Virus record (IMG/VR): IMGVR_UViG_3300010153_000008
Span: 1-55,354 of that record
From: a virus
Reading direction: 5' to 3' (one strand)
Length of the DNA: 55,354 nt
Both the position numbers and the translations under genes were made by a program. This document shows, piece after piece, positions 1-55,354 of this stretch. The notes beneath the pieces are model-generated. The model saw only the letters and a program-made list of their open reading frames with translations. It was not told the origin of the DNA and searched no databases. The stretch's first letter is position 1. Each line of letters starts with the position of its first letter.

Positions 1-168
1 GCCGTTGAACTGGACATCCACATAGTCGTACCAGTTGCTTGTACCCAGCGAGGAGCGGGCCGAGATGGTCAAATACAGGTGGTCGTAGGACGACGGGATG
101 GTTGCCGAAGTCCATGACGCTGCAGCGCCTGTGAGTTCTTCGTGGTCGATAACAGTGAAAGCAGCCAT
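1..168 (-). CDS. Partial minor structural/fibre protein, N-terminal 56 codons
   Basis: The gene starts at ATG 168 and runs off the left edge after exactly 56 codons. Its residues align with the first 56 of the next gene upstream (168..683): both end this stretch with an FNG motif after an SIP/TIP...YxHL pattern, so they are paralogues. The start overlaps the upstream stop as TGATG, indicating translational coupling. It is probably a distal tail or fibre component, by position after the tail genes (inference). The 37-codon fragment at the right edge (55239..55354) looks like the C-terminal part of the same kind of protein; about 77 residues would be missing between them. Confidence 0.8.
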   Translation of the reverse strand, partial: MAAFTVIDHEELTGAAASWTSATIPSSYDHLYLTISARSSLGTSNWYDYVDVQFNG

Positions 169-683
169 CAGGAACTATTCAATCCGTAGAGGGTGAACTC
201 AGAACCACGCAGAAAGTTGCTGCCACCAGACTGGTCTATCAGGATCGTGTGTACCGCTGCGGTGTCATCCCACAGGCCCGAATCCACCGAAACGAGGTTG
301 GCCTCGTCCCCAATCCCTGAGAGTATTAAACAGGTCGTGTTCTTGTTCGTGTTCGCATAGTCCAAGATGTCCCACACCACCCCCCCGAAGAGGGTGGCAA
401 GGACGGCGTTCGCCCATCTCCCCGCATACATTTCAGAGTTCCCCGTAACGGCTTGGCCCAATGTGGTTGTGTCGTATCCCATCATTCGGTGAGCGGAGTA
501 GTTGGACCCCGTATCACCGTTGAATCGAATCGCACCGTAAGACGGCTGGGAAGCATGGGTGTAGTCAGTTTTGGCGTTGATGCGGAGTTGCAGATGCTCG
601 TACGTCGCAGGAATAGACGAGAACGTCACCGACGTAGCATTAGCCTCCAAATACGTTGTGGCGATTGCTTCGATCACAGCCAT
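168..683 (-). CDS. Minor structural/fibre family protein (171 aa)
   Basis: A complete member of a tandem family (1..168, 168..683, 683..1270 and the right-edge fragment). The sequence is Thr/Ser/Gly/Tyr-rich and probably all-beta, with a conserved N-terminal YxHLxL pattern, a central RFNGDTGSNYS motif and the C-terminal ending SEFTLYGL. Phage tail-associated proteins ending in FTLYG are common, but the exact role is not known; receptor-binding or fibre decoration is a guess from position. It is coupled to both neighbours by one-base overlaps of start and stop codons. Confidence 0.75.
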   Translation of the reverse strand: MAVIEAIATTYLEANATSVTFSSIPATYEHLQLRINAKTDYTHASQPSYGAIRFNGDTGSNYSAHRMMGYDTTTLGQAVTGNSEMYAGRWANAVLATLFGGVVWDILDYANTNKNTTCLILSGIGDEANLVSVDSGLWDDTAAVHTILIDQSGGSNFLRGSEFTLYGLNSS

Positions 684-1270
684 CAGGCCACCATCCTTGG
701 GAGGATGCCGAACAGGTCGATGCGGGTGCCGATAGCGAAAGTTTCACCTGACCCGATCATGTCGATTTCGGAGATCGGTGCTTGTGACTTCCAAGTAGTC
801 GCACTCAACCATGCTTGCCCGTTGCCGTCCATGTCGTTTGCGCTCTGGCTCACACTTGACTTGTATTTGCCGCTGTTGATGTCGAACAGATGAGACACGG
901 TGGCTGAGAAAACATTGGCGGTGTCACCGTTTCTTGGGGCGTAACCCAGATAAGCGGAGGTCGTAGTGCTTGCCGATTTGAAAATCGAAGGGGATGCCCC
1001 GTCGCAATACATGATTTGATATGCGTAGTTACTGGCGGTGTCGTTGTTGTATTGAGCGGCCAGATAGTCCCCGTAAGTGGCCCCAGTGGAGTACCGCACA
1101 TACGAGATAATGACCAGATCCATGTATTGCGACCAGTCTCCGACCTGACCGTCATCGGTGGATGTGAACGTGATCTCCGAAGCAGTACCCGTCAGCGTCG
1201 TGGACGCCAAAGCGACCCATGCCTCACCGTCCGTGAGAACACCATCAACGATGTATGCGGGATCAGCCAT
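683..1270 (-). CDS. Minor structural/fibre family protein (195 aa)
   Basis: A divergent paralogue of the 168..683 product. It shares the pattern of an early acidic beta region, YxxDLxxxSYVR, a central QYNNDTASNYAY segment matching the FNGDTGSNYS motif, and the C-terminal hydrophobic strand RIDLFGIL that replaces FTLYG. About 25 extra residues at the N-terminus include a DGVLTDGEAW segment. It follows the glycine-rich fibre gene directly with overlapping start and stop, so it is translated in the same late tail transcript. Function beyond tail-tip or fibre association is unknown. Confidence 0.72.
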   Translation of the reverse strand: MADPAYIVDGVLTDGEAWVALASTTLTGTASEITFTSTDDGQVGDWSQYMDLVIISYVRYSTGATYGDYLAAQYNNDTASNYAYQIMYCDGASPSIFKSASTTTSAYLGYAPRNGDTANVFSATVSHLFDINSGKYKSSVSQSANDMDGNGQAWLSATTWKSQAPISEIDMIGSGETFAIGTRIDLFGILPRMVA

Positions 1271-2235
1271 TAGACCGCATACCTGATGATGACAATGCCC
1301 GCAGCACCGCCGCCCGCCTGTCCACCAACGCTACCGTCGCCCCCCTTGCCGCCACCGCCGCCGCCCGTATTCGGAACGCCGCTGTGGGCAGGCTCTGTTG
1401 TTCTTGTTGCATCGCCGCCGCCACCCTGACCGCCGCCTTGTCGGTCGGTTCCTGAGCCGCCCCCGCCACCCGCATAAGTCGGTGTCGTTGCGGTAATCCC
1501 ATAACCTGCGGCACCAGCACCGCCGTCGCCTCCGTACTGGTTAGTCCCGCCGCCGTCGCTGCCCACACCCCCAGCGCCACCGCCTCCCCCAGCGGATTCT
1601 TTCGACACGTTATCGCCGCCGAGGCCACCGTCGTATCCTTGACGGGGCGGTCCTGCAACACCAGCCCCGCCAGCGTGTGTGGAATCTGCGGGACCGTTTG
1701 TGCCCCCGCCCCCGCCTGAACCGCCAGCCCCACCCGCATCGTAATCATGTCCACGACCACCACCCGTGCAGGTCACTCCTAAAGCGGAACTGTTAGAACC
1801 CGCAACACCCGCAGCGTCGTCACCGCCCGCTCCACCCGCACCAACAGTGATGGTGTACGGGCTGGAAGCCACATCGACGGTAACAGCCGTACTTGTCAAC
1901 AGGCCCCCAGCGCCGCCGCCACCAGCGTTGTAGGTGGCTGAGGCACGCCCGCCTCCACCGCCGCCGCCTGCGACAATCAGATAATCGACATCAGCCGAAC
2001 CGCTGGCAACATAGAACTTGCCTGAACCACGGAACGTATGAACCCGATACGTCGTACCAGAATCCTCATACTGCGTGATGATCCCACCGAACGCCGTCAT
2101 AGGCGCAGCACCACCGAACAGGCCACCATTTAGCCAAGTAGACGTAGCCGTCGAAGGCCACGCCTTAGGCGTACTCCTGTTCCCCCGCCAGTTAGAAACA
2201 GCGGTGGACGGGTTCGTCCGGTCCTGACGGAACAT
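1270..2235 (-). CDS. Glycine-rich tail fibre / adhesin-like protein (321 aa)
   Basis: The N-terminal 90 or so residues are a mixed region containing TYRVHTFRGSGKFYV and the strand VDYLIVAGGGGGGG, a combination typical of glycine-rich phage fibre tips. The remaining 220 residues are dominated by Gly runs with Ala, Ser, Asn and Asp, and the chain closes with the strand GIVIIRYAV. Glycine-rich domains of this kind form polyglycine-II helix sandwiches in some phage adhesins (known for T-even gp38), so receptor contact is a reasonable inference. A compositional shadow on the opposite strand was ignored. Confidence 0.8.
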   Translation of the reverse strand: MFRQDRTNPSTAVSNWRGNRSTPKAWPSTATSTWLNGGLFGGAAPMTAFGGIITQYEDSGTTYRVHTFRGSGKFYVASGSADVDYLIVAGGGGGGGRASATYNAGGGGAGGLLTSTAVTVDVASSPYTITVGAGGAGGDDAAGVAGSNSSALGVTCTGGGRGHDYDAGGAGGSGGGGGTNGPADSTHAGGAGVAGPPRQGYDGGLGGDNVSKESAGGGGGAGGVGSDGGGTNQYGGDGGAGAAGYGITATTPTYAGGGGGSGTDRQGGGQGGGGDATRTTEPAHSGVPNTGGGGGGKGGDGSVGGQAGGGAAGIVIIRYAV

Positions 2236-2238
2236 CTA

Positions 2239-2604
2239 TCAGGCGGTGATCTGGTTGACGTAGCCGTGAAGCGTGATGACGTTCGTCGTTCCAGCGAACG
2301 CCTTGACGATCAGCGCCGTCGAAGCGTTCCCCTTCAAGAGCAGCCCGGGCGCGACCAGAACCAGCCCGGCCTCCGTACCGATCGTCACTTCGATCAGATC
2401 GTTCGGCGACGTTGTGCCACCCCACTCCAATGTCAACTTGACATCAGCCGAGTGAGTGTTCATCGCGTACAACCAAATCTCGTCATACGTCGTCGCGGTG
2501 CCTGACCCGGTGTGGATCGTGGTCCCGGCGCTGCTGGTCGCAGCGACAAGCACCGCCCGCCCGTCCGTTGACCCTGACAGTTTGGTCTTTGCAAATGTTG
2601 CCAT
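2239..2604 (-). CDS. Small beta-rich tail structural protein (121 aa)
   Basis: A 121-residue protein with a regular alternating hydrophobic pattern (AVLVAATS, DEIWLYAMNT, DVKLTLEWGG, AGLVLVAPGLLLKG, ALIVKAFAG, VITLHGYVNQI) suggesting a beta-sandwich. The 96-residue product at 54540..54830 has a similar layout (LVVSSTAVPL, PIRVRWG, SVLEVF, DIKFIRTG, TIFVTYFG), so these may be distant paralogues. It lies between the fibre-repeat protein and the glycine-rich fibre, on the same late transcript, with a good GGAG upstream of ATG 2604. Function is unassigned; probably fibre or tip assembly. Confidence 0.72.
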   Translation of the reverse strand: MATFAKTKLSGSTDGRAVLVAATSSAGTTIHTGSGTATTYDEIWLYAMNTHSADVKLTLEWGGTTSPNDLIEVTIGTEAGLVLVAPGLLLKGNASTALIVKAFAGTTNVITLHGYVNQITA

Positions 2605-2613
2605 GTTGTTCTC

Positions 2614-3375
2614 CTAACCAGAGAATACTTGTCCGGCGAGAACGATGTTTGCATCCGTCCACGCTGTTGCTGGTGCGCTGTCTAAAGTGAGTGTCCCGAT
2701 CGTAGCCGTATCGGTCACGGACAGATTGCCGTCATCGACTACGAGGGCATCCTGTCCGTCGGTGCCAGTAATGGTGAGAGATTCTGCACTTGAGTCCCAA
2801 ACGCATTTATCTCCCGCCGTGTCTGAGAAAAGCGTTACGTCAACTCCCGACCCGTCAGAGCCGAAGGCCACAGCGGCGTCGATAGCGAGGTTCAACGTGG
2901 CTGCCCCGCTCGTCGCACCGCCCGACAGGTTCGTTCCCGCCACGACCGAAGTGATGTCACCCGCTGACACGACATCGGAGATCAACGCCTTCTTCGTAGC
3001 GTTGGAATCGTCAACGTCTGAGATCAGCATGTAGTCCGAGGTCGTCGCCGTCGCTGAGGTCGCCCCGTTCACATCCACGTTCACCGTGACCGTGCCCGAA
3101 GTCCCACCACCCGACAAGGCCGTACCCGCCGTGACACCTGTGATGTCTCCGGCGAGATCAACCGCAACCCAAGAGGAACCGTTGTAATACGACAACGTGT
3201 CAGCCGGAGTCGTCGTCGTGTACGCGAACATTCCATCGCTGGGGCTGGTCAGCGCAGCGTCACGGGCCGTAGCCGTAGCGAACACCATGATGCTCTGTTG
3301 CATGACGTAGGTGTTCAGGTCCGATGCCGTTAGGACATCGCCTGTGCTCCATGTCTTGAAGCCTGCTCCGGCCAT
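2614..3375 (-). CDS. Tail fibre-like protein with GDIT/SGGGTSG repeats (253 aa)
   Basis: Two copies of a module with a GDIT(G/S)V(T/V)AGT(A/N)LSGG(G/A)TSG core are separated by a DxDDSNATKKALISDVVSAGDIT connector. This type of repeat occurs in trimeric phage fibre shafts. The N-terminus (KTWSTGDVLTASDLNTYVMQQ) is the typical entry region of such fibres. The C-terminal 70 residues are less repetitive and end AWTDANIVLAGQVFSG. A shorter protein with the same repeats sits at 54180..54530 near the other edge of the window. A well-placed AGGAGG-like sequence precedes ATG 3375. Confidence 0.82.
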   Translation of the reverse strand: MAGAGFKTWSTGDVLTASDLNTYVMQQSIMVFATATARDAALTSPSDGMFAYTTTTPADTLSYYNGSSWVAVDLAGDITGVTAGTALSGGGTSGTVTVNVDVNGATSATATTSDYMLISDVDDSNATKKALISDVVSAGDITSVVAGTNLSGGATSGAATLNLAIDAAVAFGSDGSGVDVTLFSDTAGDKCVWDSSAESLTITGTDGQDALVVDDGNLSVTDTATIGTLTLDSAPATAWTDANIVLAGQVFSG

Positions 3376-3403
3376 TAGTGCCTCCTGTCGGCTGAGACTA
3401 TCA

Positions 3404-4639
3404 TCAGTACGAAAGCGCCGAGGTGCCTAGCACCCCTGAGGTCGCGCTGTCCAAGATGAACCCATCAAGGATCTTCTCTGCGGTCTGGAACGTCGTTTTC
3501 CACGACGACGGGGTGATCGTATGTTCGATGCCCTGAACGGACAGGGTGCGGGTCACCGTGCCGCCGCCCGGCTGCGTTCGGGTGACCTGAATCGGGTCGA
3601 ACAGTTCGGTGTCCAACGCGGCGATCACCCGTGCGCTCGTGTCCTGATAGGCGTCAATCGTGATACTGCCGATGCGAAGTTCGGGGTCTTTGCGCTCGTT
3701 CAGGATCGCCTTGGCTTGAAGTAACGCATCTGCGTCGGAGTCCATGAGTAGCCCGGTGCGGGACAGGTCACGAAGGAAGAACGAGTTGATCGAATCCGTG
3801 TCGCTGACATTCTGGGCGCTGCCCCCGGTGCGCTGAACCGTGACATCGTTAGCGAGGATCGTGTCGTCAATGTCGAAGTCGATTGACTCGTAGTAGATCC
3901 CCGACCCGGTGTCTACATACACCGTCGGTGACGCAGCGTGCGCTTTCACGATCGCGTTGCGGTCCATGAACTTGAGGACACCGTTCGTCTTGGTGAAGAA
4001 CGCCCCCAACTCCGTGTCGGTGATTGTCTGGCACGCCGTCAACGTGTCGCGTGTCGTACCGGGGTCCGCTTGACAGGTTGTGAGGCCCGTTGAGAAGTCT
4101 CGGCTGGATGTCGGCCAACTGATCTCGTCCAGTATCTCCCCGAGCCGAATGCCGGTCGTGTCGCCCGCCGATGACCCGGCCACGTTCGTCACGTTCGTCA
4201 GGTTCAGGATGCGGAACGCATCGGTCGCTACGAGGGTCACGAACGCAGCGTTCTCACCGGGCGTGTATGTGTAGTCCCACTCGTCAATGAACCCCGAGTA
4301 AAGCGTGTAAAGCGTCCCCGAGTAGGTGGCGGTGACTTTCAACTGGCGCATCGGGAGGATCTTGTCGGCGTAGGTGCCGTTGTCAGGATCAAAGACCCCC
4401 GTTGTGTCCGTGAACGTCACCGTCGAACGGCCTGCCTCATGGCGGTCAAGGATTCGATCTCTGCCTCTAGCAATGTTCACCGTGTTCACGAGGCTCGTGA
4501 TGTCCACCGGGAGGGTCGCCGCATCCGACAGAACACCCGTACCCAACGGAGACGCAGCGTCACCAAGCACAAGGTCAACACCGAACGACGGCGACGCCGT
4601 GAACCGAACCGACACAGCCAGCGTCGCAGCAGCAGCCAT
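3404..4639 (-). CDS. Distal tail / minor tail protein (411 aa)
   Basis: Directly downstream of the tape measure gene, where siphophages encode the distal tail and baseplate hub proteins. Residues about 50-120 contain GRDRILDRHEAGRSTVTFTDTTGVFDP followed by GTLYTLYSGFIDEWDYTY, a pattern seen in actinophage minor tail proteins. The C-terminal half has LARDDIxxxD-like beta repeats, RIGSITIDAYQD and a final strand IEHTITPSSWKTTF. No peptidase motif was recognised. The start overlaps the stop of the tape measure gene (TAATG), so the two are coupled. Confidence 0.78.
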   Translation of the reverse strand: MAAAATLAVSVRFTASPSFGVDLVLGDAASPLGTGVLSDAATLPVDITSLVNTVNIARGRDRILDRHEAGRSTVTFTDTTGVFDPDNGTYADKILPMRQLKVTATYSGTLYTLYSGFIDEWDYTYTPGENAAFVTLVATDAFRILNLTNVTNVAGSSAGDTTGIRLGEILDEISWPTSSRDFSTGLTTCQADPGTTRDTLTACQTITDTELGAFFTKTNGVLKFMDRNAIVKAHAASPTVYVDTGSGIYYESIDFDIDDTILANDVTVQRTGGSAQNVSDTDSINSFFLRDLSRTGLLMDSDADALLQAKAILNERKDPELRIGSITIDAYQDTSARVIAALDTELFDPIQVTRTQPGGGTVTRTLSVQGIEHTITPSSWKTTFQTAEKILDGFILDSATSGVLGTSALSY

Positions 4640-7600
4640 TACAACACCACCGCCCTACCGGCCTGCTGCGACCTGAGAAGCCCCCGTCGGATCGACTCCA
4701 CAAGGTCACGTTCCGACGCCACCGACCCTTCGACGTTGACAGTGATGTACGTCGCACCGCCACGCGGTGAGATCGTTTCTCCGGCGTGGACGTTGACCAG
4801 ACCGGCGCTCTTGACGAAGCCACCCTTGGCAGCAGAAGGGACGCCGAACATATCTTCCAAAATCTTGGCCGCATCATCCGCACCCAACTCCCCAGCGCCA
4901 AAAGCCGAGAAGGCACCAACCCCCAACGCAACCTCATTGACGGCGTTGAGGATGGCGTTCTTCCCGATGGCGTCTTGACCGGCGTAGTGGGCCGACTGCT
5001 GGATGTCGGAGAACCAGTCTCGGTACTCCTTGGGCTGCTGGCTAAGTGTGTTCAACCATTCGGATTCCAGACCGATACCACCCTGCGAAGGCCCAGCAAA
5101 GTTAGTCGTTCCACCACCACCCGTAGCACCACCACCACCACCGGTAGTGCCACCGCCTGCGGTGGCTGCGTCGTTGATCTTGTCTTTGAGGTCGGCGAAA
5201 GCGCCGCCTGCGTCATAGATCAGGTCGGTCAACTCACGCCAAAGGTCGTTCTGCGCTGACTGTGCTGCGTTGACTTCATCTTGGACACGCTGCAACCGAA
5301 CCTCAGCGTATTCCTGCTGCTGGGTTGCCGCTTCCAGAGCCGACTGCGCTTCCGTTTGCCGTGCCAGAGCGGCGGTCTTCTCTTCCTCAGCGTCCGTCAA
5401 CGCCTTCGTGATCTGCGCCCTTTCCGTATCCAGCGCAGCGGATTCCTCACCCAACTTGAGGAGGTCATCTTCCAACCCTGCCTCAACCACCCTGATGCGG
5501 TTCAGTTCCTTCGTTCGGGCAGACTCAAAGTCTGTCGCCTCAGCCTCAGCCAACTTCGCCAACCGCAGATCCTCGGTAGCGATCGCCAACTTGAGGCTGA
5601 TGTTCTCCTGTTCCTTCTGCAACACCGCGGCCTCGGTACGCACCTCGTTGAGTGCCCTCTGCGCGGCTCGTAGTTCGTCAGATCCGCTGCGGGCCTCAGC
5701 CATCGCCCGGTCGTAGTCCTGCGTCGCCGACATGAGAGCAAGGACATCGACTTCGCCGTCCTCGTACTCCTGTTCGACCTTCCGCAACTGGGCTTCCAAC
5801 CGTTGCAGCGTTTTGGCTTCCCTGACAGTCAGGTCCATCAACCCGGCGTCCTCACCAGAGATGAGGTTCATGTCGATAAGCGCCTGCTCAACATCGTTGA
5901 TGGCTGCCTGCTGTGTCTGCAACGCAGCGACGTTCGCTTCGGCGCTCGTTACGTCAACTACCGCGTCGCGGGTGCCTTCCAGTTCCTTGACCTTTTCGGC
6001 CAGTGTGATCGTCGCCAGTTTCGCTTTGTTGAGGTTGTGGGCCAGCGACGCCGCGAACTCTGTGTTGTCCAACGCGTACTTGGCACGTTCCGCATCCAAC
6101 GCGGTGATCTCCGCGGTGACATCGGCTATCTCATCAACAATGGCTAGTTGCCGGGCGACAATCTCAACGTCGCGGGCATCAAGGGCGGCGATCTCTTCCT
6201 TGAGACGCAACTGGTCGCTGATCGCTTCGTCACGGTCCCGTTCAGCGTCGGCGATGTGACGAACAGTGTCAGCGACATCTTGGTGGGCGTCACGCAGGTC
6301 GTTGGCGAGTCGCAGGGCGTCACGTTCAAGGTCGGCTTGTTCCTGCAACAAGCGGATACGTTCATTTTCGGCGTCGATCACAGCCTGAGCCGCGTCGGCT
6401 ACCCCCTTGCGGTAAGTGGCCTCCCTTGCTGTTTCTCTCCCCGCCTTGAAGTCAGCCCCCATCGAATACAACTTGGCGTCACCCGCATCCGAGTACGCCT
6501 GAGCAACCCCACGCACCTCGGCTGCTTCTGCCGCTGCCGCTTCGGCAGCCTCAGTCATTCCCGAAGCCAGCATCGTGACGACGCCAACCGCCCGCTGCCG
6601 AACCACGTTCGCTTCACGGGTGGCAAGAACGTCGTCCCAAGTCCGTTCGGTTTCTTCCTCTACAGCAGCAGCCACCCCCAACCCGGCTTCACGCAACCGG
6701 TTTTCCACACCAACAGCCTGATCCTGAGCAGCGGCGAGTTCTTCCGTGATTGCTGTCAGTCGCGCCTGCCGCGTCTCCAACGACCGGGTGTAAGCGATCA
6801 CCATTTCCAACGCCTCTGCGTGCTTGCCCTCAGCAACAAGGTTGTCAACGGTTGCCCTCTGGCCTGCGTTCAGGGCGTCCGAGTAAGCAAGCACATTCGC
6901 GGCGCTCTCGAAGTATTGCTCGGCAGTCTTCTCCTGAGCCGCCCGATCGTCGTCGTAGGCGTCAGCGGTCTTATCCAACGAAATCAGGATGTTCTTGAGA
7001 CCTTGGTTGGAAAGTTTGCCCTGTCGCATCGCTTCGATTACTGCGTCGGTGTCTTCACCTAGGACATCCCGGTGGGCTTCCAAAACCCTGATGTTGTTTT
7101 CCTCATGGCCCTTCATGGTGACGATCGACCCGGCGAGGTCTTGGTAGGCGTCGGACCCTGCCGCGGTCATCGCGTTGTGGTGTTCCATGTCGGTGATGTA
7201 GGTATCGAAGACGGCTTTGACATCCCGACCGATGAGTTCCTGCATCAACACCATGCGCCCGTTGAACTGCTCAACCTCTTCGTCGGCGTCTCCGGTTACG
7301 TCAGCGAGTGCTTTGAGGCGTGCCGTCAACTCGTCAACATCGGTGGTGAGGATCGTGGATGCTTCACCCGTGTCGATCATTTCTTCGCGCAGCAACTTCA
7401 TGCGGTCCTGATCGCGTTGCGCTTCCTCACGGTTCGCTTTCAACGCCAAGAACAAGCCGCCACCGATAATCGCTGCCGCCCCAACAGCGGCAAACCCGAG
7501 GCCACCTGTAGACATCCCCAGTTTCGCAGCGAGCGTGCCAATGCCCTTCGCCATGCCGCCGCCGCCGGTAATCATCCCGGTGACACCATCACCAACCTTC

Positions 7601-8832
7601 TTCAACGCCCCAAGGCCACGGGCGACGCTGCCGATCCCTATGAGCGCCGGGCCAGCAGCCGCGGCTATCCCCGTAAGGGCAATCACCATCTTCTGCATGA
7701 ACGGCGACAGGTTGTTGAACTTGTCAGCGAGATCCTTGATGAACGCAGCCAACTTCTGGATCAACGGAACGACTATCGGGATCAACTTCTGCCCGAGGTC
7801 GATCATCACGATTTTCAGGTCGTTCATCGCCTGTTGCATCTTGAACCCGGCGGTGTCCTCAACCGCTGCCATGCCCCGATTCAACGTCCCCGCCGAACGG
7901 GTCATCTCGTCCATGACACCAGCAGCCTCAGCAGCAGCCGTCCCGGTCAACTGGAGCGCACCCGCTAACGCCTCGGAGTCCTCAAAGACGGCCCCCATTT
8001 CCTTGCCGTTGGCTTCCAACTGGGTACGCATATCCATCAGAGCGCCCAACAGGTCTTCATCGGCTGCCGACCGGAGGTCTTCGACACTCAGGCCGACATC
8101 TTCAAGCGTTTGGCGTGCCATCTGAGACGGCTTGATGAGGGTACGAAGGATGCCCCGCAACGAACTCGTTGACTGCGAAGCGTTACCTGACGCTCTGGTC
8201 AGGAAAGCCAACCCGCCACCAACCTGATCGAACGAGATACCCAACTCGGCTGCCATCGGGATCAAGCGACCAAACTGTGGGGCGAGGTCTTCGGCAGATG
8301 CCTTGCCCTGCTCAACGGTCTTGGCGAGAACGTCGGTGGCTTCGGCTGCGGAGATGTTCGCCGCCCCGTAGCCGTTGATAGCGTTCGTGACCGCATCAGC
8401 GATCACCTCGGCGTCGCCCATCCCGATCGCTGCGGCTTTCGCTGAGGCTTCCAACGCCTCAACTGCGGTTGCCCCCCGGAGGCCAGCCGAAGTGATGAAG
8501 AACATTGCGTCGGCAAGTTCCCTCGGTGCCTGCGCTGTTTCCCCCGCCAACCGCAGGACATCTTGCTCAAAGCCCTTGACGGTCTCAGCGGACAAGCCGA
8601 CCATGCTTTGGATCTTCGTCATCGAAGTCTCAAAGTCGGACGCTGCTTTGATGGCCCCCGCTGCCGCGCCCGCAATGGGCATCGTCAACGCCATCGTCAT
8701 CTTCGTTCCGGCCTTCTGGGCCGACGTACCAAACTTGGTGAGTTTGGACTCAGATTCTTTCAGCGCGGAACTAAAGTTCTTCGCGTCAAGGCGAAGGCTG
8801 GCTACGAGTTCAGCAACCTTCGTCCCTGCCAT
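4639..8832 (-). CDS. Tape measure protein (1397 aa)
   Basis: The longest tail gene, placed after the frameshifted chaperone as usual. Residues about 40-260 match the TP901-type core (AGTKMTMALTMPIAGAAAGAIKAASDFETSMTKIQSMVG and the GxSFDQVGGGLAFLTR region). Hydrophobic segments near residues 375-400 and 445-465 could cross a membrane during DNA ejection. From about 480 to 1230 the chain is almost continuous coiled coil rich in Ala, Glu and Arg. A Gly/Thr linker (GGGTTGGGGG) then leads to a conserved end with GGFVKSAGLVNVHAGETISPRGGATYITVNVEG. At about 1.5 angstrom per residue, a rule known for tape measures, the tail would be near 200 nm. Confidence 0.95.
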   Translation of the reverse strand: MAGTKVAELVASLRLDAKNFSSALKESESKLTKFGTSAQKAGTKMTMALTMPIAGAAAGAIKAASDFETSMTKIQSMVGLSAETVKGFEQDVLRLAGETAQAPRELADAMFFITSAGLRGATAVEALEASAKAAAIGMGDAEVIADAVTNAINGYGAANISAAEATDVLAKTVEQGKASAEDLAPQFGRLIPMAAELGISFDQVGGGLAFLTRASGNASQSTSSLRGILRTLIKPSQMARQTLEDVGLSVEDLRSAADEDLLGALMDMRTQLEANGKEMGAVFEDSEALAGALQLTGTAAAEAAGVMDEMTRSAGTLNRGMAAVEDTAGFKMQQAMNDLKIVMIDLGQKLIPIVVPLIQKLAAFIKDLADKFNNLSPFMQKMVIALTGIAAAAGPALIGIGSVARGLGALKKVGDGVTGMITGGGGMAKGIGTLAAKLGMSTGGLGFAAVGAAAIIGGGLFLALKANREEAQRDQDRMKLLREEMIDTGEASTILTTDVDELTARLKALADVTGDADEEVEQFNGRMVLMQELIGRDVKAVFDTYITDMEHHNAMTAAGSDAYQDLAGSIVTMKGHEENNIRVLEAHRDVLGEDTDAVIEAMRQGKLSNQGLKNILISLDKTADAYDDDRAAQEKTAEQYFESAANVLAYSDALNAGQRATVDNLVAEGKHAEALEMVIAYTRSLETRQARLTAITEELAAAQDQAVGVENRLREAGLGVAAAVEEETERTWDDVLATREANVVRQRAVGVVTMLASGMTEAAEAAAAEAAEVRGVAQAYSDAGDAKLYSMGADFKAGRETAREATYRKGVADAAQAVIDAENERIRLLQEQADLERDALRLANDLRDAHQDVADTVRHIADAERDRDEAISDQLRLKEEIAALDARDVEIVARQLAIVDEIADVTAEITALDAERAKYALDNTEFAASLAHNLNKAKLATITLAEKVKELEGTRDAVVDVTSAEANVAALQTQQAAINDVEQALIDMNLISGEDAGLMDLTVREAKTLQRLEAQLRKVEQEYEDGEVDVLALMSATQDYDRAMAEARSGSDELRAAQRALNEVRTEAAVLQKEQENISLKLAIATEDLRLAKLAEAEATDFESARTKELNRIRVVEAGLEDDLLKLGEESAALDTERAQITKALTDAEEEKTAALARQTEAQSALEAATQQQEYAEVRLQRVQDEVNAAQSAQNDLWRELTDLIYDAGGAFADLKDKINDAATAGGGTTGGGGGATGGGGTTNFAGPSQGGIGLESEWLNTLSQQPKEYRDWFSDIQQSAHYAGQDAIGKNAILNAVNEVALGVGAFSAFGAGELGADDAAKILEDMFGVPSAAKGGFVKSAGLVNVHAGETISPRGGATYITVNVEGSVASERDLVESIRRGLLRSQQAGRAVVL

Positions 8833-8836
8833 GCCT

Positions 8837-9103
8837 CTACCGCCTCACTCTGGATCGGTTGCTCGCCATCTGGCGGCTCTGCTTCGATTCTTCCGCTTCG
8901 ATCTGAACCAACGCGACCCATTCCGTCATCTCAGCCGACGACATGCGATCTAGGAGTTCGCCTACCGTCATGCTGAGTTCACGGGCTAGTCGGAAGTAGA
9001 AGCGTCGCTCAGGGTTGAGTCGTCCACGGCTGTCGGGGAAGCCGAGGAATCTTTTCCCGCTTCGTCCACCGCCGTTTCTGACAATCCTGACGCCGCCATA
9101 CAA
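8837..9103 (-). CDS. Tail assembly chaperone, T-like part read by -1 frameshift
   Basis: This open frame overlaps the end of the 8986..9423 gene and has no credible start of its own. It lies in the -1 frame relative to that gene, and a canonical slippery heptamer GGGAAAA sits at 9052..9058 in the correct phase. Slippage would join 124 residues of the upstream product to 71 residues from here, giving a 195-residue G-T type fusion. The shifted part contains RFYFRLARELSMTVGELLDRMSSAEMTEWVAL, very like tail assembly chaperone T domains, and ends with a basic tail. Only the stretch from about 9052 to 8837 is expected to be translated. Confidence 0.82.
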   Translation of the reverse strand: MYGGVRIVRNGGGRSGKRFLGFPDSRGRLNPERRFYFRLARELSMTVGELLDRMSSAEMTEWVALVQIEAEESKQSRQMASNRSRVRR

Positions 9104-9423
9104 GCGTTGGCTAGGTCATTGACGATTCGTGCGTTGCGCTCAAACAGCCACTCTTGGTCGCCTTCCTCAAAGACCAGTTCACCGGATTCCGGGTCGTAAC
9201 AGGTCTGAGAGATGACATGCCACCACATGCCTTCGATCCGGTCAGGATCGTTGACGTTGGTGGAACCATCAGGGTTGGCAATCTCCGCGACAAACCGGGC
9301 GCGTGCCCGTGCGGTGATCGAACGAATCTCAACGGTGACACCCCACTCAGGGATCTCATAATCTTCGGTGCTGCTGTCGTCAGCAGCCTGAATCTTCTCG
9401 CTCAACTTGGACACGATGGTCAC
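8986..9423 (-). CDS. Tail assembly chaperone, G-like protein (145 aa)
   Basis: An acidic 145-residue protein between the tail-tube and tape measure genes, the standard place of lambda G/T-type chaperones that coat the tape measure before tube assembly. It contains VEIRSITARARARFVAEIANPDG, CYDPESGELVFEEGDQEWLFERNARIVNDLANACMAASGLS and an acidic Ser/Thr/Asp tail. The last 40 codons overlap the T-like frame. Unshifted translation ends at the TAG at 8986; a minority of ribosomes probably slip at 9052..9058 to make the longer form. Confidence 0.85.
   Translation of the reverse strand: MTIVSKLSEKIQAADDSSTEDYEIPEWGVTVEIRSITARARARFVAEIANPDGSTNVNDPDRIEGMWWHVISQTCYDPESGELVFEEGDQEWLFERNARIVNDLANACMAASGLSETAVDEAGKDSSASPTAVDDSTLSDASTSD
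9052..9058 (-). promoter_or_regulatory. Programmed -1 ribosomal frameshift site (GGGAAAA)
   Basis: On the minus strand the sequence reads GCG GGA AAA GAT in the frame of the upstream chaperone gene. The heptamer G GGA AAA is a perfect X XXY YYZ slippery site and resembles lambda GGGAAAG. Moving back one base gives GGG AAA AGA and enters the long T-like frame without a stop. No strong downstream stem-loop was confirmed by eye. Confidence 0.85.
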
Positions 9424-9445
9424 TCCTCTTGTTGTGGGTTATTGC

Positions 9446-9853
9446 TTAGAACGTGGTGCGGGTTACCCCACCTGTGCATTGCAGGTCGATGCTGTATGTC
9501 ACAACGTCGCCGACCGGGTTGCTGACGGAGTAGTTGGTGAGAATACATTCGCCCGTGTATTTGACGTAGCCGGAAGTGCTGCCCGCCGGGCCAAAGATGA
9601 ACGTCCGGGTCGCAGGCTCCGTGCCGATGATGTAACCGTCAATGGTTGCATCCCACAGGCCGCTCACCGAAATCGTCGCATCGCGAAGACCAACGATGTA
9701 CGACTTGGAGGTCGAACCGAAAGCCGTCGTTTCGGCTGTGTCGATCGTTTCGGGAAAGTCAACACTGGTGAGAGTGTCAGAAATGTCGCGGCTGGTACCA
9801 CCTGTGTCGTCAAGCGAGAAGTTGGTTGCCTTGCCGTGTACGAAGGTTGGCAT
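9446..9853 (-). CDS. Tail tube-like protein, short paralogue (135 aa)
   Basis: Starts with MPTFVHGKAT, almost identical to the start of the gene upstream at 9866..10633 (MPTFVHGKGT). Shared blocks include AE(T/V)T(A/S)FG(S/D)(T/S)SK(S/A)YI(V/L)GL(R/A)D and the Y(S/A)(V/I)SNPV(G/A)DV strand. It lacks the C-terminal 120 residues of the longer copy. The layout fits major tail (tube) proteins, so this is either the tube subunit itself or a variant subunit. Two consecutive tube paralogues of different length suggest that one forms the main tube and the other a decorated or terminal form (inference). Confidence 0.8.
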   Translation of the reverse strand: MPTFVHGKATNFSLDDTGGTSRDISDTLTSVDFPETIDTAETTAFGSTSKSYIVGLRDATISVSGLWDATIDGYIIGTEPATRTFIFGPAGSTSGYVKYTGECILTNYSVSNPVGDVVTYSIDLQCTGGVTRTTF

Positions 9854-9865
9854 TGTTTGGTCCTC

Positions 9866-10633
9866 CTAGAACCTAGCGAAACTCACCATGAAGGTGATTG
9901 AACCGGATGACCCGGCACTGGTAGCGGTCGCTCGGACGTACCGGTTCACGGTCCCCGAGCAAACCACCATCTCCGATGTCTTGGCTCCTGCCCCGACAGC
10001 GGTGAATGAGATGAGATCGGCAGCCGACCCAAAGTCAGAAGCCGAATCATGTTGAACTTTGATAGTTGTGACGCCCCCGCCGACGCTGTTGACGGGAACG
10101 TGGAGCAGCGCGGCCCCGCCTGCGGTAGAGGCTGCCGAGCCGTCCACACCGGTCAACGCACCAAGGGCGTTGTAGTCGATCGACGTAGCCGTGGTCAACT
10201 GAACGCCTGCGGTGATCCCGTAGGTCATCGTCCCCAGCGTTCCAGAGTTGCTGGTGCCTTGAAAGTCGGCGGTGACCGTCGATACGTCTGCGACCGGGTT
10301 AGAGATCGCGTAGTTGGTTTCGTGAGTTCTGGCGATCGTGGCCCGGTTGCCGATCGTCCCGCCAGCCTCAGCAATCGTGATATTCGGTGCGGTCGCTGAA
10401 CCGAGGATCGCTTGGAGTTCTTCATCAGAGCCGTCGGTGTCAGCGGTCCACATCCCGCTCATTGAAAGTGTGCCGTCGGCCAACCCCAAAATGTACGCCT
10501 TTGAGGAATCGCCAAACGAAGTCACCTCCGCTGTCTCGTTCGTGAGCGTCACATCAGCGGTGTTGAAGTACGGCGTCATCACGAACTCGTCCAGATAAAC
10601 GTCGGTGCCTTTCCCATGTACGAACGTGGGCAT
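9866..10633 (-). CDS. Major tail tube protein, long paralogue (255 aa)
   Basis: Residues 1-135 are homologous to the whole 9446..9853 product (start MPTFVHGKGT, then FGDSSKAYILGLADGTLSMSGMW). The extra C-terminal 120 residues include TAGGAALLHVPVNSVGGGVTTIKVQHDSASDFGSAADLI and VRATATSAGSSGSITFMVSFARF, a beta-sandwich-like module resembling the extra domains that decorate some siphophage tail tubes. Its position upstream of the chaperone and tape measure supports a tube role. It is separated from the short paralogue by only 12 bases that hold a GGAGGA ribosome site. Confidence 0.85.
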   Translation of the reverse strand: MPTFVHGKGTDVYLDEFVMTPYFNTADVTLTNETAEVTSFGDSSKAYILGLADGTLSMSGMWTADTDGSDEELQAILGSATAPNITIAEAGGTIGNRATIARTHETNYAISNPVADVSTVTADFQGTSNSGTLGTMTYGITAGVQLTTATSIDYNALGALTGVDGSAASTAGGAALLHVPVNSVGGGVTTIKVQHDSASDFGSAADLISFTAVGAGAKTSEMVVCSGTVNRYVRATATSAGSSGSITFMVSFARF

Positions 10634-10915
10634 TTACTTACCTCCCGATTTCTTGGGGGTGGGTTCTTTTTCGGCGGGTTCTTCCTCGTAAGCCTCGTTG
10701 ACATCCGGGGTATCCGGGTCGTCGGCTACGAAATGGCCGTTGTCATCGCGAGCGCGCTTCTTGAACGTGGATTCAAGTTCAAGGTACCCGGCACCGATAC
10801 GCCAGTCTTTCTTGCCAGCAGCGATGTCTACGACATCACCCGGCTCGTACCGTGTGCCAGCGACTTCGATGCCGCTGGTACCGGACTCGCCGCCGGTCAC
10901 AACATACTTGGGCAC
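10634..10915 (-). CDS. Small structural-region protein (93 aa)
   Basis: GTG 10915 was chosen because GGAGG lies six bases upstream and because the protein begins with PKYVVTGGESGTSGIEVAGTRYEPGDVVDIA, a compact beta-rich start. The second half is charged (KKRARDDNGHFVADDPDTPDVNEAYEEEPAEKEPTPKKSGGK). A longer reading to 10969 is possible but has no ribosome site. It lies between the tail terminator/Com block and the tail tube, so a tail or neck accessory role is likely; the family was not recognised. Confidence 0.75.
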   Translation of the reverse strand: MPKYVVTGGESGTSGIEVAGTRYEPGDVVDIAAGKKDWRIGAGYLELESTFKKRARDDNGHFVADDPDTPDVNEAYEEEPAEKEPTPKKSGGK

Positions 10916-11015
10916 GGTGCCTCCTCCGTAGGGGCGTGAACCGATGATCCCAAAAGGGCACCGGGCCACGTTCCGGCCACAAAGGGCACTTGTGTCGTTT
11001 GGTCGAACCCTAGCA

Positions 11016-11264
11016 CTACGCCCCCTGATCGCCTGTCATCTGACGGGCAGCGACAAGACGTTTAGCGGCAGCGTCGCTGAACGGTCGTTCGGTAGCCGCA
11101 GGAGGGGCCGACTCGTTGCGGCACTTGCAGCGAGAACACTTGATCGTCCACGGTGCCGTCACCCGTTCGGCCAGCAACCGTCCACAGTTCCCGCACCGGA
11201 CCTTGAGGCGCGTTACCCGCTTCGCTTCTGGTACGAACTGCTCGGCATAGGCGTCGTCGTTCAT
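11016..11264 (-). CDS. com: Com-like zinc-finger protein (82 aa)
   Basis: ATG 11264 gives 82 residues with KVRCGNCGRLLAERV followed by PWTIKCSRCKCRN. This C-x2-C...C-x2-C arrangement around GRLLAE and IKCxRCxxxN is that of the Mu Com family, whose zinc-binding members regulate translation of the mom DNA-modification gene by binding mRNA (known for Mu). Here it is embedded in the neck/tail operon between the tail terminator and a small structural protein, with no mom-like gene adjacent; a methyltransferase is encoded 20 kb away. The C-terminus is Ala/Arg-rich. The fold assignment is good, the target unknown. Confidence 0.7.
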   Translation of the reverse strand: MNDDAYAEQFVPEAKRVTRLKVRCGNCGRLLAERVTAPWTIKCSRCKCRNESAPPAATERPFSDAAAKRLVAARQMTGDQGA

Positions 11265-11271
11265 CAGGCAT

Positions 11272-11679
11272 CTACGAGATCGTCTTCTGGCAGGTGAAGT
11301 TGATGGAGAACACCGCCCGGTCCTGACTGTCCCGCATGATCGGGAACGGCGACTGGATCGCTTGGATGCGTTCATACCGGGTGGAGGACAGGTCTTCGTT
11401 CGTGACAAGGTTCATCTTGTCGAACACATCCTTTGCCAGAGCACGGCCCGTCGAATACGACGACGCCCGGATCAGGGTTTGGACGTTGGGTTGTTCAATG
11501 ACCGGAGCCGAGTTGTTCGACATGGTGTTGATCGGACCCTGACCGCCGGTTTCCTGAACGGAGACACAGGTGTCGGGGTCGTCGGGGAGGCGACCAAGGA
11601 ACAGGTTGGTGCCGAGCGTCAATGTTACGTTTGTGACATTTGCTGCGAGGTAGGTGCCGACCTCATCCAGCACGCTCAT
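11272..11679 (-). CDS. Tail terminator-like protein (135 aa)
   Basis: Placed fourth after the major capsid gene, after two connector-type proteins and the gp10-like neck protein. The sequence (LGTNLFLGRLPDDPDTCVSVQETGG ... VQTLIRASSYSTGRALAKDVFDKM ... IQSPFPIMRDSQDRAVFSINFTCQKT) follows the minor-capsid/tail-terminator pattern of actinophages, with a conserved PDTCVSV(Q)ETGG and a final beta strand. It would cap the tail tube and join it to the head (known role of the family). The start overlaps the upstream stop by four bases. Confidence 0.75.
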   Translation of the reverse strand: MSVLDEVGTYLAANVTNVTLTLGTNLFLGRLPDDPDTCVSVQETGGQGPINTMSNNSAPVIEQPNVQTLIRASSYSTGRALAKDVFDKMNLVTNEDLSSTRYERIQAIQSPFPIMRDSQDRAVFSINFTCQKTIS

Positions 11680-12119
11680 CGGAGGTCACCTTGGATCTCT
11701 CGCATGAGTCGCCGCTCCATGCCTTGGGCAGCCATGAAGAACGGGAACTCCAAGAACTTGCCTTGCCCGGACTTCTGGTAATACTTCTTCTCCACCGGGT
11801 TCCACGCCAACCCCCGGTTCGTTGGAACGCCCGCTGTTTCGTGGACCTCTTTCGCATACGGCGTGTCGGCGTCTCCGACTGTCACAGCCGTTTCGTACAC
11901 TCCCCCCACCGGGTTCGTCATGGGAGGAACCGTCGGTTCCTGCGCCACCGTGGACCTGAGGTAGCCGGTAGCGACCGGCACCAACCCGGTGACCGCTGTC
12001 TCCAACCGGTTGGCTTCCGTCCAGATCGCCCGCGCTGCCGTCTTCGGCAGGTTCTCAATGTCCTTGACCTTCTTGAAGAAGTCGCTCATGTCCAGATCGA
12101 ACGAAGCGTTCTTAGCCAC
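11676..12119 (-). CDS. HK97 gp10-like tail completion / neck protein (147 aa)
   Basis: The sequence has an N-terminal helical region (FFKKVKDIENLPKTAARAIWTEANRLETAVTGLVPVATGYLRSTV) and a central VHETAGVPTNRG; VPVATGYLRST is the signature of the HK97 gp10 / phage neck protein family. It connects the head-closure ring to the tail. It overlaps the neighbouring genes on both sides by a few bases, in the standard connector - stopper - gp10-like - terminator order. Confidence 0.82.
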   Translation of the reverse strand: MAKNASFDLDMSDFFKKVKDIENLPKTAARAIWTEANRLETAVTGLVPVATGYLRSTVAQEPTVPPMTNPVGGVYETAVTVGDADTPYAKEVHETAGVPTNRGLAWNPVEKKYYQKSGQGKFLEFPFFMAAQGMERRLMREIQGDLR

Positions 12120-12474
12120 GGGTGTTCCTTCCGCAGAACACGACGACGCACTGTTGGCCGAAGTTGTCGGTGCGGCGCTCCACCTTGATGATCGGGCGTA
12201 CCGCTGAGATCGGAGCGGGAAGGGTGATCTCGTCTTCCGGGTTGATGTTCAGCGAATCATCAGGGATGAACACCTTGTATTCGGCGATGCGTTCCTCGTT
12301 CTCGTTGCGGATCACATCATCGGACTTCTCCACATAGGCCGAATACGAAGTGGTGGCCCCCGTGAACGCCCGTTCGCCATAGTTGTTGAGCGACGAAGTA
12401 GTACGAATCGCCACCGTGTCTGGCGTCATGTCGTTCTTGATGTCGGTCATAAACTGGATACTGGAAGCGGTCAT
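12112..12474 (-). CDS. Head-closure/stopper-like protein (120 aa)
   Basis: ATG 12474 overlaps the upstream stop as TGATG and was preferred over the in-frame start 18 bases upstream. The protein is beta-rich (DTVAIRTTSSLNNYGERAF ... TSYSAYVEKSDDVIRNENEERIAEYKVFIPDDSLNINPEDEITLP ... IIKVERRTDNFGQQCVVVFCG) and matches the general pattern of head-closure proteins, with a KVFIPD strand and an EDEITL loop. Role inferred from gene order and fold pattern. Confidence 0.72.
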   Translation of the reverse strand: MTASSIQFMTDIKNDMTPDTVAIRTTSSLNNYGERAFTGATTSYSAYVEKSDDVIRNENEERIAEYKVFIPDDSLNINPEDEITLPAPISAVRPIIKVERRTDNFGQQCVVVFCGRNTRG

Positions 12475-12944
12475 CAGTCCGCACCCGGCCAAAACTGGAT
12501 CGTGCCAGTCGTAGTACCCCTGTCGTCAAACTGTCTCTGCCAGAACAACGGTTGCACCATGTCGGAGTTGCCACGGTCGATGTCCTTGTCAGAAATCGTC
12601 ATGCCACCAAGGTACGGGGTAGGGACCAACCCCTCCCGTGATGCCAGTTCCTTCAACTCGGTGGCTTGATCCCGGTAGCCCTTCGCCTTCTGGCTCATAT
12701 CGACCCGAAGATCACCGACCGCTTTGTCGGCCATGCGTGAGAACTTTGATGCGATCGTCAGACAGCACCGGTACGAAGCGTCGTACAAACCGGTTGTGGC
12801 CGTATCCGACCCTGTGACCTGATTGTTGACCCACGCGATCTCTTCGTCACTCACCAACTGGTCAGTCGTGTCGGTGTCGCCGATCAGAAATCGGATGGCG
12901 TCACGGGCGTTTGCTGACGGGTCACCGCTGTAAGTCCAAGTCAT
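12474..12944 (-). CDS. Head-tail connector/adaptor protein (156 aa)
   Basis: First neck gene after the major capsid gene. The start MTWTYSGDPSANARDAIRFLIGDTDTTDQLVSDEEI is characteristic of actinophage head-to-tail connector (gp6-like adaptor) proteins. The middle is helical (ASYRCCLTIASKFSRMADKAVGDLRVDMSQKAKGYRDQATELKEL) and the end binds partners through a loop with Pro/Gly. It would sit under the portal ring. A stem-loop lies between it and the capsid gene. Confidence 0.83.
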   Translation of the reverse strand: MTWTYSGDPSANARDAIRFLIGDTDTTDQLVSDEEIAWVNNQVTGSDTATTGLYDASYRCCLTIASKFSRMADKAVGDLRVDMSQKAKGYRDQATELKELASREGLVPTPYLGGMTISDKDIDRGNSDMVQPLFWQRQFDDRGTTTGTIQFWPGAD

Positions 12945-12963
12945 TTCGTGCCCCTAACTGGCT

Positions 12964-12999
12964 AAGGCCGGGAGCCGGTGTTAGCCGACCCCCGGCCTT
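12964..12999 (-). terminator. Stem-loop after major capsid gene (possible terminator/attenuator)
   Basis: Nine-base arms AAGGCCGGG (12964..12972) and CCCGGCCTT (12991..12999) are perfectly complementary with an 18-base loop, in the 84-base gap after the capsid gene. There is no U-run, so it may act as a partial terminator or 3' mRNA stabiliser that raises capsid yield relative to downstream neck genes (inference). Confidence 0.6.
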
Positions 13000-13028
13000 C
13001 TAGCCGTTCTTGCTCAACAGGTGAGGGT

Positions 13029-13976
13029 CTAGGCCACGCAGTTTGAGAAGAAGTAACCCAGAGGCGATGAGACGACCTTGAAGTCCCATGCGCTCTGAAT
13101 CTCAATGCGGTCGGCCCGCAGGTGATCCATGCGGAACCTGCTGACTGCGGTGCTCGTACCCAGACCGCCACCAACTCCGTTCCAAACGAAGTTGTACCCG
13201 GCGCTTGGGGTCATCAGACCTGCGCTCGGGGCGACGTAGGCAAGGAGGGCGTCCTTGTCACCGATCTGCGCGTAGGAGTCAGTTGCCCCCTCCGCAGCGG
13301 AATCGTAGACGCCTGCCATGACGAGGACACGATCGACACCAAGTACCTTGGCGATCAAGTCCGTGTTGATGGACTCTGCGCTGGTGTATTTGTACCTGTC
13401 CACGATGTCGCTGTGGTTACGCAGAATAGAGAAGACTGCGTAAGACACGATCAACGTGTTCGCGATGTAGCCGGTGTTCGTCAGGATCGTGTTGATCCCG
13501 GCCTGAACGTCTGCGATCGGAGTCGAACCCGAAGCACTCCAAAGAGTGCTAGGGGTGCTGTCCGTTCCCCAAACGCTGGTTGTGAACGCCGACGAGGCCC
13601 AATCCCGCTCCTGACGAATCAGCATTTGCTGAGACAGGAACCGGGTTGCATCCATGTCGGGGTTCAGTGGGCTGTCAGAGTTCTCACGAACCTGATCGCC
13701 GATGTCCTTGTGCAACGCGTAGACCGACGTTGAATAGGACGCCGTGCTCAGGCCGTATCCGCTACCCGCCGACTCCGTTCCATCGGCACGCCGCTGAACA
13801 GCGTCCCGCATGAAATCGGACTGGGTGTATTGGAAGTAGAGGTCTGACTGCTTGTTGACAGGTACCGTCGGAAAGGCGTTCGGTGCAACGAAGGCGTAAG
13901 CCTCCTGCATGTACGCAACCGACATATTGGTTAGCACGCTGTCAACGTGTACGTCATTTCTGGTTGGCTGTGGCAT
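13029..13976 (-). CDS. Major capsid protein (315 aa)
   Basis: A 315-residue protein after scaffold-like and decoration genes, in the canonical capsid position. It starts PTRNDVHVDSVLTNMSVAYMQEAYAFVAPNAFPTVPV and continues with YALHKDIGDQVRENSD, IRQERDWASSAFT, TLIVSYAVFSILRNHSDIVDRYKY and a C-terminal SRFRMDHLRADRIEIQSAWDFKVVSSPLGYFF. These segments fit an HK97-fold capsid subunit: N-arm, E-loop region, P-domain helix with RNHPDI-like loop, and final A-domain strand. No separate protease cleavage site was identified. A stem-loop follows the gene. Confidence 0.88.
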   Translation of the reverse strand: MPQPTRNDVHVDSVLTNMSVAYMQEAYAFVAPNAFPTVPVNKQSDLYFQYTQSDFMRDAVQRRADGTESAGSGYGLSTASYSTSVYALHKDIGDQVRENSDSPLNPDMDATRFLSQQMLIRQERDWASSAFTTSVWGTDSTPSTLWSASGSTPIADVQAGINTILTNTGYIANTLIVSYAVFSILRNHSDIVDRYKYTSAESINTDLIAKVLGVDRVLVMAGVYDSAAEGATDSYAQIGDKDALLAYVAPSAGLMTPSAGYNFVWNGVGGGLGTSTAVSRFRMDHLRADRIEIQSAWDFKVVSSPLGYFFSNCVA

Positions 13977-13989
13977 TGGTCAGTCCTTC

Positions 13990-14376
13990 CTACTTCGCAC
14001 GGCCGTTGGTGACGTTGAGAATCATCTCAGTCGTCTCGCCAGCAGAAGCAGCACCGAGACACTGACCCATCATGTAGACGGTCGTGTCGGTGCCGGGAGA
14101 GATTGCGTCAGCCTGAGCGTCAGCAGAAGTCCCGATGAAGTTACCGGCAGCGAGTGTGCCGTCGGCAACAACCTTGGAAACTCCCGAGACGGCGACAATC
14201 GCCGACTCCCCGCTCTCTGGGGCGTTCTGGAGGATGCCGATTGGAGCGTTCGTGATAGCCGTAGCCACGTTCACCGTGCTGGCCGAAGCCAGAACGACGA
14301 AGTGGTACTGCTTGGACGAAAGATCCGCGGCAGCCGTGAGAGTCCCTATGGTGACTAATCCGGTTTCGTAAGCCAT
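13990..14376 (-). CDS. Head decoration-like protein (128 aa)
   Basis: A 128-residue, small-residue-rich beta protein located just before the major capsid gene. The pattern YHFVVLASASTVNVATAITNAPIGILQNAPESGESAIVAVSGVSKVVADGTLAAGNFIGTSADAQAD is like DUF2190-type capsid decoration/stabilisation proteins (PIGILQNxPxxG(E/D)xAxV...GxxKVxAGGxIxxGxxV). It would bind the outside of the expanded capsid. Its ATG overlaps the end of the scaffold-like gene. Confidence 0.8.
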   Translation of the reverse strand: MAYETGLVTIGTLTAAADLSSKQYHFVVLASASTVNVATAITNAPIGILQNAPESGESAIVAVSGVSKVVADGTLAAGNFIGTSADAQADAISPGTDTTVYMMGQCLGAASAGETTEMILNVTNGRAK

Positions 14377-15125
14377 CAGGCGTTCCCCGTTTCAACTCGG
14401 TGCTGGTGGTACAGGCCGGGGTTAGCAACCGTGACACTCTGGAGGGCATCGGTGTACGACGTAAACTGACCGTCGCTTACCGCTGCCTTCGCCAACGAGT
14501 CGATCTGCTCCCAAGCCGAATCGGTGGCCGGTTCGCCATCCGTTCCAATCTGAGCCATTGTGATGTTCTCCGAAAGGAGAGCATTTGCCGCGTCAAGAAC
14601 CTTCTCAACGGCGGCAGCCTCGTTCGGGGAATCGTGACGCAACGACACCAGAGTCTTGGTGAACTCTTCGGTCATCTGCGGGAGATACGACCAACCGCTC
14701 ACACGGTCGGTGGCCTTCTCCACGGCCCTTTCATGCTGGAGTGCCTTCGCCAGAGACTCAGCATCGGTGGCCCGCTTGCGTAGATCGTCGATCTGCTTCG
14801 TGATCGCTTCGGGAACGGTGTCATCGACGGACGCCATTACAGGCTCCCGCTCAACAGCGTCCACGGAGGTTTCGCTCGCATCGACAGTCTCCGGCTCGGT
14901 GGCCTCGGATGCCTCATCAGTGGTTTCGGGCTGCTCCACGCTGGTCTCTTCGCTCACGGTTATTCCTCCCGTGTCGTCGGTTGAGTCAACATCTGACATT
15001 AGCGAATCTGCTTCGTCCAGAACTTCGTCAAGGCTCTTCATCAGAAGCCACCCCTCGTGGAGATGGGCCGGATGGTCAACACCCGACGCTTCGATGATTT
15101 CTAGGTCTGTCAGTTTTTTCGCCAT
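14376..15125 (-). CDS. Scaffold-like head assembly protein (249 aa)
   Basis: Very acidic (long Asp/Glu/Thr/Ser region, residues about 40-100) followed by a predicted coiled coil (ITKQIDDLRKRATDAESLAKALQHERAVEKATDRV) and a helical C-terminus. Composition and position between protease and capsid genes fit a scaffolding protein. The start contains LTDLEIIEASGVDHPAHLHEGWLLMKSL, a segment seen at the start of phage capsid-assembly/protease proteins (GVDxPAHxxEGWxxMK). ATG 15125 was chosen; GTG 15143 is in frame but lies inside the right arm of a stem-loop, and neither has a good ribosome site. Confidence 0.72.
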   Translation of the reverse strand: MAKKLTDLEIIEASGVDHPAHLHEGWLLMKSLDEVLDEADSLMSDVDSTDDTGGITVSEETSVEQPETTDEASEATEPETVDASETSVDAVEREPVMASVDDTVPEAITKQIDDLRKRATDAESLAKALQHERAVEKATDRVSGWSYLPQMTEEFTKTLVSLRHDSPNEAAAVEKVLDAANALLSENITMAQIGTDGEPATDSAWEQIDSLAKAAVSDGQFTSYTDALQSVTVANPGLYHQHRVETGNA

Positions 15126-15135
15126 AATGCAGAAA

Positions 15136-15160
15136 GGCCACACCCTTTTCAGATGTGGCC
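15136..15160 (-). promoter_or_regulatory. Stem-loop upstream of scaffold/capsid genes
   Basis: GGCCACA (15136..15142) and its complement TGTGGCC (15154..15160) form a seven-base stem. On the minus-strand RNA the 11-base loop contains the purine-rich AAAAGGG, the only ribosome-site-like sequence before the scaffold start, and the arm overlaps the alternative GTG 15143. A short TTTCT follows. It could be a translational switch, a processing site or a weak terminator. Confidence 0.5.
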
Positions 15161-15193
15161 CGTGGGCTTGCCTCTATTTTCCAGACCGTGGGT

Positions 15194-15409
15194 TCACGGC
15201 CTAGTCGGAACCATAGCACTTCCCTCTGGTGTAACAACGGTTACGACTTCTACCGGTTGAGGGCCACCGTTGAGCACGATGGTCGGGCGTTTGCGTACCG
15301 CACCCCGGTTGGCATACAACCGGACCTCAACCTGACCATCGAACGATGCGACAAGAGCCGCTATGCGAGCGAGTTGCTGCTCCCACGAGTCAATGACTGG
15401 ATGGCTCAC
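15194..15409 (-). CDS. Small protein between protease and scaffold (71 aa)
   Basis: GTG 15409 overlaps the stop of the XkdF-like gene as GTGA; upstream codons in the same frame are a shadow of that gene. The 71-residue product begins SHPVIDSWEQQLARIAALVASFDGQVEVRLYANRGAVRKRPTIVLNGG and ends VEVVTVVTPEGSAMVPTRP. It looks like a small alpha/beta protein. No family was recognised; its place in the head operon suggests a minor head or assembly role. Confidence 0.65.
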   Translation of the reverse strand: MSHPVIDSWEQQLARIAALVASFDGQVEVRLYANRGAVRKRPTIVLNGGPQPVEVVTVVTPEGSAMVPTRP

Positions 15410-16716
15410 ACCAAAGCCGGTTCGCCCAAGGCGGCTTCCATGCGTCGGGCGCTGCCACCGATCGAATACCCGCGGAGGTCGCCGTTCTGGACTAGATCCC
15501 ACGCCCACGGTTCCCAGATGACACCCATGAACGGGGTGTTGGCAGGGAAGTCGAACGCTCTGTCGTCTTCGCCGGGGAGGCTCATCGCTGCGGTGATCGG
15601 GAACGGCCAAGTCAGGAGTTCAACGAACTCTCCGGCTTTCGTATCGGAGTGCTGGAGGTAGATGGACCGGTCGTCCTTCTTCATCCACCCCCACAACGCT
15701 TGCTGCAATGTGTCGTCGTCAGTGAACTCACCGTGGGCGTCCAACACACCGGGGACGTAAACCGGGCCGAGGGTGTACCGCTTCGCGTCGGCCTTCTCCA
15801 CAACCATTGTCCCCGACTTGGAAATGCGGGTTTGGATCTCGGCACGAACGAACTGGCGCATCGCTTCGACGTTCGGCGTGTTGCCCATCATGTCAAAGCC
15901 GTTCATCCACTGGGTCAACTGGCTCAACGACGCACGGCTCACGCGCTGCAACGAGATTTCGGCGTCTCGGCGGTACTCGCGACGACGCTTGCCCTTGCCC
16001 TGCTCCACGTTGGCGTAGGTGCCGCCCGGCGTGAAGTTCAGTTCGTCGTCCACGACCTCCATGCCGAGCATGTCAAGCATGATCTCCTGCTTGGCGTGGA
16101 TGAGTTCCATCAACGGGCCAAGCAACGGTTCGCACTCTGGGCTGTCCAGCATCGTGCGGTACGCCATCAACAGGAGAGTCATGGCGTCCTGCTCGTAGCC
16201 GCCACCGCCGTGGTCCTTGTCCATGATGCGCTTCCCTACCTCGTCGGCTGGAGTGTGAGTCGTTGTGCGGCTGGCGAGCAAAACCCGCGGGGCATCGGAG
16301 CGTTCCATCTCTGGGTGCATGTCCAGCCACGCTCGGAGCACCTTCGCTTTCACCGCGGGAAGGTCCGCTGCCGGGATGCGGACACGCTGCCCCCGGTAGC
16401 CCTTCCCTAGAGCAGCGACAGCCAAACCGACTTGCCGTCGGGTGACCTTCATCTCTGGTGTCTGCCAGAGCCGCAACTTCCACGTTGACGGCTTCTCAGG
16501 ATCAGGGACGTAGGCGTAAGCCACGGCGGGGTATTCCTCACCGCTGTCCGTCTTGGTTGCCTTCTGCATGTCGGCCCCCTCTGATGCGTACAGCGCAGCG
16601 ATCTGACGGCGGGCCGCAGCGCGGGTCTTGTGGCAGCCCATCAACTGGTCGGTGCCGTCCTTGACGACGCCGAAGCCGGAACAATCGCTTCGGTTGGCAG
16701 CGACCGAGTAGGGCAT
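15406..16716 (-). CDS. XkdF-like prohead protease with N-terminal extension (436 aa)
   Basis: The C-terminal 150 residues match the putative phage serine protease XkdF family: KADAKRYTLGPVYVPGVLDAHGEFTDDDTLQQALWGW, a histidine in IYLQHSDTKAGEFVELLTWPFP, and WDLVQNGDLRGYSIGGSARRME at the end, where YSIGG resembles the serine-containing motif. The first 80 residues (DCSGFGVVKDGTDQLMGCHKTRAAARRQIAALYASE) are typical of actinophage head proteases. The middle contains charged helical segments. It lies upstream of scaffold and capsid genes. The start has no ribosome site, but TACGCT lies 7 bases before ATG 16716, so it may be leaderless. Confidence 0.82.
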   Translation of the reverse strand: MPYSVAANRSDCSGFGVVKDGTDQLMGCHKTRAAARRQIAALYASEGADMQKATKTDSGEEYPAVAYAYVPDPEKPSTWKLRLWQTPEMKVTRRQVGLAVAALGKGYRGQRVRIPAADLPAVKAKVLRAWLDMHPEMERSDAPRVLLASRTTTHTPADEVGKRIMDKDHGGGGYEQDAMTLLLMAYRTMLDSPECEPLLGPLMELIHAKQEIMLDMLGMEVVDDELNFTPGGTYANVEQGKGKRRREYRRDAEISLQRVSRASLSQLTQWMNGFDMMGNTPNVEAMRQFVRAEIQTRISKSGTMVVEKADAKRYTLGPVYVPGVLDAHGEFTDDDTLQQALWGWMKKDDRSIYLQHSDTKAGEFVELLTWPFPITAAMSLPGEDDRAFDFPANTPFMGVIWEPWAWDLVQNGDLRGYSIGGSARRMEAALGEPALV

Positions 16717-16723
16717 GGCCCGC

Positions 16724-16729
16724 AGCGTA
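16724..16729 (-). promoter_or_regulatory. Possible -10 box (TACGCT) for the protease/capsid operon
   Basis: Minus-strand TACGCT is followed by seven bases and then ATG 16716, the same spacing as the leaderless promoters elsewhere in this genome. No convincing -35 box is seen 16-19 bases upstream, so this is only a candidate for a late head-gene start point. Confidence 0.35.
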
Positions 16730-16743
16730 GCAAGCCCGGTGGG

Positions 16744-16995
16744 TTACTTGATGAACCGCCTGACACCCCACTCGGTAGCAAGCCTCTTCGCTTCCTTTCG
16801 GGTGATGATGTCAACACTGTTGGCTTCGCCGAACCGCCAGTCGTTCAACGTCAGGGTCGGCACCCAACCATCTGGGTGAAGCACCATGTCTTGCAGATAC
16901 GACGGCCCTTCTTCACTCATGTAAAGAACAGTGTGCGTCCCATCAGGTGCCGTCCTCGCGTAGTAGGTGCGGGTGACGGTGGACCGTCGGGCCAT
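16744..16995 (-). CDS. Hypothetical protein (83 aa)
   Basis: ATG 16995 overlaps the upstream stop (TGATG). The product begins ARRSTVTRTYYARTAPDGTHTVLYMSEEGPSYLQDMVLHPDGWVPTLTLNDWRFG and ends RKEAKRLATEWGVRRFIK, a small mixed alpha/beta protein with an aromatic-rich beta half and a basic helical end. No family recognised. Codons upstream of ATG 16995 in the same frame are arginine-rich and read as a shadow of the neighbour. Confidence 0.68.
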   Translation of the reverse strand: MARRSTVTRTYYARTAPDGTHTVLYMSEEGPSYLQDMVLHPDGWVPTLTLNDWRFGEANSVDIITRKEAKRLATEWGVRRFIK

Positions 16996-17246
16996 CAGGC
17001 AGCGCCTACGTCGCGTGGCCCTACGTCTGGTGAGCCGACGAACCCGGTGAGGTCGGGCCACTCGCCGGGGATCTCCACGATGCCGCCCTCGTCGGCGATC
17101 TCCTTCATCTGCCGGGAGATGATCTTCCAACGACCTTCCATCATCGGCGACTTCGGCAACTCAGACCGAGGGTCGCCGTACTTCCACCCGGCTGAGATTT
17201 CCACCATCATCCGGTTGAGTTCTTCGCTGGTTGGTACTGCCATCAT
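16995..17246 (-). CDS. Hypothetical helical protein (83 aa)
   Basis: Two adjacent ATG codons (17246 and 17243) follow GAAGGAG; the second has the more usual spacing. The product has a helical start (TSEELNRMMVEISAGWKYG), a basic middle (MEGRWKIISRQMKEIADEGG) and a Pro/Gly-rich end. Upstream there is a -10-like TACACT at 17267..17272, so it may begin a transcript. No family recognised. Confidence 0.65.
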   Translation of the reverse strand: MMAVPTSEELNRMMVEISAGWKYGDPRSELPKSPMMEGRWKIISRQMKEIADEGGIVEIPGEWPDLTGFVGSPDVGPRDVGAA

Positions 17247-17266
17247 CGTCTCCTTCGTTGCTTCGT

Positions 17267-17272
17267 AGTGTA
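17267..17272 (-). promoter_or_regulatory. Possible -10 box (TACACT) before the 83-aa gene pair
   Basis: Minus-strand GGCTACACT matches the -10 regions of the 19.76 and 44.25 kb promoters. A GACGCTAGA element, recurrent at promoters of this genome, lies just upstream. The -35 position has no recognisable TTGCAY, so strength is doubtful. Confidence 0.4.
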
Positions 17273-17285
17273 GCCGGTTCTAGCG

Positions 17286-17831
17286 TCACAGGGCGATGGC
17301 CCCGGCGATCCGTTCAGTGATCGCAAAGTCGAACGGTGCAGCATCCCACCCGGTTGGGTCGTGGTCTACGCCCAGCCCGTCGGCGTCGAACTCCTTGACC
17401 AACTGTGCTGCGAGATCCGGGGCGACGTACCGAAGCAGCGACAGGTACTCGGTGCGGAACGGTCGGGTGTGCCCCTTCGGGAGATCGTGCCGCCAGAACG
17501 ACATCACATGGGCGAGTTCGTGGCAGATGATCTGGACGTTCCAGTGTTGCCTGTTGAGTCGGATCGCCCAACCCGCGTGGTAGTGACCACCCCGGCTGGC
17601 CGAGTCCGACCGCTGCCGGAAACAGTGGACTGGTTCGATCATGGCAGCGTCGCCGCCCCGTGCGTACCAGTACGGCGACTCGGTGATTGCATCGACCAGC
17701 GCCTTACACGAATCGAACTCGGTGAACGACTGGTAGGGCTTCAACACGACCCGGCTTTCCGCGGCGTACACCAGTTCGGCCTCAACGTCAGAGACAACAT
17801 CCACGGTCGGATCAGCAGACCACGCGCTCAC
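17286..17831 (-). CDS. Zinc metallohydrolase-like protein (TIGR04338-like, 181 aa)
   Basis: GTG 17831 overlaps the stop of the DUF2786 gene (GTGA). The product has VYAAESRVVL near residue 20 and an HExxH motif ICHELAHVMSFW (H104, E105, H108), followed by KGHTRPFRTEYLSLL with a third likely ligand at H121. This layout matches the small actinobacterial and actinophage metallohydrolase family TIGR04338. Substrate is unknown. It is translated right after the DUF2786 protein, and the two families often occur together in actinophages. Confidence 0.78.
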   Translation of the reverse strand: MSAWSADPTVDVVSDVEAELVYAAESRVVLKPYQSFTEFDSCKALVDAITESPYWYARGGDAAMIEPVHCFRQRSDSASRGGHYHAGWAIRLNRQHWNVQIICHELAHVMSFWRHDLPKGHTRPFRTEYLSLLRYVAPDLAAQLVKEFDADGLGVDHDPTGWDAAPFDFAITERIAGAIAL

Positions 17832-18688
17832 CGGGACAGCGCCCCTACCGCACCGCTCTTGACGGCTGAACCGCCAAGGCGTGCCCGTCCACCGGCAGCC
17901 TGTCCAGCCGACCGGCCCGACCCGCCGAAAGACCCGGCAGATGATCCCCGCCCGGCGCACACCTTCGGGTACTTCGTGTCGAAGACGCTCTTGACCGCTT
18001 GGTCCTTGTCACGCAACGCCACCTCAACCGACGTACTGACGACCATTTCGGCTTCGGCCTGTTCGGCAGCGAACGCCTCTTCGGCTTCGCGTGTCGCTTC
18101 CAGCCGGGCTTGCCTGATCCGGCCCGCCACCCGGTCGGTGAACCCAAGCAGGAACGCGTTCTTCCAAGCGATGACATGGCCCGGCGCGTATGTCTCCGAC
18201 CGCATCTGAGCGACCATCTCTGGTGCATGGACCGCTTCGGCGGCTTGAAGGCTCAACGAGGTGACGAGCATGTCCACATAGTCAAGGTCGGACTCAAAGC
18301 CGCAGACCTCAATCCACTTGACGTACTGCCGCTTCGGACGCGGACCCCGGTCGGCAACATCAACCTCGTACCAGTCGTTCAACTCTGGGGAGAACTGCTT
18401 GCGGCCCGCTTGGATGATCTGCGTCAACCCGTGAGCACGGGCGATCTGGGAAACCAGATTCATCCGTGGACTCTCGTACTTCCCGGCATCGACGTAGAAC
18501 CGTCGAAACCCGATCGTGTCTTCGACCGGTTTGCCAGCAGCGAGCACCAGCGCCTCTTCGATGCCGTACTTCGCCATCAGGCGTTCGGCACCGCTGATGA
18601 AAGCGTGGGCCTCTTCCTCGTAGTCGGTGGCTTCGGCCTGATCCAGCAACGCCCGGACCTTGGCGAGCACCTTGTCATGGTTGCTCAT
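17828..18688 (-). CDS. DUF2786-type protein (286 aa)
   Basis: ATG 18688 overlaps the preceding stop as TAATG. Residues 1-45 (SNHDKVLAKVRALLDQAEATDYEEEAHAFISGAERLMAKYGIEEALV) match the DUF2786 motif (KIRKLLAxAExTxxxxEAxxxxxxAxxLMxxYxI). The middle has VCGFESDLDYVDMLVTSLSLQAAEA, also conserved in the family, then a helical Arg/Glu-rich segment and a Gly/Ser-rich basic tail. The function of the family is not established; it is frequent in actinophage early regions. Confidence 0.82.
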   Translation of the reverse strand: MSNHDKVLAKVRALLDQAEATDYEEEAHAFISGAERLMAKYGIEEALVLAAGKPVEDTIGFRRFYVDAGKYESPRMNLVSQIARAHGLTQIIQAGRKQFSPELNDWYEVDVADRGPRPKRQYVKWIEVCGFESDLDYVDMLVTSLSLQAAEAVHAPEMVAQMRSETYAPGHVIAWKNAFLLGFTDRVAGRIRQARLEATREAEEAFAAEQAEAEMVVSTSVEVALRDKDQAVKSVFDTKYPKVCAGRGSSAGSFGGSGRSAGQAAGGRARLGGSAVKSGAVGALSR

Positions 18689-19053
18689 TAGATGATCCCC
18701 GCCTTGTCCAAGTAGTCGGCTGCGAACTTCATCGCCTCGTTGAAGGCTCCGGCGTCTAGCGACCATGCAGGTACGCCGCCGTGGAGGTTGAGTCCAGCGG
18801 TCTGGCACCGGTCCTCGTCCAGCAAGGTTGATGCGTAGTACCGGCTGGCGAACTGGCCGTGGCCGGGGAACGTCGGGTCGCAGTTCGGACGGGTGTAGTC
18901 GTAGAACTCAACCATCGCGCCGTATGGCTTGCCGTCCGGGTCAACGCTGTCGTTGACCAGACATCCGTCGCGACCGTAGGTCTCTCCCTGTCGGACGATC
19001 TTGACGAGGAACACCTTGCCCTCGTCGTTGGTCACCTTGTGGAACTTGTTCAC
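18688..19053 (-). CDS. Hypothetical protein (121 aa) with conserved start leader
   Basis: GTG 19053 follows a well-spaced AAGGAGAGACA. The product starts NKFHKVTNDEGKVFLVKIVRQGETYGRDGCLVNDS and includes AMVEFYDYTRPNCDPTFPGHGQFASRYYASTLL and a C-terminal helix. No family recognised. The frame is open further upstream (…PTDNQQGET before the GTG), the same mini-leader type found at promoter-proximal genes, so an extended isoform from a TTG start is conceivable. Confidence 0.72.
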   Translation of the reverse strand: MNKFHKVTNDEGKVFLVKIVRQGETYGRDGCLVNDSVDPDGKPYGAMVEFYDYTRPNCDPTFPGHGQFASRYYASTLLDEDRCQTAGLNLHGGVPAWSLDAGAFNEAMKFAADYLDKAGII

Positions 19054-19076
19054 TGTCTCTCCTTGTTGGTTGTCGG
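19054..19076 (-). promoter_or_regulatory. Start-associated leader copy (GACAACCAACAAGGAGAGACA type)
   Basis: The 23 bases before GTG 19053 contain a CCGACAACC stretch and the conserved AAGGAGAGACA. Near-identical blocks precede genes at 28972 and 29137, and related ones precede 19719, 33495, 40191, 44296 and 44562. Beyond the purine core the shared ACAACCAA part is not explained by ribosome binding alone. Confidence 0.7.
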
Positions 19077-19108
19077 TTGGAACTCGTGGGCACCGGGGCA
19101 GCAAGCCT

Positions 19109-19564
19109 TCATTCGACGTACTCCCATTCGCCTAGACAATCCTGAATGAACAGGTCGTGGTTGAAGCACTTGGCGCAATCGCAACCCGCCTCGTACTCCC
19201 ACTTCCCCTTGAACGGTTCGCCGGTCATGGTGTGCTGGTTGCGCCAACCCTTGACGGGCCGGTCCTTGGGGCGGGTCACCGCTGCCCGCTCACGGGCGTT
19301 GGCCTCTTCCCTCTCGCGCTGCTCCTGCTCCCGCTCTGCGATCAGCGCCTTGTCCTGCCGGTAAGCCGCGGCAACGTCAGCGGGATCGCCACCGCCGTGA
19401 ACCCAACTCATACCGAACTCTGCGTAATCCTCGGCTGCGTGCTGTGCATCCATGTATTCGTCACAGGCCGGGCACCGCTCTGGTCCCATGTGGACCTCGG
19501 TCTGGCTTTCCGAAAACTCTGTGGCCTCCGGTTCCGTCGTGCAGGTTGCGATGTGCTCGCTCAT
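19109..19564 (-). CDS. Hypothetical protein with two CxxC pairs (151 aa)
   Basis: ATG 19564 overlaps the upstream stop (TGATG). Zinc-binding pairs are visible as ERCPACDEYMDAQ and EAGCDCAKCFNHDLF. Between them is a highly charged coiled-coil (AEREQEQREREEANARERAAVTRP). It may be a nucleic-acid or protein adaptor; no family recognised. It sits in the small-gene block that reads toward the head genes. Confidence 0.7.
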   Translation of the reverse strand: MSEHIATCTTEPEATEFSESQTEVHMGPERCPACDEYMDAQHAAEDYAEFGMSWVHGGGDPADVAAAYRQDKALIAEREQEQREREEANARERAAVTRPKDRPVKGWRNQHTMTGEPFKGKWEYEAGCDCAKCFNHDLFIQDCLGEWEYVE

Positions 19565-19719
19565 CACTCGGCCTCCTTGATGTCGATGGTCGCCTTGGCT
19601 GCTGCCACCGTTGTCCACCGGGACTCACGGGGGAGCAGGGACAGGTACGGAGCATGAACAGTCACAACGCCATCGTCATCAGTTGTGATCTCATAGCCCT
19701 TGTAGGTGGTGGCGCTCAT
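19564..19719 (-). CDS. Small protein (51 aa; 62 aa if read from leaderless ATG 19752)
   Basis: ATG 19719 follows AAGGAGAGACAGTG. The 51-residue product is SATTYKGYEITTDDDGVVTVHAPYLS plus a C-terminal AAAKATIDIKEAE helix, resembling small actinobacterial proteins with a KGYxI...DGxVxxxxP...A(K/R)xxID pattern. A second ATG at 19752, six bases after a -10 box, is in the same frame and would add the leader MTETGYQGETV. See the promoter at 19759..19788. Confidence 0.7.
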   Translation of the reverse strand: MSATTYKGYEITTDDDGVVTVHAPYLSLLPRESRWTTVAAAKATIDIKEAE

Positions 19720-19752
19720 CACTGTCTCTCCTTGGTAGCCGGTCTCTGTCAT
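19720..19752 (-). promoter_or_regulatory. In-frame mini-leader MTETGYQGETV
   Basis: Eleven codons run from a leaderless-type ATG (19752) to the main ATG 19719 without changing frame. Codons for Gln-Gly-Glu (CAA GGA GAG) form the ribosome site of the main start. The same design occurs at 33531, 40224 and 44266. Confidence 0.7.
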
Positions 19753-19758
19753 GACCCC

Positions 19759-19788
19759 AGTGTAGCCTGATGTAGCGCCTTGACGCAA
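19759..19788 (-). promoter_or_regulatory. Promoter TTGCGT-18-TACACT, leaderless type
   Basis: On the minus strand TTGCGT (19783..19788) and TACACT (19759..19764) are 18 bases apart, and ATG 19752 begins six bases after the -10 box. The spacer holds GGCGCTACA, a recurrent element. It would drive the 19.7-to-16.7 kb gene block. Confidence 0.7.
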
Positions 19789-19793
19789 CATGG

Positions 19794-20192
19794 TCACGCT
19801 GCCTTCCTCTTCCGACTGGCGAGGATCTCCCCCACCCGCTCTTCGTGTTCGGACTCCCCGACCCGCCGGGCCACCTTCGCCACCCGATCAGCCTTGAACA
19901 CCCGCGTCCCGCAGCCCACCTTGTCCACGCCGTTCTTCGTGTACGGGCCGTAGCACTCCACGAGTTCCCCATCGTGGGGACTCACGATGAACCGCCGGAA
20001 CTTGAACCAGCCCGGCTTGCCGTACACCCGGAACCGTCGTCCCTTCACCAGCGGGAGGGTCGCCCCGTCGTACTGGTCGTGGAACTCCCAGCCCTCTGCT
20101 TCACGCTCGGCCTGCACCTCGGCGTAATGCTGCTGGTTGATCTTGACCCACTTCGCTGCGAGCGGTCGTGGGGCCGCTATCGGTTGTGCCAT
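19794..20192 (-). CDS. Hypothetical basic protein (132 aa)
   Basis: ATG 20192 has AAAAGGAGAGACGAC upstream. The product contains INQQHYAEVQAEREAEGWEFHDQYDGATLPLVKGRRFRVYGKPGWFKFRRFIVSP, then VECYGPYTKNGVDKVGCGTRVFKADRVAKVARRVGE and a lysine/arginine-rich end. The many Lys/Arg and the small beta-rich middle suggest nucleic-acid binding, but no family was recognised. It is divergent from the plus-strand pair at 20379, so its promoter region is shared with that unit. Confidence 0.68.
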   Translation of the reverse strand: MAQPIAAPRPLAAKWVKINQQHYAEVQAEREAEGWEFHDQYDGATLPLVKGRRFRVYGKPGWFKFRRFIVSPHDGELVECYGPYTKNGVDKVGCGTRVFKADRVAKVARRVGESEHEERVGEILASRKRKAA

Positions 20193-20378
20193 GTCGTCTC
20201 TCCTTTTGGCTGGTGACTTCCTTCCACAAACACATTCTAGCATCTTGAAGCACGCTGCATTTTCGGGGTTCACCCCACCAAAACCTGACCTGCGGTTATG
20301 CCCGCGCGCGAAAACTGAACATGCAGGTCACAGCGTTACGAAAAAACTTTCAGAAAGTTTGCGGCTAGACTGGGCTAC
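20193..20378. promoter_or_regulatory. Divergent control region between leftward and rightward units
   Basis: This 186-base gap separates the minus gene at 20192 from the plus pair at 20379. A leftward -10-like TAGAAT lies at 20234..20239. CTGACCTGCGGTTATG (20285..20300) recurs exactly at 46314..46329, upstream of the other rightward promoter. TGACCTGC (20286..20293) is inverted as GCAGGTCA at 20323..20330, a possible operator pair. A rightward TAGACT (20366..20371) lies seven bases before ATG 20379. Confidence 0.6.
20366..20371 (+). promoter_or_regulatory. -10 box (TAGACT) of the leaderless two-gene cassette
   Basis: TAGACT is followed by GGGCTAC and then ATG 20379, with no ribosome site, so the transcript probably begins at or next to the start codon. 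The string GGGCTACATG occurs again at 46351..46360 in the control region of the other rightward unit. No clear -35 box. Confidence 0.5.
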
Positions 20379-20636
20379 ATGGCAACTCTGCTGAGGCCAG
20401 ACCTCCCCACACCACAACTCTCCCGCGTGTTCGGGCATCTCAAAGACGACGCCCCATACGCCGACCTTGACGACGCCACCCGGACTGCGCTGGTCGATCG
20501 CGCCATGTCCCAAGGGGTTGCCTCGTTGACACCCTCAGAGCGTCAGATGATCGAAGACACCAACACCAACAGGCTCAAGAGGCTTCGACGCGGTGGGGTC
20601 AACTACGACATGCTCACCCAGCAACGAATCGACTAG
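20379..20636 (+). CDS. Small protein opposite the MuF polyprotein (85 aa), candidate immunity
   Basis: An 85-residue, mostly helical protein (RPDLPTPQLSRVFGHLKDDAPYADLDDATRTALVDRAMSQGVASLTPSERQMIEDTNTNRLKRLRRGG). Start without ribosome site; leaderless translation is likely. It is one of two plus-strand genes in an otherwise minus-strand 42-kb stretch and converges with the multi-toxin MuF gene. Small acidic/helical partners next to polymorphic toxins are often immunity or antitoxin proteins, which makes this a candidate; no homology supports it yet. Confidence 0.65.
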   Translation: MATLLRPDLPTPQLSRVFGHLKDDAPYADLDDATRTALVDRAMSQGVASLTPSERQMIEDTNTNRLKRLRRGGVNYDMLTQQRID

Positions 20637-20639
20637 CAG

Positions 20640-20879
20640 ATGGCTACCGACCCGATCACGCTGGACCGGCAAGCAGGACGCCTCGCAGCGTTTCTTCAAC
20701 CCCAGCATCGCGGTGCGCTCGCCAAGACGGTTCTCGCCACCCCACCCGGCGACGACATCGCCGAGCCGTACCGGGGATGGTTGGAAGACCCCACGACCGT
20801 TCCTGTGATCGACCTTCTCAAGCCCTCAGAGTTGACGGCAGCCGACGCCGAGTGGATTCACGACGGAACCCGCGACTAG
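20640..20879 (+). CDS. Small protein converging on MuF polyprotein (79 aa), candidate immunity
   Basis: Second gene of the plus-strand pair, three bases after the first stop. The 79 residues include TLDRQAGRLAAFLQPQHRGALAKTVLATPPGDDIAEPYRGWLEDPTTVPVIDLLKPSELTAADAEWIHDGTRD, an acidic helical protein. Its TAG (20877..20879) overlaps the TAG of the convergent MuF gene (20876..20878 on the other strand) in a CTAG tetranucleotide, so transcripts of the two units are antisense at their ends. Function unknown. Confidence 0.65.
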   Translation: MATDPITLDRQAGRLAAFLQPQHRGALAKTVLATPPGDDIAEPYRGWLEDPTTVPVIDLLKPSELTAADAEWIHDGTRD

Positions 20880-23800
20880 CCGACACTGACCCCGACGGCG
20901 CTGCGATTGAGAATGACGTAGTAGTTGCCGGGGACTTCGGTGGTCGTCACCCCGGTACTAAAGTTGTACCCCGTCAACGTGGGCTTCACTACTTCGATGA
21001 TGTCCACCCCCTGCGACGCCGCATACCTGCCGACATCCGTGTAGAGCAGTTCAACAGTCTCTCCTAGACGCTTGAGTTCGGCCATTGCCTCCTTCACCGC
21101 TGGTTCGCTGAACCACGGATGGTCTGCCCCCGCTATGTCCTTCATACTTTCAACGGGCCAGTTCCTCATGTAGTCAGGGCCGAGGATCGTGTTGCCACGC
21201 TGGATGTCGATGTCGTCATACCTTTGCATCGCTTCCGTGACGCTCAGTGTCGTCTTCTTGATTTCTTCGATCTGGCTGTTGAGCGGTTGGGCTGCTTGAA
21301 GCATTTCTTGTTCTAACGGTTCGTACAGGGCGATCTTGGCGTCAGCCTCAACAACCATTTCAACAACGGTCCCGTGTTCCCAGTCTCCGCTACCGGTACC
21401 GATCCCGAACTTTTTTGTTGCGAAGTCATCAGCGATGTCCTCAACGTCGCTGGCGTAAGTACCGTTGCCGAACAGCCCTTGTCCCACATAGGTGGTGTCG
21501 CCGGGGTCGATGAACTCTTGGACGAACTGATCGACCTCCGCTCGCTCATTGGCACCGAAGCCGCGGTACAGAACTGTGCGCCCCTCTGCTATGGCGTCTT
21601 CCATTTCCCCAACTGTCAACTGTTGGACGCCCGCGTCAGGCCACTGGGTTTTGATGATCTCCCGCAACGCCGGGTCGTTCGATACCTTTGGGTCGTTCCA
21701 ACTGAGCCGGTTGTCGCCCGTCTTCGGCATGGACTCTATGACTTCTTCTACGTTGGCTACTTCGTCAAACCACTTCTCGGGCTTCGTCGCTTCGACCACA
21801 CGCCCAACCGGCTGCTGTCCTTCGTTGATGAGCCGAGCGAACTCCTCAAGATCGTCAATCGTTTCCGATAAAGCCGAGGGATCGACAACCGGTGGTCTAC
21901 CCGCTGCCCGCTGCCTGATCTCGGTGAGTGTGAAGTCCAACACCTCCGGCGATTCGGCTTGGGTGACGCGAGCCGCACGGATCATGTCGTTGACTCTCCC
22001 AACCTCAGGAAAGTCTAAGAGTTCGTCGGCCATGACAACAGCGTTCCGGTTCAAGAGAAGAACCTGACTGCTGTACGCTTCATCACCAGACGAAATAAGC
22101 GTGTCAACAACAGCGTCGTAGCCGAGCAACGTCGCGATCGCCCCATCGTCGGCACGCGAAACCTTGACACCCTTGAAGCGGCCTTGCGCCCCCTGCATTT
22201 TGTCATTGACGACCAGCCGGTAGATCGACTGGAACGCCGGGTCGTCTATCGGGTCGCCGGTTTGTTTCGCTAAAGCAACCAGACCGAACGGGTCGTCACC
22301 CGTGTACCCCAACCGGTCCAGCGATGTGCCAACAGTTTCAATACTTGCCGAAGACGGCAGCCTGCCCGAGATATGTCCCGGTAGCACATCGTCAATCGTC
22401 CGGCCCCGGATGTCTCGTAGCGCCGACACCGCAGCGGTGGACGCATCATCTATCGCAAGGTCAGCGGCAACCTCAACGATCTCTTTCGCTTGGGCACCCA
22501 TCGCCTGTTCGATAAGAGCAAGGTCGCTGCCCGTGACGGTCTTTGCGTCTGGTTGGAGCGCCGCACGAAGCACACCACCCGCCTCGTCCCCGCTCCAACC
22601 CTTTGAGTACGCCGCCGCCATGTCCATCGCGGTGTCCAACCCATCGCCATCGCCAAGGGTTCGCAAACCAGCCTCCGCGGAGGTCTCGCCAGCGTTGGAG
22701 AAGAAATAGGTACCGTCGCCGTAGTGGCCGGTCCCGGTGTGGAAGTCCCCGGATTGGAGTTCTTCAAGGAACTGGATGTTCTCGTCGCCGCGCAGCAACT
22801 CCAAGCCGCCTGATTCCAACACCTCGTCCAGTTCAGCGTCGGTTACCAGTTCAGGGAGGTCGTCAAACCCTCTGGCCCTGCGAAGATCCTCCAGTTGCGC
22901 CTTGACAGCGATCGTGTTGTCAGGGTCGGTGGGGTCAACTTTGACGCGGTATCTGACCCTTGTCGGGTCAGCGCGCGCATCGTCCAGCGTCGCCAAACCG
23001 CTATCAGTGACCATCCGTTTCGCCTTGTAATAGTCACGGTCGATCATCTCTTCTAACGCTTCGCGGGCTTGGGCCTCCCACGCAACCGCTACCTGATCCA
23101 AGTTCGCACTCGTACCGAACGGGTCCACGAGATCAACGATGTCTTCAACATCCACGACCGGGCGCACAAAGTCCGGGTTCTTAGCAAGGAAGTCGTCGTA
23201 CAGGTCCGGTCGAACAATGCGTTCCGATTCCCCGGCGATCTTCTCGTACACAAGGATCGGCTTTTCGCCCTGCGCGACGTTGTTGTCCCACAACCTGATC
23301 TCATCGAACAGGTCGTCGGCTGCCGCTTGGGGGAACACTTCCGACACGCCAGCATGGGTGTCGCGTATCACCTGCTCTGGGACACGACGACCGCTTCGCG
23401 CCCCTCGGGCTGCTGAACGGGCCACCGCTTCTTCGGTTTCGATCGTGACGTACTCGGCTGTCACTCGGGTGGAACTGGCACGGGCCTCAGCGACCTTCTT
23501 CTGCAACTTGGCGTAAGACGAATCGCCGGTACCGTCCAAGACAATGTTGTTGCTGCCGTCCAACGCTTCGCTCATCAACTGCTTGCCCATGTACGACGAC
23601 TCTTCATGCACATACGCCGCAGCGTTCACAGACCAGTCGCCGCGCTGGTCGATGATCTGGACGTATTCGGGAATCATGTCTTTGGCTTCGTCGGCGTTGA
23701 CGAGCACATGACGATCAGGTAACACAATCGTGTCGGTGTTTGTGAGGCTGGACTTACCGGACGCCGGGCCACCCCCCATGAACACAACCTCGTTGGATTC

Positions 23801-26566
23801 GGTGTAGCCGCCCTTCGCTAACTCTGCTTCGATATATGGACGGTGAACGCCCTCAACACGCGACTCAATCCACTTGCCGTCCACGGTGTTGCGGGCCATT
23901 GTGTCGATCTCTGGCACAACGTCGTAGTCGGCTTTGCGAAGAAACTTGGCGTAAGCGTCCTCGTCGTAGATTTCCAGCAAGCCATCCTTCTTGCGGAGGA
24001 TCAACTGGGGTGGATCAAAGTTCGTGTCCCACAGTTTGATGTCGTCAAAGATGTTCTCGTCCAGAATGTCGGGAAAGATCCGGCTGATACTGGAATGGGT
24101 GTCTCGCACCACCTGTTCAGGGACGTACCGGCCTGTCCTGCGGCCACGGGCTGCCGCCCGGCGTACCGCCTCTTCGGTATCGACAGTCACATAGTCGGCG
24201 ATGACGCGCTCACCGCTGCTGTTTGCCCGCGCTGACGACACCTTGCCCCGAAGTTTCTCAATGGACGAATCCCCGGTGCCGTCAAGCATCGTGTCGCGAC
24301 CCGACTGAACCGACTCGGCCATGATCTCCTTGGAAAGCATGGATGACTCTTCGTGAACGTAGGCGGCAGCCTTCGTGTTGCTTTCCTTGGAAAGCACCTT
24401 GTATTCGGGAAGGTGTCCCTTGATTTCGTCGGCGTCAACGACGACCATCGTGTCCGGGTCGAAGTCGATCAACTTTTGCCTGATCGCTGTTCCCTTCCCT
24501 GACGCTGGACCGCCACCCATGAAGTGAACGACCTGTTCGCCCGGCTCGGCAACAGGAACGTCGCCGATGATGTCGGCTGCGATGTCCCGGTGAAGTTGCC
24601 TTCGGAGTTCCCAGTATTCGCCGTCGATCTGCGTGTACGCGTCTTCGGTGCCTCCCGGTAAGCGACCCCCGAACCGGTTGTAGAGGTCGTCGTCTGTTGC
24701 CAGCCGGTACGGGTTGGGTTCTTCGGGGAACCACTCAAGGTCCGTGACACGTTTCGGATGAGGGAGGTCGTCGGCGATGTCGGCAGCGGCCCGAACCAGA
24801 CGCTTCTTCTCAATGTCGTCGATGCCTATTTGCCGGGACTTCTCGTAGTAGCCCCAAATCTTGTCTTTGACATCAAGGCTGTCTGGGGTGTGGAACTGGA
24901 TTTCGATGATTACGCCGTCTGGGCCTCGGAAGTTTGCGTTGATGCCGTTGTACGGGTTCTTGGCGTTGGGTTGACGCCAGTAGTTCTTCGGTCCCTTGGT
25001 GAGTTCGTAGCCTCGGTCACGCAGGTCACGCATCGCTGCGGCGACATCATCGTTGTACCGGGCTTCGTCTATGACCATCGTGTACCGAACAGAGTCGCTT
25101 ACCTCGTCGGCGACCTCGGTTACCGTTCGTAGCCGCTGCGGGAACGCTGCCGTTTCGTCTACGAAGTCGGTGGCGATCTTGCGGGCCAGCGACGCTTCTT
25201 CCTTGACGTTGAACTGGAGGCCGTACAGGTCCGCTCCGATGTCGGACGCGGTGCCCTGCACCTGAGCGGTGATGTTGCCCTGCGCCGCGAACGCCTTCTT
25301 GTGGATTCGGGTTGCTTCCCGCCACGCCTGCTCGCGTACCGCAGCAGGGATGTCCGGTGGTGCCATGACCTGACCGGGTAGCCCCGTGGACGGTGGAACG
25401 ATCGTGTCGTACACCACGGTCCAAGTGCAACGGCAGTTCGGGTGCGCTGGGGGCAGGTCTCGGGGTTCGACCACCCAGTTGCCGCCCCTTGGGTACGCAG
25501 CGTTGAACGATCCCCCCTCAAAGGCGACGACCTTGCCGTGAAGCGGTTCACAAATCTGGCACACCTCAAACGATGAGGTGATCCACTGACGGCCAGCACG
25601 CTGCGGGTTGAACATTCCTGCTTCGGCTGCCTGCCGGGCTGCGACCATCTTGCCTTGGTTGGAGGCTTCCATCATCTCGGTGCGGGAGATGACACGGGTT
25701 CGATGCTCGCGGAGTTTCTTGCCGTACTTGGATGCCTCACGTTCAACGGCTTCCAACGCCTGCTCGGTGGTCTTGCCTGCTGCGACCGCTTCCGCGAACA
25801 CGGTGCGGCCCCGGTTCAAGACGGCGTTGTGTTGCGGCAGCGTCAACCCGGCTACCGAAGGAGCGAGTCGTTCACCGAACTCTGCTAGGTCACCCAGCGA
25901 CGGTGCCGTCTCCAACACCTCGCCGAGCATGTTCATCATGGCTTGCCTGCCGCCCTTGCCGGTTGTGCCACCGATGATGTCTTGCAGGTTCGCTCGGGTG
26001 TCCTCAGCGATGTTGGTAATCAGCCGGGCTGATTTGTTTTCGGCCCACTGTTTCCCCGCCGGGGTTTTGGTGGAGAACCCGACAGAGAACGACGACCCCA
26101 CAGGTGGCATCAACGTCACCGTCTTCGGGGTTGCTGCCTTCTGGATCTGGTTGATGGCTGTCGGGTCTGGTTTGCGTTCCAGTTGCCCTACCAGTTCGTC
26201 CCAGAACACCGCCCCGGATTCGTCTATCTGGTTGAGTAGTTCGGTAGCCAACTCTTGGCGGGCTGGTTCCAGATACTCCAACAGGGGGCTGAGAGGCCCG
26301 TCGGCACGCGCCGGGTACAGGTCGGTTCCCAACTGGCGGGCGTTGCCGGGCAGGTACGAAACGTCGTCGGTGAGGTTGAAGTCAGCGATCACCGACGGTG
26401 GCATCGTCAACGCTTCGTTGAAGGTGCGTGCTACCCGACGTTCCCTCGGTGTGAGCGGAGCACCAATCGGTTCCAAGCCGGGCTGCCCCGGTACCCGCTT
26501 GCGGGGAACCTTGACGGTTGTCTTAGCGAACCCTGACCTTGCGCCCCGTCCGGTCGTGACGGGCAT
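20876..26566 (-). CDS. MuF-type capsid protein fused to five toxin-like domains (1896 aa)
   Basis: Follows the portal with overlapping start and stop. Residues 285-385 form a MuF core: HRTRVISRTEMMEASNQGK, VCQICEPLHGK (C336, C339), LPPAHPNCRCTW (C378, C380). Residues 460-600 resemble a RelA/SpoT-type nucleotidyltransferase fold (DSVRYTMVI, GPKNYW, NPYNGINANF, EIQFHT). Two zeta-toxin-like kinase units follow: MGGGPASGKGT (683-693), VDADE, LDGTGD (761-766); and MGGGPASGKSS (930-940), NADE, LDGTGD (1010-1015). Two ADP-ribosyltransferase-like units close the chain: LLRGDENI (1257) with HYGDGTYFFSN (1281-1291), and VLYRGF (1665) with GLFGNGTYASD (1697-1707), each ending in a strand LNRxAV. MuF proteins are packaged in capsids, so ejection of effectors into the host is inferred. 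Confidence 0.85.
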   Translation of the reverse strand: MPVTTGRGARSGFAKTTVKVPRKRVPGQPGLEPIGAPLTPRERRVARTFNEALTMPPSVIADFNLTDDVSYLPGNARQLGTDLYPARADGPLSPLLEYLEPARQELATELLNQIDESGAVFWDELVGQLERKPDPTAINQIQKAATPKTVTLMPPVGSSFSVGFSTKTPAGKQWAENKSARLITNIAEDTRANLQDIIGGTTGKGGRQAMMNMLGEVLETAPSLGDLAEFGERLAPSVAGLTLPQHNAVLNRGRTVFAEAVAAGKTTEQALEAVEREASKYGKKLREHRTRVISRTEMMEASNQGKMVAARQAAEAGMFNPQRAGRQWITSSFEVCQICEPLHGKVVAFEGGSFNAAYPRGGNWVVEPRDLPPAHPNCRCTWTVVYDTIVPPSTGLPGQVMAPPDIPAAVREQAWREATRIHKKAFAAQGNITAQVQGTASDIGADLYGLQFNVKEEASLARKIATDFVDETAAFPQRLRTVTEVADEVSDSVRYTMVIDEARYNDDVAAAMRDLRDRGYELTKGPKNYWRQPNAKNPYNGINANFRGPDGVIIEIQFHTPDSLDVKDKIWGYYEKSRQIGIDDIEKKRLVRAAADIADDLPHPKRVTDLEWFPEEPNPYRLATDDDLYNRFGGRLPGGTEDAYTQIDGEYWELRRQLHRDIAADIIGDVPVAEPGEQVVHFMGGGPASGKGTAIRQKLIDFDPDTMVVVDADEIKGHLPEYKVLSKESNTKAAAYVHEESSMLSKEIMAESVQSGRDTMLDGTGDSSIEKLRGKVSSARANSSGERVIADYVTVDTEEAVRRAAARGRRTGRYVPEQVVRDTHSSISRIFPDILDENIFDDIKLWDTNFDPPQLILRKKDGLLEIYDEDAYAKFLRKADYDVVPEIDTMARNTVDGKWIESRVEGVHRPYIEAELAKGGYTESNEVVFMGGGPASGKSSLTNTDTIVLPDRHVLVNADEAKDMIPEYVQIIDQRGDWSVNAAAYVHEESSYMGKQLMSEALDGSNNIVLDGTGDSSYAKLQKKVAEARASSTRVTAEYVTIETEEAVARSAARGARSGRRVPEQVIRDTHAGVSEVFPQAAADDLFDEIRLWDNNVAQGEKPILVYEKIAGESERIVRPDLYDDFLAKNPDFVRPVVDVEDIVDLVDPFGTSANLDQVAVAWEAQAREALEEMIDRDYYKAKRMVTDSGLATLDDARADPTRVRYRVKVDPTDPDNTIAVKAQLEDLRRARGFDDLPELVTDAELDEVLESGGLELLRGDENIQFLEELQSGDFHTGTGHYGDGTYFFSNAGETSAEAGLRTLGDGDGLDTAMDMAAAYSKGWSGDEAGGVLRAALQPDAKTVTGSDLALIEQAMGAQAKEIVEVAADLAIDDASTAAVSALRDIRGRTIDDVLPGHISGRLPSSASIETVGTSLDRLGYTGDDPFGLVALAKQTGDPIDDPAFQSIYRLVVNDKMQGAQGRFKGVKVSRADDGAIATLLGYDAVVDTLISSGDEAYSSQVLLLNRNAVVMADELLDFPEVGRVNDMIRAARVTQAESPEVLDFTLTEIRQRAAGRPPVVDPSALSETIDDLEEFARLINEGQQPVGRVVEATKPEKWFDEVANVEEVIESMPKTGDNRLSWNDPKVSNDPALREIIKTQWPDAGVQQLTVGEMEDAIAEGRTVLYRGFGANERAEVDQFVQEFIDPGDTTYVGQGLFGNGTYASDVEDIADDFATKKFGIGTGSGDWEHGTVVEMVVEADAKIALYEPLEQEMLQAAQPLNSQIEEIKKTTLSVTEAMQRYDDIDIQRGNTILGPDYMRNWPVESMKDIAGADHPWFSEPAVKEAMAELKRLGETVELLYTDVGRYAASQGVDIIEVVKPTLTGYNFSTGVTTTEVPGNYYVILNRSAVGVSVG

Positions 26567-27894
26567 CAGTCAACCGATTCAGCCTCGGTGCTGACCGGCA
26601 GGCCACCTACCTCCCGCAAATACGCCTCCAAGTTGTCGTCGGGGAAGAGTTCAGCCCCAGCGCCAGTGAGTTTCGCAACGTATTCGCCGAGTTCTTTCAA
26701 GTCCACGTTCCTGACTGGGGCGTGGGTCAAGTTCGGGGTCAGGTTCGCGTCGATGCCGTTGACCTTGAGTAGCCGTGGGAACGCATGGTTTTGGAACACC
26801 GACGCGATGCCGTCCAGATACGCGTTGAGAGACTGGGAGAACAGGGCGACCTTCGACACCGACAGGGCTTGCGTGCCGACCTTTTCATGGCCGAGGAGGA
26901 TGAAGTCCGCGAGCATCGTCATCGCTATCCGCTGGTCGTAGCGGGCAATGATGGCGTCAGTATCGAACTGGCGGTCACCACCTGTGCTTAGGAGTTTCAG
27001 GTCGTAGGCAAGGTTGTTGGTTTCTGGGTCGTAAGCCAGAGGGAACACGACACCCTCTTGCTCGTCGCGTCGGATGTTGCGAATGATCTGCTTGATCTCG
27101 TTGAGAGCCGACGTTTCCTCAGAGGTGGCGTTGTTCGATAAGAGTTGCGGAGGGACATACGCGATTGGCAGCCCAGCCAAATCGCGTTCAATGCCGATCG
27201 CTTCGATCTCTTGGATGCGCTTCTTGAAGTAGTAGGAGGTGTACGCGTTGCGAAGCACCGACTTGCCTTCGGGGTTGTTCAACGCGCTGGAGGTGCGGAA
27301 CAGGAGAGCCTTCTCAATCGGGATCTCAACGAGACCCTTTCCTGAGACCGGGTTCAACTGGTACATGCCCTTCACGCCGCCAGACTCGTCAAGGTTCCAG
27401 CGTTCCAGCGTGTCCTGCGACCGGGGTGCGAGTTTGCGCCAACCGATCATCCCGTCGTTGTAGCGGGATCGTTCACCGTCGTCTGTCCAACCCTTGCGGT
27501 ACTTGTAGACGATCTCAAAGTACGACCAGCCGTAAGTCAGGTAGGACATGATCTGAGCGAGCATGTCTTCCCAAGTGGTCGTCATGTCGGTCATGCACTG
27601 GCCGCAGAACGTCGCGATGTCGGAGGCTTGTTCGTTGTCTGGGTCGGATGGTTCGACCTGCCATTCGACAGCGCGCATCAGCATGGAGATGGCTTGGATG
27701 ACTGCGCCGACCACCGGGTCGTTGTCGCGCATCTCCCGGTAGGTGCGATAGGCGGTACGCCCCCGGAGGGCGGTCAGGAACTCTTCGCGAACCTGACCGT
27801 CGTAAACTTGGAGGCCGGTTGATCCGATCTCCATGAAGTCCGTGGACGTTGCCTTCTTCGTTTCAGCAAACGTATCGGCAGCAACGTCGGTCAT
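26566..27894 (-). CDS. Portal protein, DUF935/Mu gp29-like (442 aa)
   Basis: The sequence has the family hallmarks: RTYREMRDNDPVVGAVIQAISMLMRAVEWQVEP near residue 55-85, SYLTYGWSYFEIVYKYRKG, PRSQDTLERW, GKGLVEIPIEKALLFRTSSALNNPEGKSVLRNAYTSYYFKKRIQEIEAIGIERDLAGLPIAYVP. These match the DUF935-type portals. Length is normal for the family. It sits directly upstream of the MuF gene with a one-base-class overlap (ATG/TGA), the usual portal-MuF pair. Ribosome site AGGAG lies somewhat far upstream of ATG 27894. Confidence 0.9.
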   Translation of the reverse strand: MTDVAADTFAETKKATSTDFMEIGSTGLQVYDGQVREEFLTALRGRTAYRTYREMRDNDPVVGAVIQAISMLMRAVEWQVEPSDPDNEQASDIATFCGQCMTDMTTTWEDMLAQIMSYLTYGWSYFEIVYKYRKGWTDDGERSRYNDGMIGWRKLAPRSQDTLERWNLDESGGVKGMYQLNPVSGKGLVEIPIEKALLFRTSSALNNPEGKSVLRNAYTSYYFKKRIQEIEAIGIERDLAGLPIAYVPPQLLSNNATSEETSALNEIKQIIRNIRRDEQEGVVFPLAYDPETNNLAYDLKLLSTGGDRQFDTDAIIARYDQRIAMTMLADFILLGHEKVGTQALSVSKVALFSQSLNAYLDGIASVFQNHAFPRLLKVNGIDANLTPNLTHAPVRNVDLKELGEYVAKLTGAGAELFPDDNLEAYLREVGGLPVSTEAESVD

Positions 27895-27999
27895 GGTGCG
27901 ACTCTACTCCTAAGCGCCAGCAGTCAGGACGACCGTGAAAGGAGAGTATCACGATCGCCCTGACCGGGCTGGTGGTGCCATGCCGTGGAAGGCGTGACG

Positions 28000-28020
28000 G
28001 GACTCTAACAGGGAGAGTCC
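28000..28020 (-). promoter_or_regulatory. Stem-loop upstream of portal gene
   Basis: GGACTCT (28000..28006) and AGAGTCC (28014..28020) pair perfectly across a seven-base loop, in the 135-base gap before the portal gene. There is no U-run on either side, so it may be an mRNA processing or regulatory hairpin rather than a terminator. Confidence 0.5.
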
Positions 28021-28029
28021 GTTGGAGTG

Positions 28030-28221
28030 CTAATCCTCTTTCTCCCAGTCGTAGGGAGGATGGATCAGTCGAACGTGGGAAGCCTGCTTGAACGGTTCCG
28101 GTTCTGGTTCGTCGCCGATGCTGCGGATGTACCACCCGGCTGCGACACCGATCAGGAACAGGGACATGGGGATCAGCAGGTATTCCCAGAACGGGTTGGT
28201 GACACCCATCAACGCAATCAT
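28030..28221 (-). CDS. Small membrane protein (63 aa)
   Basis: One transmembrane segment is evident (FWEYLLIPMSLFLIGVAAGWYI, residues about 11-32), followed by an acidic/proline stretch EPEPEPF and a soluble tail HVRLIHPPYDWEKED. It overlaps the upstream gene by four bases. Function unknown; small membrane proteins next to portal genes have no fixed role. Confidence 0.68.
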   Translation of the reverse strand: MIALMGVTNPFWEYLLIPMSLFLIGVAAGWYIRSIGDEPEPEPFKQASHVRLIHPPYDWEKED

Positions 28222-28409
28222 GCTGCCAGCCCTTCGTTCAACCAGATGACATCGCCGCCCTCTTCGGTTGCAACACTGACCTCGCCGGTGTCATAACTCC
28301 TGATCCACAACCTGATCGGGTTCTCCCCGTCACGGTCGGTGATGTTCAGCACGGCTAGTTGGACGCCTGCATGTTCGTATGACCTCATGTGTTCAATGGC
28401 GACGCTCAC
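28218..28409 (-). CDS. Hypothetical protein (63 aa)
   Basis: A compact protein, VAIEHMRSYEHAGVQLAVLNITDRDGENPIRLWIRSYDTGEVSVATEEGGDVIWLNEGLAA, with regular beta-strand alternation. It overlaps both neighbours by four bases (GTGA type coupling). No family recognised. Confidence 0.65.
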   Translation of the reverse strand: MSVAIEHMRSYEHAGVQLAVLNITDRDGENPIRLWIRSYDTGEVSVATEEGGDVIWLNEGLAA

Positions 28410-28972
28410 GCTGCCTCCTTCAAGAGTGTGACGAGAGCGTTGACCTCTTCGACCTGAGCCAAGGTCAGTTCGACCTTGACGCCGTTCTGGCCCGTTTCAG
28501 CGACGCTGGTGTAAGACTCACCGCCGGGCCGATCCGAGTGGTAGACGTTGAGCAGGTCGTAGGTGTCGGTGTCGATCGCAGCCCACCGGACCTTGTTGGC
28601 CTCCCGCTCGGCCTTCCGCTCTTCGGCAACGTAGAGGTCGTGCTTCTGCCTGTCCAGTTCAGCCTCGGTGATCTCGTCCAAGGTGTATTCGTTGGACCAG
28701 TTGGCGATGTCCTTCGTCGCGATCAGCGTCGTACCGGCTTCGTTGCGGGCCGTCAGCACCGTCTCGTACTGGTTGGTTTCGTAGTTCCACTTGACGGCGA
28801 ACACTTCGACGTACCGCTTGATCGTCTGGTCCCGGTAGGACCGGTCGTCACCAACCGGGACGATCTCGTCGCCAGTGAGCAGCCACTTGTCGAACCCGCT
28901 CGGCGAGAAGCCGTGCCTGCGTGACCGTTCAACGTGGTACACGGTGTTCGGTTTCAGATCCTTCGCTTTCAT
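28406..28972 (-). CDS. Hypothetical protein (188 aa)
   Basis: ATG 28972 has GGAGAGAGA directly upstream. The product begins KAKDLKPNTVYHVERSRRHGF, has a middle of short strands (KRYVEVFAVKWNYETNQYETVLTARNEAG) and a charged helical segment (EAELDRQKHDLYVAEERKAEREANKVRW), and closes with VKVELTLAQVEEVNALVTLLKEAA. The first part looks like a small SH3/PUA-type beta barrel. No family recognised. Confidence 0.72.
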   Translation of the reverse strand: MKAKDLKPNTVYHVERSRRHGFSPSGFDKWLLTGDEIVPVGDDRSYRDQTIKRYVEVFAVKWNYETNQYETVLTARNEAGTTLIATKDIANWSNEYTLDEITEAELDRQKHDLYVAEERKAEREANKVRWAAIDTDTYDLLNVYHSDRPGGESYTSVAETGQNGVKVELTLAQVEEVNALVTLLKEAA

Positions 28973-28996
28973 TCTCTCTCCTTATTGGTTGTCGAA
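28973..28996 (-). promoter_or_regulatory. Start-associated leader copy before 188-aa gene
   Basis: Between the TAG of the upstream gene (28997) and ATG 28972 lies TTCGACAACCAAT followed by AAGGAGAGAGA. It differs by one base plus a single-base insertion from the copy at 29138..29162. Here the frame is closed by a TAA, so no leader peptide is possible. Confidence 0.7.
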
Positions 28997-29137
28997 CTAG
29001 AGGGTGATGGTGATGGCCGTTACACCCGACGCCTCTTCAACGGCGGTGTCGATGTAGCCAAGCAAGCAGGGGCCGCACACGGCACCTAGTTGGAGTGTGG
29101 GGATCTGGACCCCGCAGTCTTCGCAAGCCTTCGTCAT
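28997..29137 (-). CDS. Zinc-ribbon mini-protein (46 aa)
   Basis: A 46-residue product too short for most gene finders. It has two CxxC pairs, KACEDCGVQ and AVCGPCLLG, separated by eight residues of a beta-turn, then a hydrophobic end. It is likely to fold around one zinc ion. ATG 29137 follows AAGGAGAGAGAC. Function unknown. Confidence 0.7.
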   Translation of the reverse strand: MTKACEDCGVQIPTLQLGAVCGPCLLGYIDTAVEEASGVTAITITL

Positions 29138-29162
29138 GTCTCTCTCCTTGTTGGTTGTCGAA
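29138..29162 (-). promoter_or_regulatory. Start-associated leader copy before zinc-ribbon gene
   Basis: The block TTCGACAACCAAC plus AAGGAGAGAGAC fills the gap between the upstream TAG (29163) and ATG 29137. Same element as 28973..28996; shares its ACAACCAA part with 19054..19076. Confidence 0.7.
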
Positions 29163-29423
29163 CTAGCCATTGAGGTAATGCGTCCAGTCGGAATCGGCGT
29201 TGGAGTCGGCAGCACTAGCCAAGTCTTCGGCGTTCCAACCGACGTAGAACACTGGCGACTCCCGCACGTTGTCCAAGTAGCCCTCGTAGGCGTGGTACTT
29301 GGCAGCCTGTTCCGGGTCTTCCGGGGCATTAGCCCAGCCGTTCCGCTCTTCGGCGTAAGGGTTCTGGGCGCTGGCCTCGCTCACCCGGTCACACACTTCT
29401 TGGAAGGTCTCGGTCTCGGTCAC
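29163..29423 (-). CDS. Acidic protein from a leaderless GTG start (86 aa)
   Basis: GTG 29423 lies six bases after a TATGAT box and has no ribosome site, so leaderless translation is likely. The start MTETET is the same as the mini-leader motif of other promoters. The rest is acidic and aromatic (NAPEDPEQAAKYHAYEGYLDNVRESPVFYVGWNAEDLASAADSNADSDWTHYLNG), reminiscent of small acidic DNA-mimic-like proteins by composition only. No family recognised. Confidence 0.72.
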   Translation of the reverse strand: MTETETFQEVCDRVSEASAQNPYAEERNGWANAPEDPEQAAKYHAYEGYLDNVRESPVFYVGWNAEDLASAADSNADSDWTHYLNG

Positions 29424-29429
29424 GAACTA

Positions 29430-29458
29430 ATCATAGCCCGTGTGGAGCGTGGATGCAA
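29430..29458 (-). promoter_or_regulatory. Promoter TTGCAT-17-TATGAT, leaderless type
   Basis: On the minus strand TTGCAT (29453..29458) and TATGAT (29430..29435) are 17 bases apart, close to the sigma-70 ideal. TAGTTC then precedes GTG 29423. The identical TAGTTCGTGA follows the promoter at 46364..46392. Confidence 0.82.
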
Positions 29459-29495
29459 CGCTTTGTAGCGTTACCTGACATGGTGTCAGAAACAC

Positions 29496-29801
29496 TCACG
29501 ACCAGACACGAGGCGAACCATCCGATCTCATCGTGGAGTCATCCGGCAACGCCAACCGATCCGCACAAGCCCCACACAACCCATCCCACGGCTCACCATC
29601 CTCATCCAACCGCTGAGGCTCAATAGGAGCCACGCACAAGCCACACAGACATTCCTCTTCGACATCCACCGCCGGGAACCCCTCCAACACATCCAGCACA
29701 GCCTCCGTGGTCACATGCATCAGGTCGGCTTCCCGGTTCGCCGGGACATCCTCAACCTTGATGTCGATGATGAGACGCCGACGCATCGGAGGCTTGTCCA
29801 T
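29496..29801 (-). CDS. Zinc-finger-like protein (101 aa)
   Basis: Begins DKPPMRRRLIIDIKVEDVPANREADLMHVTTEAVLDVLEGFP, an alpha/beta start, then CLCGLCVAPIEP and LCGACADRLALP, two cysteine pairs about 20 residues apart that could bind zinc. It follows the SSB gene with a one-base overlap and ends just before the 29.43-kb promoter. No family recognised. Confidence 0.68.
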   Translation of the reverse strand: MDKPPMRRRLIIDIKVEDVPANREADLMHVTTEAVLDVLEGFPAVDVEEECLCGLCVAPIEPQRLDEDGEPWDGLCGACADRLALPDDSTMRSDGSPRVWS

Positions 29802-30208
29802 CAGAACGGCTCTTCGTTGGGGTACTCCGGCTTCGGCATCGACGGCTTCGACACCGACGACACCCGGTCGATCTTGTCGATCGTCGCGAACATCAACGAC
29901 GCAGCAACATCCTCAGCGACGACTTCCACGGTGCGCTTCTCGTTGCCCTCGTTGTCGGTCCAAGTGTTCTCCTTGAGACGGCCCCTGACGACCACCCGGT
30001 CTCCCTTGGACACAGACTCGGCGACATGCGACGCCAGATCCTTCCAGCAGATCACCGTGAAGAACGACGGATCGTCCACCCAGTCGTCGCCCTGCTTGCG
30101 ACGGTCGTTGACCGCGATGCGGAACCGGGTCAGCACCGAGTTCTTAGTCGGTTTGATCTCCGGGTCCGTTGCCAAGTTCCCGCACAACGTCACTTCCGAG
30201 TTCGCCAT
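29801..30208 (-). CDS. ssb: Single-stranded DNA-binding protein (135 aa)
   Basis: The OB-fold pattern is clear: MANSEVTLCGNLATDPEIKPT, LTRFRIAVNDRRKQGDDWVDDPSFFTVICWKDLASHVAESVSKGDRVVVRGRLKENTWTDNEGNEKRTVEVVAEDVAASL. The C-terminus ends with an acidic tip EEPF, the partner-binding tail of SSBs. Length is short but complete. It coats ssDNA during replication and with the ERF annealing protein supports recombination. It overlaps the preceding gene by 65 bases in another frame. Confidence 0.93.
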   Translation of the reverse strand: MANSEVTLCGNLATDPEIKPTKNSVLTRFRIAVNDRRKQGDDWVDDPSFFTVICWKDLASHVAESVSKGDRVVVRGRLKENTWTDNEGNEKRTVEVVAEDVAASLMFATIDKIDRVSSVSKPSMPKPEYPNEEPF

Positions 30209-30635
30209 CTTGCTGGTCTCCTTCTCCGAGAATCACCTCGGCTCTAGCGATCATCCTGTCGATGACCCCTTCATTGTCGCCCCCTGCCACGGCTGCGGCT
30301 TGGGCTGCGATGTTGATGTTCGGTCGGCGCTTGTCTACCCACCGGTCAGGTGACCGGTTCGTTAGGAAGAAGATCGCCGCTGAGACGTTGCCGTTGGTTG
30401 CCGAATCGAACAGCGCCGATTCGACCTGTTCCACAGCCTCGGCTTCGGCTTCGTCTCGGTCCCCTTCCCAGTCGGGGTTCTGGTTCACGAACCGTTGAAC
30501 AGTTCGGATGCCTACCCCTGTCGCTCGGGCTGCCTGCTTGCGTCCCATGCCGTTGCGAATGTGGGCGAGGTACACCTGACGTTTGTCGCCTCGGAAGGCT
30601 TTGCTTCCGAACTCTGGTTCCAGAATGTCTCCCAC
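30144..30635 (-). CDS. Terminase small subunit-like DNA-binding protein (163 aa)
   Basis: Contains a helix-turn-helix (VYLAHIRNGMGRKQAARATGVGIRTVQRFVNQNPDWEGDRDEAEAEAVEQVESALFDSATNGNVSAAIFFLTNRSPDRWVDKR), where the A(L/I)FFLxNRxPxxWxDKR end is typical of phage terminase small subunits or their relatives. It is 12 kb from the large subunit and near the portal, an unusual but not rare split. The C-terminus overlaps SSB. Alternative: a non-packaging homeodomain-like regulator. Confidence 0.7.
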   Translation of the reverse strand: MGDILEPEFGSKAFRGDKRQVYLAHIRNGMGRKQAARATGVGIRTVQRFVNQNPDWEGDRDEAEAEAVEQVESALFDSATNGNVSAAIFFLTNRSPDRWVDKRRPNINIAAQAAAVAGGDNEGVIDRMIARAEVILGEGDQQDGELGSDVVRELGNGPGDQTD

Positions 30636-30679
30636 CTTCTAAGGGTACGTCACAGGCGTCAAGTCGCAGGCCCGAATGG

Positions 30680-31315
30680 TCACAGCGAAAGCACTTCCTG
30701 TGCCAACCGAGCAACCGCGGCTTCGCAGTACCGTTCCTCAATCTCAATGCCGACCGCTCGCCGCCCAAGGTCTTTCGCGGCTCGCAGCGTGGACCCTGCG
30801 CCCATGAACGGGTCAGCAATCACGCCAGTCGGGAAGTGGTCGGCGACGATTCGTTTCATCAGCGTGACCGGCTTCTGCGTGGGATGTGTTCGCCTCAGAT
30901 TGCCCTTGTCGGCGTTGACTACCCCGCCATGTTGGATGCGGTACATGAACCCGGCCTTGTCGGGACCGTTCATCCACGCCAACTCAAACGGTGACCCGAG
31001 CATCCGGTCAGCCGCCTCAACGACCCGCTTGTCCCAGCAGACCCACCGACCCGGTTCGGGTAGCGCCGACGGGAAGTGGTTGGCTCCGAACACCAGCATC
31101 GGGGTCGGGTGGACGGCTTCGATCACCCACCGAGCCAGAGCATCGGACTCGTCGCCGGGAATCGTCCCCCAGTCCCGCGCAGTCTTGATCGTCTGCTGGT
31201 AGTCGATGCCGTAGGGCGGGTCCGTCACCACCACATCAAACGTCAATGTCGGCAGGATCTCGCGAGCGTCGCCGTGGTAGATCGTCACCGCGTCGTCCTC
31301 GTAATAGGGCTTCAC
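30680..31315 (-). CDS. DNA N6-adenine/N4-cytosine methyltransferase (211 aa)
   Basis: Catalytic motif DPPYGID at residues 32-38 and SAM-binding motif ADPFMGAGST at 168-176 are both present, in the order catalytic-before-SAM found in beta-class enzymes. HPTQKP (144-149), conserved in this class, precedes the SAM motif. The chain is compact and has no separate target-recognition domain. No partner endonuclease is adjacent, so protection of phage DNA from host restriction is more likely than a restriction system. Confidence 0.9.
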   Translation of the reverse strand: MKPYYEDDAVTIYHGDAREILPTLTFDVVVTDPPYGIDYQQTIKTARDWGTIPGDESDALARWVIEAVHPTPMLVFGANHFPSALPEPGRWVCWDKRVVEAADRMLGSPFELAWMNGPDKAGFMYRIQHGGVVNADKGNLRRTHPTQKPVTLMKRIVADHFPTGVIADPFMGAGSTLRAAKDLGRRAVGIEIEERYCEAAVARLAQEVLSL

Positions 31316-31803
31316 ACCGCAGGTTGGAACTGCTGCACCCCGAGGCGTTCAAGGAACGTGACGTACACCGGGAGTTTCGGATGGCCGACCATGACAGCCG
31401 GTGGAACCCAACCGGGTTCGCCGTACCTACCCTCGGCCCCACGCCCCTCTTCAACGTGGTCTAGGAGATCGTACCGTTTGACTGTGACAGCGAGTTCGTT
31501 GGCTAGCACCTGTTCGGTGTAGACCGGGTACTCCATGCTCTTGGGCCGGGTAATGGCGACCACCGCTTCGACCACCCGATCGGAGAAGCCCAGATCCCGT
31601 AGGTCTGTGGCAGTCACCGGGGTGTCTTCGATGATGTCGTGGAGCCAAGCGACCGTCGATTCCTCAGCGGTTGCTGTCTGGCGGGAGACCCTGCGAAGGT
31701 GATTGACGTAGGGCCGACCAACAAGGTCGGTCTGTTTGGCGTGGTACTTGGCTGCGAGCATCGCGGCTCGCACGCTCTGTGGTACCAGTTTCATCCACTT
31801 CAC
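31312..31803 (-). CDS. HD-domain phosphohydrolase, SpoT/Mesh1-like (163 aa)
   Basis: Motifs of the (p)ppGpp hydrolase type are visible: AAKYHAKQTDLVGRPYVNHLRRVS (H35), VAWLHDIIEDTPVT (H55, D56, E59, D60) and VKRYDLLDH (D112). This is the layout of small alarmone hydrolases and related HD enzymes. The second half (about 50 residues) is less typical. Because the phage MuF protein also carries a RelA/SpoT-like domain, the enzyme may counter host or phage-made alarmones; that link is inference. GTG start with AAAGGAGAAC upstream. Confidence 0.8.
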   Translation of the reverse strand: MKWMKLVPQSVRAAMLAAKYHAKQTDLVGRPYVNHLRRVSRQTATAEESTVAWLHDIIEDTPVTATDLRDLGFSDRVVEAVVAITRPKSMEYPVYTEQVLANELAVTVKRYDLLDHVEEGRGAEGRYGEPGWVPPAVMVGHPKLPVYVTFLERLGVQQFQPAV

Positions 31804-31822
31804 TTGGTTCTCCTTTCCACCC

Positions 31823-32110
31823 TCAGTCTAGCGTGATCGAACTCGCTTTAGCGATTGTGCTCCAGTTGGGATCAGGCTCGTCAGCAGCCACTTCGGCATC
31901 CGTCCATCGACGCTGAATCGACAACACGCCGCCTTCGACCATCGTGCGAACCCGAATCCCTCGGCGCTTCGCAGCCCGGTACACCGTCACCCGCATCGAC
32001 GCGACATCGGTATCGAAATCGGCACCACGTTTCAGGCCATACGGTTTGCCGTCTAGCCACTCTTCCCACGGGTAGTCCCGTGCAGGGAACTTGTCTAATA
32101 GTTGCGCCAT
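31823..32110 (-). CDS. Small protein with W-DG-W-DF pattern (95 aa)
   Basis: Begins AQLLDKFPARDYPWEEWLDGKPYGLKRGADFDTDVASMRVTVYRAAKRRGIRVRTMVEGGVLSIQRRWTD. The WLDGxxxxLxxGxDF...R...YxAAxRRGxxVxT arrangement recurs in small proteins of Actinobacteria and their phages; the positively charged helix may contact DNA. GGAGG precedes ATG 32110, and a -10-like TACACT lies at 32149..32154. Confidence 0.72.
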   Translation of the reverse strand: MAQLLDKFPARDYPWEEWLDGKPYGLKRGADFDTDVASMRVTVYRAAKRRGIRVRTMVEGGVLSIQRRWTDAEVAADEPDPNWSTIAKASSITLD

Positions 32111-32148
32111 AGTCTGCCTCCGAACTTGGCCTAGCGATCGTTGGATCT

Positions 32149-32154
32149 AGTGTA
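32149..32154 (-). promoter_or_regulatory. Possible -10 box (TACACT) before 95-aa gene
   Basis: Minus-strand CGCTACACT sits 38 bases before ATG 32110 in a 59-base gap. No TTGCAY at the -35 position. A second recurrent element, CGCTAGG, follows. Weak candidate. Confidence 0.35.
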
Positions 32155-32169
32155 GCGGATTCCAGCGCG

Positions 32170-32601
32170 CTAACCATTCCACCTTTCGACAGTGACCTTG
32201 TAGGTGTGATGGCGCGAACCGCCAAGGGGAATGATGAACGAAGCGGTCTGGTCGCCGGGACCGTTCATCTCAACCTCACCGACGAAGAGGTTCGTACGCG
32301 GGTTGATGACCTTCTGGCTGAGGCGGCGAGCAAGTGCTTCTGTCTCGTCCTGCTGAACGAGGTGGTCGATCTGACCGAGCGCCCACTCGCGAGCGTCGGC
32401 CATAGTCTCGAAGTCGTGCCAGTTTGACGTTGTGCGGACCCTGCCGGACGGCGAAGCCGCCGAAGCGGACCACGCGGTTTCCCATCGGTCTTTGCGGACG
32501 ATCGCCGTGTAGCGGTCGTCGGTGGTCAGGACGTAATGCCCGGCCTCAACCTTCTGCCACGACCAGAACTCGGTCGGGTCAATCATCTGCGTGTACGTCA
32601 C
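32170..32601 (-). CDS. Hypothetical protein (143 aa)
   Basis: GTG 32601 overlaps the upstream stop (GTGA). Product: TYTQMIDPTEFWSWQKVEAGHYVLTTDDRYTAIVRKDRWETAWSA, then WHDFETMADAREWALGQIDHLVQQDETEALARRL and a C-terminal strand pair. The Y-TAxVxKxxxxxW...FxTxxxAxxWA pattern resembles small phage proteins with a beta-hairpin plus helix. No function assigned. Confidence 0.68.
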   Translation of the reverse strand: MTYTQMIDPTEFWSWQKVEAGHYVLTTDDRYTAIVRKDRWETAWSASAASPSGRVRTTSNWHDFETMADAREWALGQIDHLVQQDETEALARRLSQKVINPRTNLFVGEVEMNGPGDQTASFIIPLGGSRHHTYKVTVERWNG

Positions 32602-32825
32602 TTGCTTCCCTCCCCATCGAAACCAGCCTCAACGGCCATCTCATGTAGTTGTACGAAGGCGACCATCTTCTTCAAGGCCATCTCCGGCGAACCCAGTTGC
32701 GTATCCGATTCGTTGATCGCCGCCTGAATCTGGATGATCCGCTTGGCAATCTGGATGGCCTGTTCAGCCTTGACTGTGTAGGCCGCGAAAGCCGCCTCCC
32801 AGTCCGAGTCGTTGATCTTTGTCAC
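32598..32825 (-). CDS. Hypothetical helical protein (75 aa)
   Basis: A nearly all-helical product, TKINDSDWEAAFAAYTVKAEQAIQIAKRIIQIQAAINESDTQLGSPEMALKKMVAFVQLHEMAVEAGF, that may form a coiled-coil dimer. GTG 32825 follows AAGGAGAGAGCAA and overlaps the upstream stop. No family recognised. Confidence 0.66.
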   Translation of the reverse strand: MTKINDSDWEAAFAAYTVKAEQAIQIAKRIIQIQAAINESDTQLGSPEMALKKMVAFVQLHEMAVEAGFDGEGSK

Positions 32826-33052
32826 TTGCTCTCTCCTTCTGTTGTCGGATTCGTTTCGGGGGAAGTTGACGAGAGACAGAGGATGATCTCATCCTCAGGC
32901 GTGTCGAAGGACGCCGCCGAATACGGCGAGTCGTTGTCGCACCCGACACAGATCGTGCCGAACTCCGCGCCTTCGGTCTTGGGGAACAGCGGGAACTGGA
33001 CGCCGTGGCCTCCATCCCCGCAGACCCCGCATGTCGGAACCGTGCTACTCAT
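32822..33052 (-). CDS. Zinc-ribbon-like protein (76 aa)
   Basis: Cysteine pairs PTCGVCGDGGHG and TICVGCDND are separated by about 20 residues, consistent with one zinc site. The second half is acidic (TPEDEIILCLSSTSPETNPTTEGESK). ATG 33052 overlaps the upstream stop. No family recognised. Confidence 0.66.
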   Translation of the reverse strand: MSSTVPTCGVCGDGGHGVQFPLFPKTEGAEFGTICVGCDNDSPYSAASFDTPEDEIILCLSSTSPETNPTTEGESK

Positions 33053-33495
33053 CAGTCCAACCTTTCTGAGACCCAGACGAACGCGTCTTCACCGGCCTCG
33101 GTGAGCGCCGCTTCGGCACTCTTGGCGTAGGCACCCGCGTAGGCGACCTTCCGACCATGACTCTGGCCGAAGGACGAAACCCAGATGTAGGCACCACCGT
33201 GGTACGAGTCGGTCTTGCCGACTCCAGAGGCGACGACCCACTTGCCGTAGCCCTTGTTTGCGCCCTTGATCTGGACACTGGCGAAGCCGCACAACTCAAA
33301 CGGCTGCTCCCAGACCTTGACGACCTCAGACGAGTCGTCCAGTGGGTTCGCGTGCTGGACAGCGACGTACTGGGGAAGCACCGCCGCTTGGGCAGCCTCC
33401 CGGCCAGCAGCGTCAGCCGCAGCGTGGACGTTCGCGTAGAACGCCTTCTTCTCCGCAGGCTTCAATGCTGAAACCTGCTTGGACACAACAACCAT
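33052..33495 (-). CDS. Hypothetical protein (147 aa; 159 aa from leaderless GTG 33531)
   Basis: ATG 33495 follows CAAGGAGAGAAC. Product: VVVSKQVSALKPAEKKAFYANVHAAADAAGREAAQAAVLPQYVAVQHANPLDDSSEVVKVWEQPFELCGFASVQIKGANKGYGKWVVASGVGKTDSYHGGAYIWVSSFGQ, then a helical end. The pattern of a Gly-Lys-Gly-Tyr-Trp strand pair and YxGGxYIWV is seen in uncharacterised phage proteins of similar size. An in-frame GTG at 33531 adds the leader MSESPTTDQGEN. Confidence 0.7.
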   Translation of the reverse strand: MVVVSKQVSALKPAEKKAFYANVHAAADAAGREAAQAAVLPQYVAVQHANPLDDSSEVVKVWEQPFELCGFASVQIKGANKGYGKWVVASGVGKTDSYHGGAYIWVSSFGQSHGRKVAYAGAYAKSAEAALTEAGEDAFVWVSERLD

Positions 33496-33531
33496 GTTCT
33501 CTCCTTGGTCGGTGGTTGGGGACTCACTCAC
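33496..33531 (-). promoter_or_regulatory. In-frame mini-leader MSESPTTDQGEN
   Basis: Twelve codons from GTG 33531, seven bases after a TATGAT box, to the main ATG 33495 in one frame. GAC CAA GGA GAG AAC again doubles as ribosome site. Opening GTG AGT GAG matches the start of the gene at 46399. Confidence 0.7.
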
Positions 33532-33538
33532 GAACCCC

Positions 33539-33567
33539 ATCATAGCCGCCCTAGAACATGAGTGCAA
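33539..33567 (-). promoter_or_regulatory. Promoter TTGCAC-17-TATGAT, leaderless type
   Basis: Minus-strand TTGCAC (33562..33567) and TATGAT (33539..33544) with 17 bases between. GCTAGATGG lies two bases upstream of the -35 box, at the same distance as in the 42.6-kb promoter. Confidence 0.82.
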
Positions 33568-33584
33568 CACCATCTAGCATGACG

Positions 33585-33938
33585 CTACGTCTGTGCCCTC
33601 ACGTTCGCCGACAAAGTACGCAACGCATCCATCCGAGCACGCAGGCTCGTCAACTTCTCACGAATCGCCCGCTCCTTCGCGCCCATGATCCGAGCCACCG
33701 CCATCTCGTCAATCGCCTTCTGCGTCGCCTTCGCCTCCCTCACGGCAACCGTCATCTTCGGATCATCCGCAGCCAACGTCACCAGATGACGAGTGAACGC
33801 ACGCTTGTGAGCGACATCGGCACGCGCCGCCTCTTCACAAACCGTCGCATACGCATCGGTGTATTCCTCCAACTCGTAAACCAAAGAAAGGATCTGAGAT
33901 TCAATCCCACCCTGAGTCACCATCTCACGCACGCCCAA
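33585..33938 (-). CDS. Hypothetical coiled-coil protein (117 aa)
   Basis: All-helical and charged: GGIESQILSLVYELEEYTDAYATVCEEAARADVAHKRAFTRHLVTLAADDPKMTVAVREAKATQKAIDEMAVARIMGAKERAIREKLTSLRARMDALRTL. Similar helical proteins next to HNH or recombination genes in actinophages are annotated only as hypothetical. It overlaps the upstream zinc-finger gene by 14 bases. Confidence 0.7.
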   Translation of the reverse strand: MGVREMVTQGGIESQILSLVYELEEYTDAYATVCEEAARADVAHKRAFTRHLVTLAADDPKMTVAVREAKATQKAIDEMAVARIMGAKERAIREKLTSLRARMDALRTLSANVRAQT

Positions 33939-34068
33939 TCACCTCCATAGGAACCAACACTTCCTTCGCCGCGCACCCACTCGCACACTGGGCACACAAC
34001 CTCAACCAACCACCAACCCGACGCCTGATCCCATAGTCGGCCTGCTCACCACAAGAACACCGGCTCAC
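33925..34068 (-). CDS. Zinc-finger mini-protein (47 aa)
   Basis: GTG 34068 overlaps the HNH stop (GTGA). The 47-residue product has RCSCGEQAD and LCAQCASGC, two cysteine groups around a basic segment IRRRVGGWLR. Likely one zinc site, possibly nucleic-acid binding. No family recognised. Confidence 0.65.
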   Translation of the reverse strand: MSRCSCGEQADYGIRRRVGGWLRLCAQCASGCAAKEVLVPMEVIGRA

Positions 34069-34388
34069 GACGACACCAACAACCCGAGACCAGTAGCAGC
34101 AGCCGGGTTGACATGAATCCAATCATGGCAAGATCGACAGATCGCCACGGTGTTCGCCGGGTCAAGTATCGACCCGCCTCGCGCACGGGTCAGCGGTTCA
34201 TGGAGTTCGACCGCTAGACCGTGGCACCGGGCGTCATACCCTGCTTGCGTAATGCGTGCCCCGGCCTCGCAGAGTTCCCGCTTGGAGAGTTCGTCACAAA
34301 CCATCTCCCGGCGTTGACGTTGAACCTTGGCACGCTTTGGACTCACCGACCGAAGCCGGGTCTTGCGCTTCAACGGGGTGCGCTTCAT
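34065..34388 (-). CDS. HNH-type endonuclease-like protein (107 aa)
   Basis: ATG 34388 has GGAGGAATCGGA upstream. A basic start (KRTPLKRKTRLRSVSPKRAKVQRQRREMV) precedes CEAGARITQAGYDARCHGLAVELHEPLTRARGGSILDPANTVAICRSCHDWIHVNP, which has the HNH layout: ELHEPLTRARGG, N at DPANTVAIC, and CHDWIH. Such small HNH proteins can nick DNA and often assist packaging (known for HK97-type phages). The gene is far from the terminase here. Confidence 0.8.
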   Translation of the reverse strand: MKRTPLKRKTRLRSVSPKRAKVQRQRREMVCDELSKRELCEAGARITQAGYDARCHGLAVELHEPLTRARGGSILDPANTVAICRSCHDWIHVNPAAATGLGLLVSS

Positions 34389-34564
34389 TCCGATTCCTCC
34401 ACCATGCACACCCTGACCGCAGCCACATCACTGTCAGGAGCATGGTCAACGTGAGACACCGACACGTTCACCCCACCATCCATGCCGCTCAAAGAAATCA
34501 GGTCTTCGATCGTGAGGTAAAGCCGAACCTCGCGGCGTGCTGGCCCTCGCACCGTGCTACTCAT
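34385..34564 (-). CDS. Small protein (59 aa)
   Basis: ATG 34564 overlaps the upstream stop, and the TGA at 34385 overlaps the HNH start (ATGA). Product: SSTVRGPARREVRLYLTIEDLISLS, then GGVNVSVSHVDHAPDSDVAAVRVCMVEESE, a small beta-rich protein. It fits exactly between coupled neighbours, which is the main evidence that it is real. Confidence 0.62.
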   Translation of the reverse strand: MSSTVRGPARREVRLYLTIEDLISLSGMDGGVNVSVSHVDHAPDSDVAAVRVCMVEESE

Positions 34565-34707
34565 GCAGCCTCCTGTCTACACAAACGACGCTCCTGCAAA
34601 GTGTGATCCAACGTCGCCTTCCCACAACCACAGACCACCGCAACGGGGGCTTCATACCGCCGCTCTTTGAGGTGTGCCGAACCGAACCGCATCTGGTCGA
34701 TACTCAC
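34561..34707 (-). CDS. Mini-protein (48 aa)
   Basis: GTG 34707 overlaps the preceding stop (GTGA) and TGA 34561 overlaps the next ATG. Product: SIDQMRFGSAHLKERRYEAPVAVVCGCGKATLDHTLQERRLCRQEAA. It contains VVCGCGKATLD and a second cysteine RRLC, a possible zinc knuckle. Evidence is the gapless coupling and plausible composition. Confidence 0.6.
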   Translation of the reverse strand: MSIDQMRFGSAHLKERRYEAPVAVVCGCGKATLDHTLQERRLCRQEAA

Positions 34708-35330
34708 GACCCTGATTCCCACAAGTTATCCAGACCCTTCACCATGCCTCCTTGTCGCAAGAACTCCACAGCAACCGACAGTCGAAAGTGGAACCGGTCC
34801 GGTGTGCCCGGCGGGTACCGCTCTTCCAGCAGCAGGATGGTCTGCTCAAACGGGTAGCCGTCCCATTCGGCGTCGAACAGGTCGTAGCCGTCGGGGGTGT
34901 CCACTGACGGAAGTGGCTCAGGGGATGGTTGTGGCTCGTCCTCGGGTGGTGCTGGTTGTGGCGCGACTGTGGTCGTGGGCGGGGCCGTGGTTGTGGTTGT
35001 GGGCGGCGCTGCTTGTATGGCGTCTCGGCTCTCAACCGTGTGGGTCGGCGGGTGCGGCAGCGGGAGGATCGGTGCGGCCTGCCAGACCCCGGTCATGCCG
35101 AGTCGGCATTGGTGCCGCCAGTTCGTGTACGCACTTGGCCGTTCACCCCACCACGGGTCGTCAAACCGCAGCATGTCACCAGACTGGTAGTCGATGAACC
35201 AGACCTGCTCATCAACCGGGCGGGTGTCCTCCGGGTCGCACGGTGCGTAAACCATGTCGTGTTCGGCCCCCGCCGAGGTCGTCGGCAACCCGGCGAAGAT
35301 GACAGCGGCGATGGCTATGACTCTCAGCAC
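34704..35330 (-). CDS. Secreted protein with Pro/Thr linker (about 208 aa)
   Basis: GTG 35330 (alternative TTG 35336) overlaps the region of the upstream stop. A signal peptide is evident (LRVIAIAAVIFAGLPTTSAGAEHD). A cysteine-containing domain follows (YAPCDPEDTRPVDEQVWFIDYQSGDMLRFDDPWWGERPSAYTNWRHQCRLG), then a linker rich in PPTTT/APQPAPPEDEPQPSPEP, then a 50-residue helical end (YPFEQTILLLEERYPPGTPDRFHFRLSVAVEFLRQGG). Export of an early-region phage protein suggests a cell-surface role such as superinfection control (inference). Confidence 0.7.
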   Translation of the reverse strand: MLRVIAIAAVIFAGLPTTSAGAEHDMVYAPCDPEDTRPVDEQVWFIDYQSGDMLRFDDPWWGERPSAYTNWRHQCRLGMTGVWQAAPILPLPHPPTHTVESRDAIQAAPPTTTTTAPPTTTVAPQPAPPEDEPQPSPEPLPSVDTPDGYDLFDAEWDGYPFEQTILLLEERYPPGTPDRFHFRLSVAVEFLRQGGMVKGLDNLWESGS

Positions 35331-35500
35331 CGGCAATCACCAACCGTTCCGCTGCACACAGGACAGACACCCGTGCGGGTGTTGACGAGATGGTCGCCAT
35401 AGTCGGTGAAGTCCAGCCCAGAACAGAGTTCAAGGTGTCGCTTCCGCAGATACTCGGCTTCGGTCATCGTTGAGGCTTGAGCCTCAGTAGTGTCTGTCAT
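35324..35500 (-). CDS. Small zinc-binding protein (58 aa)
   Basis: ATG 35500 follows GGAGAAGGA and overlaps the upstream stop. Product: TDTTEAQASTMTEAEYLRKRHLELCSGLDFTDYGDHLVNTRTGVCPVCSGTVGDCRC. The final VCPVCSGTVGDCRC offers four cysteines; with the C in ELCSGLDF it could form a zinc site. Confidence 0.65.
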   Translation of the reverse strand: MTDTTEAQASTMTEAEYLRKRHLELCSGLDFTDYGDHLVNTRTGVCPVCSGTVGDCRC

Positions 35501-36312
35501 TCCTTCTCCCAGCATGTTCGCGACGGATTCCAATGTCGGGCACCGCCGCCTTCGTAGAACAGCCACGCAGCGACAGCGACGTTGGCTTCACTATCGAATG
35601 GGCTGGCACCGGACACCCCGGCTTTCTCGGATCGTTCATCCCAGAACTTGGCTAGGTGTTGGAACCACCCAACCGCCAACGCTGAGGACACCACCTCCGA
35701 CCCGGTGTGATGCGTTTGCGCGCTTGATTCACAGAACGCAACCTGTCGTGCCCATGCCCGGTCGGCGGGCAGGAAGTACCAGTCGATGAGTTCACCAAGG
35801 GTCTTGGCGCTGGCCTGAACCGGGTAGTCGATCTTCGGGTGGAACACGGCTAGAGCCGCGAGCGGGCCACCCAACGCGCTGATGTGGGCCTTGCGTGTCT
35901 GTGGTCCGTACACGCCGTCCACACTTTTCAACCCGAGGTGCATCTGGAGGGCTACAACATCGCCACCCCGTCCATACATCGGATAACGACGATACAACAG
36001 GTCGTCAGGCAAGGAGGGTACTATGGCGGTCGATGTCGTCATGGACTGAATGGAGTTCACGCTCCCGCTGCTCGGACCCGCAGGAACGCTGCTCGTGCTG
36101 CTCGTGTTCACAGTCACGCTGTCAATGCTCGCGATGTTCTGAGCACGACGCACAGGCTCAGAGACGGCTTGCTGGACTACCACGGTGGTCACCACCGTCT
36201 CCGAAGTGGGCACGACCACAGGGGGAATACCGGCCACCGTGCCGTTGCCTCCAGCCGAGCAGGTAACCATCACCACCGAAGTAACCACAGCAGCACCGAC
36301 CCGGTAGATCAT
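35497..36312 (-). CDS. Lysozyme-like lipoprotein with peptidoglycan-binding module (271 aa)
   Basis: The start IYRVGAAVVTSVVMVTCSAGG has a lipobox-like cysteine at residue 18. A Ser/Thr/Val-rich spacer follows to about 105. Residues 112-145 (YGRGGDVVALQMHLGLKSVDGVYGPQTRKAHIS) form a peptidoglycan-binding module. The C-terminal 90 residues resemble a lysozyme/transglycosylase domain: VAFCESSAQTHH (E195 as likely catalytic acid), ALAVGWFQHLAKFWDERSEKAG, and PFDSEANVAVAAWLFYEGGGARHWNPS. It is encoded among replication genes, not with the lysis cassette, so it may act in wall remodelling or superinfection. Confidence 0.78.
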   Translation of the reverse strand: MIYRVGAAVVTSVVMVTCSAGGNGTVAGIPPVVVPTSETVVTTVVVQQAVSEPVRRAQNIASIDSVTVNTSSTSSVPAGPSSGSVNSIQSMTTSTAIVPSLPDDLLYRRYPMYGRGGDVVALQMHLGLKSVDGVYGPQTRKAHISALGGPLAALAVFHPKIDYPVQASAKTLGELIDWYFLPADRAWARQVAFCESSAQTHHTGSEVVSSALAVGWFQHLAKFWDERSEKAGVSGASPFDSEANVAVAAWLFYEGGGARHWNPSRTCWEKE

Positions 36313-36731
36313 GTCTTCGACTTATGGAGCGACCCGTCTTTCCACCGGGCAAACAGGTCAGGGCGACACTCGGAACACGGTGTCGCCGTCTCCACGATTC
36401 GGACCTCCAGCACCTCGCCATCGCCATTGACCACAGGCTGCTCGCTTTCTTTGAGCCACCACCCCTGACATCCGTTGGGGTTGGTGCAGTCGTCACGGAC
36501 AGGACCACGCTTGCTGAGGTCTACCGCGTGCCTGATCTCACTAGCGAACTTCGCGATGGACGGCATGAACTCGTCTCGTTGGATGACTTGACGAGCCGCT
36601 GCCACGGCAATATCGAAATCGGATCTGCTAAGAGATTCGCCCCACATCCGCACCCCGTTGTCATCCAACCCATGCCTAGGGAAAGCCCCGAGCAGCATTT
36701 GGAGAACCTGCTTCGCTTCGTCCTTAGTCAT
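36309..36731 (-). CDS. Helicase loader-like / replisome protein (140 aa)
   Basis: ATG 36731 overlaps the end of the initiator gene. Residues 1-60 (TKDEAKQVLQMLLGAFPRHGLDDNGVRMWGESLSRSDFDIAVAAARQVIQRDEFMPSIAKFASEIRHAV) have the pattern of phage helicase loader-type proteins (xIlxxLxxxFPxxxxxxxxxxxWxxxLxxxxFxxxxxAvxxxxxxxxFxPSIxE). The C-terminal part has CTNPNGCQGWWLKES and CSECRPDLF, a likely zinc finger. It follows the initiator gene, a usual initiator-loader order. Confidence 0.7.
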   Translation of the reverse strand: MTKDEAKQVLQMLLGAFPRHGLDDNGVRMWGESLSRSDFDIAVAAARQVIQRDEFMPSIAKFASEIRHAVDLSKRGPVRDDCTNPNGCQGWWLKESEQPVVNGDGEVLEVRIVETATPCSECRPDLFARWKDGSLHKSKT

Positions 36732-37488
36732 CAAGCACCGCCAACAACCGGTCAGTACGCCCAGTGGCGACCGAACCATTCACACGCCGCCGCTGCTTTA
36801 TCAGCCGGGGGTAATGCTTTCGTAACTTCTGCGGAGAGAGAATGTTGGACGACCAGAAGTCGTCGGTTGTCACCCAGTCGATCATCTCTGATACCGCCGC
36901 CATGTCGTAGCCGTCGATTCGGACGAGGCGATCCATTTCTTCGATCCACCGTTTCGTCACGGTCGGCCTGCTGGAACCGTCGGCTGCTATCAGGTCAGCA
37001 AGTCGATCACAGAGAACAGACGCTTCCGGTTTCGCAGCGCGCGCGTCTGGTTCTATTGGTTCTAGTTCTTGGCTCTCGTTCAGGGCGACAACAGTGTCCC
37101 CACCTAGAGACATCACTGTCGCCACCGTAGGGACATGAGTGTCGCTAGGTAGGGACAACTGTGTCCCTACCCCCTGTGGGTCTACACGCTTGAGGTGATA
37201 GATGTTCGACCGGTGAAACCTGTTCCCCGTCGGACTCTCAGCGAGGCGATGCTCCACAGCAAGTGCCCCAGCCTTCACCAGTTCAGCGATCCGACGGTCC
37301 ACCGACTTTGTGGTGGTACGCATCCTCTTTGCCAGCAGACCACGCGACGGCCACGCTGCGTCTTCTTCGTTGGAGTACCGGCCAAGTATCCCGTACAACC
37401 GGACAGCACCGTCGCTGATGGGGTAATCCAACAGCCATTCAGGGATGATTGTGAACGGGCCGGTGTCGCTCCATAGGCGACTAGGCAC
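36724..37488 (-). CDS. Replication initiator-like winged-helix protein (254 aa)
   Basis: GTG 37488 follows GGAGAAGCAGA. The N-terminus (FTIIPEWLLDYPISDGAVRLYGILGRYSNEEDAAWPSRGLLAKRMRTTTKSVDRRIAELVKAGALAVEHR) is the helix-turn-helix of phage replication initiators. A low-complexity middle contains the DNA repeats described at 37095..37171. The C-terminal SSRPTVTKRWIEEMDRLVRIDGYDMAAVSEMIDWVTTDDFWSSNILSPQKLRKHYPRLIKQ is the conserved DnaD-like/initiator end (WxxNILSPxKLRxxYxxL). Initiators that carry their own origin inside the gene are known, for example lambda O. Confidence 0.82.
   Translation of the reverse strand: MPSRLWSDTGPFTIIPEWLLDYPISDGAVRLYGILGRYSNEEDAAWPSRGLLAKRMRTTTKSVDRRIAELVKAGALAVEHRLAESPTGNRFHRSNIYHLKRVDPQGVGTQLSLPSDTHVPTVATVMSLGGDTVVALNESQELEPIEPDARAAKPEASVLCDRLADLIAADGSSRPTVTKRWIEEMDRLVRIDGYDMAAVSEMIDWVTTDDFWSSNILSPQKLRKHYPRLIKQRRRVNGSVATGRTDRLLAVLDD
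37095..37171. repeat. Palindrome and iterated 9-mers inside the initiator gene, candidate origin
   Basis: The 9-mer GTAGGGACA occurs at 37127..37135 and 37149..37157, inverted (TGTCCCTAC) at 37162..37170, and inverted with one change (TGTCCCCAC) at 37095..37103. The inner pair makes a perfect palindrome: GGTAGGGACA (37148..37157), ACTG, TGTCCCTACC (37162..37171). The position in the linker-coding part of the initiator gene matches the lambda O arrangement of origin iterons. Confidence 0.65.
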
Positions 37489-38125
37489 TCTGCTTCTCCT
37501 TCGTCTCTTCCACGGCTAGCACCTGCCCCGCCCAATCGTAGAAGTCGCTCATCAAGCGGGAAGGCAACTCTACTGGAGGACACCCGTACCTGTCCATGAA
37601 GTCCTTCTTGAGTGCCTTTCTTCGTTCACCGTCAGCGATCTGCACGAACCACTTCTGGATCTGGTTTGCTTCTTCGTCGCTGATCGTCGGTTCCGAAGCG
37701 ATCTCGTAGGTCTGGGAATCAGGGTCGGCTTCTTCGGTGGGGATCATCAACGTCTGGAACAAGGCGTACTTCAACGCCATCGACATGGCTTTCGATGTGG
37801 CCTTGTCTCCGTAGTCGATGCCCTCCGACGCGACCGTTGCCGACACCTCGTCGCCTTTCGGGCCGACGAACCGGTACCGGACCGTCAACTCCACACGCTG
37901 CGCCGGGTTGCCGTTCTTGGTGGCAATCCGTTCGCTGGACTTCTCCACGATTTCCGGGGCGACGATCACGCCGTGGAGGGTCAGCGCCTTGTGCGCTGCG
38001 TTCATGGCGTCGTCAATGGTTCGGAAGTTGAACTGTTGGGACTGGTTGCGTCCGGTCTTTTCCACCGCGCCGATGTCGGTCATCACGCGATGCAGAAGGA
38101 TTTCGACTGGCTGGTACTCATCCAC
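37481..38125 (-). CDS. ERF-family single-strand annealing protein (214 aa)
   Basis: Matches the ERF superfamily: KTGRNQSQQFNFRTIDDAMNAAHKALTLHGVIVAPEIV, RVELTVRYRFVGPKGDEVSATVASEGIDYGDKATSKAMSMALKYALFQTLMIPTEEADPDSQ. The GEGxDxGDKAxxKAxTxAxKYAL block is the family signature and is visible here as SEGIDYGDKATSKAMSMALKYAL. It anneals complementary ssDNA during recombination-dependent replication, with the SSB encoded at 29801..30208. GTG 38125 has only a weak ribosome site. Confidence 0.9.
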   Translation of the reverse strand: MDEYQPVEILLHRVMTDIGAVEKTGRNQSQQFNFRTIDDAMNAAHKALTLHGVIVAPEIVEKSSERIATKNGNPAQRVELTVRYRFVGPKGDEVSATVASEGIDYGDKATSKAMSMALKYALFQTLMIPTEEADPDSQTYEIASEPTISDEEANQIQKWFVQIADGERRKALKKDFMDRYGCPPVELPSRLMSDFYDWAGQVLAVEETKEKQSA

Positions 38126-38141
38126 GGCTTGCTCTCTTTCG

Positions 38142-38564
38142 CTACTTTGTGTCGTTTCTGTATCTTACCGCTAGAAAGGCGTCGGTCCCCCCTAGCGTGA
38201 TCTCATGCACAATGCCTCGGTTGCCCGGTGTTGTAGCCCGTTCCAACACGGGTCCATCAGGGAACTGGCGTGATCGAACCACCAAACCAAGGTCGCGCAA
38301 CTCGCCCAACCGCGTCGCTATCTGGTTCGCCGCGATCGCCCGACCGTCGTCATGGGTCACTTGCTTCGACAACTCAAACGCTGTCTGGCCTCCCAAGTCG
38401 TACAAGGAGTGAAGCACCTTGTACCGCTGCGACCCCGACCGAACCTTCGCCGCAGCCCGCTTAGAAGTGTCGGGATGGTCACGGCCTACCGGGCCACCCA
38501 TCGCATCGCCAGTGATCTGGTCCTCGGTGTAGTCCGACCAGAACGAAGGTTGCTGCCCGCTCAT
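38142..38564 (-). CDS. Winged-helix DNA-binding protein (140 aa)
   Basis: Residues 45-110 (RYKVLHSLYDLGGQTAFELSKQVTHDDGRAIAANQIATRLGELRDLGLVVRSRQFPD) have the layout of a winged helix: helix 1, helix-turn-helix, then a wing. The first part, DYTEDQITGDAMGGPVGRDHPDTSKRAAAKVRSGSQR, is similar to phage proteins annotated as helix-turn-helix regulators (DPDTSxxAAxxVxxxxxQ). It may regulate the early operon or act in replication. Confidence 0.76.
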   Translation of the reverse strand: MSGQQPSFWSDYTEDQITGDAMGGPVGRDHPDTSKRAAAKVRSGSQRYKVLHSLYDLGGQTAFELSKQVTHDDGRAIAANQIATRLGELRDLGLVVRSRQFPDGPVLERATTPGNRGIVHEITLGGTDAFLAVRYRNDTK

Positions 38565-39151
38565 GTGAACTGGACCCGCGGTTTCGCTTCGCCCCGAGCG
38601 CAGTATTCGTCAGGGTCAATGTCCAACTCCCTGAGCGCCGTCAACCGGACATTCGACCCGGCCAACCGATAGATGCGACCCAGTTGCGTGATCGTCGTGT
38701 TCAAGATGGAGACAGCGCCCTCATCCAACCCGGCATCCTGAGCCTCGGACACCAGCCCCTTGCGGACTGCCCCCTCAAGAGCCTCGTTGTCCCACTGGGT
38801 GGAAGCCTTCGACCACTTCACAACCGGGGTAGATGGTACGTCCACCTGAGGCTCGTTCGACTTGACCTGCTTCGCTATCGCCGCCGCGATGTCAGGAGCA
38901 TGAAAAGCCAAAGAGCGACGGATCGCTTCGATCGTCTCTAACCATGTGAACAGGCACCGGGCACTCGGGGGATCTTCCAACTCAACACCGACCAGTTTGT
39001 CTAACGTCTCCAGTCCAGCCAAAATGTTCGTCAACGCAAAGTCGATCTGCGACGCGACGCCCTTGCGGAGACCACCGGGATTGGTGTCGTCTTCGGTCAG
39101 GTGTTCGCCGGTACGAAAGCGGTTGTGGAGATCCGCTGTTGTGCTGCTCAT
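38561..39151 (-). CDS. Hypothetical helical protein (196 aa)
   Basis: ATG 39151 was chosen after weak GGAGACGACC; codons upstream shadow the next gene. Product includes SQIDFALTNILAGLETLDKLVGVELEDPPSARCLFTWLETIEAIRRSLAFHAPDIAAAIAKQV, then WDNEALEGAVRKGLVSEAQDAGLDEGAVSILNTTITQLGRIYRLAGSNVRLTALRELDIDPDEYC. Largely alpha-helical. No family recognised; its position next to ERF suggests a replication or recombination accessory. Confidence 0.7.
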   Translation of the reverse strand: MSSTTADLHNRFRTGEHLTEDDTNPGGLRKGVASQIDFALTNILAGLETLDKLVGVELEDPPSARCLFTWLETIEAIRRSLAFHAPDIAAAIAKQVKSNEPQVDVPSTPVVKWSKASTQWDNEALEGAVRKGLVSEAQDAGLDEGAVSILNTTITQLGRIYRLAGSNVRLTALRELDIDPDEYCARGEAKPRVQFT

Positions 39152-39369
39152 GGTCGTCTCCTGCCGCACTCGCCGCATGTGGGACGACTGTCGATCACCT
39201 TGATGCCCATTTTCTTCTCCCGCCACATCGGGTCGGCCTCATCCAGACATCCCATACACAGGTTGCGTGGATCTAGTGGGTACTCATACACAAGCGAACC
39301 GCCACACTCGTCGCATGGTGGCCCCATCGGCAGGAATCCGGGGGATGTGGGCTTGGTATCTATGCTCAT
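39148..39369 (-). CDS. Double zinc-finger protein (73 aa)
   Basis: ATG 39369 follows GGAGGGAACCCT. The product has CDECGGSLVYEYPLDPRNLCMGCLDEADP and CGECGRRRP; the first two pairs could form one zinc ribbon and the last pair part of another. No family recognised. Confidence 0.68.
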   Translation of the reverse strand: MSIDTKPTSPGFLPMGPPCDECGGSLVYEYPLDPRNLCMGCLDEADPMWREKKMGIKVIDSRPTCGECGRRRP

Positions 39370-39635
39370 AGGGTTCCCTCCTTGGAACTCAGAGTAGTAA
39401 GCGCATGTGACAGCCACCCCCGAAACGAAGGCGGGTCAGGTAGGACACCGAGCAGAGCAGCCAACCGCTCCTTGTTTTCCGGCGTCAACGGCTGCCCCTC
39501 TTCGCCACCCCTCAACAGGACAGCCAGTTCAAGACGGAACGCCGCGCCGAGGCTGCTGCGTTCGTTCAGGACAAGGTGCGAGATGCCGTGCCAGATGTTC
39601 TTGTAAAGCGTCTCGTAATCAGGATCGGTCGTCAT
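39366..39635 (-). CDS. Hypothetical protein (89 aa)
   Basis: Product: TTDPDYETLYKNIWHGISHLVLNERSSLGAAFRLELAVLLRGGEEGQPLTPENKERLAALLGVLPDPPSFRGWLSHALTTLSSKEGTL. It is helical. Overlaps of four bases with both neighbours support it. No family recognised. Confidence 0.66.
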   Translation of the reverse strand: MTTDPDYETLYKNIWHGISHLVLNERSSLGAAFRLELAVLLRGGEEGQPLTPENKERLAALLGVLPDPPSFRGWLSHALTTLSSKEGTL

Positions 39636-39838
39636 GCAGCCACCAGACTGTTGACCAAGACCAGCCCATAGAACTTGCCGGTCTCAGCATCCTTGACGTA
39701 ACAGTGACCCATCGTGCCGTTCCTCGGGCATCCGTGTGGCTGCGTCTTCACAACCACCGTCCCTGTTTCCGGCGCGTGCCCGGTCGGGCTGAACAGGTCG
39801 TAGCCGACCGGCTCAAACGTGTATCGCTTGGCAGCCAT
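39632..39838 (-). CDS. Hypothetical protein (68 aa)
   Basis: ATG 39838 overlaps the preceding stop (TAATG). Product: AAKRYTFEPVGYDLFSPTGHAPETGTVVVKTQPHGCPRNGTMGHCYVKDAETGKFYGLVLVNSLVAA. It resembles small beta-barrel proteins (GTVVxxxQPxGCPRNGTMGHxYVxxxxTGxFxGLVLxxSL) found in actinophages; function not known. Confidence 0.68.
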   Translation of the reverse strand: MAAKRYTFEPVGYDLFSPTGHAPETGTVVVKTQPHGCPRNGTMGHCYVKDAETGKFYGLVLVNSLVAA

Positions 39839-40191
39839 TATCGACCGTACCCCCAGCCTGTGACAGTCCATTGGCCGTCCCAGTCGCCCGAGTAGGCGTG
39901 CGAGTAACTGTTCACCTTGAAGGCGTACTTGACCTCGCTGCCCCAAGTCGCATCCTTGATCCGGTAGGTCTTGGCCTCGCCCCATGCGCTGCCCTTGACA
40001 GGAGCCACGGTTTCAGACGGCCCCGGTGCGCTGGTTCGGACCTGCTGGACCGGCTTGACCTTGACGCTCTTGCCCGAAGGCGTCAACCCGACGACCTCGT
40101 AGAAGTCAACCTGAGTCTGGTCGTAACCCCACGAACAGGCGAAGAGGTCTCCGACCTGAACGCCTTGCTCTTGAACAACTGCTGTCTCCAC
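39838..40191 (-). CDS. Hypothetical protein (117 aa; 128 aa from leaderless GTG 40224)
   Basis: GTG 40191 follows AAGGAGAGAAGACA. Product: ETAVVQEQGVQVGDLFACSWGYDQTQVDFYEVVGLTPSGKSVKVKPVQQVRTSAPGPSETVAPVKGSAWGEAKTYRIKD, then KYAFKVNSYSHAYSGDWDGQWTVTGWGYGR. The start VGDLFxxSWGYDQTxVDFYxVVxxTxKSVxVRPI is a known pattern in actinophage hypothetical proteins. An in-frame GTG at 40224 would add MTGTDYQGEKT. Confidence 0.74.
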   Translation of the reverse strand: METAVVQEQGVQVGDLFACSWGYDQTQVDFYEVVGLTPSGKSVKVKPVQQVRTSAPGPSETVAPVKGSAWGEAKTYRIKDATWGSEVKYAFKVNSYSHAYSGDWDGQWTVTGWGYGR

Positions 40192-40224
40192 TGTCTTCTC
40201 TCCTTGGTAGTCGGTCCCTGTCAC
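40192..40224 (-). promoter_or_regulatory. In-frame mini-leader MTGTDYQGEKT
   Basis: Eleven codons from GTG 40224 (seven bases after a TATGCT box) to main GTG 40191, all in one frame. CAA GGA GAG AAG forms the ribosome site. Confidence 0.7.
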
Positions 40225-40231
40225 GAACTCC

Positions 40232-40260
40232 AGCATAGCGCCCCGTGTAGCGTCGTGCAA
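40232..40260 (-). promoter_or_regulatory. Promoter TTGCAC-17-TATGCT, leaderless type
   Basis: Minus-strand TTGCAC (40255..40260), 17-base spacer, TATGCT (40232..40237), then GGAGTTC and GTG 40224. The spacer contains GACGCTACACGGGG, nearly the same as GGCGCTACACGGGG in the spacer at 46370..46386. Confidence 0.82.
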
Positions 40261-40292
40261 CTCTATCGGGTTGGGTGGTCTTCCTTCCAACC

Positions 40293-41432
40293 TTAGGCGG
40301 CGTGCTCAAACTGTTCCAGATAGTCGGCCATCTGCCGGAGCGTCGTTGGGTCTTCATCGGAAAGACCTAGTGCTGAGTTACAGGTGCTACAAGCCAGTGC
40401 CCTAACGACACCCGTGGCATGGTTGTGATCGACGTAGAGCGACGACATCTTGTACCGCTCCTGCCACTCGCCGGGGCCGTCGCACATGGCGCACAGGCCC
40501 TTCTGCTCGGTCCACATCTGGCACCAATCATCGACGGTCATGCGTCGTAGTTCACCCGTGGCCTTGTCCTTGACGGTGTATTTCTTCCACTGGTTCTTCC
40601 ACCTGAGGTACTCGTACCAATAGGGCCTTTCGGCATAGAGCCTGTCCTTGCGTCGCTTCTCACACTTACGGCAAATCTCGTTCAGCCCATCTCCGTTGCG
40701 TGCCCGGTACGCCACGTTCTTGGCGAACTCGGTTTTCGGAAGCACCTGTAGGCACCCGTATGACCTCTTGAGGTTTCGACCGCACATCTTGAGGCCCTGC
40801 TTGCGGAGGTCTAGGGCCTCCTGCTTCTCGGCTGCCCGTGCTGCCTGCCGGGCTAGGAACTCCGGGGTGCGGGTGGCTTTCAGGTACTTCGCCTTGGCAC
40901 AGTCCAGACAACGGGTACATTTGTAGCCCCTTGCTGCTTCCTTGCTGGCGGCACCGAAGAACTTGGCTAGCCGGTACTTGTCACAGTCGTAACAGCGCAG
41001 CCTGCCCTTCTCCATGTGGCGAGCGTCCTTGGCTGCCCGTAGATCGTTGGCCTTCTTGCGTGCTGCTACGTCGGCCTTGTTGCCCTTGGTCCGACCACAC
41101 CACTGGCACCAACACGACATGCCTTCGTGCTTGCCCTTGGCTTCGTTCTGGCTGTCCTTGTAGAAATGGCTCAGAGGGTGAGGACCGGGATCTGGGCAGT
41201 TCTTGTTAGTGCAGAACTTCTTCTTGGCCCCCGTGGACTCATGGGCTGGCCGATGTGTGTTGCGAGCGTAGGTCAGGGTCTTGCCTGAACGACGCTGGTC
41301 GTTGTGGAACTTGCAGAGGCCATGCTTGATGCTGCCTCCCTCGCCACCGTTGTACCTAGACGACACGGCGTTCTTGCATCGGCGTCCTTTGGCTGTGAGG
41401 TTCCGGCACCTGTCGGCGTCAGTAACAGTCAC
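40293..41432 (-). CDS. Endonuclease VII-like HNH protein with zinc-knuckle array (379 aa)
   Basis: The last 75 residues are an endonuclease VII type HNH domain: LCAMCDGPGEWQERYKMSSLYVDHNHATGVVRALACSTCNSALGLSDEDPTTLRQMADYLEQ, with CAMC and CSTC as zinc ligands and DHNHATG as the active site. The first 300 residues hold repeated cysteine pairs (FCTNKNC, SCWCQWC, RCYDCDKY, KCTRCLDCAK, MCGRNLKRSYGC, ICRKCEKRRKDR), an unusual zinc-knuckle array. Endonuclease VII resolves branched DNA before packaging (known for T4). GTG 41432 overlaps the upstream stop. Confidence 0.85.
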   Translation of the reverse strand: MTVTDADRCRNLTAKGRRCKNAVSSRYNGGEGGSIKHGLCKFHNDQRRSGKTLTYARNTHRPAHESTGAKKKFCTNKNCPDPGPHPLSHFYKDSQNEAKGKHEGMSCWCQWCGRTKGNKADVAARKKANDLRAAKDARHMEKGRLRCYDCDKYRLAKFFGAASKEAARGYKCTRCLDCAKAKYLKATRTPEFLARQAARAAEKQEALDLRKQGLKMCGRNLKRSYGCLQVLPKTEFAKNVAYRARNGDGLNEICRKCEKRRKDRLYAERPYWYEYLRWKNQWKKYTVKDKATGELRRMTVDDWCQMWTEQKGLCAMCDGPGEWQERYKMSSLYVDHNHATGVVRALACSTCNSALGLSDEDPTTLRQMADYLEQFEHAA

Positions 41433-42181
41433 GGGGTGCCCACCAGTTCCGCACCTGTCGGGCGCTTACCGAAAGCGAACGTCGCATCGTCGTCGCTCTG
41501 CTCCAGCGTCGCGGTGAACCGAACCCGGTCACCCTTGCGAGGGTTGAACCCTCGGGGCATAGTGACCCAGACCCGCCAACCAGCGTCGGCCTTGACCATC
41601 ATCTTCCATGTCGGAAACTGACCCGTGGTCTTCTTCATGGCGAGAACCTCGCCGTCAACTTCGACCTTGCCGGTCGGGGCATCAACCGCGGCTGCCTTCT
41701 CGGCATCCCACACGGCCTGCTTGGCTGCCCACTTGGCGTCGTGTTCGACTGCCCGCTCGGCAGCGTCAATCTGCTTGTCGCTGAGATCACCGTTCCGGGC
41801 GACCTGATCGGCAAGGCTGAACAGGAACCCGGCCTCGGCAGCGGCCATCGCCGCCCACAGTTCAGGATAGGCAGCAGCGAACCGGTCCTTGTTGGCTTGC
41901 GCCTTGGCCTGCTGCGCGGCGACCTTCTTGTCGGCTCGGGCTTGCCGTTGGGCTTCCTTCTTCGCGAGGAACTCTTCGACCTGAGCGTCGGTCCACCCGG
42001 TTGGGAACTGCCAGTCTTTGCCGTCCACCGGATCGCTGCCGAAGCCACCGCATCGGAAACAGGTGAAGCCGGGCCAGCCCTTCCAACCGCCTGCGCCACC
42101 ACAACGGGTGCAGTCCCGTCGAACGGGAACCTTGCGCGGCTTCGGGATGTCACCCCGGAGATAAGTCACGGTCTCGGTCAT
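41429..42181 (-). CDS. DnaJ-type zinc-finger protein (250 aa)
   Basis: ATG 42181 overlaps the upstream stop (TGATG). Begins TETVTYLRGDIPKPRKVPVRRDCTRCGGAGGWKGWPGFTCFRCGGFGSDP: two CxxCxGxG motifs as in DnaJ central domains. A long Ala/Lys/Arg coiled coil follows (AKKEAQRQARADKKVAAQQAKAQANKDRFAAAYPELWAAMAAAE), then a C-terminal OB-like domain (WKMMVKADAGWRVWVTMPRGFNPRKGDRVRFTATLEQSDDDATFAFGKRP). Such proteins are common in actinophages; role unknown. Confidence 0.78.
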   Translation of the reverse strand: MTETVTYLRGDIPKPRKVPVRRDCTRCGGAGGWKGWPGFTCFRCGGFGSDPVDGKDWQFPTGWTDAQVEEFLAKKEAQRQARADKKVAAQQAKAQANKDRFAAAYPELWAAMAAAEAGFLFSLADQVARNGDLSDKQIDAAERAVEHDAKWAAKQAVWDAEKAAAVDAPTGKVEVDGEVLAMKKTTGQFPTWKMMVKADAGWRVWVTMPRGFNPRKGDRVRFTATLEQSDDDATFAFGKRPTGAELVGTP

Positions 42182-42582
42182 CACTTGACCTCACACCGGG
42201 CGATCAACTCAGCGAGCCGGTCCCGGTTCACTTTCAACGACCGGCCCTGCTGCTGCCATGCGAACCGGTACTGCTGCCGCTCCGACGGGTACGTCCAATC
42301 GGCGTCCCAGTCCTCGCCCTCCCAGAGTGCGATCAAGAACTCAATCTCGTCGTGGACACCGACCAGTTCGATCGTGGACACTTCCACCGCTTTGCCTTTC
42401 TTGCGGAGCGGCTCGGTGAACAACTCTTCGCCGGTCTCAACCCACCACTCCGACCGCTGCTCGGCCATCGCGTTGATTGCTGCGTCGGTCAGTCGAACCG
42501 GGACGCATGTCCCGTCCATCTCAAAGCCGTCCTCGTTGACATAGACGAGGTGTTTCACGTTGGTCTTTGCGGTCTCGGTCAC
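42181..42582 (-). CDS. Hypothetical protein from a leaderless GTG (133 aa)
   Basis: GTG 42582 lies six bases after a TAAGAT box and opens MTETAKTNVKHLVYVNEDGFEMDGTCVPVRLTDAAINAMAEQRSEWWVETGEELF. The middle has KAVEVSTIELVGVHDEIEFLIALWEGEDWDADWTYPSERQQYRFAWQQQGRSLKV. There is no ribosome site before the GTG. No family recognised. It starts the transcript that reads through the DnaJ-like and endonuclease VII genes. Confidence 0.74.
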   Translation of the reverse strand: MTETAKTNVKHLVYVNEDGFEMDGTCVPVRLTDAAINAMAEQRSEWWVETGEELFTEPLRKKGKAVEVSTIELVGVHDEIEFLIALWEGEDWDADWTYPSERQQYRFAWQQQGRSLKVNRDRLAELIARCEVK

Positions 42583-42588
42583 GAGGAC

Positions 42589-42617
42589 ATCTTAGTACCC
42601 CGTCAAACCTGATGCAA
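42589..42617 (-). promoter_or_regulatory. Promoter TTGCAT-17-TAAGAT, leaderless type
   Basis: Minus-strand TTGCAT (42612..42617), 17 bases, TAAGAT (42589..42594), then GTCCTC and GTG 42582. GACGCTAGATGG lies two bases upstream of the -35 box (to 42631), matching the element at the 33.5-kb promoter. Confidence 0.82.
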
Positions 42618-42636
42618 CTCCATCTAGCGTCAGGGG

Positions 42637-44196
42637 CTAGTTGCCGTCCATCTTCCAAGGATTCGCCTGCTCAATCCCCGTCGGCCCCACCACCGGGACA
42701 CGCCCCCTCGGCGTCTCATACAAAGCCAACAGGATCGCCTCAGCCCGATCAGGCGACGGCACCCCACGCTTCCGCATCGCGTCCTTCTTCTCTATCGCGA
42801 TACGCCCCGACGAATCCGACCCATACCGCGGCACCGACAACTGGGCAGCAGTCTTCCTGTCGATGTCCAACCGGATCTCCTGACGGCCCCCACTATCCGG
42901 CTGGAGCAACGTCCGAGCGTTCCACCACATCTCAGCCCGCTGATTAGCGAACTGCTGAGGCGACCCCGACCGCTCACCAACATTGACCCGAACAATCTCA
43001 GCCGAATGGCGACGCTCCGACTTCCACGTTTCCAGAATCGAAGACACCCCCCAACCGACACCCACCGAGTCGATCTTCACCCTGACCGGTTTGAGCCACG
43101 GCCCTGTCGCCGCCAACCGCTCTGCGTCTTCGATCTGGCGAAGCACCTGACCGGCAACATCGACAGCGTTGAGGTTCGCCGACCCACCTTGGCTGTAAAC
43201 GATACGCACGGTGAACCCCTCAGCGCGAGCCACAGCAACCTCATCGCCGCCGCCCGCTGCGACATCCACCCCGAGGCGAATCTGGTCGGAAGCCGACGGG
43301 TCTTCGTTCTCCATCGCCCGTTCAATCCAGTCGATCGGGATGACCCGGTTGCCGCTGTCCCTCGGAAAGCGGGCATGAACACGGGCTTCGACGTAGGACG
43401 AATCCTCTCCGAACTCGCGAACCACATCGTCCACCCACTCAGGGCCAATCAACTGGCGGGCGATTTCCGGCGGGCACTCTTCCCCGGTGAAGTTCGGGGT
43501 GTCGTGAGCGCCGATACGAATGATCTCGTAGTTGCCGGATTCGACAGCCCGCTCAAACCAAGTGTCCGAATCATCCGACGGTGGGTTGCCGATCGCCAGC
43601 AGCCGGGTGTGACCCCCGGTCATCAGCGACTCAAAACTGCGTCCCAGTGTCGGGCTGATACCCCCGGCTTCGTCAACGATGATGAGTAGGTGCGGAACGT
43701 GGATGCCCTGCACCGCGGACTCGTCGTGGTCCGACGGTGAGAACCCGAACGCCACGAGGTCGCGTCCAACCTTCCATTCGGTGGTCGTCATCTCTCCCAG
43801 CAGACCGTTCATGGCGTGGACCCGTCGGATGTGCGGCCACAGGATGGTTCGCACCTGACGGAACGTAGGAGCGGTCGTGATGACCAAGGCCGTACCGGGA
43901 GGGTGGACTGCGCCCCACCATGCAGCGGCCCGTGCTGCGATGTGGGACTTGCCGGGGGCGTGGCACGCCGGGACGGCTGTCCTCTTGTTGTCCACCAGTG
44001 ATCGGAGGATGTCGCGTTGCTTCGACCAGAGGAACTCGCCGAGGGCGATCTCTACGAACCCTTCGGGCCAGTCGGCGAACGCCGCCCACTTGGTGCCGCG
44101 TTCGGCTTCGATGGCTTCCCACGCGTGTGGGCCTTCGGCTATCAGGAGCCGGATGCGTTCCTCGGGTGGGAGGTCGAACAGGAGATCCAGTGTCAC
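42637..44196 (-). CDS. Terminase large subunit (519 aa)
   Basis: Walker A-like CHAPGKSHIAAR (78-89), Walker B LLIIVDEAGG (170-179, D175/E176) and the coupling region LLAIGNPPSDD mark the ATPase. The nuclease half has GVDVAAGGGDE (D312), VKIDSVGVGWG (D377) and PDRAEAILLAL near the end. This order is that of packaging terminases. The GTG start 44196 lies six bases after a TAGTCT box with no ribosome site, so it may be leaderless. The gene is the first minus-strand gene after the divergent control region at 44.2 kb. Confidence 0.93.
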   Translation of the reverse strand: MTLDLLFDLPPEERIRLLIAEGPHAWEAIEAERGTKWAAFADWPEGFVEIALGEFLWSKQRDILRSLVDNKRTAVPACHAPGKSHIAARAAAWWGAVHPPGTALVITTAPTFRQVRTILWPHIRRVHAMNGLLGEMTTTEWKVGRDLVAFGFSPSDHDESAVQGIHVPHLLIIVDEAGGISPTLGRSFESLMTGGHTRLLAIGNPPSDDSDTWFERAVESGNYEIIRIGAHDTPNFTGEECPPEIARQLIGPEWVDDVVREFGEDSSYVEARVHARFPRDSGNRVIPIDWIERAMENEDPSASDQIRLGVDVAAGGGDEVAVARAEGFTVRIVYSQGGSANLNAVDVAGQVLRQIEDAERLAATGPWLKPVRVKIDSVGVGWGVSSILETWKSERRHSAEIVRVNVGERSGSPQQFANQRAEMWWNARTLLQPDSGGRQEIRLDIDRKTAAQLSVPRYGSDSSGRIAIEKKDAMRKRGVPSPDRAEAILLALYETPRGRVPVVGPTGIEQANPWKMDGN

Positions 44197-44202
44197 AGGG
44201 GA

Positions 44203-44208
44203 AGACTA
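44203..44208 (-). promoter_or_regulatory. Possible -10 box (TAGTCT) of terminase gene
   Basis: Minus-strand TAGTCT is followed by TCCCCT and GTG 44196, the same six-base spacing as the leaderless promoters. No good -35 box at 16-19 bases; the region is shared with the divergent early promoter. Confidence 0.45.
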
Positions 44209-44228
44209 GACCGTACTTCGACAACAAG

Positions 44229-44259
44229 TTGCACCATGAGTGCTAGATGGTGCTACACT
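44229..44259 (+). promoter_or_regulatory. Rightward early promoter with operator palindrome
   Basis: TTGCAC (44229..44234) and TACACT (44254..44259) are separated by 19 bases, longer than in the other promoters. The spacer region holds a perfect inverted repeat, GCACCAT (44231..44237) and ATGGTGC (44247..44253), that overlaps the -35 box and abuts the -10 box; this is the expected place for a repressor or activator. GTG 44266 follows the -10 box by six bases. Confidence 0.72.
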
Positions 44260-44265
44260 GAGTTC

Positions 44266-44295
44266 GTGACAGAGACCAACCACCAAGGAGAGACA
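44266..44295 (+). promoter_or_regulatory. In-frame mini-leader MTETNHQGET
   Basis: Ten codons from leaderless-type GTG 44266 to ATG 44296. The last 21 bases (44275..44295) are repeated exactly at 44541..44561 before the second gene of the operon. Confidence 0.72.
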
Positions 44296-44514
44296 ATGGA
44301 AACCCAGCGATACCGGTTCAGGTTCGCCGGACGGACCCGTGTGATAACGGCCCCGAACAAACTTGACGCATACAACCAAGCGAACGCATGGGTACAAAAC
44401 ACGCCCACAAACCCGCCCTTCTATGCGTGGCAGGAGACGAAGACCTACAACTTCGACGGCAGCCCAGACCACACCGTGACCGAGTTCTACGGAATGACGG
44501 GAGTGTGGGACTGA
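44296..44514 (+). CDS. Early operon gene 1, small protein (72 aa; 82 aa from GTG 44266)
   Basis: ATG 44296 follows CAAGGAGAGACA. Product: ETQRYRFRFAGRTRVITAPNKLDAYNQANAWVQNTPTNPPFYAWQETKTYNFDGSPDHTVTEFYGMTGVWD. It has the layout of a small alpha/beta protein with an early YxFxFxGxTRxIxApxxxxAYxQA helix. No family recognised. First gene of the rightward operon under the strongest regulated-looking promoter of the window. Confidence 0.74.
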   Translation: METQRYRFRFAGRTRVITAPNKLDAYNQANAWVQNTPTNPPFYAWQETKTYNFDGSPDHTVTEFYGMTGVWD

Positions 44515-44540
44515 TCGTGGACGAGCAAGTAACGACCGAA

Positions 44541-44561
44541 ACCAACCACCAAGGAGAGACA
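44541..44561 (+). repeat. Second copy of 21-base leader repeat
   Basis: Identical over 21 bases to 44275..44295. It precedes GTG 44562 and is in frame with GTG 44517, just after the stop of gene 1. It could read as DEQVTTETNHQGET upstream of the main start. Confidence 0.75.
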
Positions 44562-44840
44562 GTGGGAACCACCGAATACACCGTCGTCAACCACATGGAG
44601 CAGGACTACTGCCTCCACAAAGTCGGCTGCCGCGACATCACACGAGCCGAACGACAAGGACTCGTCAACCAGACCTACAACATCACCGTCACCGACGGCG
44701 ATGATCTTGTCCGGGCCGTTGACCTTGACCTGTTCGCCTGTGGGATCTCTTCTGACCACGGCATGACCCCGGAAGAATACGCCGATGCCGGAAACAGTTT
44801 CGGCGCTCGGGTCTTCCCATGCACCAAGGAGGTCAAGTAA
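44562..44840 (+). CDS. Early operon gene 2 (92 aa; 107 aa from GTG 44517)
   Basis: GTG 44562 follows AAGGAGAGACA. Product: GTTEYTVVNHMEQDYCLHKVGCRDITRAERQGLVNQTYNITVTDGDDLVRAVDLDLFACGISSDHGMTPEEYADAGNSFGARVFPCTKEVK. Three cysteines (DYCLHKVGCRD, FPC) and a C-terminal ending at a conserved FPC are seen in actinophage hypothetical proteins with YxLHKxGCxD. The upstream in-frame GTG 44517 would add 15 residues that include TETNHQGET. Confidence 0.72.
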   Translation: MGTTEYTVVNHMEQDYCLHKVGCRDITRAERQGLVNQTYNITVTDGDDLVRAVDLDLFACGISSDHGMTPEEYADAGNSFGARVFPCTKEVK

Positions 44841-45271
44841 TGGCCGATTCTGTCTACCTAGTTGTCACCCCCGGCGGTGACGCGTTCCTCGCGGAAACCA
44901 CCGACAACACCTACGCGGACCTCTCCACTCTGGTGGACGGCATGATCGAATGTGTCGCCCTCCCCGGACAGGTAGACGCATGGGTCAACGAAGAGGGCCT
45001 GTACCGCGACGACCTTGAATACAACTTGCTCGGCACCTACATGGTCCGCGGCTGGACCGGGAACCCCGGTTACCACCTAGTCGGCCCGGTCGTGTTCGCA
45101 GCACACGATGACGAAGGCAACACGCTGCCCTGCCCGGCAGGGTTCATCGCCGACACCGTGCAAAAGGGTGTGGAGTTGACCCCACGGTTCCAGTCCGACA
45201 ACGCGCTCCTGCTCGTCCACACGATCGAAGAGATCAAGGCCCGCATGGACGCTGCGAAGGAAACGGCATGA
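44840..45271 (+). CDS. Early operon gene 3, DUF3846-like (143 aa)
   Basis: ATG 44840 overlaps the upstream stop (TAATG) after AAGGAGG. The core LSTLVDGMIECVALPGQVDAWVNEEGLYRDDLEYNLLGTYMVRGWTGNPGYHLVGPVVFAAHDDEGNTLP follows the DUF3846 pattern (VxGxIExVxLxxxxxxxxNEEGxxxxxxxNxxAxxl...ivGxvvf). Function of that family is unknown; it is frequent in actinophage early genes. Confidence 0.78.
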   Translation: MADSVYLVVTPGGDAFLAETTDNTYADLSTLVDGMIECVALPGQVDAWVNEEGLYRDDLEYNLLGTYMVRGWTGNPGYHLVGPVVFAAHDDEGNTLPCPAGFIADTVQKGVELTPRFQSDNALLLVHTIEEIKARMDAAKETA

Positions 45272-45702
45272 GCGACTACTTCGTACCTGACGGAACGACG
45301 TACATGGCTCCGACAAGCCGGGCGCTGTACCACGCGACATGGCCGACCCACCTCGGGTCGATCATGCAGAAGGGTCTCCAACCCGGCAGCGACGGCTGCG
45401 TCTACTTGGCGGGACCGAAGCCCGCTCACGCCGCGACGTTCATCGCCATCAGGGGGGGCGAGTTCGACGGGTACACCGAAGTAGAGGTCGATGGCAAAAC
45501 GGCGACCATCCCAAACTTCGTCCAGCATGACCACATCTACGTCATCGAAATCCCGGTCGATGAACTGGACCCGACGAAACTCGGCGAGTCTGGCGACCAC
45601 AGCCCGGCAGCGTTTCCCGCCGACACCGAGTCGTACACCTACGACGGAGAGATCCCGTACAACTTCGACTGGAACGTCTACCAGTTGGACATGCCAAAGT
45701 AG
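45268..45702 (+). CDS. Early operon gene 4, ADP-ribosyltransferase/KptA-like (144 aa)
   Basis: Start overlaps the upstream stop (ATGA). The core ALYHATWPTHLGSIMQKGLQPGSDGCVYLAGPKPAHAATFIAIRGG has the LYHxTxxxxxxxIxxxGLxPxxxxxVYLxxxxxxA arrangement of ART-fold proteins such as RNA 2'-phosphotransferases (KptA/Tpt1) and PARP-like toxins; the later strand HIYVIEIPVDELDP also fits. The first His-like position (H in LYHA) and Y in VYL are candidates for the NAD site. It could modify a host protein or repair RNA early in infection. Confidence 0.62.
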   Translation: MSDYFVPDGTTYMAPTSRALYHATWPTHLGSIMQKGLQPGSDGCVYLAGPKPAHAATFIAIRGGEFDGYTEVEVDGKTATIPNFVQHDHIYVIEIPVDELDPTKLGESGDHSPAAFPADTESYTYDGEIPYNFDWNVYQLDMPK

Positions 45703-45732
45703 GAGACTAGACACATGACAGAAGGAGACACG

Positions 45733-45930
45733 ATGGGGCACCTAGAGCACCGAGCAATCTGCTACGACGACGAGGGTTCGTTGGTGTGCGTCTGCGAACT
45801 CCGCGAGGGATTGGATCACCGGCAGGCCGAACTCCTGAGCCGGGCCGAAGCCGACCGGCTCGTCAACGACTATGCGGTCGAATCGACCGCTTGGGTACTG
45901 AACACGATCAACGACATGGTGAAACGATGA
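45733..45930 (+). CDS. Early operon gene 5 (65 aa; 71 aa from ATG 45715)
   Basis: ATG 45733 follows AGAAGGAGACACG; ATG 45715 in the same frame would add MTEGDT, again a Glu-Gly/Thr mini-leader that carries the ribosome site. Product: GHLEHRAICYDDEGSLVCVCELREGLDHRQAELLSRAEADRLVNDYAVESTAWVLNTINDMVKR. Three cysteines in CYDDEGSLVCVC. No family recognised. Confidence 0.68.
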   Translation: MGHLEHRAICYDDEGSLVCVCELREGLDHRQAELLSRAEADRLVNDYAVESTAWVLNTINDMVKR

Positions 45931-46256
45931 GCGCCCTCAACGGGCAGATGCCCCACACCTACGACCACCAGCCCGGCGACGGTTGGTCCTACTCGGTCCT
46001 GATCTCTGAACTCCCCCACTACGGTTTCATGGGAGGCGGCAGCCCCGACGATTTCGTAGTGGTCACCGTCTGGCGACCGTTTGACCGGGGCGTTGGCCGC
46101 ACCTACGTCATGCGGAAGCACGGGACGCTGACCGACAGGTACGTCCAAGAGAAGTTCTGCGACGGTCTCAACGACCGGGACATGATTCGCAACATCGCCG
46201 ACGCGATCCGGCAGACGCTAGGCCGACCGCCGCTGGACGACGAAAACTGGCTGTGA
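45927..46256 (+). CDS. Early operon gene 6 (109 aa)
   Basis: ATG 45927 overlaps the upstream stop (ATGA). Product: SALNGQMPHTYDHQPGDGWSYSVLISELPHYGFMGGGSPDDFVVVTVWRPFDRGVGRTYVMRKHGTLTDRYVQEKFCDGLNDRDMIRNIADAIRQTLGRPPLDDENWL. It appears to be a small alpha/beta protein. No family recognised. The following 142 bases hold a second promoter. Confidence 0.7.
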   Translation: MSALNGQMPHTYDHQPGDGWSYSVLISELPHYGFMGGGSPDDFVVVTVWRPFDRGVGRTYVMRKHGTLTDRYVQEKFCDGLNDRDMIRNIADAIRQTLGRPPLDDENWL

Positions 46257-46313
46257 TCTGGGAGCCTCGTCAGGATTTCTTTGGGATTTCTTGAAGGCTT
46301 CTAAATACCCCCT

Positions 46314-46329
46314 CTGACCTGCGGTTATG
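46314..46329 (+). repeat. 16-bp repeat shared with the 20.3-kb control region
   Basis: CTGACCTGCGGTTATG occurs here and at 20285..20300, each time upstream of a rightward leaderless start and followed later by GGGCTACATG. It is a candidate regulator binding site common to both plus-strand units. Confidence 0.62.
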
Positions 46330-46363
46330 TGGGGGTCATTACCTACCCTTGGGCTACATGACG

Positions 46364-46392
46364 TTGCATGGCGCTACACGGGGGACTACGAT
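46364..46392 (+). promoter_or_regulatory. Promoter TTGCAT-17-TACGAT, leaderless type
   Basis: TTGCAT (46364..46369), 17 bases containing GGCGCTACACGGGG, TACGAT (46387..46392), then TAGTTC and GTG 46399. Same downstream TAGTTCGTGA as at 29423 and the same spacer core as at 40.24 kb. Confidence 0.82.
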
Positions 46393-46398
46393 TAGTTC

Positions 46399-46674
46399 GT
46401 GAGTGAGCAGCGGGTTCATCAGGTTCGGGAGTGGGTCGCCGAGGCCCGGTACGTCCACCAGTGGGAGCGGGAGCGGTACGGCTGGTACCGGGTCAACGTC
46501 GTCTTCACTTGGAGGCGGGCCAAGAAGGTCGTCAGAGAAGCGGCCCAAGACGCCGCCGTCGCTTGGTTTGCCCACCACCAGCGGGTCGCCGCCGCGAGGG
46601 CCGAAGCCGCTGCTGAGTCGTTCCACGCCGTTGAGGAAAGTCTCCGGTTGTGGGGCGCGACGGTGGGTGTCTGA
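46399..46674 (+). CDS. Early operon gene 7, helical protein from leaderless GTG (91 aa)
   Basis: GTG 46399 has no ribosome site and lies six bases after a -10 box. Product: SEQRVHQVREWVAEARYVHQWERERYGWYRVNVVFTWRRAKKVVREAAQDAAVAWFAHHQRVAAARAEAAAESFHAVEESLRLWGATVGV. It is an Arg/Ala/Glu-rich helical protein with aromatic residues, possibly membrane- or DNA-associated. No family recognised. Confidence 0.72.
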   Translation: MSEQRVHQVREWVAEARYVHQWERERYGWYRVNVVFTWRRAKKVVREAAQDAAVAWFAHHQRVAAARAEAAAESFHAVEESLRLWGATVGV

Positions 46675-46856
46675 TGAGCGCCCGGTTCGTCGTCGCCGCC
46701 GCCTTCCTCGTGGCTGCCGTGTTCGCCGGTAGTCAACTCGGCTGCGCGGTCGCCAGTCATCAGGCTGCCCGGTACAGCCAGTTGGCTCACGCAGCATTGG
46801 TCGTTGAGAGTTCGCAAAGCGCCGCGGTGACCGCGGCAGAAGGAGAGAGCAAGTGA
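46674..46856 (+). CDS. Early operon gene 8, small membrane or lipoprotein (60 aa)
   Basis: ATG 46674 overlaps the upstream stop (TGATG). The first 30 residues, SARFVVAAAFLVAAVFAGSQLGCAVASHQ, are either a transmembrane segment or a lipoprotein signal with QLGC as lipobox. The remainder is a short helical tail SHQAARYSQLAHAALVVESSQSAAVTAAEGESK. Small early-expressed surface lipoproteins block superinfection in several phages (known for T5 Llp); that role is a guess here. Confidence 0.66.
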   Translation: MSARFVVAAAFLVAAVFAGSQLGCAVASHQAARYSQLAHAALVVESSQSAAVTAAEGESK

Positions 46857-46999
46857 AAACCCAAAGCAAGAATGTGACTGCCCTTGAAGCGGAGAACGCC
46901 GAGTTGTGGGACTTCGTGGAGGCTGTGGCAAAAGCGAACGTGGCTGGCTTCGCCTCCACGCAGGCTCAGGAAATGGTGCGGAATCGGGAGGTCAAGTGA
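46853..46999 (+). CDS. Early operon gene 9, mini-protein (48 aa)
   Basis: GTG 46853 overlaps the upstream stop (GTGA) after GAAGGAGAGAGCAA. Product: KTQSKNVTALEAENAELWDFVEAVAKANVAGFASTQAQEMVRNREVK, a single amphipathic helix/coiled coil. The TGA 46997..46999 overlaps the next ATG. Too short for most gene callers; coupling and ribosome site support it. Confidence 0.65.
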   Translation: MKTQSKNVTALEAENAELWDFVEAVAKANVAGFASTQAQEMVRNREVK

Positions 47000-47247
47000 T
47001 GACCGAGTTTGTACCGACCAAGGCCCAGTGTCAGTACGTCAGCAACGCTGGCGACGACGACCGGGCGAGCGGCGGGAACACCAACTACGGCTTGTACGAG
47101 GGCAACCTCTACGCGCTTGGCAAGTACGGCTACCTCGCCGGGGCGGTGTGGGGCACCGACCGGGGTTCGTTCCTCGTAGCGATCAACGCCGCCGAGGAAG
47201 AGATGGCCTACCTGATGGCCGAAGCCAAAGCAGAGTTCGGCTTCTAA
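46999..47247 (+). CDS. Early operon gene 10 (82 aa)
   Basis: ATG 46999 overlaps the upstream stop (TGATG) after GGGAGGTCA. Product: TEFVPTKAQCQYVSNAGDDDRASGGNTNYGLYEGNLYALGKYGYLAGAVWGTDRGSFLVAINAAEEEMAYLMAEAKAEFGF. The Tyr/Gly-rich middle and helical end are not assigned to a family. It ends 13 bases before the terminator at 47261. Confidence 0.7.
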   Translation: MTEFVPTKAQCQYVSNAGDDDRASGGNTNYGLYEGNLYALGKYGYLAGAVWGTDRGSFLVAINAAEEEMAYLMAEAKAEFGF

Positions 47248-47260
47248 CCACCAGCGGTTG

Positions 47261-47285
47261 GCCCCGGCTTCGGTCGGGGCTTTCT
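47261..47285. terminator. Intrinsic terminator with UUCG tetraloop between convergent operons
   Basis: GCCCCGGC, TTCG, GTCGGGGC (47261..47280) forms an eight-pair stem with one G-U pair capped by the very stable UUCG loop, followed by TTTCT. It closes the rightward operon and could also act on the leftward late transcript that ends at 47287. Confidence 0.88.
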
Positions 47286-47286
47286 G

Positions 47287-47514
47287 CTACCCGGCGAGCG
47301 TTTCGCCACCATCCACGACGAACTGCTGCTTCCCACACCGGGAACAACCATCCCAGAACAGTCGCTTCGATCCAACGATCATCTCTTCAACGTCAGACAC
47401 AAGGTCGGTTCGGTGCCAATCGTGTTCGACACAAGGTTCCTGCACCCGAGGCGGGGGCGGGATGGGCCGACCAGACGCCGACAACGGGACAGTGCCCAAA
47501 CGACTATTGGTCAT
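47287..47514 (-). CDS. Small zinc-binding protein (75 aa)
   Basis: ATG 47514 overlaps the upstream stop (ATGA). Product: TNSRLGTVPLSASGRPIPPPPRVQEPCVEHDWHRTDLVSDVEEMIVGSKRLFWDGCSRCGKQQFVVDGGETLAG. CVEHDWH and CSRCGK could supply Cys/His ligands for one zinc. Last gene of the late transcript. No family recognised. Confidence 0.68.
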   Translation of the reverse strand: MTNSRLGTVPLSASGRPIPPPPRVQEPCVEHDWHRTDLVSDVEEMIVGSKRLFWDGCSRCGKQQFVVDGGETLAG

Positions 47515-47750
47515 ACATCGGAGTCGCCACGGCCCCGATGCCACGCCTGATGCGCTGCGATCTGTTCACCGTGCATATCCAACTTGAGATCCATCATCAC
47601 CGTGCGCCGGTCGATTGAATCCAGAACCCGGCGGTTTGATTCGTGCGCTGCATCATTTGATGCCCGCATCCGATGAGCAAGCATTGACAACGAGCCACCG
47701 ATCGTCGCCGTCGCGACAGCACCGATAGCGGTCACGACCTCAGCGGTCAC
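47511..47750 (-). CDS. Small membrane-anchored coiled-coil protein (79 aa)
   Basis: GTG 47750 overlaps the nuclease stop (GTGA). The start TAEVVTAIGAVATATIGGSLSMLAHRM is a likely transmembrane segment; the rest (ASNDAAHESNRRVLDSIDRRTVMMDLKLDMHGEQIAAHQAWH) is an amphipathic helix. This topology resembles small holin-like or spanin-accessory proteins of actinophages. It is some 5 kb downstream of the endolysin, so a lysis role is only possible. Confidence 0.66.
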   Translation of the reverse strand: MTAEVVTAIGAVATATIGGSLSMLAHRMRASNDAAHESNRRVLDSIDRRTVMMDLKLDMHGEQIAAHQAWHRGRGDSDV

Positions 47751-48115
47751 CGCTTCCCACCGTCATACGGAGTCGCATGACCAAGGCTGACCATCTCATC
47801 ATTCAGGCACTCGCCGTCTGCGTTGAGAATACGACCGAGGATGCGCCCGTACTTACCCTTGTCATCAAGGCTGGTCTGGATGATGACCCGATTTTCCAGC
47901 CCGCTGATCCAGTCTTCGACATACCGCTTCGCAGCGAGGCCCGCCTGCTTCTCTACGGCGTCTCTGGTCCTTGACTCTGGGGCGTTCACCCCGTGGAACC
48001 GAACCCGGCCCTTCATCTGGATGTCGAAACCAAGATCCAGAGTTACGTCGATGGTGTCGCCATCCACGACACGATCTACTGCTGCTCGGTAATGAAACAG
48101 GTTGCTGCTACTCAC
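47747..48115 (-). CDS. Staphylococcal nuclease-like (SNase) protein (122 aa)
   Basis: GTG 48115 follows GGAGGTCAAAGC. The product has VDRVVDGDTIDVTLDLGFDIQMKGRVRFHGVNAPESRTRDAVEKQAGLAAKRYVEDWI and DDKGKYGRILGRIL, the thermonuclease fold with DGDT, RxxGxxAPE and KYGRxLG. The catalytic Asp/Arg/Glu set looks complete (D in DGDTID, R in VRFHG, E in NAPES, R in YGRILG). The frame stays open upstream of 48115 (…SIAADPPVYTQRLTGGQS), so a longer form is not excluded. No signal peptide; it may cut host or intracellular DNA. Confidence 0.85.
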   Translation of the reverse strand: MSSSNLFHYRAAVDRVVDGDTIDVTLDLGFDIQMKGRVRFHGVNAPESRTRDAVEKQAGLAAKRYVEDWISGLENRVIIQTSLDDKGKYGRILGRILNADGECLNDEMVSLGHATPYDGGKR

Positions 48116-48237
48116 GCTTTGACCTCCGGTTAGTCGTTGAGTGTAGACGGGTGGATCAGCCGCGATGGACTTCTCCAACGCGACACGGGCCTGACTGGAT
48201 TGGTAGCGCAGGTTACGCCACGACCCACGGAGACCGA

Positions 48238-51200
48238 TTATTCGACCTCTTCGATGGTGAGTCGGTACCACCCGGCATTTGCGTTGTTGTAGACGGAGGC
48301 ACGCACCACATAGTCGCCCGCAGCCTGATTCGTGCGTTCGATGCGGCTGTCCCACTGATCGCTCACGTTGTCGATCACCGGGACGCCATCAGAGCAAGCG
48401 CCCCCGGTGTCGCAGTAGGTGATCGTCGGGGTTTCGTCCACATCCACGGCGGTACTCGGCGGGCTGATGCAAGCCGAGTTTGGTGAGCAGTCTCGCCCAC
48501 CGTCATCGTCTAGTTCGATGAGGGTGCCAACCGTGATCTGGCTTTGGTCTGCCGAATGGTCTCCCTCGTCAGAGTCCGTGTCGTAGTTCAGATAGATGTA
48601 CGGGTCGGCAGCCTCGTTGTTCGTATTGAACTGGGCACGGGTCAGGTTTGTTTCAGCGTCGATACGGATGCTCGTGGGTTCGTCCAGAGTGAACTGGATG
48701 TAGTCATAGTTGGTGCGGCTAGTAGACGAGACGATGCACCAGTCGCCCATGCCCCTCCAACCACCCTCAGCGCAGCCTTCCTCAGTACCTACGGTTGCTG
48801 TCGTCGTGGACGCTTCCGTGTAGGGGTCTCCGACCGTGACCGTTGTCGCTTCGGGACTCCAACCGCGCACCGTTGAGCAACCCGCCTGTACCCCGTCAGA
48901 GAACGTGCAGGTCGTCATGTCCGACCCGGTGCGCCCCACGGCAGTCGTCGTGTCAACGAACGTATTGGTGACCGTCGTGGCAGTCGTGGTGTCCAGATGC
49001 CAGTGCCCGTCGTTGCTGTTGTGGGTCAGGATTCCTGACTCGCTGGTCGTGGTCGCGGTTCCGGTCTGGGCGGTAACGGTGTTCGTGGAGATCGTCTCAG
49101 ACAAGGGAGTGTCCGAGTAGGTGTAGGTAATCGTCGGGACATGGACCGGTGCCACATACACCTCCACTATTCCTTGCTCAACTACGAAGTCGGGCAGCAC
49201 CTCACCCGCGACATCGGCGTCAACGTCCCCTGCTTCTACGGCCACGACAACCGCGGCCCACCCGGTGAACCCCACCGGGACTACGCCCCAGTCGTCGTAG
49301 TAGGTCGGATCGTTCGCTGCGTCGTAGTCGTCCCATGTGCCGAAACCAGCAGGTGGATCTTCACAGGCTGATGTGCCCCTGCACTCAGCGAACCGATCCC
49401 ATGATGGAACGGTCGTGGTTGGCGGCGGTGGCAGGGTCGTCGGCGGCGGCGGCACCGTGGTTGTGGGAGGCGGCACCGTGGTCGTCGGAGGCGGCTCGGT
49501 CGTTGTCGGCGGCGGGGCGGTAGTTGTGGGAGCGGGCGGCTCGGTTGTCGTAGGCGGTGGAGCAGCCGTGGTGGTCGGCGGCGCAACTGTAGTTGTCGGT
49601 GGTGGGGTCGTCGTCGTCGGTGGGGCCTGTGTCGTAGTCGGTGGGGGAAGAGTCGTCGGAGGGGCAACGGTCGTCGTCGGTGGCGGGAGGGTTGTCGGAG
49701 GGGCAGCCGTCGTTGTCGGCGGCGGGAGAGTCGTCGGAGGCGACGGCTCATCTATCACCTCAGGCTGAAGGTCTGGTTCCCAAGCGGCAACCACCACCCG
49801 GTCGTCTGCCTGTTCTTCGATGAACACCTCAGTCCAACCCTGAGGCTCCTCGTCCCACCACTCCTCCTCCTCAACAACGGCGAACGTCTCCACCACGGCT
49901 TCGGCCTGTTCCTCAAACCACTCGTCGTCGTAGTCAACCTCGTCCCACTGTTCGTCTTCCCAGTAGTCGTCTTCGACTATGAGCATTTCGGCGAGATCAG
50001 GGGCGTCGTCAAACTCGGCGGGAGGTTCCCACTCGTTACGTTCTTCGATCTCTTCGACATACGACTCGCCTAGCACTTCTTCCACGCGGTCTTCGGCTAC
50101 CGCTTGAAAGTATTCGGCGTCCGACGCAACCCACGCTTCGACCTCTTCTTCCTGCTGGTCGATCACTCCGGTGTCTTCATCGAAGGTGAGTTCCAACACG
50201 ACAGGTGCTTCCGGCACCGGAGGTGTGGTGGGTTCCGGCGCTGCCGGGTCGGTGGGCACCGTCGGGGCCGGGGCGTCCACTTGGTAGGCGGTCATGTCTA
50301 CTTCGACTGCCGCTAACTCCACTCCAGCGTTGTCGGCTATGGCGATGGACAGCACCGAAGGCTGTTCAACCACAACCGGTTCGTCTGGGGTTGGTTCCCC
50401 GGCTGGCGGCTCAACGGGGGGAGCCGCGACGAACTGGACGGCGACCTGTTGGCCCTGCTCTATCTCTATCTCAATCTCAAGGGCGTCCACCGCAATCGCG
50501 ACAGTTGCTTCTTCGATGTCGGCAACCGCGACGGCTTCCTCGGAGAACTGAATCAGCGACGTTGATTCACGCTCCGGTTCCGGTTCGCCCGGTACCACCG
50601 GTTCAGGTTCAGGCTCCGGTTCGGTGGGAACTTCCGCTTCGATCTGGACAGATCGCTCGTCGTCAAGGATGAGAAGCGAGAACGCCTGCGTGGTATCTTC
50701 GTCGGGTTCCTGCTCCAGCGGGGCTTCGGTACTTGAGGGGCTACTTGGGCGGCTTGGTTCGACCTCCGCTGGCGCGGGAACGTCAATAACGTCAACGTCG
50801 GCGGTGAAGTCTTCAACACCCGGCGGTAGGAACACCAGCACCGGATCAGCGGTGCTTGGCCCTGAGATCAGGTACCGGTACGTCGCCCCTTCGATCTCGT
50901 TGACGAACGTCCCGTCGTAGTAGCCGAGCCGGTCACCGTCCTCGGTTTCGACCTGAATGGACATCTGCTTGTCGCCTGATGCGGCGACGGTGAGCATCGT
51001 TCCGGCTTCCTTGTCTTCGGTAGGGCAGAACCCGCATGTGAATGGTCCTGACCGTGAGGTCATCGGGGTCAACTCCATCGTTCCTGCGCCACCACCCCAC
51101 GCCTCAGACGCTTCGGTCGGGTTGGTTGCTGCTAGGGCGTAGGCCCAACCGTTCTCGTCTACGTCGATCCACCGATCCGAGGTCGGCCAGTTGGAGTCGT

Positions 51201-51984
51201 AGATGTAGATGCGCCACCGGTCGCCGTCAGTGGTGACCTTGTATGGGGTGACCGCGTGGCCTCCGTGCTCCGAGTAGATGCCGACGGTGTAGCCAACAGT
51301 TGGTTCCCCGGCTTCGGCTGCTGCGAAGTCTTCGTACAGGATGCGAGCCAGCGCCAGCGGGGACAGTTCAAGGAACACTGACGCCTGCTCCTGTACCTCG
51401 GTGGCGAACTGGGTGACGTACCAGTAGGCGATCTCCGACAGGAGCGCCGGGTCGGTCTTGACCAGAGCGGCAACCTCTTCGACGTTCTGGAACGACGACA
51501 GGGTGGCTGGGTCGTTGGCGAGTCGTAGCGACAGGACGGTGAGACCTTCACACAGGCCACCGCGCATCGACCGGTTGGCCTGCTGGATCAACTGGAGGAT
51601 CACCGGGTACGGCGTACATTCGTTGTCCACCACGCTGGAACAGACCTGCGTGTCGCCGTAGAAGCGGCGGGCCATGTTGACGGTCAGTTCGGCGGGTGCT
51701 TCGCCGCCTCCGAAGTTCTCAAATGAGAAGCCGTCCCGGTCTGGGGTGTACCGCAGCGACGCCCCCACCGCTGTGGCTTCCGGGGTCGGCTCGGCAACCG
51801 TCGGCGTAGTCGAAAGCGGGGTGTCCGCGGGCACCGCTGGGACGCTGGTTGTTGAAGTGCCCTGAGCCGGTTCTGGAGCGGTCGTAGTAGCCGCCTGAGG
51901 GGTCTCAGCAGGGGTAGCGGCTTTCCCCCCGCAGGAGGCTGCCAGAAGCGCCGTAAGGACGGCTAGCCATAGACGCCGGGTCAA
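48238..51984 (-). CDS. Giant surface lipoprotein with cysteine-protease-like and Pro/Thr-rich regions (1248 aa)
   Basis: TRRLWLAVLTALLAASCGG is a lipoprotein signal with C18 in the lipobox. Residues 78-290 form a globular domain with GGLCEG (C145), GGHAVTPY (H243) and YIYDSNWPTSDRW (D263/N265), a Cys-His-Asn order as in papain-like peptidases (inference). Residues 400-740 are acidic (many Glu/Asp, Pro, Val). Residues about 745-860 are PPTTT-type repeats, a wall-spanning linker. The C-terminal 390 residues contain Thr-rich strands and end DSRIERTNQAAGDYVVRASVYNNANAGWYRLTIEE, like a pre-peptidase C-terminal (PPC) domain. It overlaps the upstream membrane-protein gene and is unusually large for a phage-encoded lipoprotein. 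Confidence 0.82.
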   Translation of the reverse strand: MTRRLWLAVLTALLAASCGGKAATPAETPQAATTTAPEPAQGTSTTSVPAVPADTPLSTTPTVAEPTPEATAVGASLRYTPDRDGFSFENFGGGEAPAELTVNMARRFYGDTQVCSSVVDNECTPYPVILQLIQQANRSMRGGLCEGLTVLSLRLANDPATLSSFQNVEEVAALVKTDPALLSEIAYWYVTQFATEVQEQASVFLELSPLALARILYEDFAAAEAGEPTVGYTVGIYSEHGGHAVTPYKVTTDGDRWRIYIYDSNWPTSDRWIDVDENGWAYALAATNPTEASEAWGGGAGTMELTPMTSRSGPFTCGFCPTEDKEAGTMLTVAASGDKQMSIQVETEDGDRLGYYDGTFVNEIEGATYRYLISGPSTADPVLVFLPPGVEDFTADVDVIDVPAPAEVEPSRPSSPSSTEAPLEQEPDEDTTQAFSLLILDDERSVQIEAEVPTEPEPEPEPVVPGEPEPERESTSLIQFSEEAVAVADIEEATVAIAVDALEIEIEIEQGQQVAVQFVAAPPVEPPAGEPTPDEPVVVEQPSVLSIAIADNAGVELAAVEVDMTAYQVDAPAPTVPTDPAAPEPTTPPVPEAPVVLELTFDEDTGVIDQQEEEVEAWVASDAEYFQAVAEDRVEEVLGESYVEEIEERNEWEPPAEFDDAPDLAEMLIVEDDYWEDEQWDEVDYDDEWFEEQAEAVVETFAVVEEEEWWDEEPQGWTEVFIEEQADDRVVVAAWEPDLQPEVIDEPSPPTTLPPPTTTAAPPTTLPPPTTTVAPPTTLPPPTTTQAPPTTTTPPPTTTVAPPTTTAAPPPTTTEPPAPTTTAPPPTTTEPPPTTTVPPPTTTVPPPPTTLPPPPTTTVPSWDRFAECRGTSACEDPPAGFGTWDDYDAANDPTYYDDWGVVPVGFTGWAAVVVAVEAGDVDADVAGEVLPDFVVEQGIVEVYVAPVHVPTITYTYSDTPLSETISTNTVTAQTGTATTTSESGILTHNSNDGHWHLDTTTATTVTNTFVDTTTAVGRTGSDMTTCTFSDGVQAGCSTVRGWSPEATTVTVGDPYTEASTTTATVGTEEGCAEGGWRGMGDWCIVSSTSRTNYDYIQFTLDEPTSIRIDAETNLTRAQFNTNNEAADPYIYLNYDTDSDEGDHSADQSQITVGTLIELDDDGGRDCSPNSACISPPSTAVDVDETPTITYCDTGGACSDGVPVIDNVSDQWDSRIERTNQAAGDYVVRASVYNNANAGWYRLTIEEVE
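49404..49748 (-). repeat. Low-complexity PPTTT-coding repeats
   Basis: This stretch of the lipoprotein gene is built from short in-frame units encoding PPTTT(V/L/T)(A/P)PP. It gives an apparent Gly/Val-rich open frame on the other strand that is not a gene. Such tracts vary readily in length by slippage. Confidence 0.85.
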
Positions 51985-52421
51985 CGACGGCGACGGGATT
52001 GGTACCAGAACAAGAAGCCGACCACCACGACCAGAACCGCAGCGACGACGACGACGGTCATGGACCCGCCGGGTGCTCCACTCATGTCGATGGAGAAGTT
52101 CTTGGTGCCCCCGCCGAGCAGATCGCCTTCGGCTTTCATATCGGCGACGGCTTCTTCAAGTTGCGCGACTTGGAACTCCAGTTGGGCTTTGGAGTCAGAG
52201 TGGTCGCTGAGGAATCCGAACGCACCTCCGAAGGTCGCAGGCAACCCGACGATGTACGCGATGTTGTCCTTGATCTTGTCGATCAGGCTGCTGGCGTGTT
52301 CAACGCGGGCCGTGATCCCCGGAGGGGGAGGCGGTGGAAGCGGCGCAGAAGATGTTGCGAAGTGCTCTTCGATGGTTCGCTGGATGCTCCGCAGGGCTTC
52401 CGTTGTTTGATCGTTGTCCAT
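51981..52421 (-). CDS. Membrane protein of the lysis region (146 aa)
   Basis: Product: DNDQTTEALRSIQRTIEEHFATSSAPLPPPPPPGITARVEHASSLIDKIKDNIAYIVGLPATFGGAFGFLSD, then a coiled coil (SKAQLEFQVAQLEEAVADMKAEGD) and a C-terminal transmembrane segment SMTVVVVAAVLVVVVGFLFWYQSRRRR with a basic stop-transfer tail. A second, weaker hydrophobic stretch lies at residues 55-72. It could be a holin partner or spanin-like protein; the adjacent downstream gene is the giant lipoprotein. Confidence 0.74.
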   Translation of the reverse strand: MDNDQTTEALRSIQRTIEEHFATSSAPLPPPPPPGITARVEHASSLIDKIKDNIAYIVGLPATFGGAFGFLSDHSDSKAQLEFQVAQLEEAVADMKAEGDLLGGGTKNFSIDMSGAPGGSMTVVVVAAVLVVVVGFLFWYQSRRRR

Positions 52422-52478
52422 CGTGGCTCCATCCGGCCACGACGGGCACTACATCTGCTGGTACTTAGTGGTCGTGCA

Positions 52479-52736
52479 TTAGTCTTCTGGCAACTCTGCC
52501 GGGTCTGCTGAGGTCTTGACTAGCGAACCGCTAGCATCCCCAAACGGAAGGATGCTCGCAGCATACGACTTGAGAATCGACAGCGCAGCCGGAGCCGCGG
52601 AAACCGCGATCATTTTCATCGTGGACAGGTCAAGGTCAGCCATCCCAGACGCCGCTATCAGCCCGGCGGCACACTGAAAATACGTGGACAACGCCCTCTC
52701 ACAAACGTCGAAAAGTTGGGAGCGGTCTAGTTTCAT
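52479..52736 (-). CDS. Holin, r1t-like (85 aa)
   Basis: The sequence ERALSTYFQCAAGLIAASGMADLDLSTMKMIAVSAAPAALSILKSYAASILPFGDASGSLVKTSAD matches the r1t-type holin pattern (ERAvxTFxQxAxxxl...x(I/L)xxxxxAxxAAxxSxLKxxAAxxxG...SLv) with two short hydrophobic helices. It lies just downstream of the wall-binding protein and endolysin, with overlapping start and stop. It would time lysis by permeabilising the inner membrane. Confidence 0.8.
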   Translation of the reverse strand: MKLDRSQLFDVCERALSTYFQCAAGLIAASGMADLDLSTMKMIAVSAAPAALSILKSYAASILPFGDASGSLVKTSADPAELPED

Positions 52737-53101
52737 GTGGTCACCGACGGCTTCTTCGCTGCGGGCTTCTTAGCCGCAGGCTTCTTCGCGGGGGCCTTCT
52801 TCGCGGCAGGCTTCTCAACCTCCGGCTCAGGTTCCTTCTCGGCAGCCTTCGCCTTCGGCTTGGCCGCTGCTGGGTGCGCTGCCTTGGCTAACGCCTCCCA
52901 AGTCACCGGACCGACGTTCCCGTCGGCAGCAAGGTGCTTCGCGTTCTGGAAGTCCACAACAGCACGCTGCGTACCAAGAGCAAACCGACCATCGACCAGC
53001 ATCGGGTACCCAAGGTCACGCAAGGACTCCTGTAATGCCCTGACATCATGTGTGTTTGTGGCTGTCGTAACCGACAACCAAGATCGTTCGCTCATCATCA
53101 C
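52733..53101 (-). CDS. Peptidoglycan-binding protein with histone H1-like tail (122 aa)
   Basis: Residues 5-70 form a peptidoglycan-binding module (HDVRALQESLRDLGYPMLVDGRFALGTQRAVVDFQNAKHLAADGNVGPVTWEALA). The C-terminal 50 residues are AAKPKAKAAEKEPEPEVEKPAAKKAPAKKPAAKKPAAKKPS, like bacterial histone H1-like tails. It has no catalytic domain. It may help target lysis proteins to the wall or crosslink envelope and nucleic acids; it overlaps the holin gene. Confidence 0.8.
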   Translation of the reverse strand: MMMSERSWLSVTTATNTHDVRALQESLRDLGYPMLVDGRFALGTQRAVVDFQNAKHLAADGNVGPVTWEALAKAAHPAAAKPKAKAAEKEPEPEVEKPAAKKAPAKKPAAKKPAAKKPSVTT

Positions 53102-53103
53102 TC

Positions 53104-53844
53104 CTAACTGGTGAACAGGGCGTCGAACGTCTTGACATCAACGACGCCTGTGGCGGTCAACCCTTCCTTCTTCTGGAAAGACCGAACGCCTGTTTGTGTC
53201 TTCCTACCGTAGATCCCGTCGGCAGCGCCGACACGGATGCCCTTGTTGCCAAGCAACGTCTGGACAGTCTTGACTGCTGCGCCCCGCGACCCGCGCTTCA
53301 ACGGTGTTGAAATCACCGTCTGGCGTTGCGCGTGGATTGCCGCGGCGATTCCCTTCCAGTCCATCTTGTGCTTGGGTGCGTCGTGGCGTTCGTAGGGTTC
53401 GCCGGTCAGGGCCGGAGCCGGGAACCAGTCGGTGGACTTGCGTGGCTGGTGATGCCACCATTCGCTAGCCACCGTTGGTCGGCATCCGAACTCTGTGGCG
53501 ATCTTGTTGATGTCAGGCTTCGGGAGTTTCTTGTCCAACTGTTGGAGATCAACGGCGTAGCACCAGCCGTCCAACTGCTGTTGATGCCAACTTCCCCGCC
53601 AGATCCCGAGGCCATCCAAAGCCTTCTCACCAAACCGACGGTCAGGGTTGGCCGCAAGTATCTTGGACCGACCCGACTTGTACCGGTCATAGAAATACTT
53701 CTGGTCGGCGTAGGACCGGCACCCCGACGACACAGCCACCCGACCCTCAATACGGGAATCAGAGAAGAACGCCTCAAGGCGCTGAACAAACTTCGGGTGC
53801 AACAAATCCACCCGAACGGTGCTCTTCGTGGTTGGAATGTCCAT
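53104..53844 (-). CDS. Endolysin: M15 (VanY-type) peptidase with peptidoglycan-binding domain (246 aa)
   Basis: The M15 fold is evident from VSSGCRSYADQKYFYDRY, SWHQQQLDGWCYAVDL (H87, D99) and SEWWHHQ (E128, H131), the zinc and catalytic positions of D-Ala-D-Ala type peptidases. Residues 185-244 (PLKRGSRGAAVKTVQTLLGNKGIRVGAADGIYGRKTQTGVRSFQKKEGLTATGVVD) are a C-terminal peptidoglycan-binding module. It cuts peptide stems of the host wall. No signal peptide, so it needs the holin encoded downstream. Confidence 0.93.
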   Translation of the reverse strand: MDIPTTKSTVRVDLLHPKFVQRLEAFFSDSRIEGRVAVSSGCRSYADQKYFYDRYKSGRSKILAANPDRRFGEKALDGLGIWRGSWHQQQLDGWCYAVDLQQLDKKLPKPDINKIATEFGCRPTVASEWWHHQPRKSTDWFPAPALTGEPYERHDAPKHKMDWKGIAAAIHAQRQTVISTPLKRGSRGAAVKTVQTLLGNKGIRVGAADGIYGRKTQTGVRSFQKKEGLTATGVVDVKTFDALFTS

Positions 53845-54152
53845 CAGTCGGCGTCAAGAAACTGGACGGTGGACTCAAGAAACGTATAGACCTCGCTCAT
53901 CGGCATGTTCAACTGCTGAATCGAAGCGCAAATCCCGTTGGCTTCCATGATGGCTTCCAACGGAGGGTTCACCCACTGAGGCTTGTCAGGATTCGGGTTG
54001 ACATAGCCGGGATTGAAATGGGCGGTGATCTCATCAGCGACCGCCTGAGCCTCAGCCTCCGTAGCGTAAGGGCCGACAGCCGTCGTCGCCAGCAACTTGC
54101 CGGGATGCGGGTTGTGCGTAAGCACGCAGTAGATCATCGTGGCAGATGGCAT
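53844..54152 (-). CDS. Hypothetical protein (102 aa)
   Basis: Product: PSATMIYCVLTHNPHPGKLLATTAVGPYATEAEAQAVADEITAHFNPGYVNPNPDKPQWVNPPLEAIMEANGICASIQQLNMPMSEVYTFLESTVQFLDAD. The first part has a YxVxxxxxxGxxxxxGPxxTxxEAxxxA pattern, a small alpha/beta fold common in actinophages. TGATG coupling with the endolysin. Role unknown. Confidence 0.7.
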   Translation of the reverse strand: MPSATMIYCVLTHNPHPGKLLATTAVGPYATEAEAQAVADEITAHFNPGYVNPNPDKPQWVNPPLEAIMEANGICASIQQLNMPMSEVYTFLESTVQFLDAD

Positions 54153-54179
54153 GTCAGTCTCCTGTCGGTGTCTCTGTCC

Positions 54180-54530
54180 TTAGGTGAACACTGAGGCGGC
54201 TAGAAGAAGCGTTGCCGTGTCAACCACGACATTCACGGTCACCGTGCCACTCGTTCCACCACCCGAGATAGCCGTACCCGCCGTCACCCCGGTGATGTCG
54301 CCGAGCGAAACGATGTCCGAGATCAAAGCCTTCTTCGTCGTGTTGTCGGTGACATCCTCAATGGCGACGTAATCCGTCGCAACGGCGGTCGCCGAAGTCA
54401 GTTCGTTGACATCCATCGCCAACGAAACTGCGCCTGCGGACCCTCCACCGGACAGGCCGTCCCCGGCTACGACGGAGGTGATGTCTCCGGTCGGTACCTG
54501 ATCGACCCTCTGGTTGATGCGCCCGCCCAT
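54180..54530 (-). CDS. Short tail fibre protein with GDIT/SGGG repeats (116 aa)
   Basis: Two repeat units (GDITSVVAGDGLSGGGSAGAVSLAMDV and GDITGVTAGTAISGGGTSGTVTVNV) flank NELTSATAVATDYVAIEDVTDNTTKKALISDIVSL. The same units build the 253-residue protein at 2614..3375, and their DNA is clearly similar, so one arose by duplication. It is shorter and lacks the C-terminal domain of the larger copy. ATG 54530 after GGAGG. Confidence 0.82.
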   Translation of the reverse strand: MGGRINQRVDQVPTGDITSVVAGDGLSGGGSAGAVSLAMDVNELTSATAVATDYVAIEDVTDNTTKKALISDIVSLGDITGVTAGTAISGGGTSGTVTVNVVVDTATLLLAASVFT

Positions 54531-54539
54531 GTCAGCCTC

Positions 54540-54830
54540 CTAGCCGAAATACGTTACGAAGATTGTGCTGTCCGACGACCCGGTACGAATGAACTTGATG
54601 TCAGCCATACTGTTGAATACCTCCAAAACTGAGTACGGGTTCAGATAGTGACCCACACTCGCGGTCGGGGTACCCCAACGGACACGGATCGGTTCCGCAC
54701 CGTTCGTAATCAGTCCCGTCAACGCCCCCGAAGCGACCGACGCCAAAGGGACAGCGGTGCTGGACACGACAAGTTGCTCATCGCCTTTCAGCACCCCGTA
54801 AGCGGACGCTGCTGCTTTCTGCATACTCAT
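54540..54830 (-). CDS. Small beta-rich tail structural protein (96 aa)
   Basis: Product: SMQKAAASAYGVLKGDEQLVVSSTAVPLASVASGALTGLITNGAEPIRVRWGTPTASVGHYLNPYSVLEVFNSMADIKFIRTGSSDSTIFVTYFG. It is an all-beta small protein like that at 2239..2604, and the Y(L/S)-PY...L-x-D-IKFIRTGSxDxTIxVTYF ending occurs in other phage tail genes. Located between fibre genes. Confidence 0.74.
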   Translation of the reverse strand: MSMQKAAASAYGVLKGDEQLVVSSTAVPLASVASGALTGLITNGAEPIRVRWGTPTASVGHYLNPYSVLEVFNSMADIKFIRTGSSDSTIFVTYFG

Positions 54831-54831
54831 G

Positions 54832-55236
54832 TCAGACCCCCGGTCCCGGATAGCCAGCGTTCTGCTCGGCTGCCGTTCGTGCTGCCTCGCCTGCTGCCGG
54901 GCCTGACCCGTCCTTCGCTACTTCGGCGTCGTATGCGGCCTGCCCGATGCGGGTGATGGGCGGCGACTTCGGCCAGACGACGTTGCTGTTCCGCAACCCG
55001 CTAGTAGCCAGCAGGTCACGCAACTCCTCCCGGTACGTCTGCCAGTCGGCCAGCGAGTCGGAGCCGAGCGGGAAGTCTGCGACCTGTGTCCGGTCGGTGC
55101 GGTCAAGGAAACCGTTGCGCCGGTTACGGATCGGCGACAGGTCCAGATCAAACGCCTCAGCCTGTGCGTCCTGCGCTGCTTCTTCTTCTGCCGTCAGGTC
55201 TGAATAGACCCCGTTGACAACCTTCTGTCTAGCCAT
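54832..55236 (-). CDS. Tail fibre assembly chaperone-like protein (134 aa)
   Basis: The segment RRNGFLDRTDRTQVADFPLGSDSLADWQTYREELRDLLA matches the phage tail-assembly chaperone family of the type RxxxLxxTDWTQxxDxPLxxxxxxxWxxYRxxLRdl, which helps fold fibre tips. The N-terminal part is acidic/Ala-rich (SDLTAEEEAAQDAQAEAFDLD). It is three bases after the upstream gene stop and shares its position among fibre genes. Confidence 0.8.
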   Translation of the reverse strand: MARQKVVNGVYSDLTAEEEAAQDAQAEAFDLDLSPIRNRRNGFLDRTDRTQVADFPLGSDSLADWQTYREELRDLLATSGLRNSNVVWPKSPPITRIGQAAYDAEVAKDGSGPAAGEAARTAAEQNAGYPGPGV

Positions 55237-55238
55237 TT

Positions 55239-55354
55239 CTATGCTCCTGTTACTCCGTAGAGGGTGAACGATGAATACTGCATCAGGTCGCCGTTTTGCG
55301 GGTCGATAGTGATTGAGGTGATCGCAGCGGTGCTAGACCACAACCCCGCCCCTA
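55239..55354 (-). CDS. Partial minor structural/fibre protein, C-terminal 37 residues
   Basis: The frame enters from the right edge and ends with GAGLWSSTAAITSITIDPQNGDLMQYSSFTLYGVTGA. This aligns with the last 36 residues of the 168..683 product (GLWDDTAAVHTILIDQ...FTLYG). It may be the missing end of the gene cut at base 1, or another paralogue. Joining base 55354 directly to base 1 does not keep the frame, so some bases are missing if it is the same gene. Confidence 0.75.
   Translation of the reverse strand, partial: GAGLWSSTAAITSITIDPQNGDLMQYSSFTLYGVTGA

Follow-up and report, generated by a model that had tools for sequence, protein, structure and literature searches.

A two-gene cassette of environmental actinobacterial phages encoding a giant predicted surface lipoprotein with a cysteine-enzyme-like domain

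Why should a phage carry, next to its holin gene, a gene for a protein of more than a thousand residues that appears to be destined for the surface of its host? We examined this question in a stretch of viral DNA of 55,354 nucleotides (IMG/VR virus record IMGVR_UViG_3300010153_000008), the whole of which is referred to below as the window. The original prediction described a lipoprotein with a Cys-His-Asn domain and proposed that it might be a lysogenic-conversion-like moron, an adhesion or superinfection factor, or a virion-associated protease.

Locus and gene pair

The predicted open reading frame of 1248 codons was present on the minus strand, with TTG as its start codon. It lies, as described, between a holin gene and a gene for an SNase-like nuclease, but a small gene directly upstream, to which its start codon is coupled, had been overlooked. 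We designated the large protein LIPO and the product of the upstream gene TMp. Features of the region are listed below (positions in the window; basis in parentheses).

53104–53844, minus strand: endolysin, VanY-like plus PG-binding domain (family matches)
52479–52736, minus strand: holin-like gene, 5' of the TMp-LIPO cassette (phrog_443)
51981–52421, minus strand: TMp, 146-aa partner protein with two transmembrane (TM) segments (stop overlaps the LIPO start by 4 nt)
48238–51984, minus strand: LIPO, giant predicted surface lipoprotein, 1248 aa (homologues)
47747–48355, minus strand: SNase-like nuclease, 3' of LIPO, true start uncertain (family matches)

Of 75 loci, 74 have the TMp gene directly upstream of LIPO; the remaining one is a truncated sequence that starts inside the LIPO gene. 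TMp usually measures 128–160 aa and has a basic C-terminus in addition to its two hydrophobic segments. The commonest spacings between the two genes are a 4-nt overlap (38 loci) and a 4-nt gap (17 loci). When TMp was used as the query in a reciprocal search, a LIPO start followed in 27 of 30 loci by pattern match; of the other three, two end at a contig edge and the third (L260) is from the L011 contig, where LIPO is present. Judged by gene order, LIPO is one half of an obligate two-gene cassette, which is new here. The TMp proteins of three loci (L016, L043 and L076) begin with a short zinc-ribbon-like motif, CPHCGHDL, suggesting a cytoplasmic N-terminus.

The position of the cassette is mobile. 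At least 21 loci have it about 60–230 bp behind a holin gene, and it forms one block with endolysin and holin in the window, L002–L006 and L011; elsewhere it is found behind a tail-tip gene or, in L007, L009, L010 and L070–L072, behind a head-protease gene (holin and tail-tip neighbors were called by tblastn to window genes, and 19 loci without a detected neighbor were left unclassified). The enzyme domain of L007 is 92–93% identical to that of the window, yet its cassette is located in the head block, indicating that the cassette moved as a unit. This occurrence of the same cassette at several genome positions agrees with the moron-like behavior that had been predicted. The SNase-like gene is present 3' of LIPO in about 20 loci. 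A search for sigma-70-type promoters alone found none at the cassette, terminators were at chance level, and PADLOC gave no match. Separately, a 355-bp segment with a small ORF is shared by the window (18702–19056) and L007 (3809–4162) at 97.5% identity, in opposite orientation relative to LIPO.

Proximity to the holin gene raises the possibility of an envelope-release (lysis) factor, in which TMp and LIPO would loosen or break an outer surface layer of the host after holin and endolysin, as a spanin-like third step, with the LIPO enzyme cutting a surface protein. Like spanins (Rz/Rz1) and LysZ-type proteins, the cassette combines a membrane protein and a lipoprotein in adjoining or overlapping genes, often beside a holin gene, and the possible coiled coil of TMp further recalls i-/o-spanin pairs (PMC6139136). 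A spanin-like step for Gram-positive-type hosts is only now being proposed, with LysZ suggested as a cell-wall-disrupting lysis protein of Corynebacterium phages (PMC13056207). Matches of TMp to Rz-like families also point in this direction, but they are weak (best E 0.047, range 0.047–0.55), and in place of the single N-terminal TM segment and spanin family match of an i-spanin, TMp has a second, C-terminal TM segment with a basic tail. LIPO relatives, at 985–1733 residues, are far above spanin size and carry an enzyme domain, the hosts are of Gram-positive type, and the head-block cassettes lie away from any detected holin, while others are behind tail-tip genes. A two-component spanin presupposes a diderm host with an outer membrane; WhiB points here to actinobacteria. 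Because of the head-block copies and the size of the protein, a strict lysis cassette is disfavored, and we regard a lysis role as a possible but secondary explanation.

Distribution, hosts and lifestyle

One scan of environmental viral contigs detected 74 related loci, 62–100% identical over residues 78–336, and a profile scan of viral contigs detected 89 loci. A scan with a degenerate GGHAVTPY motif added a divergent viral group (56–58% identical), the remaining matches being due to chance. Each of the 17 carrying contigs had exactly one LIPO copy. No LIPO relative was found in the GenBank phage collection (about 50,000 records) by full-protein search, and a TMp search of GenBank phages gave no match. 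The cassette is widespread in environmental viruses and absent from culture-collection phages.

Among contigs of cellular genomes, the single match was L076, on a 3.3-kb contig (JASLZV010000272.1) in a Phycisphaerae MAG. Since the TMp gene is also on this contig, it is probably a mis-binned phage fragment; no relatives turned up in 198 further genomes of the phylum. Recent capture of a host gene was considered and rejected, as close relatives occurred only on this contig among the bacterial genomes scanned.

WhiB genes were present in 12 of the 17 carrying contigs (the WhiB query matched only the actinobacterial control), and the portal and capsid proteins of the window were closest, among named phages, to those of Arthrobacter and Microbacterium phages. 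These findings support the actinobacterial host implied by the original prediction and resolve it to that level. We further describe the phages as marine, a label that, as we understand it, follows from the IMG/VR origin of the contigs.

A lysogenic-conversion moron benefiting the lysogen, one of the roles first proposed, would suit a self-contained two-gene cassette of variable position. However, no tyrosine or serine integrase or recombinase was detected in the 17 carrying contigs, which disfavors this role, and close relatives were found in one scanned bacterial genome only, on the short, apparently mis-binned contig. We consider lysogenic conversion very unlikely. The window-type major capsid protein was present in 6 of the 17 contigs and not in the other 11, some of which are 80–114 kb long (although contigs may be fragments). 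Variable sites and occurrence with and without this capsid type are what one would expect of an accessory element rather than of a part of the assembly machinery.

At the two ends of the window (1–168 and 55239–55354), ORFs run off the sequence and look like the halves of a single split paralogue of the gene located at 168–683. The record therefore probably represents an almost complete genome, circularly permuted and missing a short piece. The 93-kb L002 contig repeats this region at 100% identity.

Domain organization of LIPO

The following features were assigned within LIPO (positions in the window; basis in parentheses).

51931–51984, minus strand: lipoprotein (type II) signal peptide, with the lipobox Cys as residue 18 (N-termini of relatives)
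51016–51753, minus strand: cysteine-enzyme-like domain, residues 78–323 (conservation, alignments, dN/dS)
51550–51552, minus strand: C145, putative nucleophile, in GLCEG (68 distinct sequences and the Rhodococcus homologue)
51256–51258, minus strand: H243, in GGHAVTPY (same basis)
51190–51192, minus strand: N265, in YDSN (same basis)
50782–51009, minus strand: conserved segment rich in beta strands, next to the enzyme on its C-terminal side, residues 326–401 (conservation, low-confidence model strands, dN/dS)
49801–50736, minus strand: polyacidic, length-variable region, residues 417–728 (composition)
49399–49740, minus strand: Pro/Thr repeat stalk, residues 749–862 (composition)
48241–48732, minus strand: distal tip, PPC-like beta domain, residues 1085–1248 (sub-threshold PPC matches, in relatives only)

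Full-length LIPO had no significant match in Pfam, PHROG, NCBIfam, PADLOC or PDB sequences; a Rad26-like Pfam match (E 0.19) was dismissed as noise. The lipobox at C18 was found where predicted, and all complete N-termini of relatives have a basic start, a hydrophobic core and a lipobox Cys, as expected of Sec/SPII lipoproteins. This signal supports LIPO as a surface lipoprotein, with export and display predicted from it. It also bears on the proposal of a virion-associated protease or tail protein, with which those cassettes that adjoin tail or head genes would be compatible: every complete copy carries the type II export signal and no virion protein family (PHROG) was matched, leaving this proposal with very little credibility.

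The most conserved part of the protein is the cysteine-enzyme-like domain. C145, H243 and N265 occur in papain-like order at the positions originally given and, together with the surrounding motifs GLCEG, GGHA, TPY and YDSN, are invariant in 68 distinct sequences. Estimates of dN/dS (Nei-Gojobori) were 0.03–0.10 for the enzyme domain among pairs with unsaturated dS, one pair having no amino-acid change at all, compared with 0.12–0.26 for the acidic middle and 0.12–0.34 for the tip. The enzyme domain is therefore under strong purifying selection, whereas the stalk and tip are variable; the low enzyme-region values, together with the numbers of related loci in the two scans, show that the LIPO reading frame is not a chance ORF.

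A distant cellular homologue, which the original prediction had suggested seeking in actinobacteria, was found in a secreted hypothetical protein (WP_307846829.1) of Rhodococcus plasmids NZ_CP133330.1 and NZ_CP092103.1. It matches the whole length of the enzyme domain (tblastn 24% identity, E 7e-5; hhalign 98.5% over 231 columns; 24–29% identity overall) and keeps the Cys, His and Asn, the motifs LYGD..VC..V...C, TQF and C..C, and four flanking cysteines. In contrast to LIPO, it is about 500–566 aa long, lacks the acidic stalk and the tip, shows, in the codons upstream of its annotated start, signs of a type I signal peptide lacking a lipobox, and has no TMp at its locus. No viral relatives were found with the Rhodococcus protein as the query. 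Two haloarchaeal plasmid matches (H3 and H4) were discarded; H4 overlaps a restriction methylase, with an hhalign probability of 9.6%.

The predicted peptidase fold fared less well than the order of its residues. Two AlphaFold2 runs, based on a shallow alignment composed of viral relatives only, all at least 56% identical, gave mean pLDDT values of 54 and 63 (pTM 0.64 at best), with low confidence around the Cys. In these low-confidence models, the Cys is at a helix start and the His and Asn lie around consecutive strands, an arrangement that papain-like enzymes also show. A Foldseek search of the PDB gave no significant match for the models; weak matches among noise included CHAP endolysin domains, PaToxP and Treponema TDE_0362, which we take to be a papain-like protease. 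The sole match below E 0.001 in a viral fold library was meaningless (TM-score 0.19). LIPO thus resembles clan CA peptidases in its Cys-His-Asn order, with spacings of 98 residues (C–H) and 22 residues (H–N), and in the modeled placement of these residues, but differs in having no significant sequence or fold match, and sequence searches found no catalogued peptidase family. We conclude that the domain is likely a cysteine enzyme and designate it a putative peptidase, its papain-like fold being plausible but unproven.

Composition along the protein confirmed the acidic tract and the Pro/Thr stalk. In the LIPO of the window, the enzyme region is followed by a polyacidic stretch (about residues 417–728; Asp plus Glu up to 42% per 104 residues), a pure Pro/Thr stalk, a Thr-rich part and the PPC-like end. 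The latter is present as predicted, but its PPC label (PF04151) is below the Pfam cut-off: the window tip has no match, and two relatives have sub-threshold matches. Among 35 distinct complete proteins, all fall in the length range given above except one 809-aa outlier that ends early; apart from this outlier, the net charge of the middle region, where Lys and Arg are scarce, lies between about −80 and −388. Identities of tip and enzyme are discordant in specific example pairs, which are not independent and are given without a statistical test: the window and L005 share 94% identity in the enzyme and 59% in the tip, whereas the window and L052/L056 share 75% and 83%, respectively. As read from these alignments, the tip recombines independently of the enzyme domain.

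Such a long stalk with a variable tip, together with the hints of a PPC-like fold, is compatible with an adhesin or aggregation factor that would stick infected cells or debris to particles or to other cells. However, the most conserved part of LIPO is the enzyme rather than the tip, and no adhesin family was matched, which makes this role improbable. Of the two halves of the predicted adhesion or superinfection factor, it is superinfection exclusion that we retain as the best guess.

A possible role on the infected host cell

We tentatively favor, as the best of the explanations considered, the view that LIPO acts late, at the host surface, to prevent superinfection or re-adsorption. TMp and LIPO would be co-translated from a cassette among the late genes of marine actinobacterial phages, and LIPO would then be exported and, once it has acquired a lipid at C18, stay anchored on the outer side of the cytoplasmic membrane. 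The combination of export signal, lipid anchor, long charged stalk and variable tip suggests display on the infected cell: the polyanionic, Pro/Thr-rich stalk would carry the tip through the wall and leave the conserved enzyme domain near the membrane. Strong selection on the enzyme suggests a constant target, and mosaicism of the tip suggests a variable binding partner; in this model, the presumed enzyme would cleave or cross-link an envelope protein while the tip binds its partner. By altering or masking the surface, LIPO might keep related phages from adsorbing or injecting, and the same masking might spare the phage's own progeny from adsorbing to, or injecting into, infected cells or debris.

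Phage-encoded lipoproteins with roles in superinfection exclusion include Ltp of a temperate phage (PMC3952083) and Llp of lytic phage T5 (PMC9586334). Ltp, from Streptococcus phage TP-J34, is a 142-aa protein encoded in a lysogeny module, with a repeat domain and no enzyme domain, and is unlike LIPO: no Ltp-type domain was detected in LIPO by Pfam, and the absence of integrases in the 17 contigs does not fit carriage in a lysogeny module. T5 Llp, likewise a lipoprotein, comes from a lytic phage and blocks the receptor, acting against both superinfection and adsorption to debris (PMC9586334); it is described as small and lacks an enzyme domain. LIPO showed no homology to either protein. The small size and lack of enzyme domains of known exclusion lipoproteins argue against an exclusion role. 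Many exclusion proteins are made early, and the location of the cassette among late genes, often next to the holin, is a further argument against it.

A broader formulation, to which we give about the same limited weight as to the lysis role, is that the two proteins remodel or break the surface of the infected actinobacterium by putative proteolysis, either as a receptor-destroying enzyme or as a spanin-like third lysis step. We know of no described counterpart with the TMp-LIPO architecture for either. The cassette, conserved at one copy per contig and encoding a protein mostly of 1.0–1.7 thousand residues, is shared by actinophages whether or not they have the capsid type of the window, and is absent from the GenBank phage records searched, suggesting a widespread way to change the actinobacterial surface. 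TMp-LIPO offers a clean gene pair with which to ask if a surface lipoprotein that bears an enzyme keeps competitors out or assists lysis in Gram-positive-type hosts.

The protein encoded at 34704 had been cited as a similar, smaller secreted protein. This 210-aa product (34704–35336) resembles LIPO only in its signal peptide and its Pro/Thr linker, having no lipobox and no family match, and its support for a surface program is weak. Elsewhere in the window, a 1896-aa protein (20876–26566) contains Zeta-toxin/AAA kinase-like domains in addition to a Mu-F-like head domain, and an apparent cluster of small plus-strand genes occurs at 44388–47247 in a genome otherwise encoded on the minus strand.
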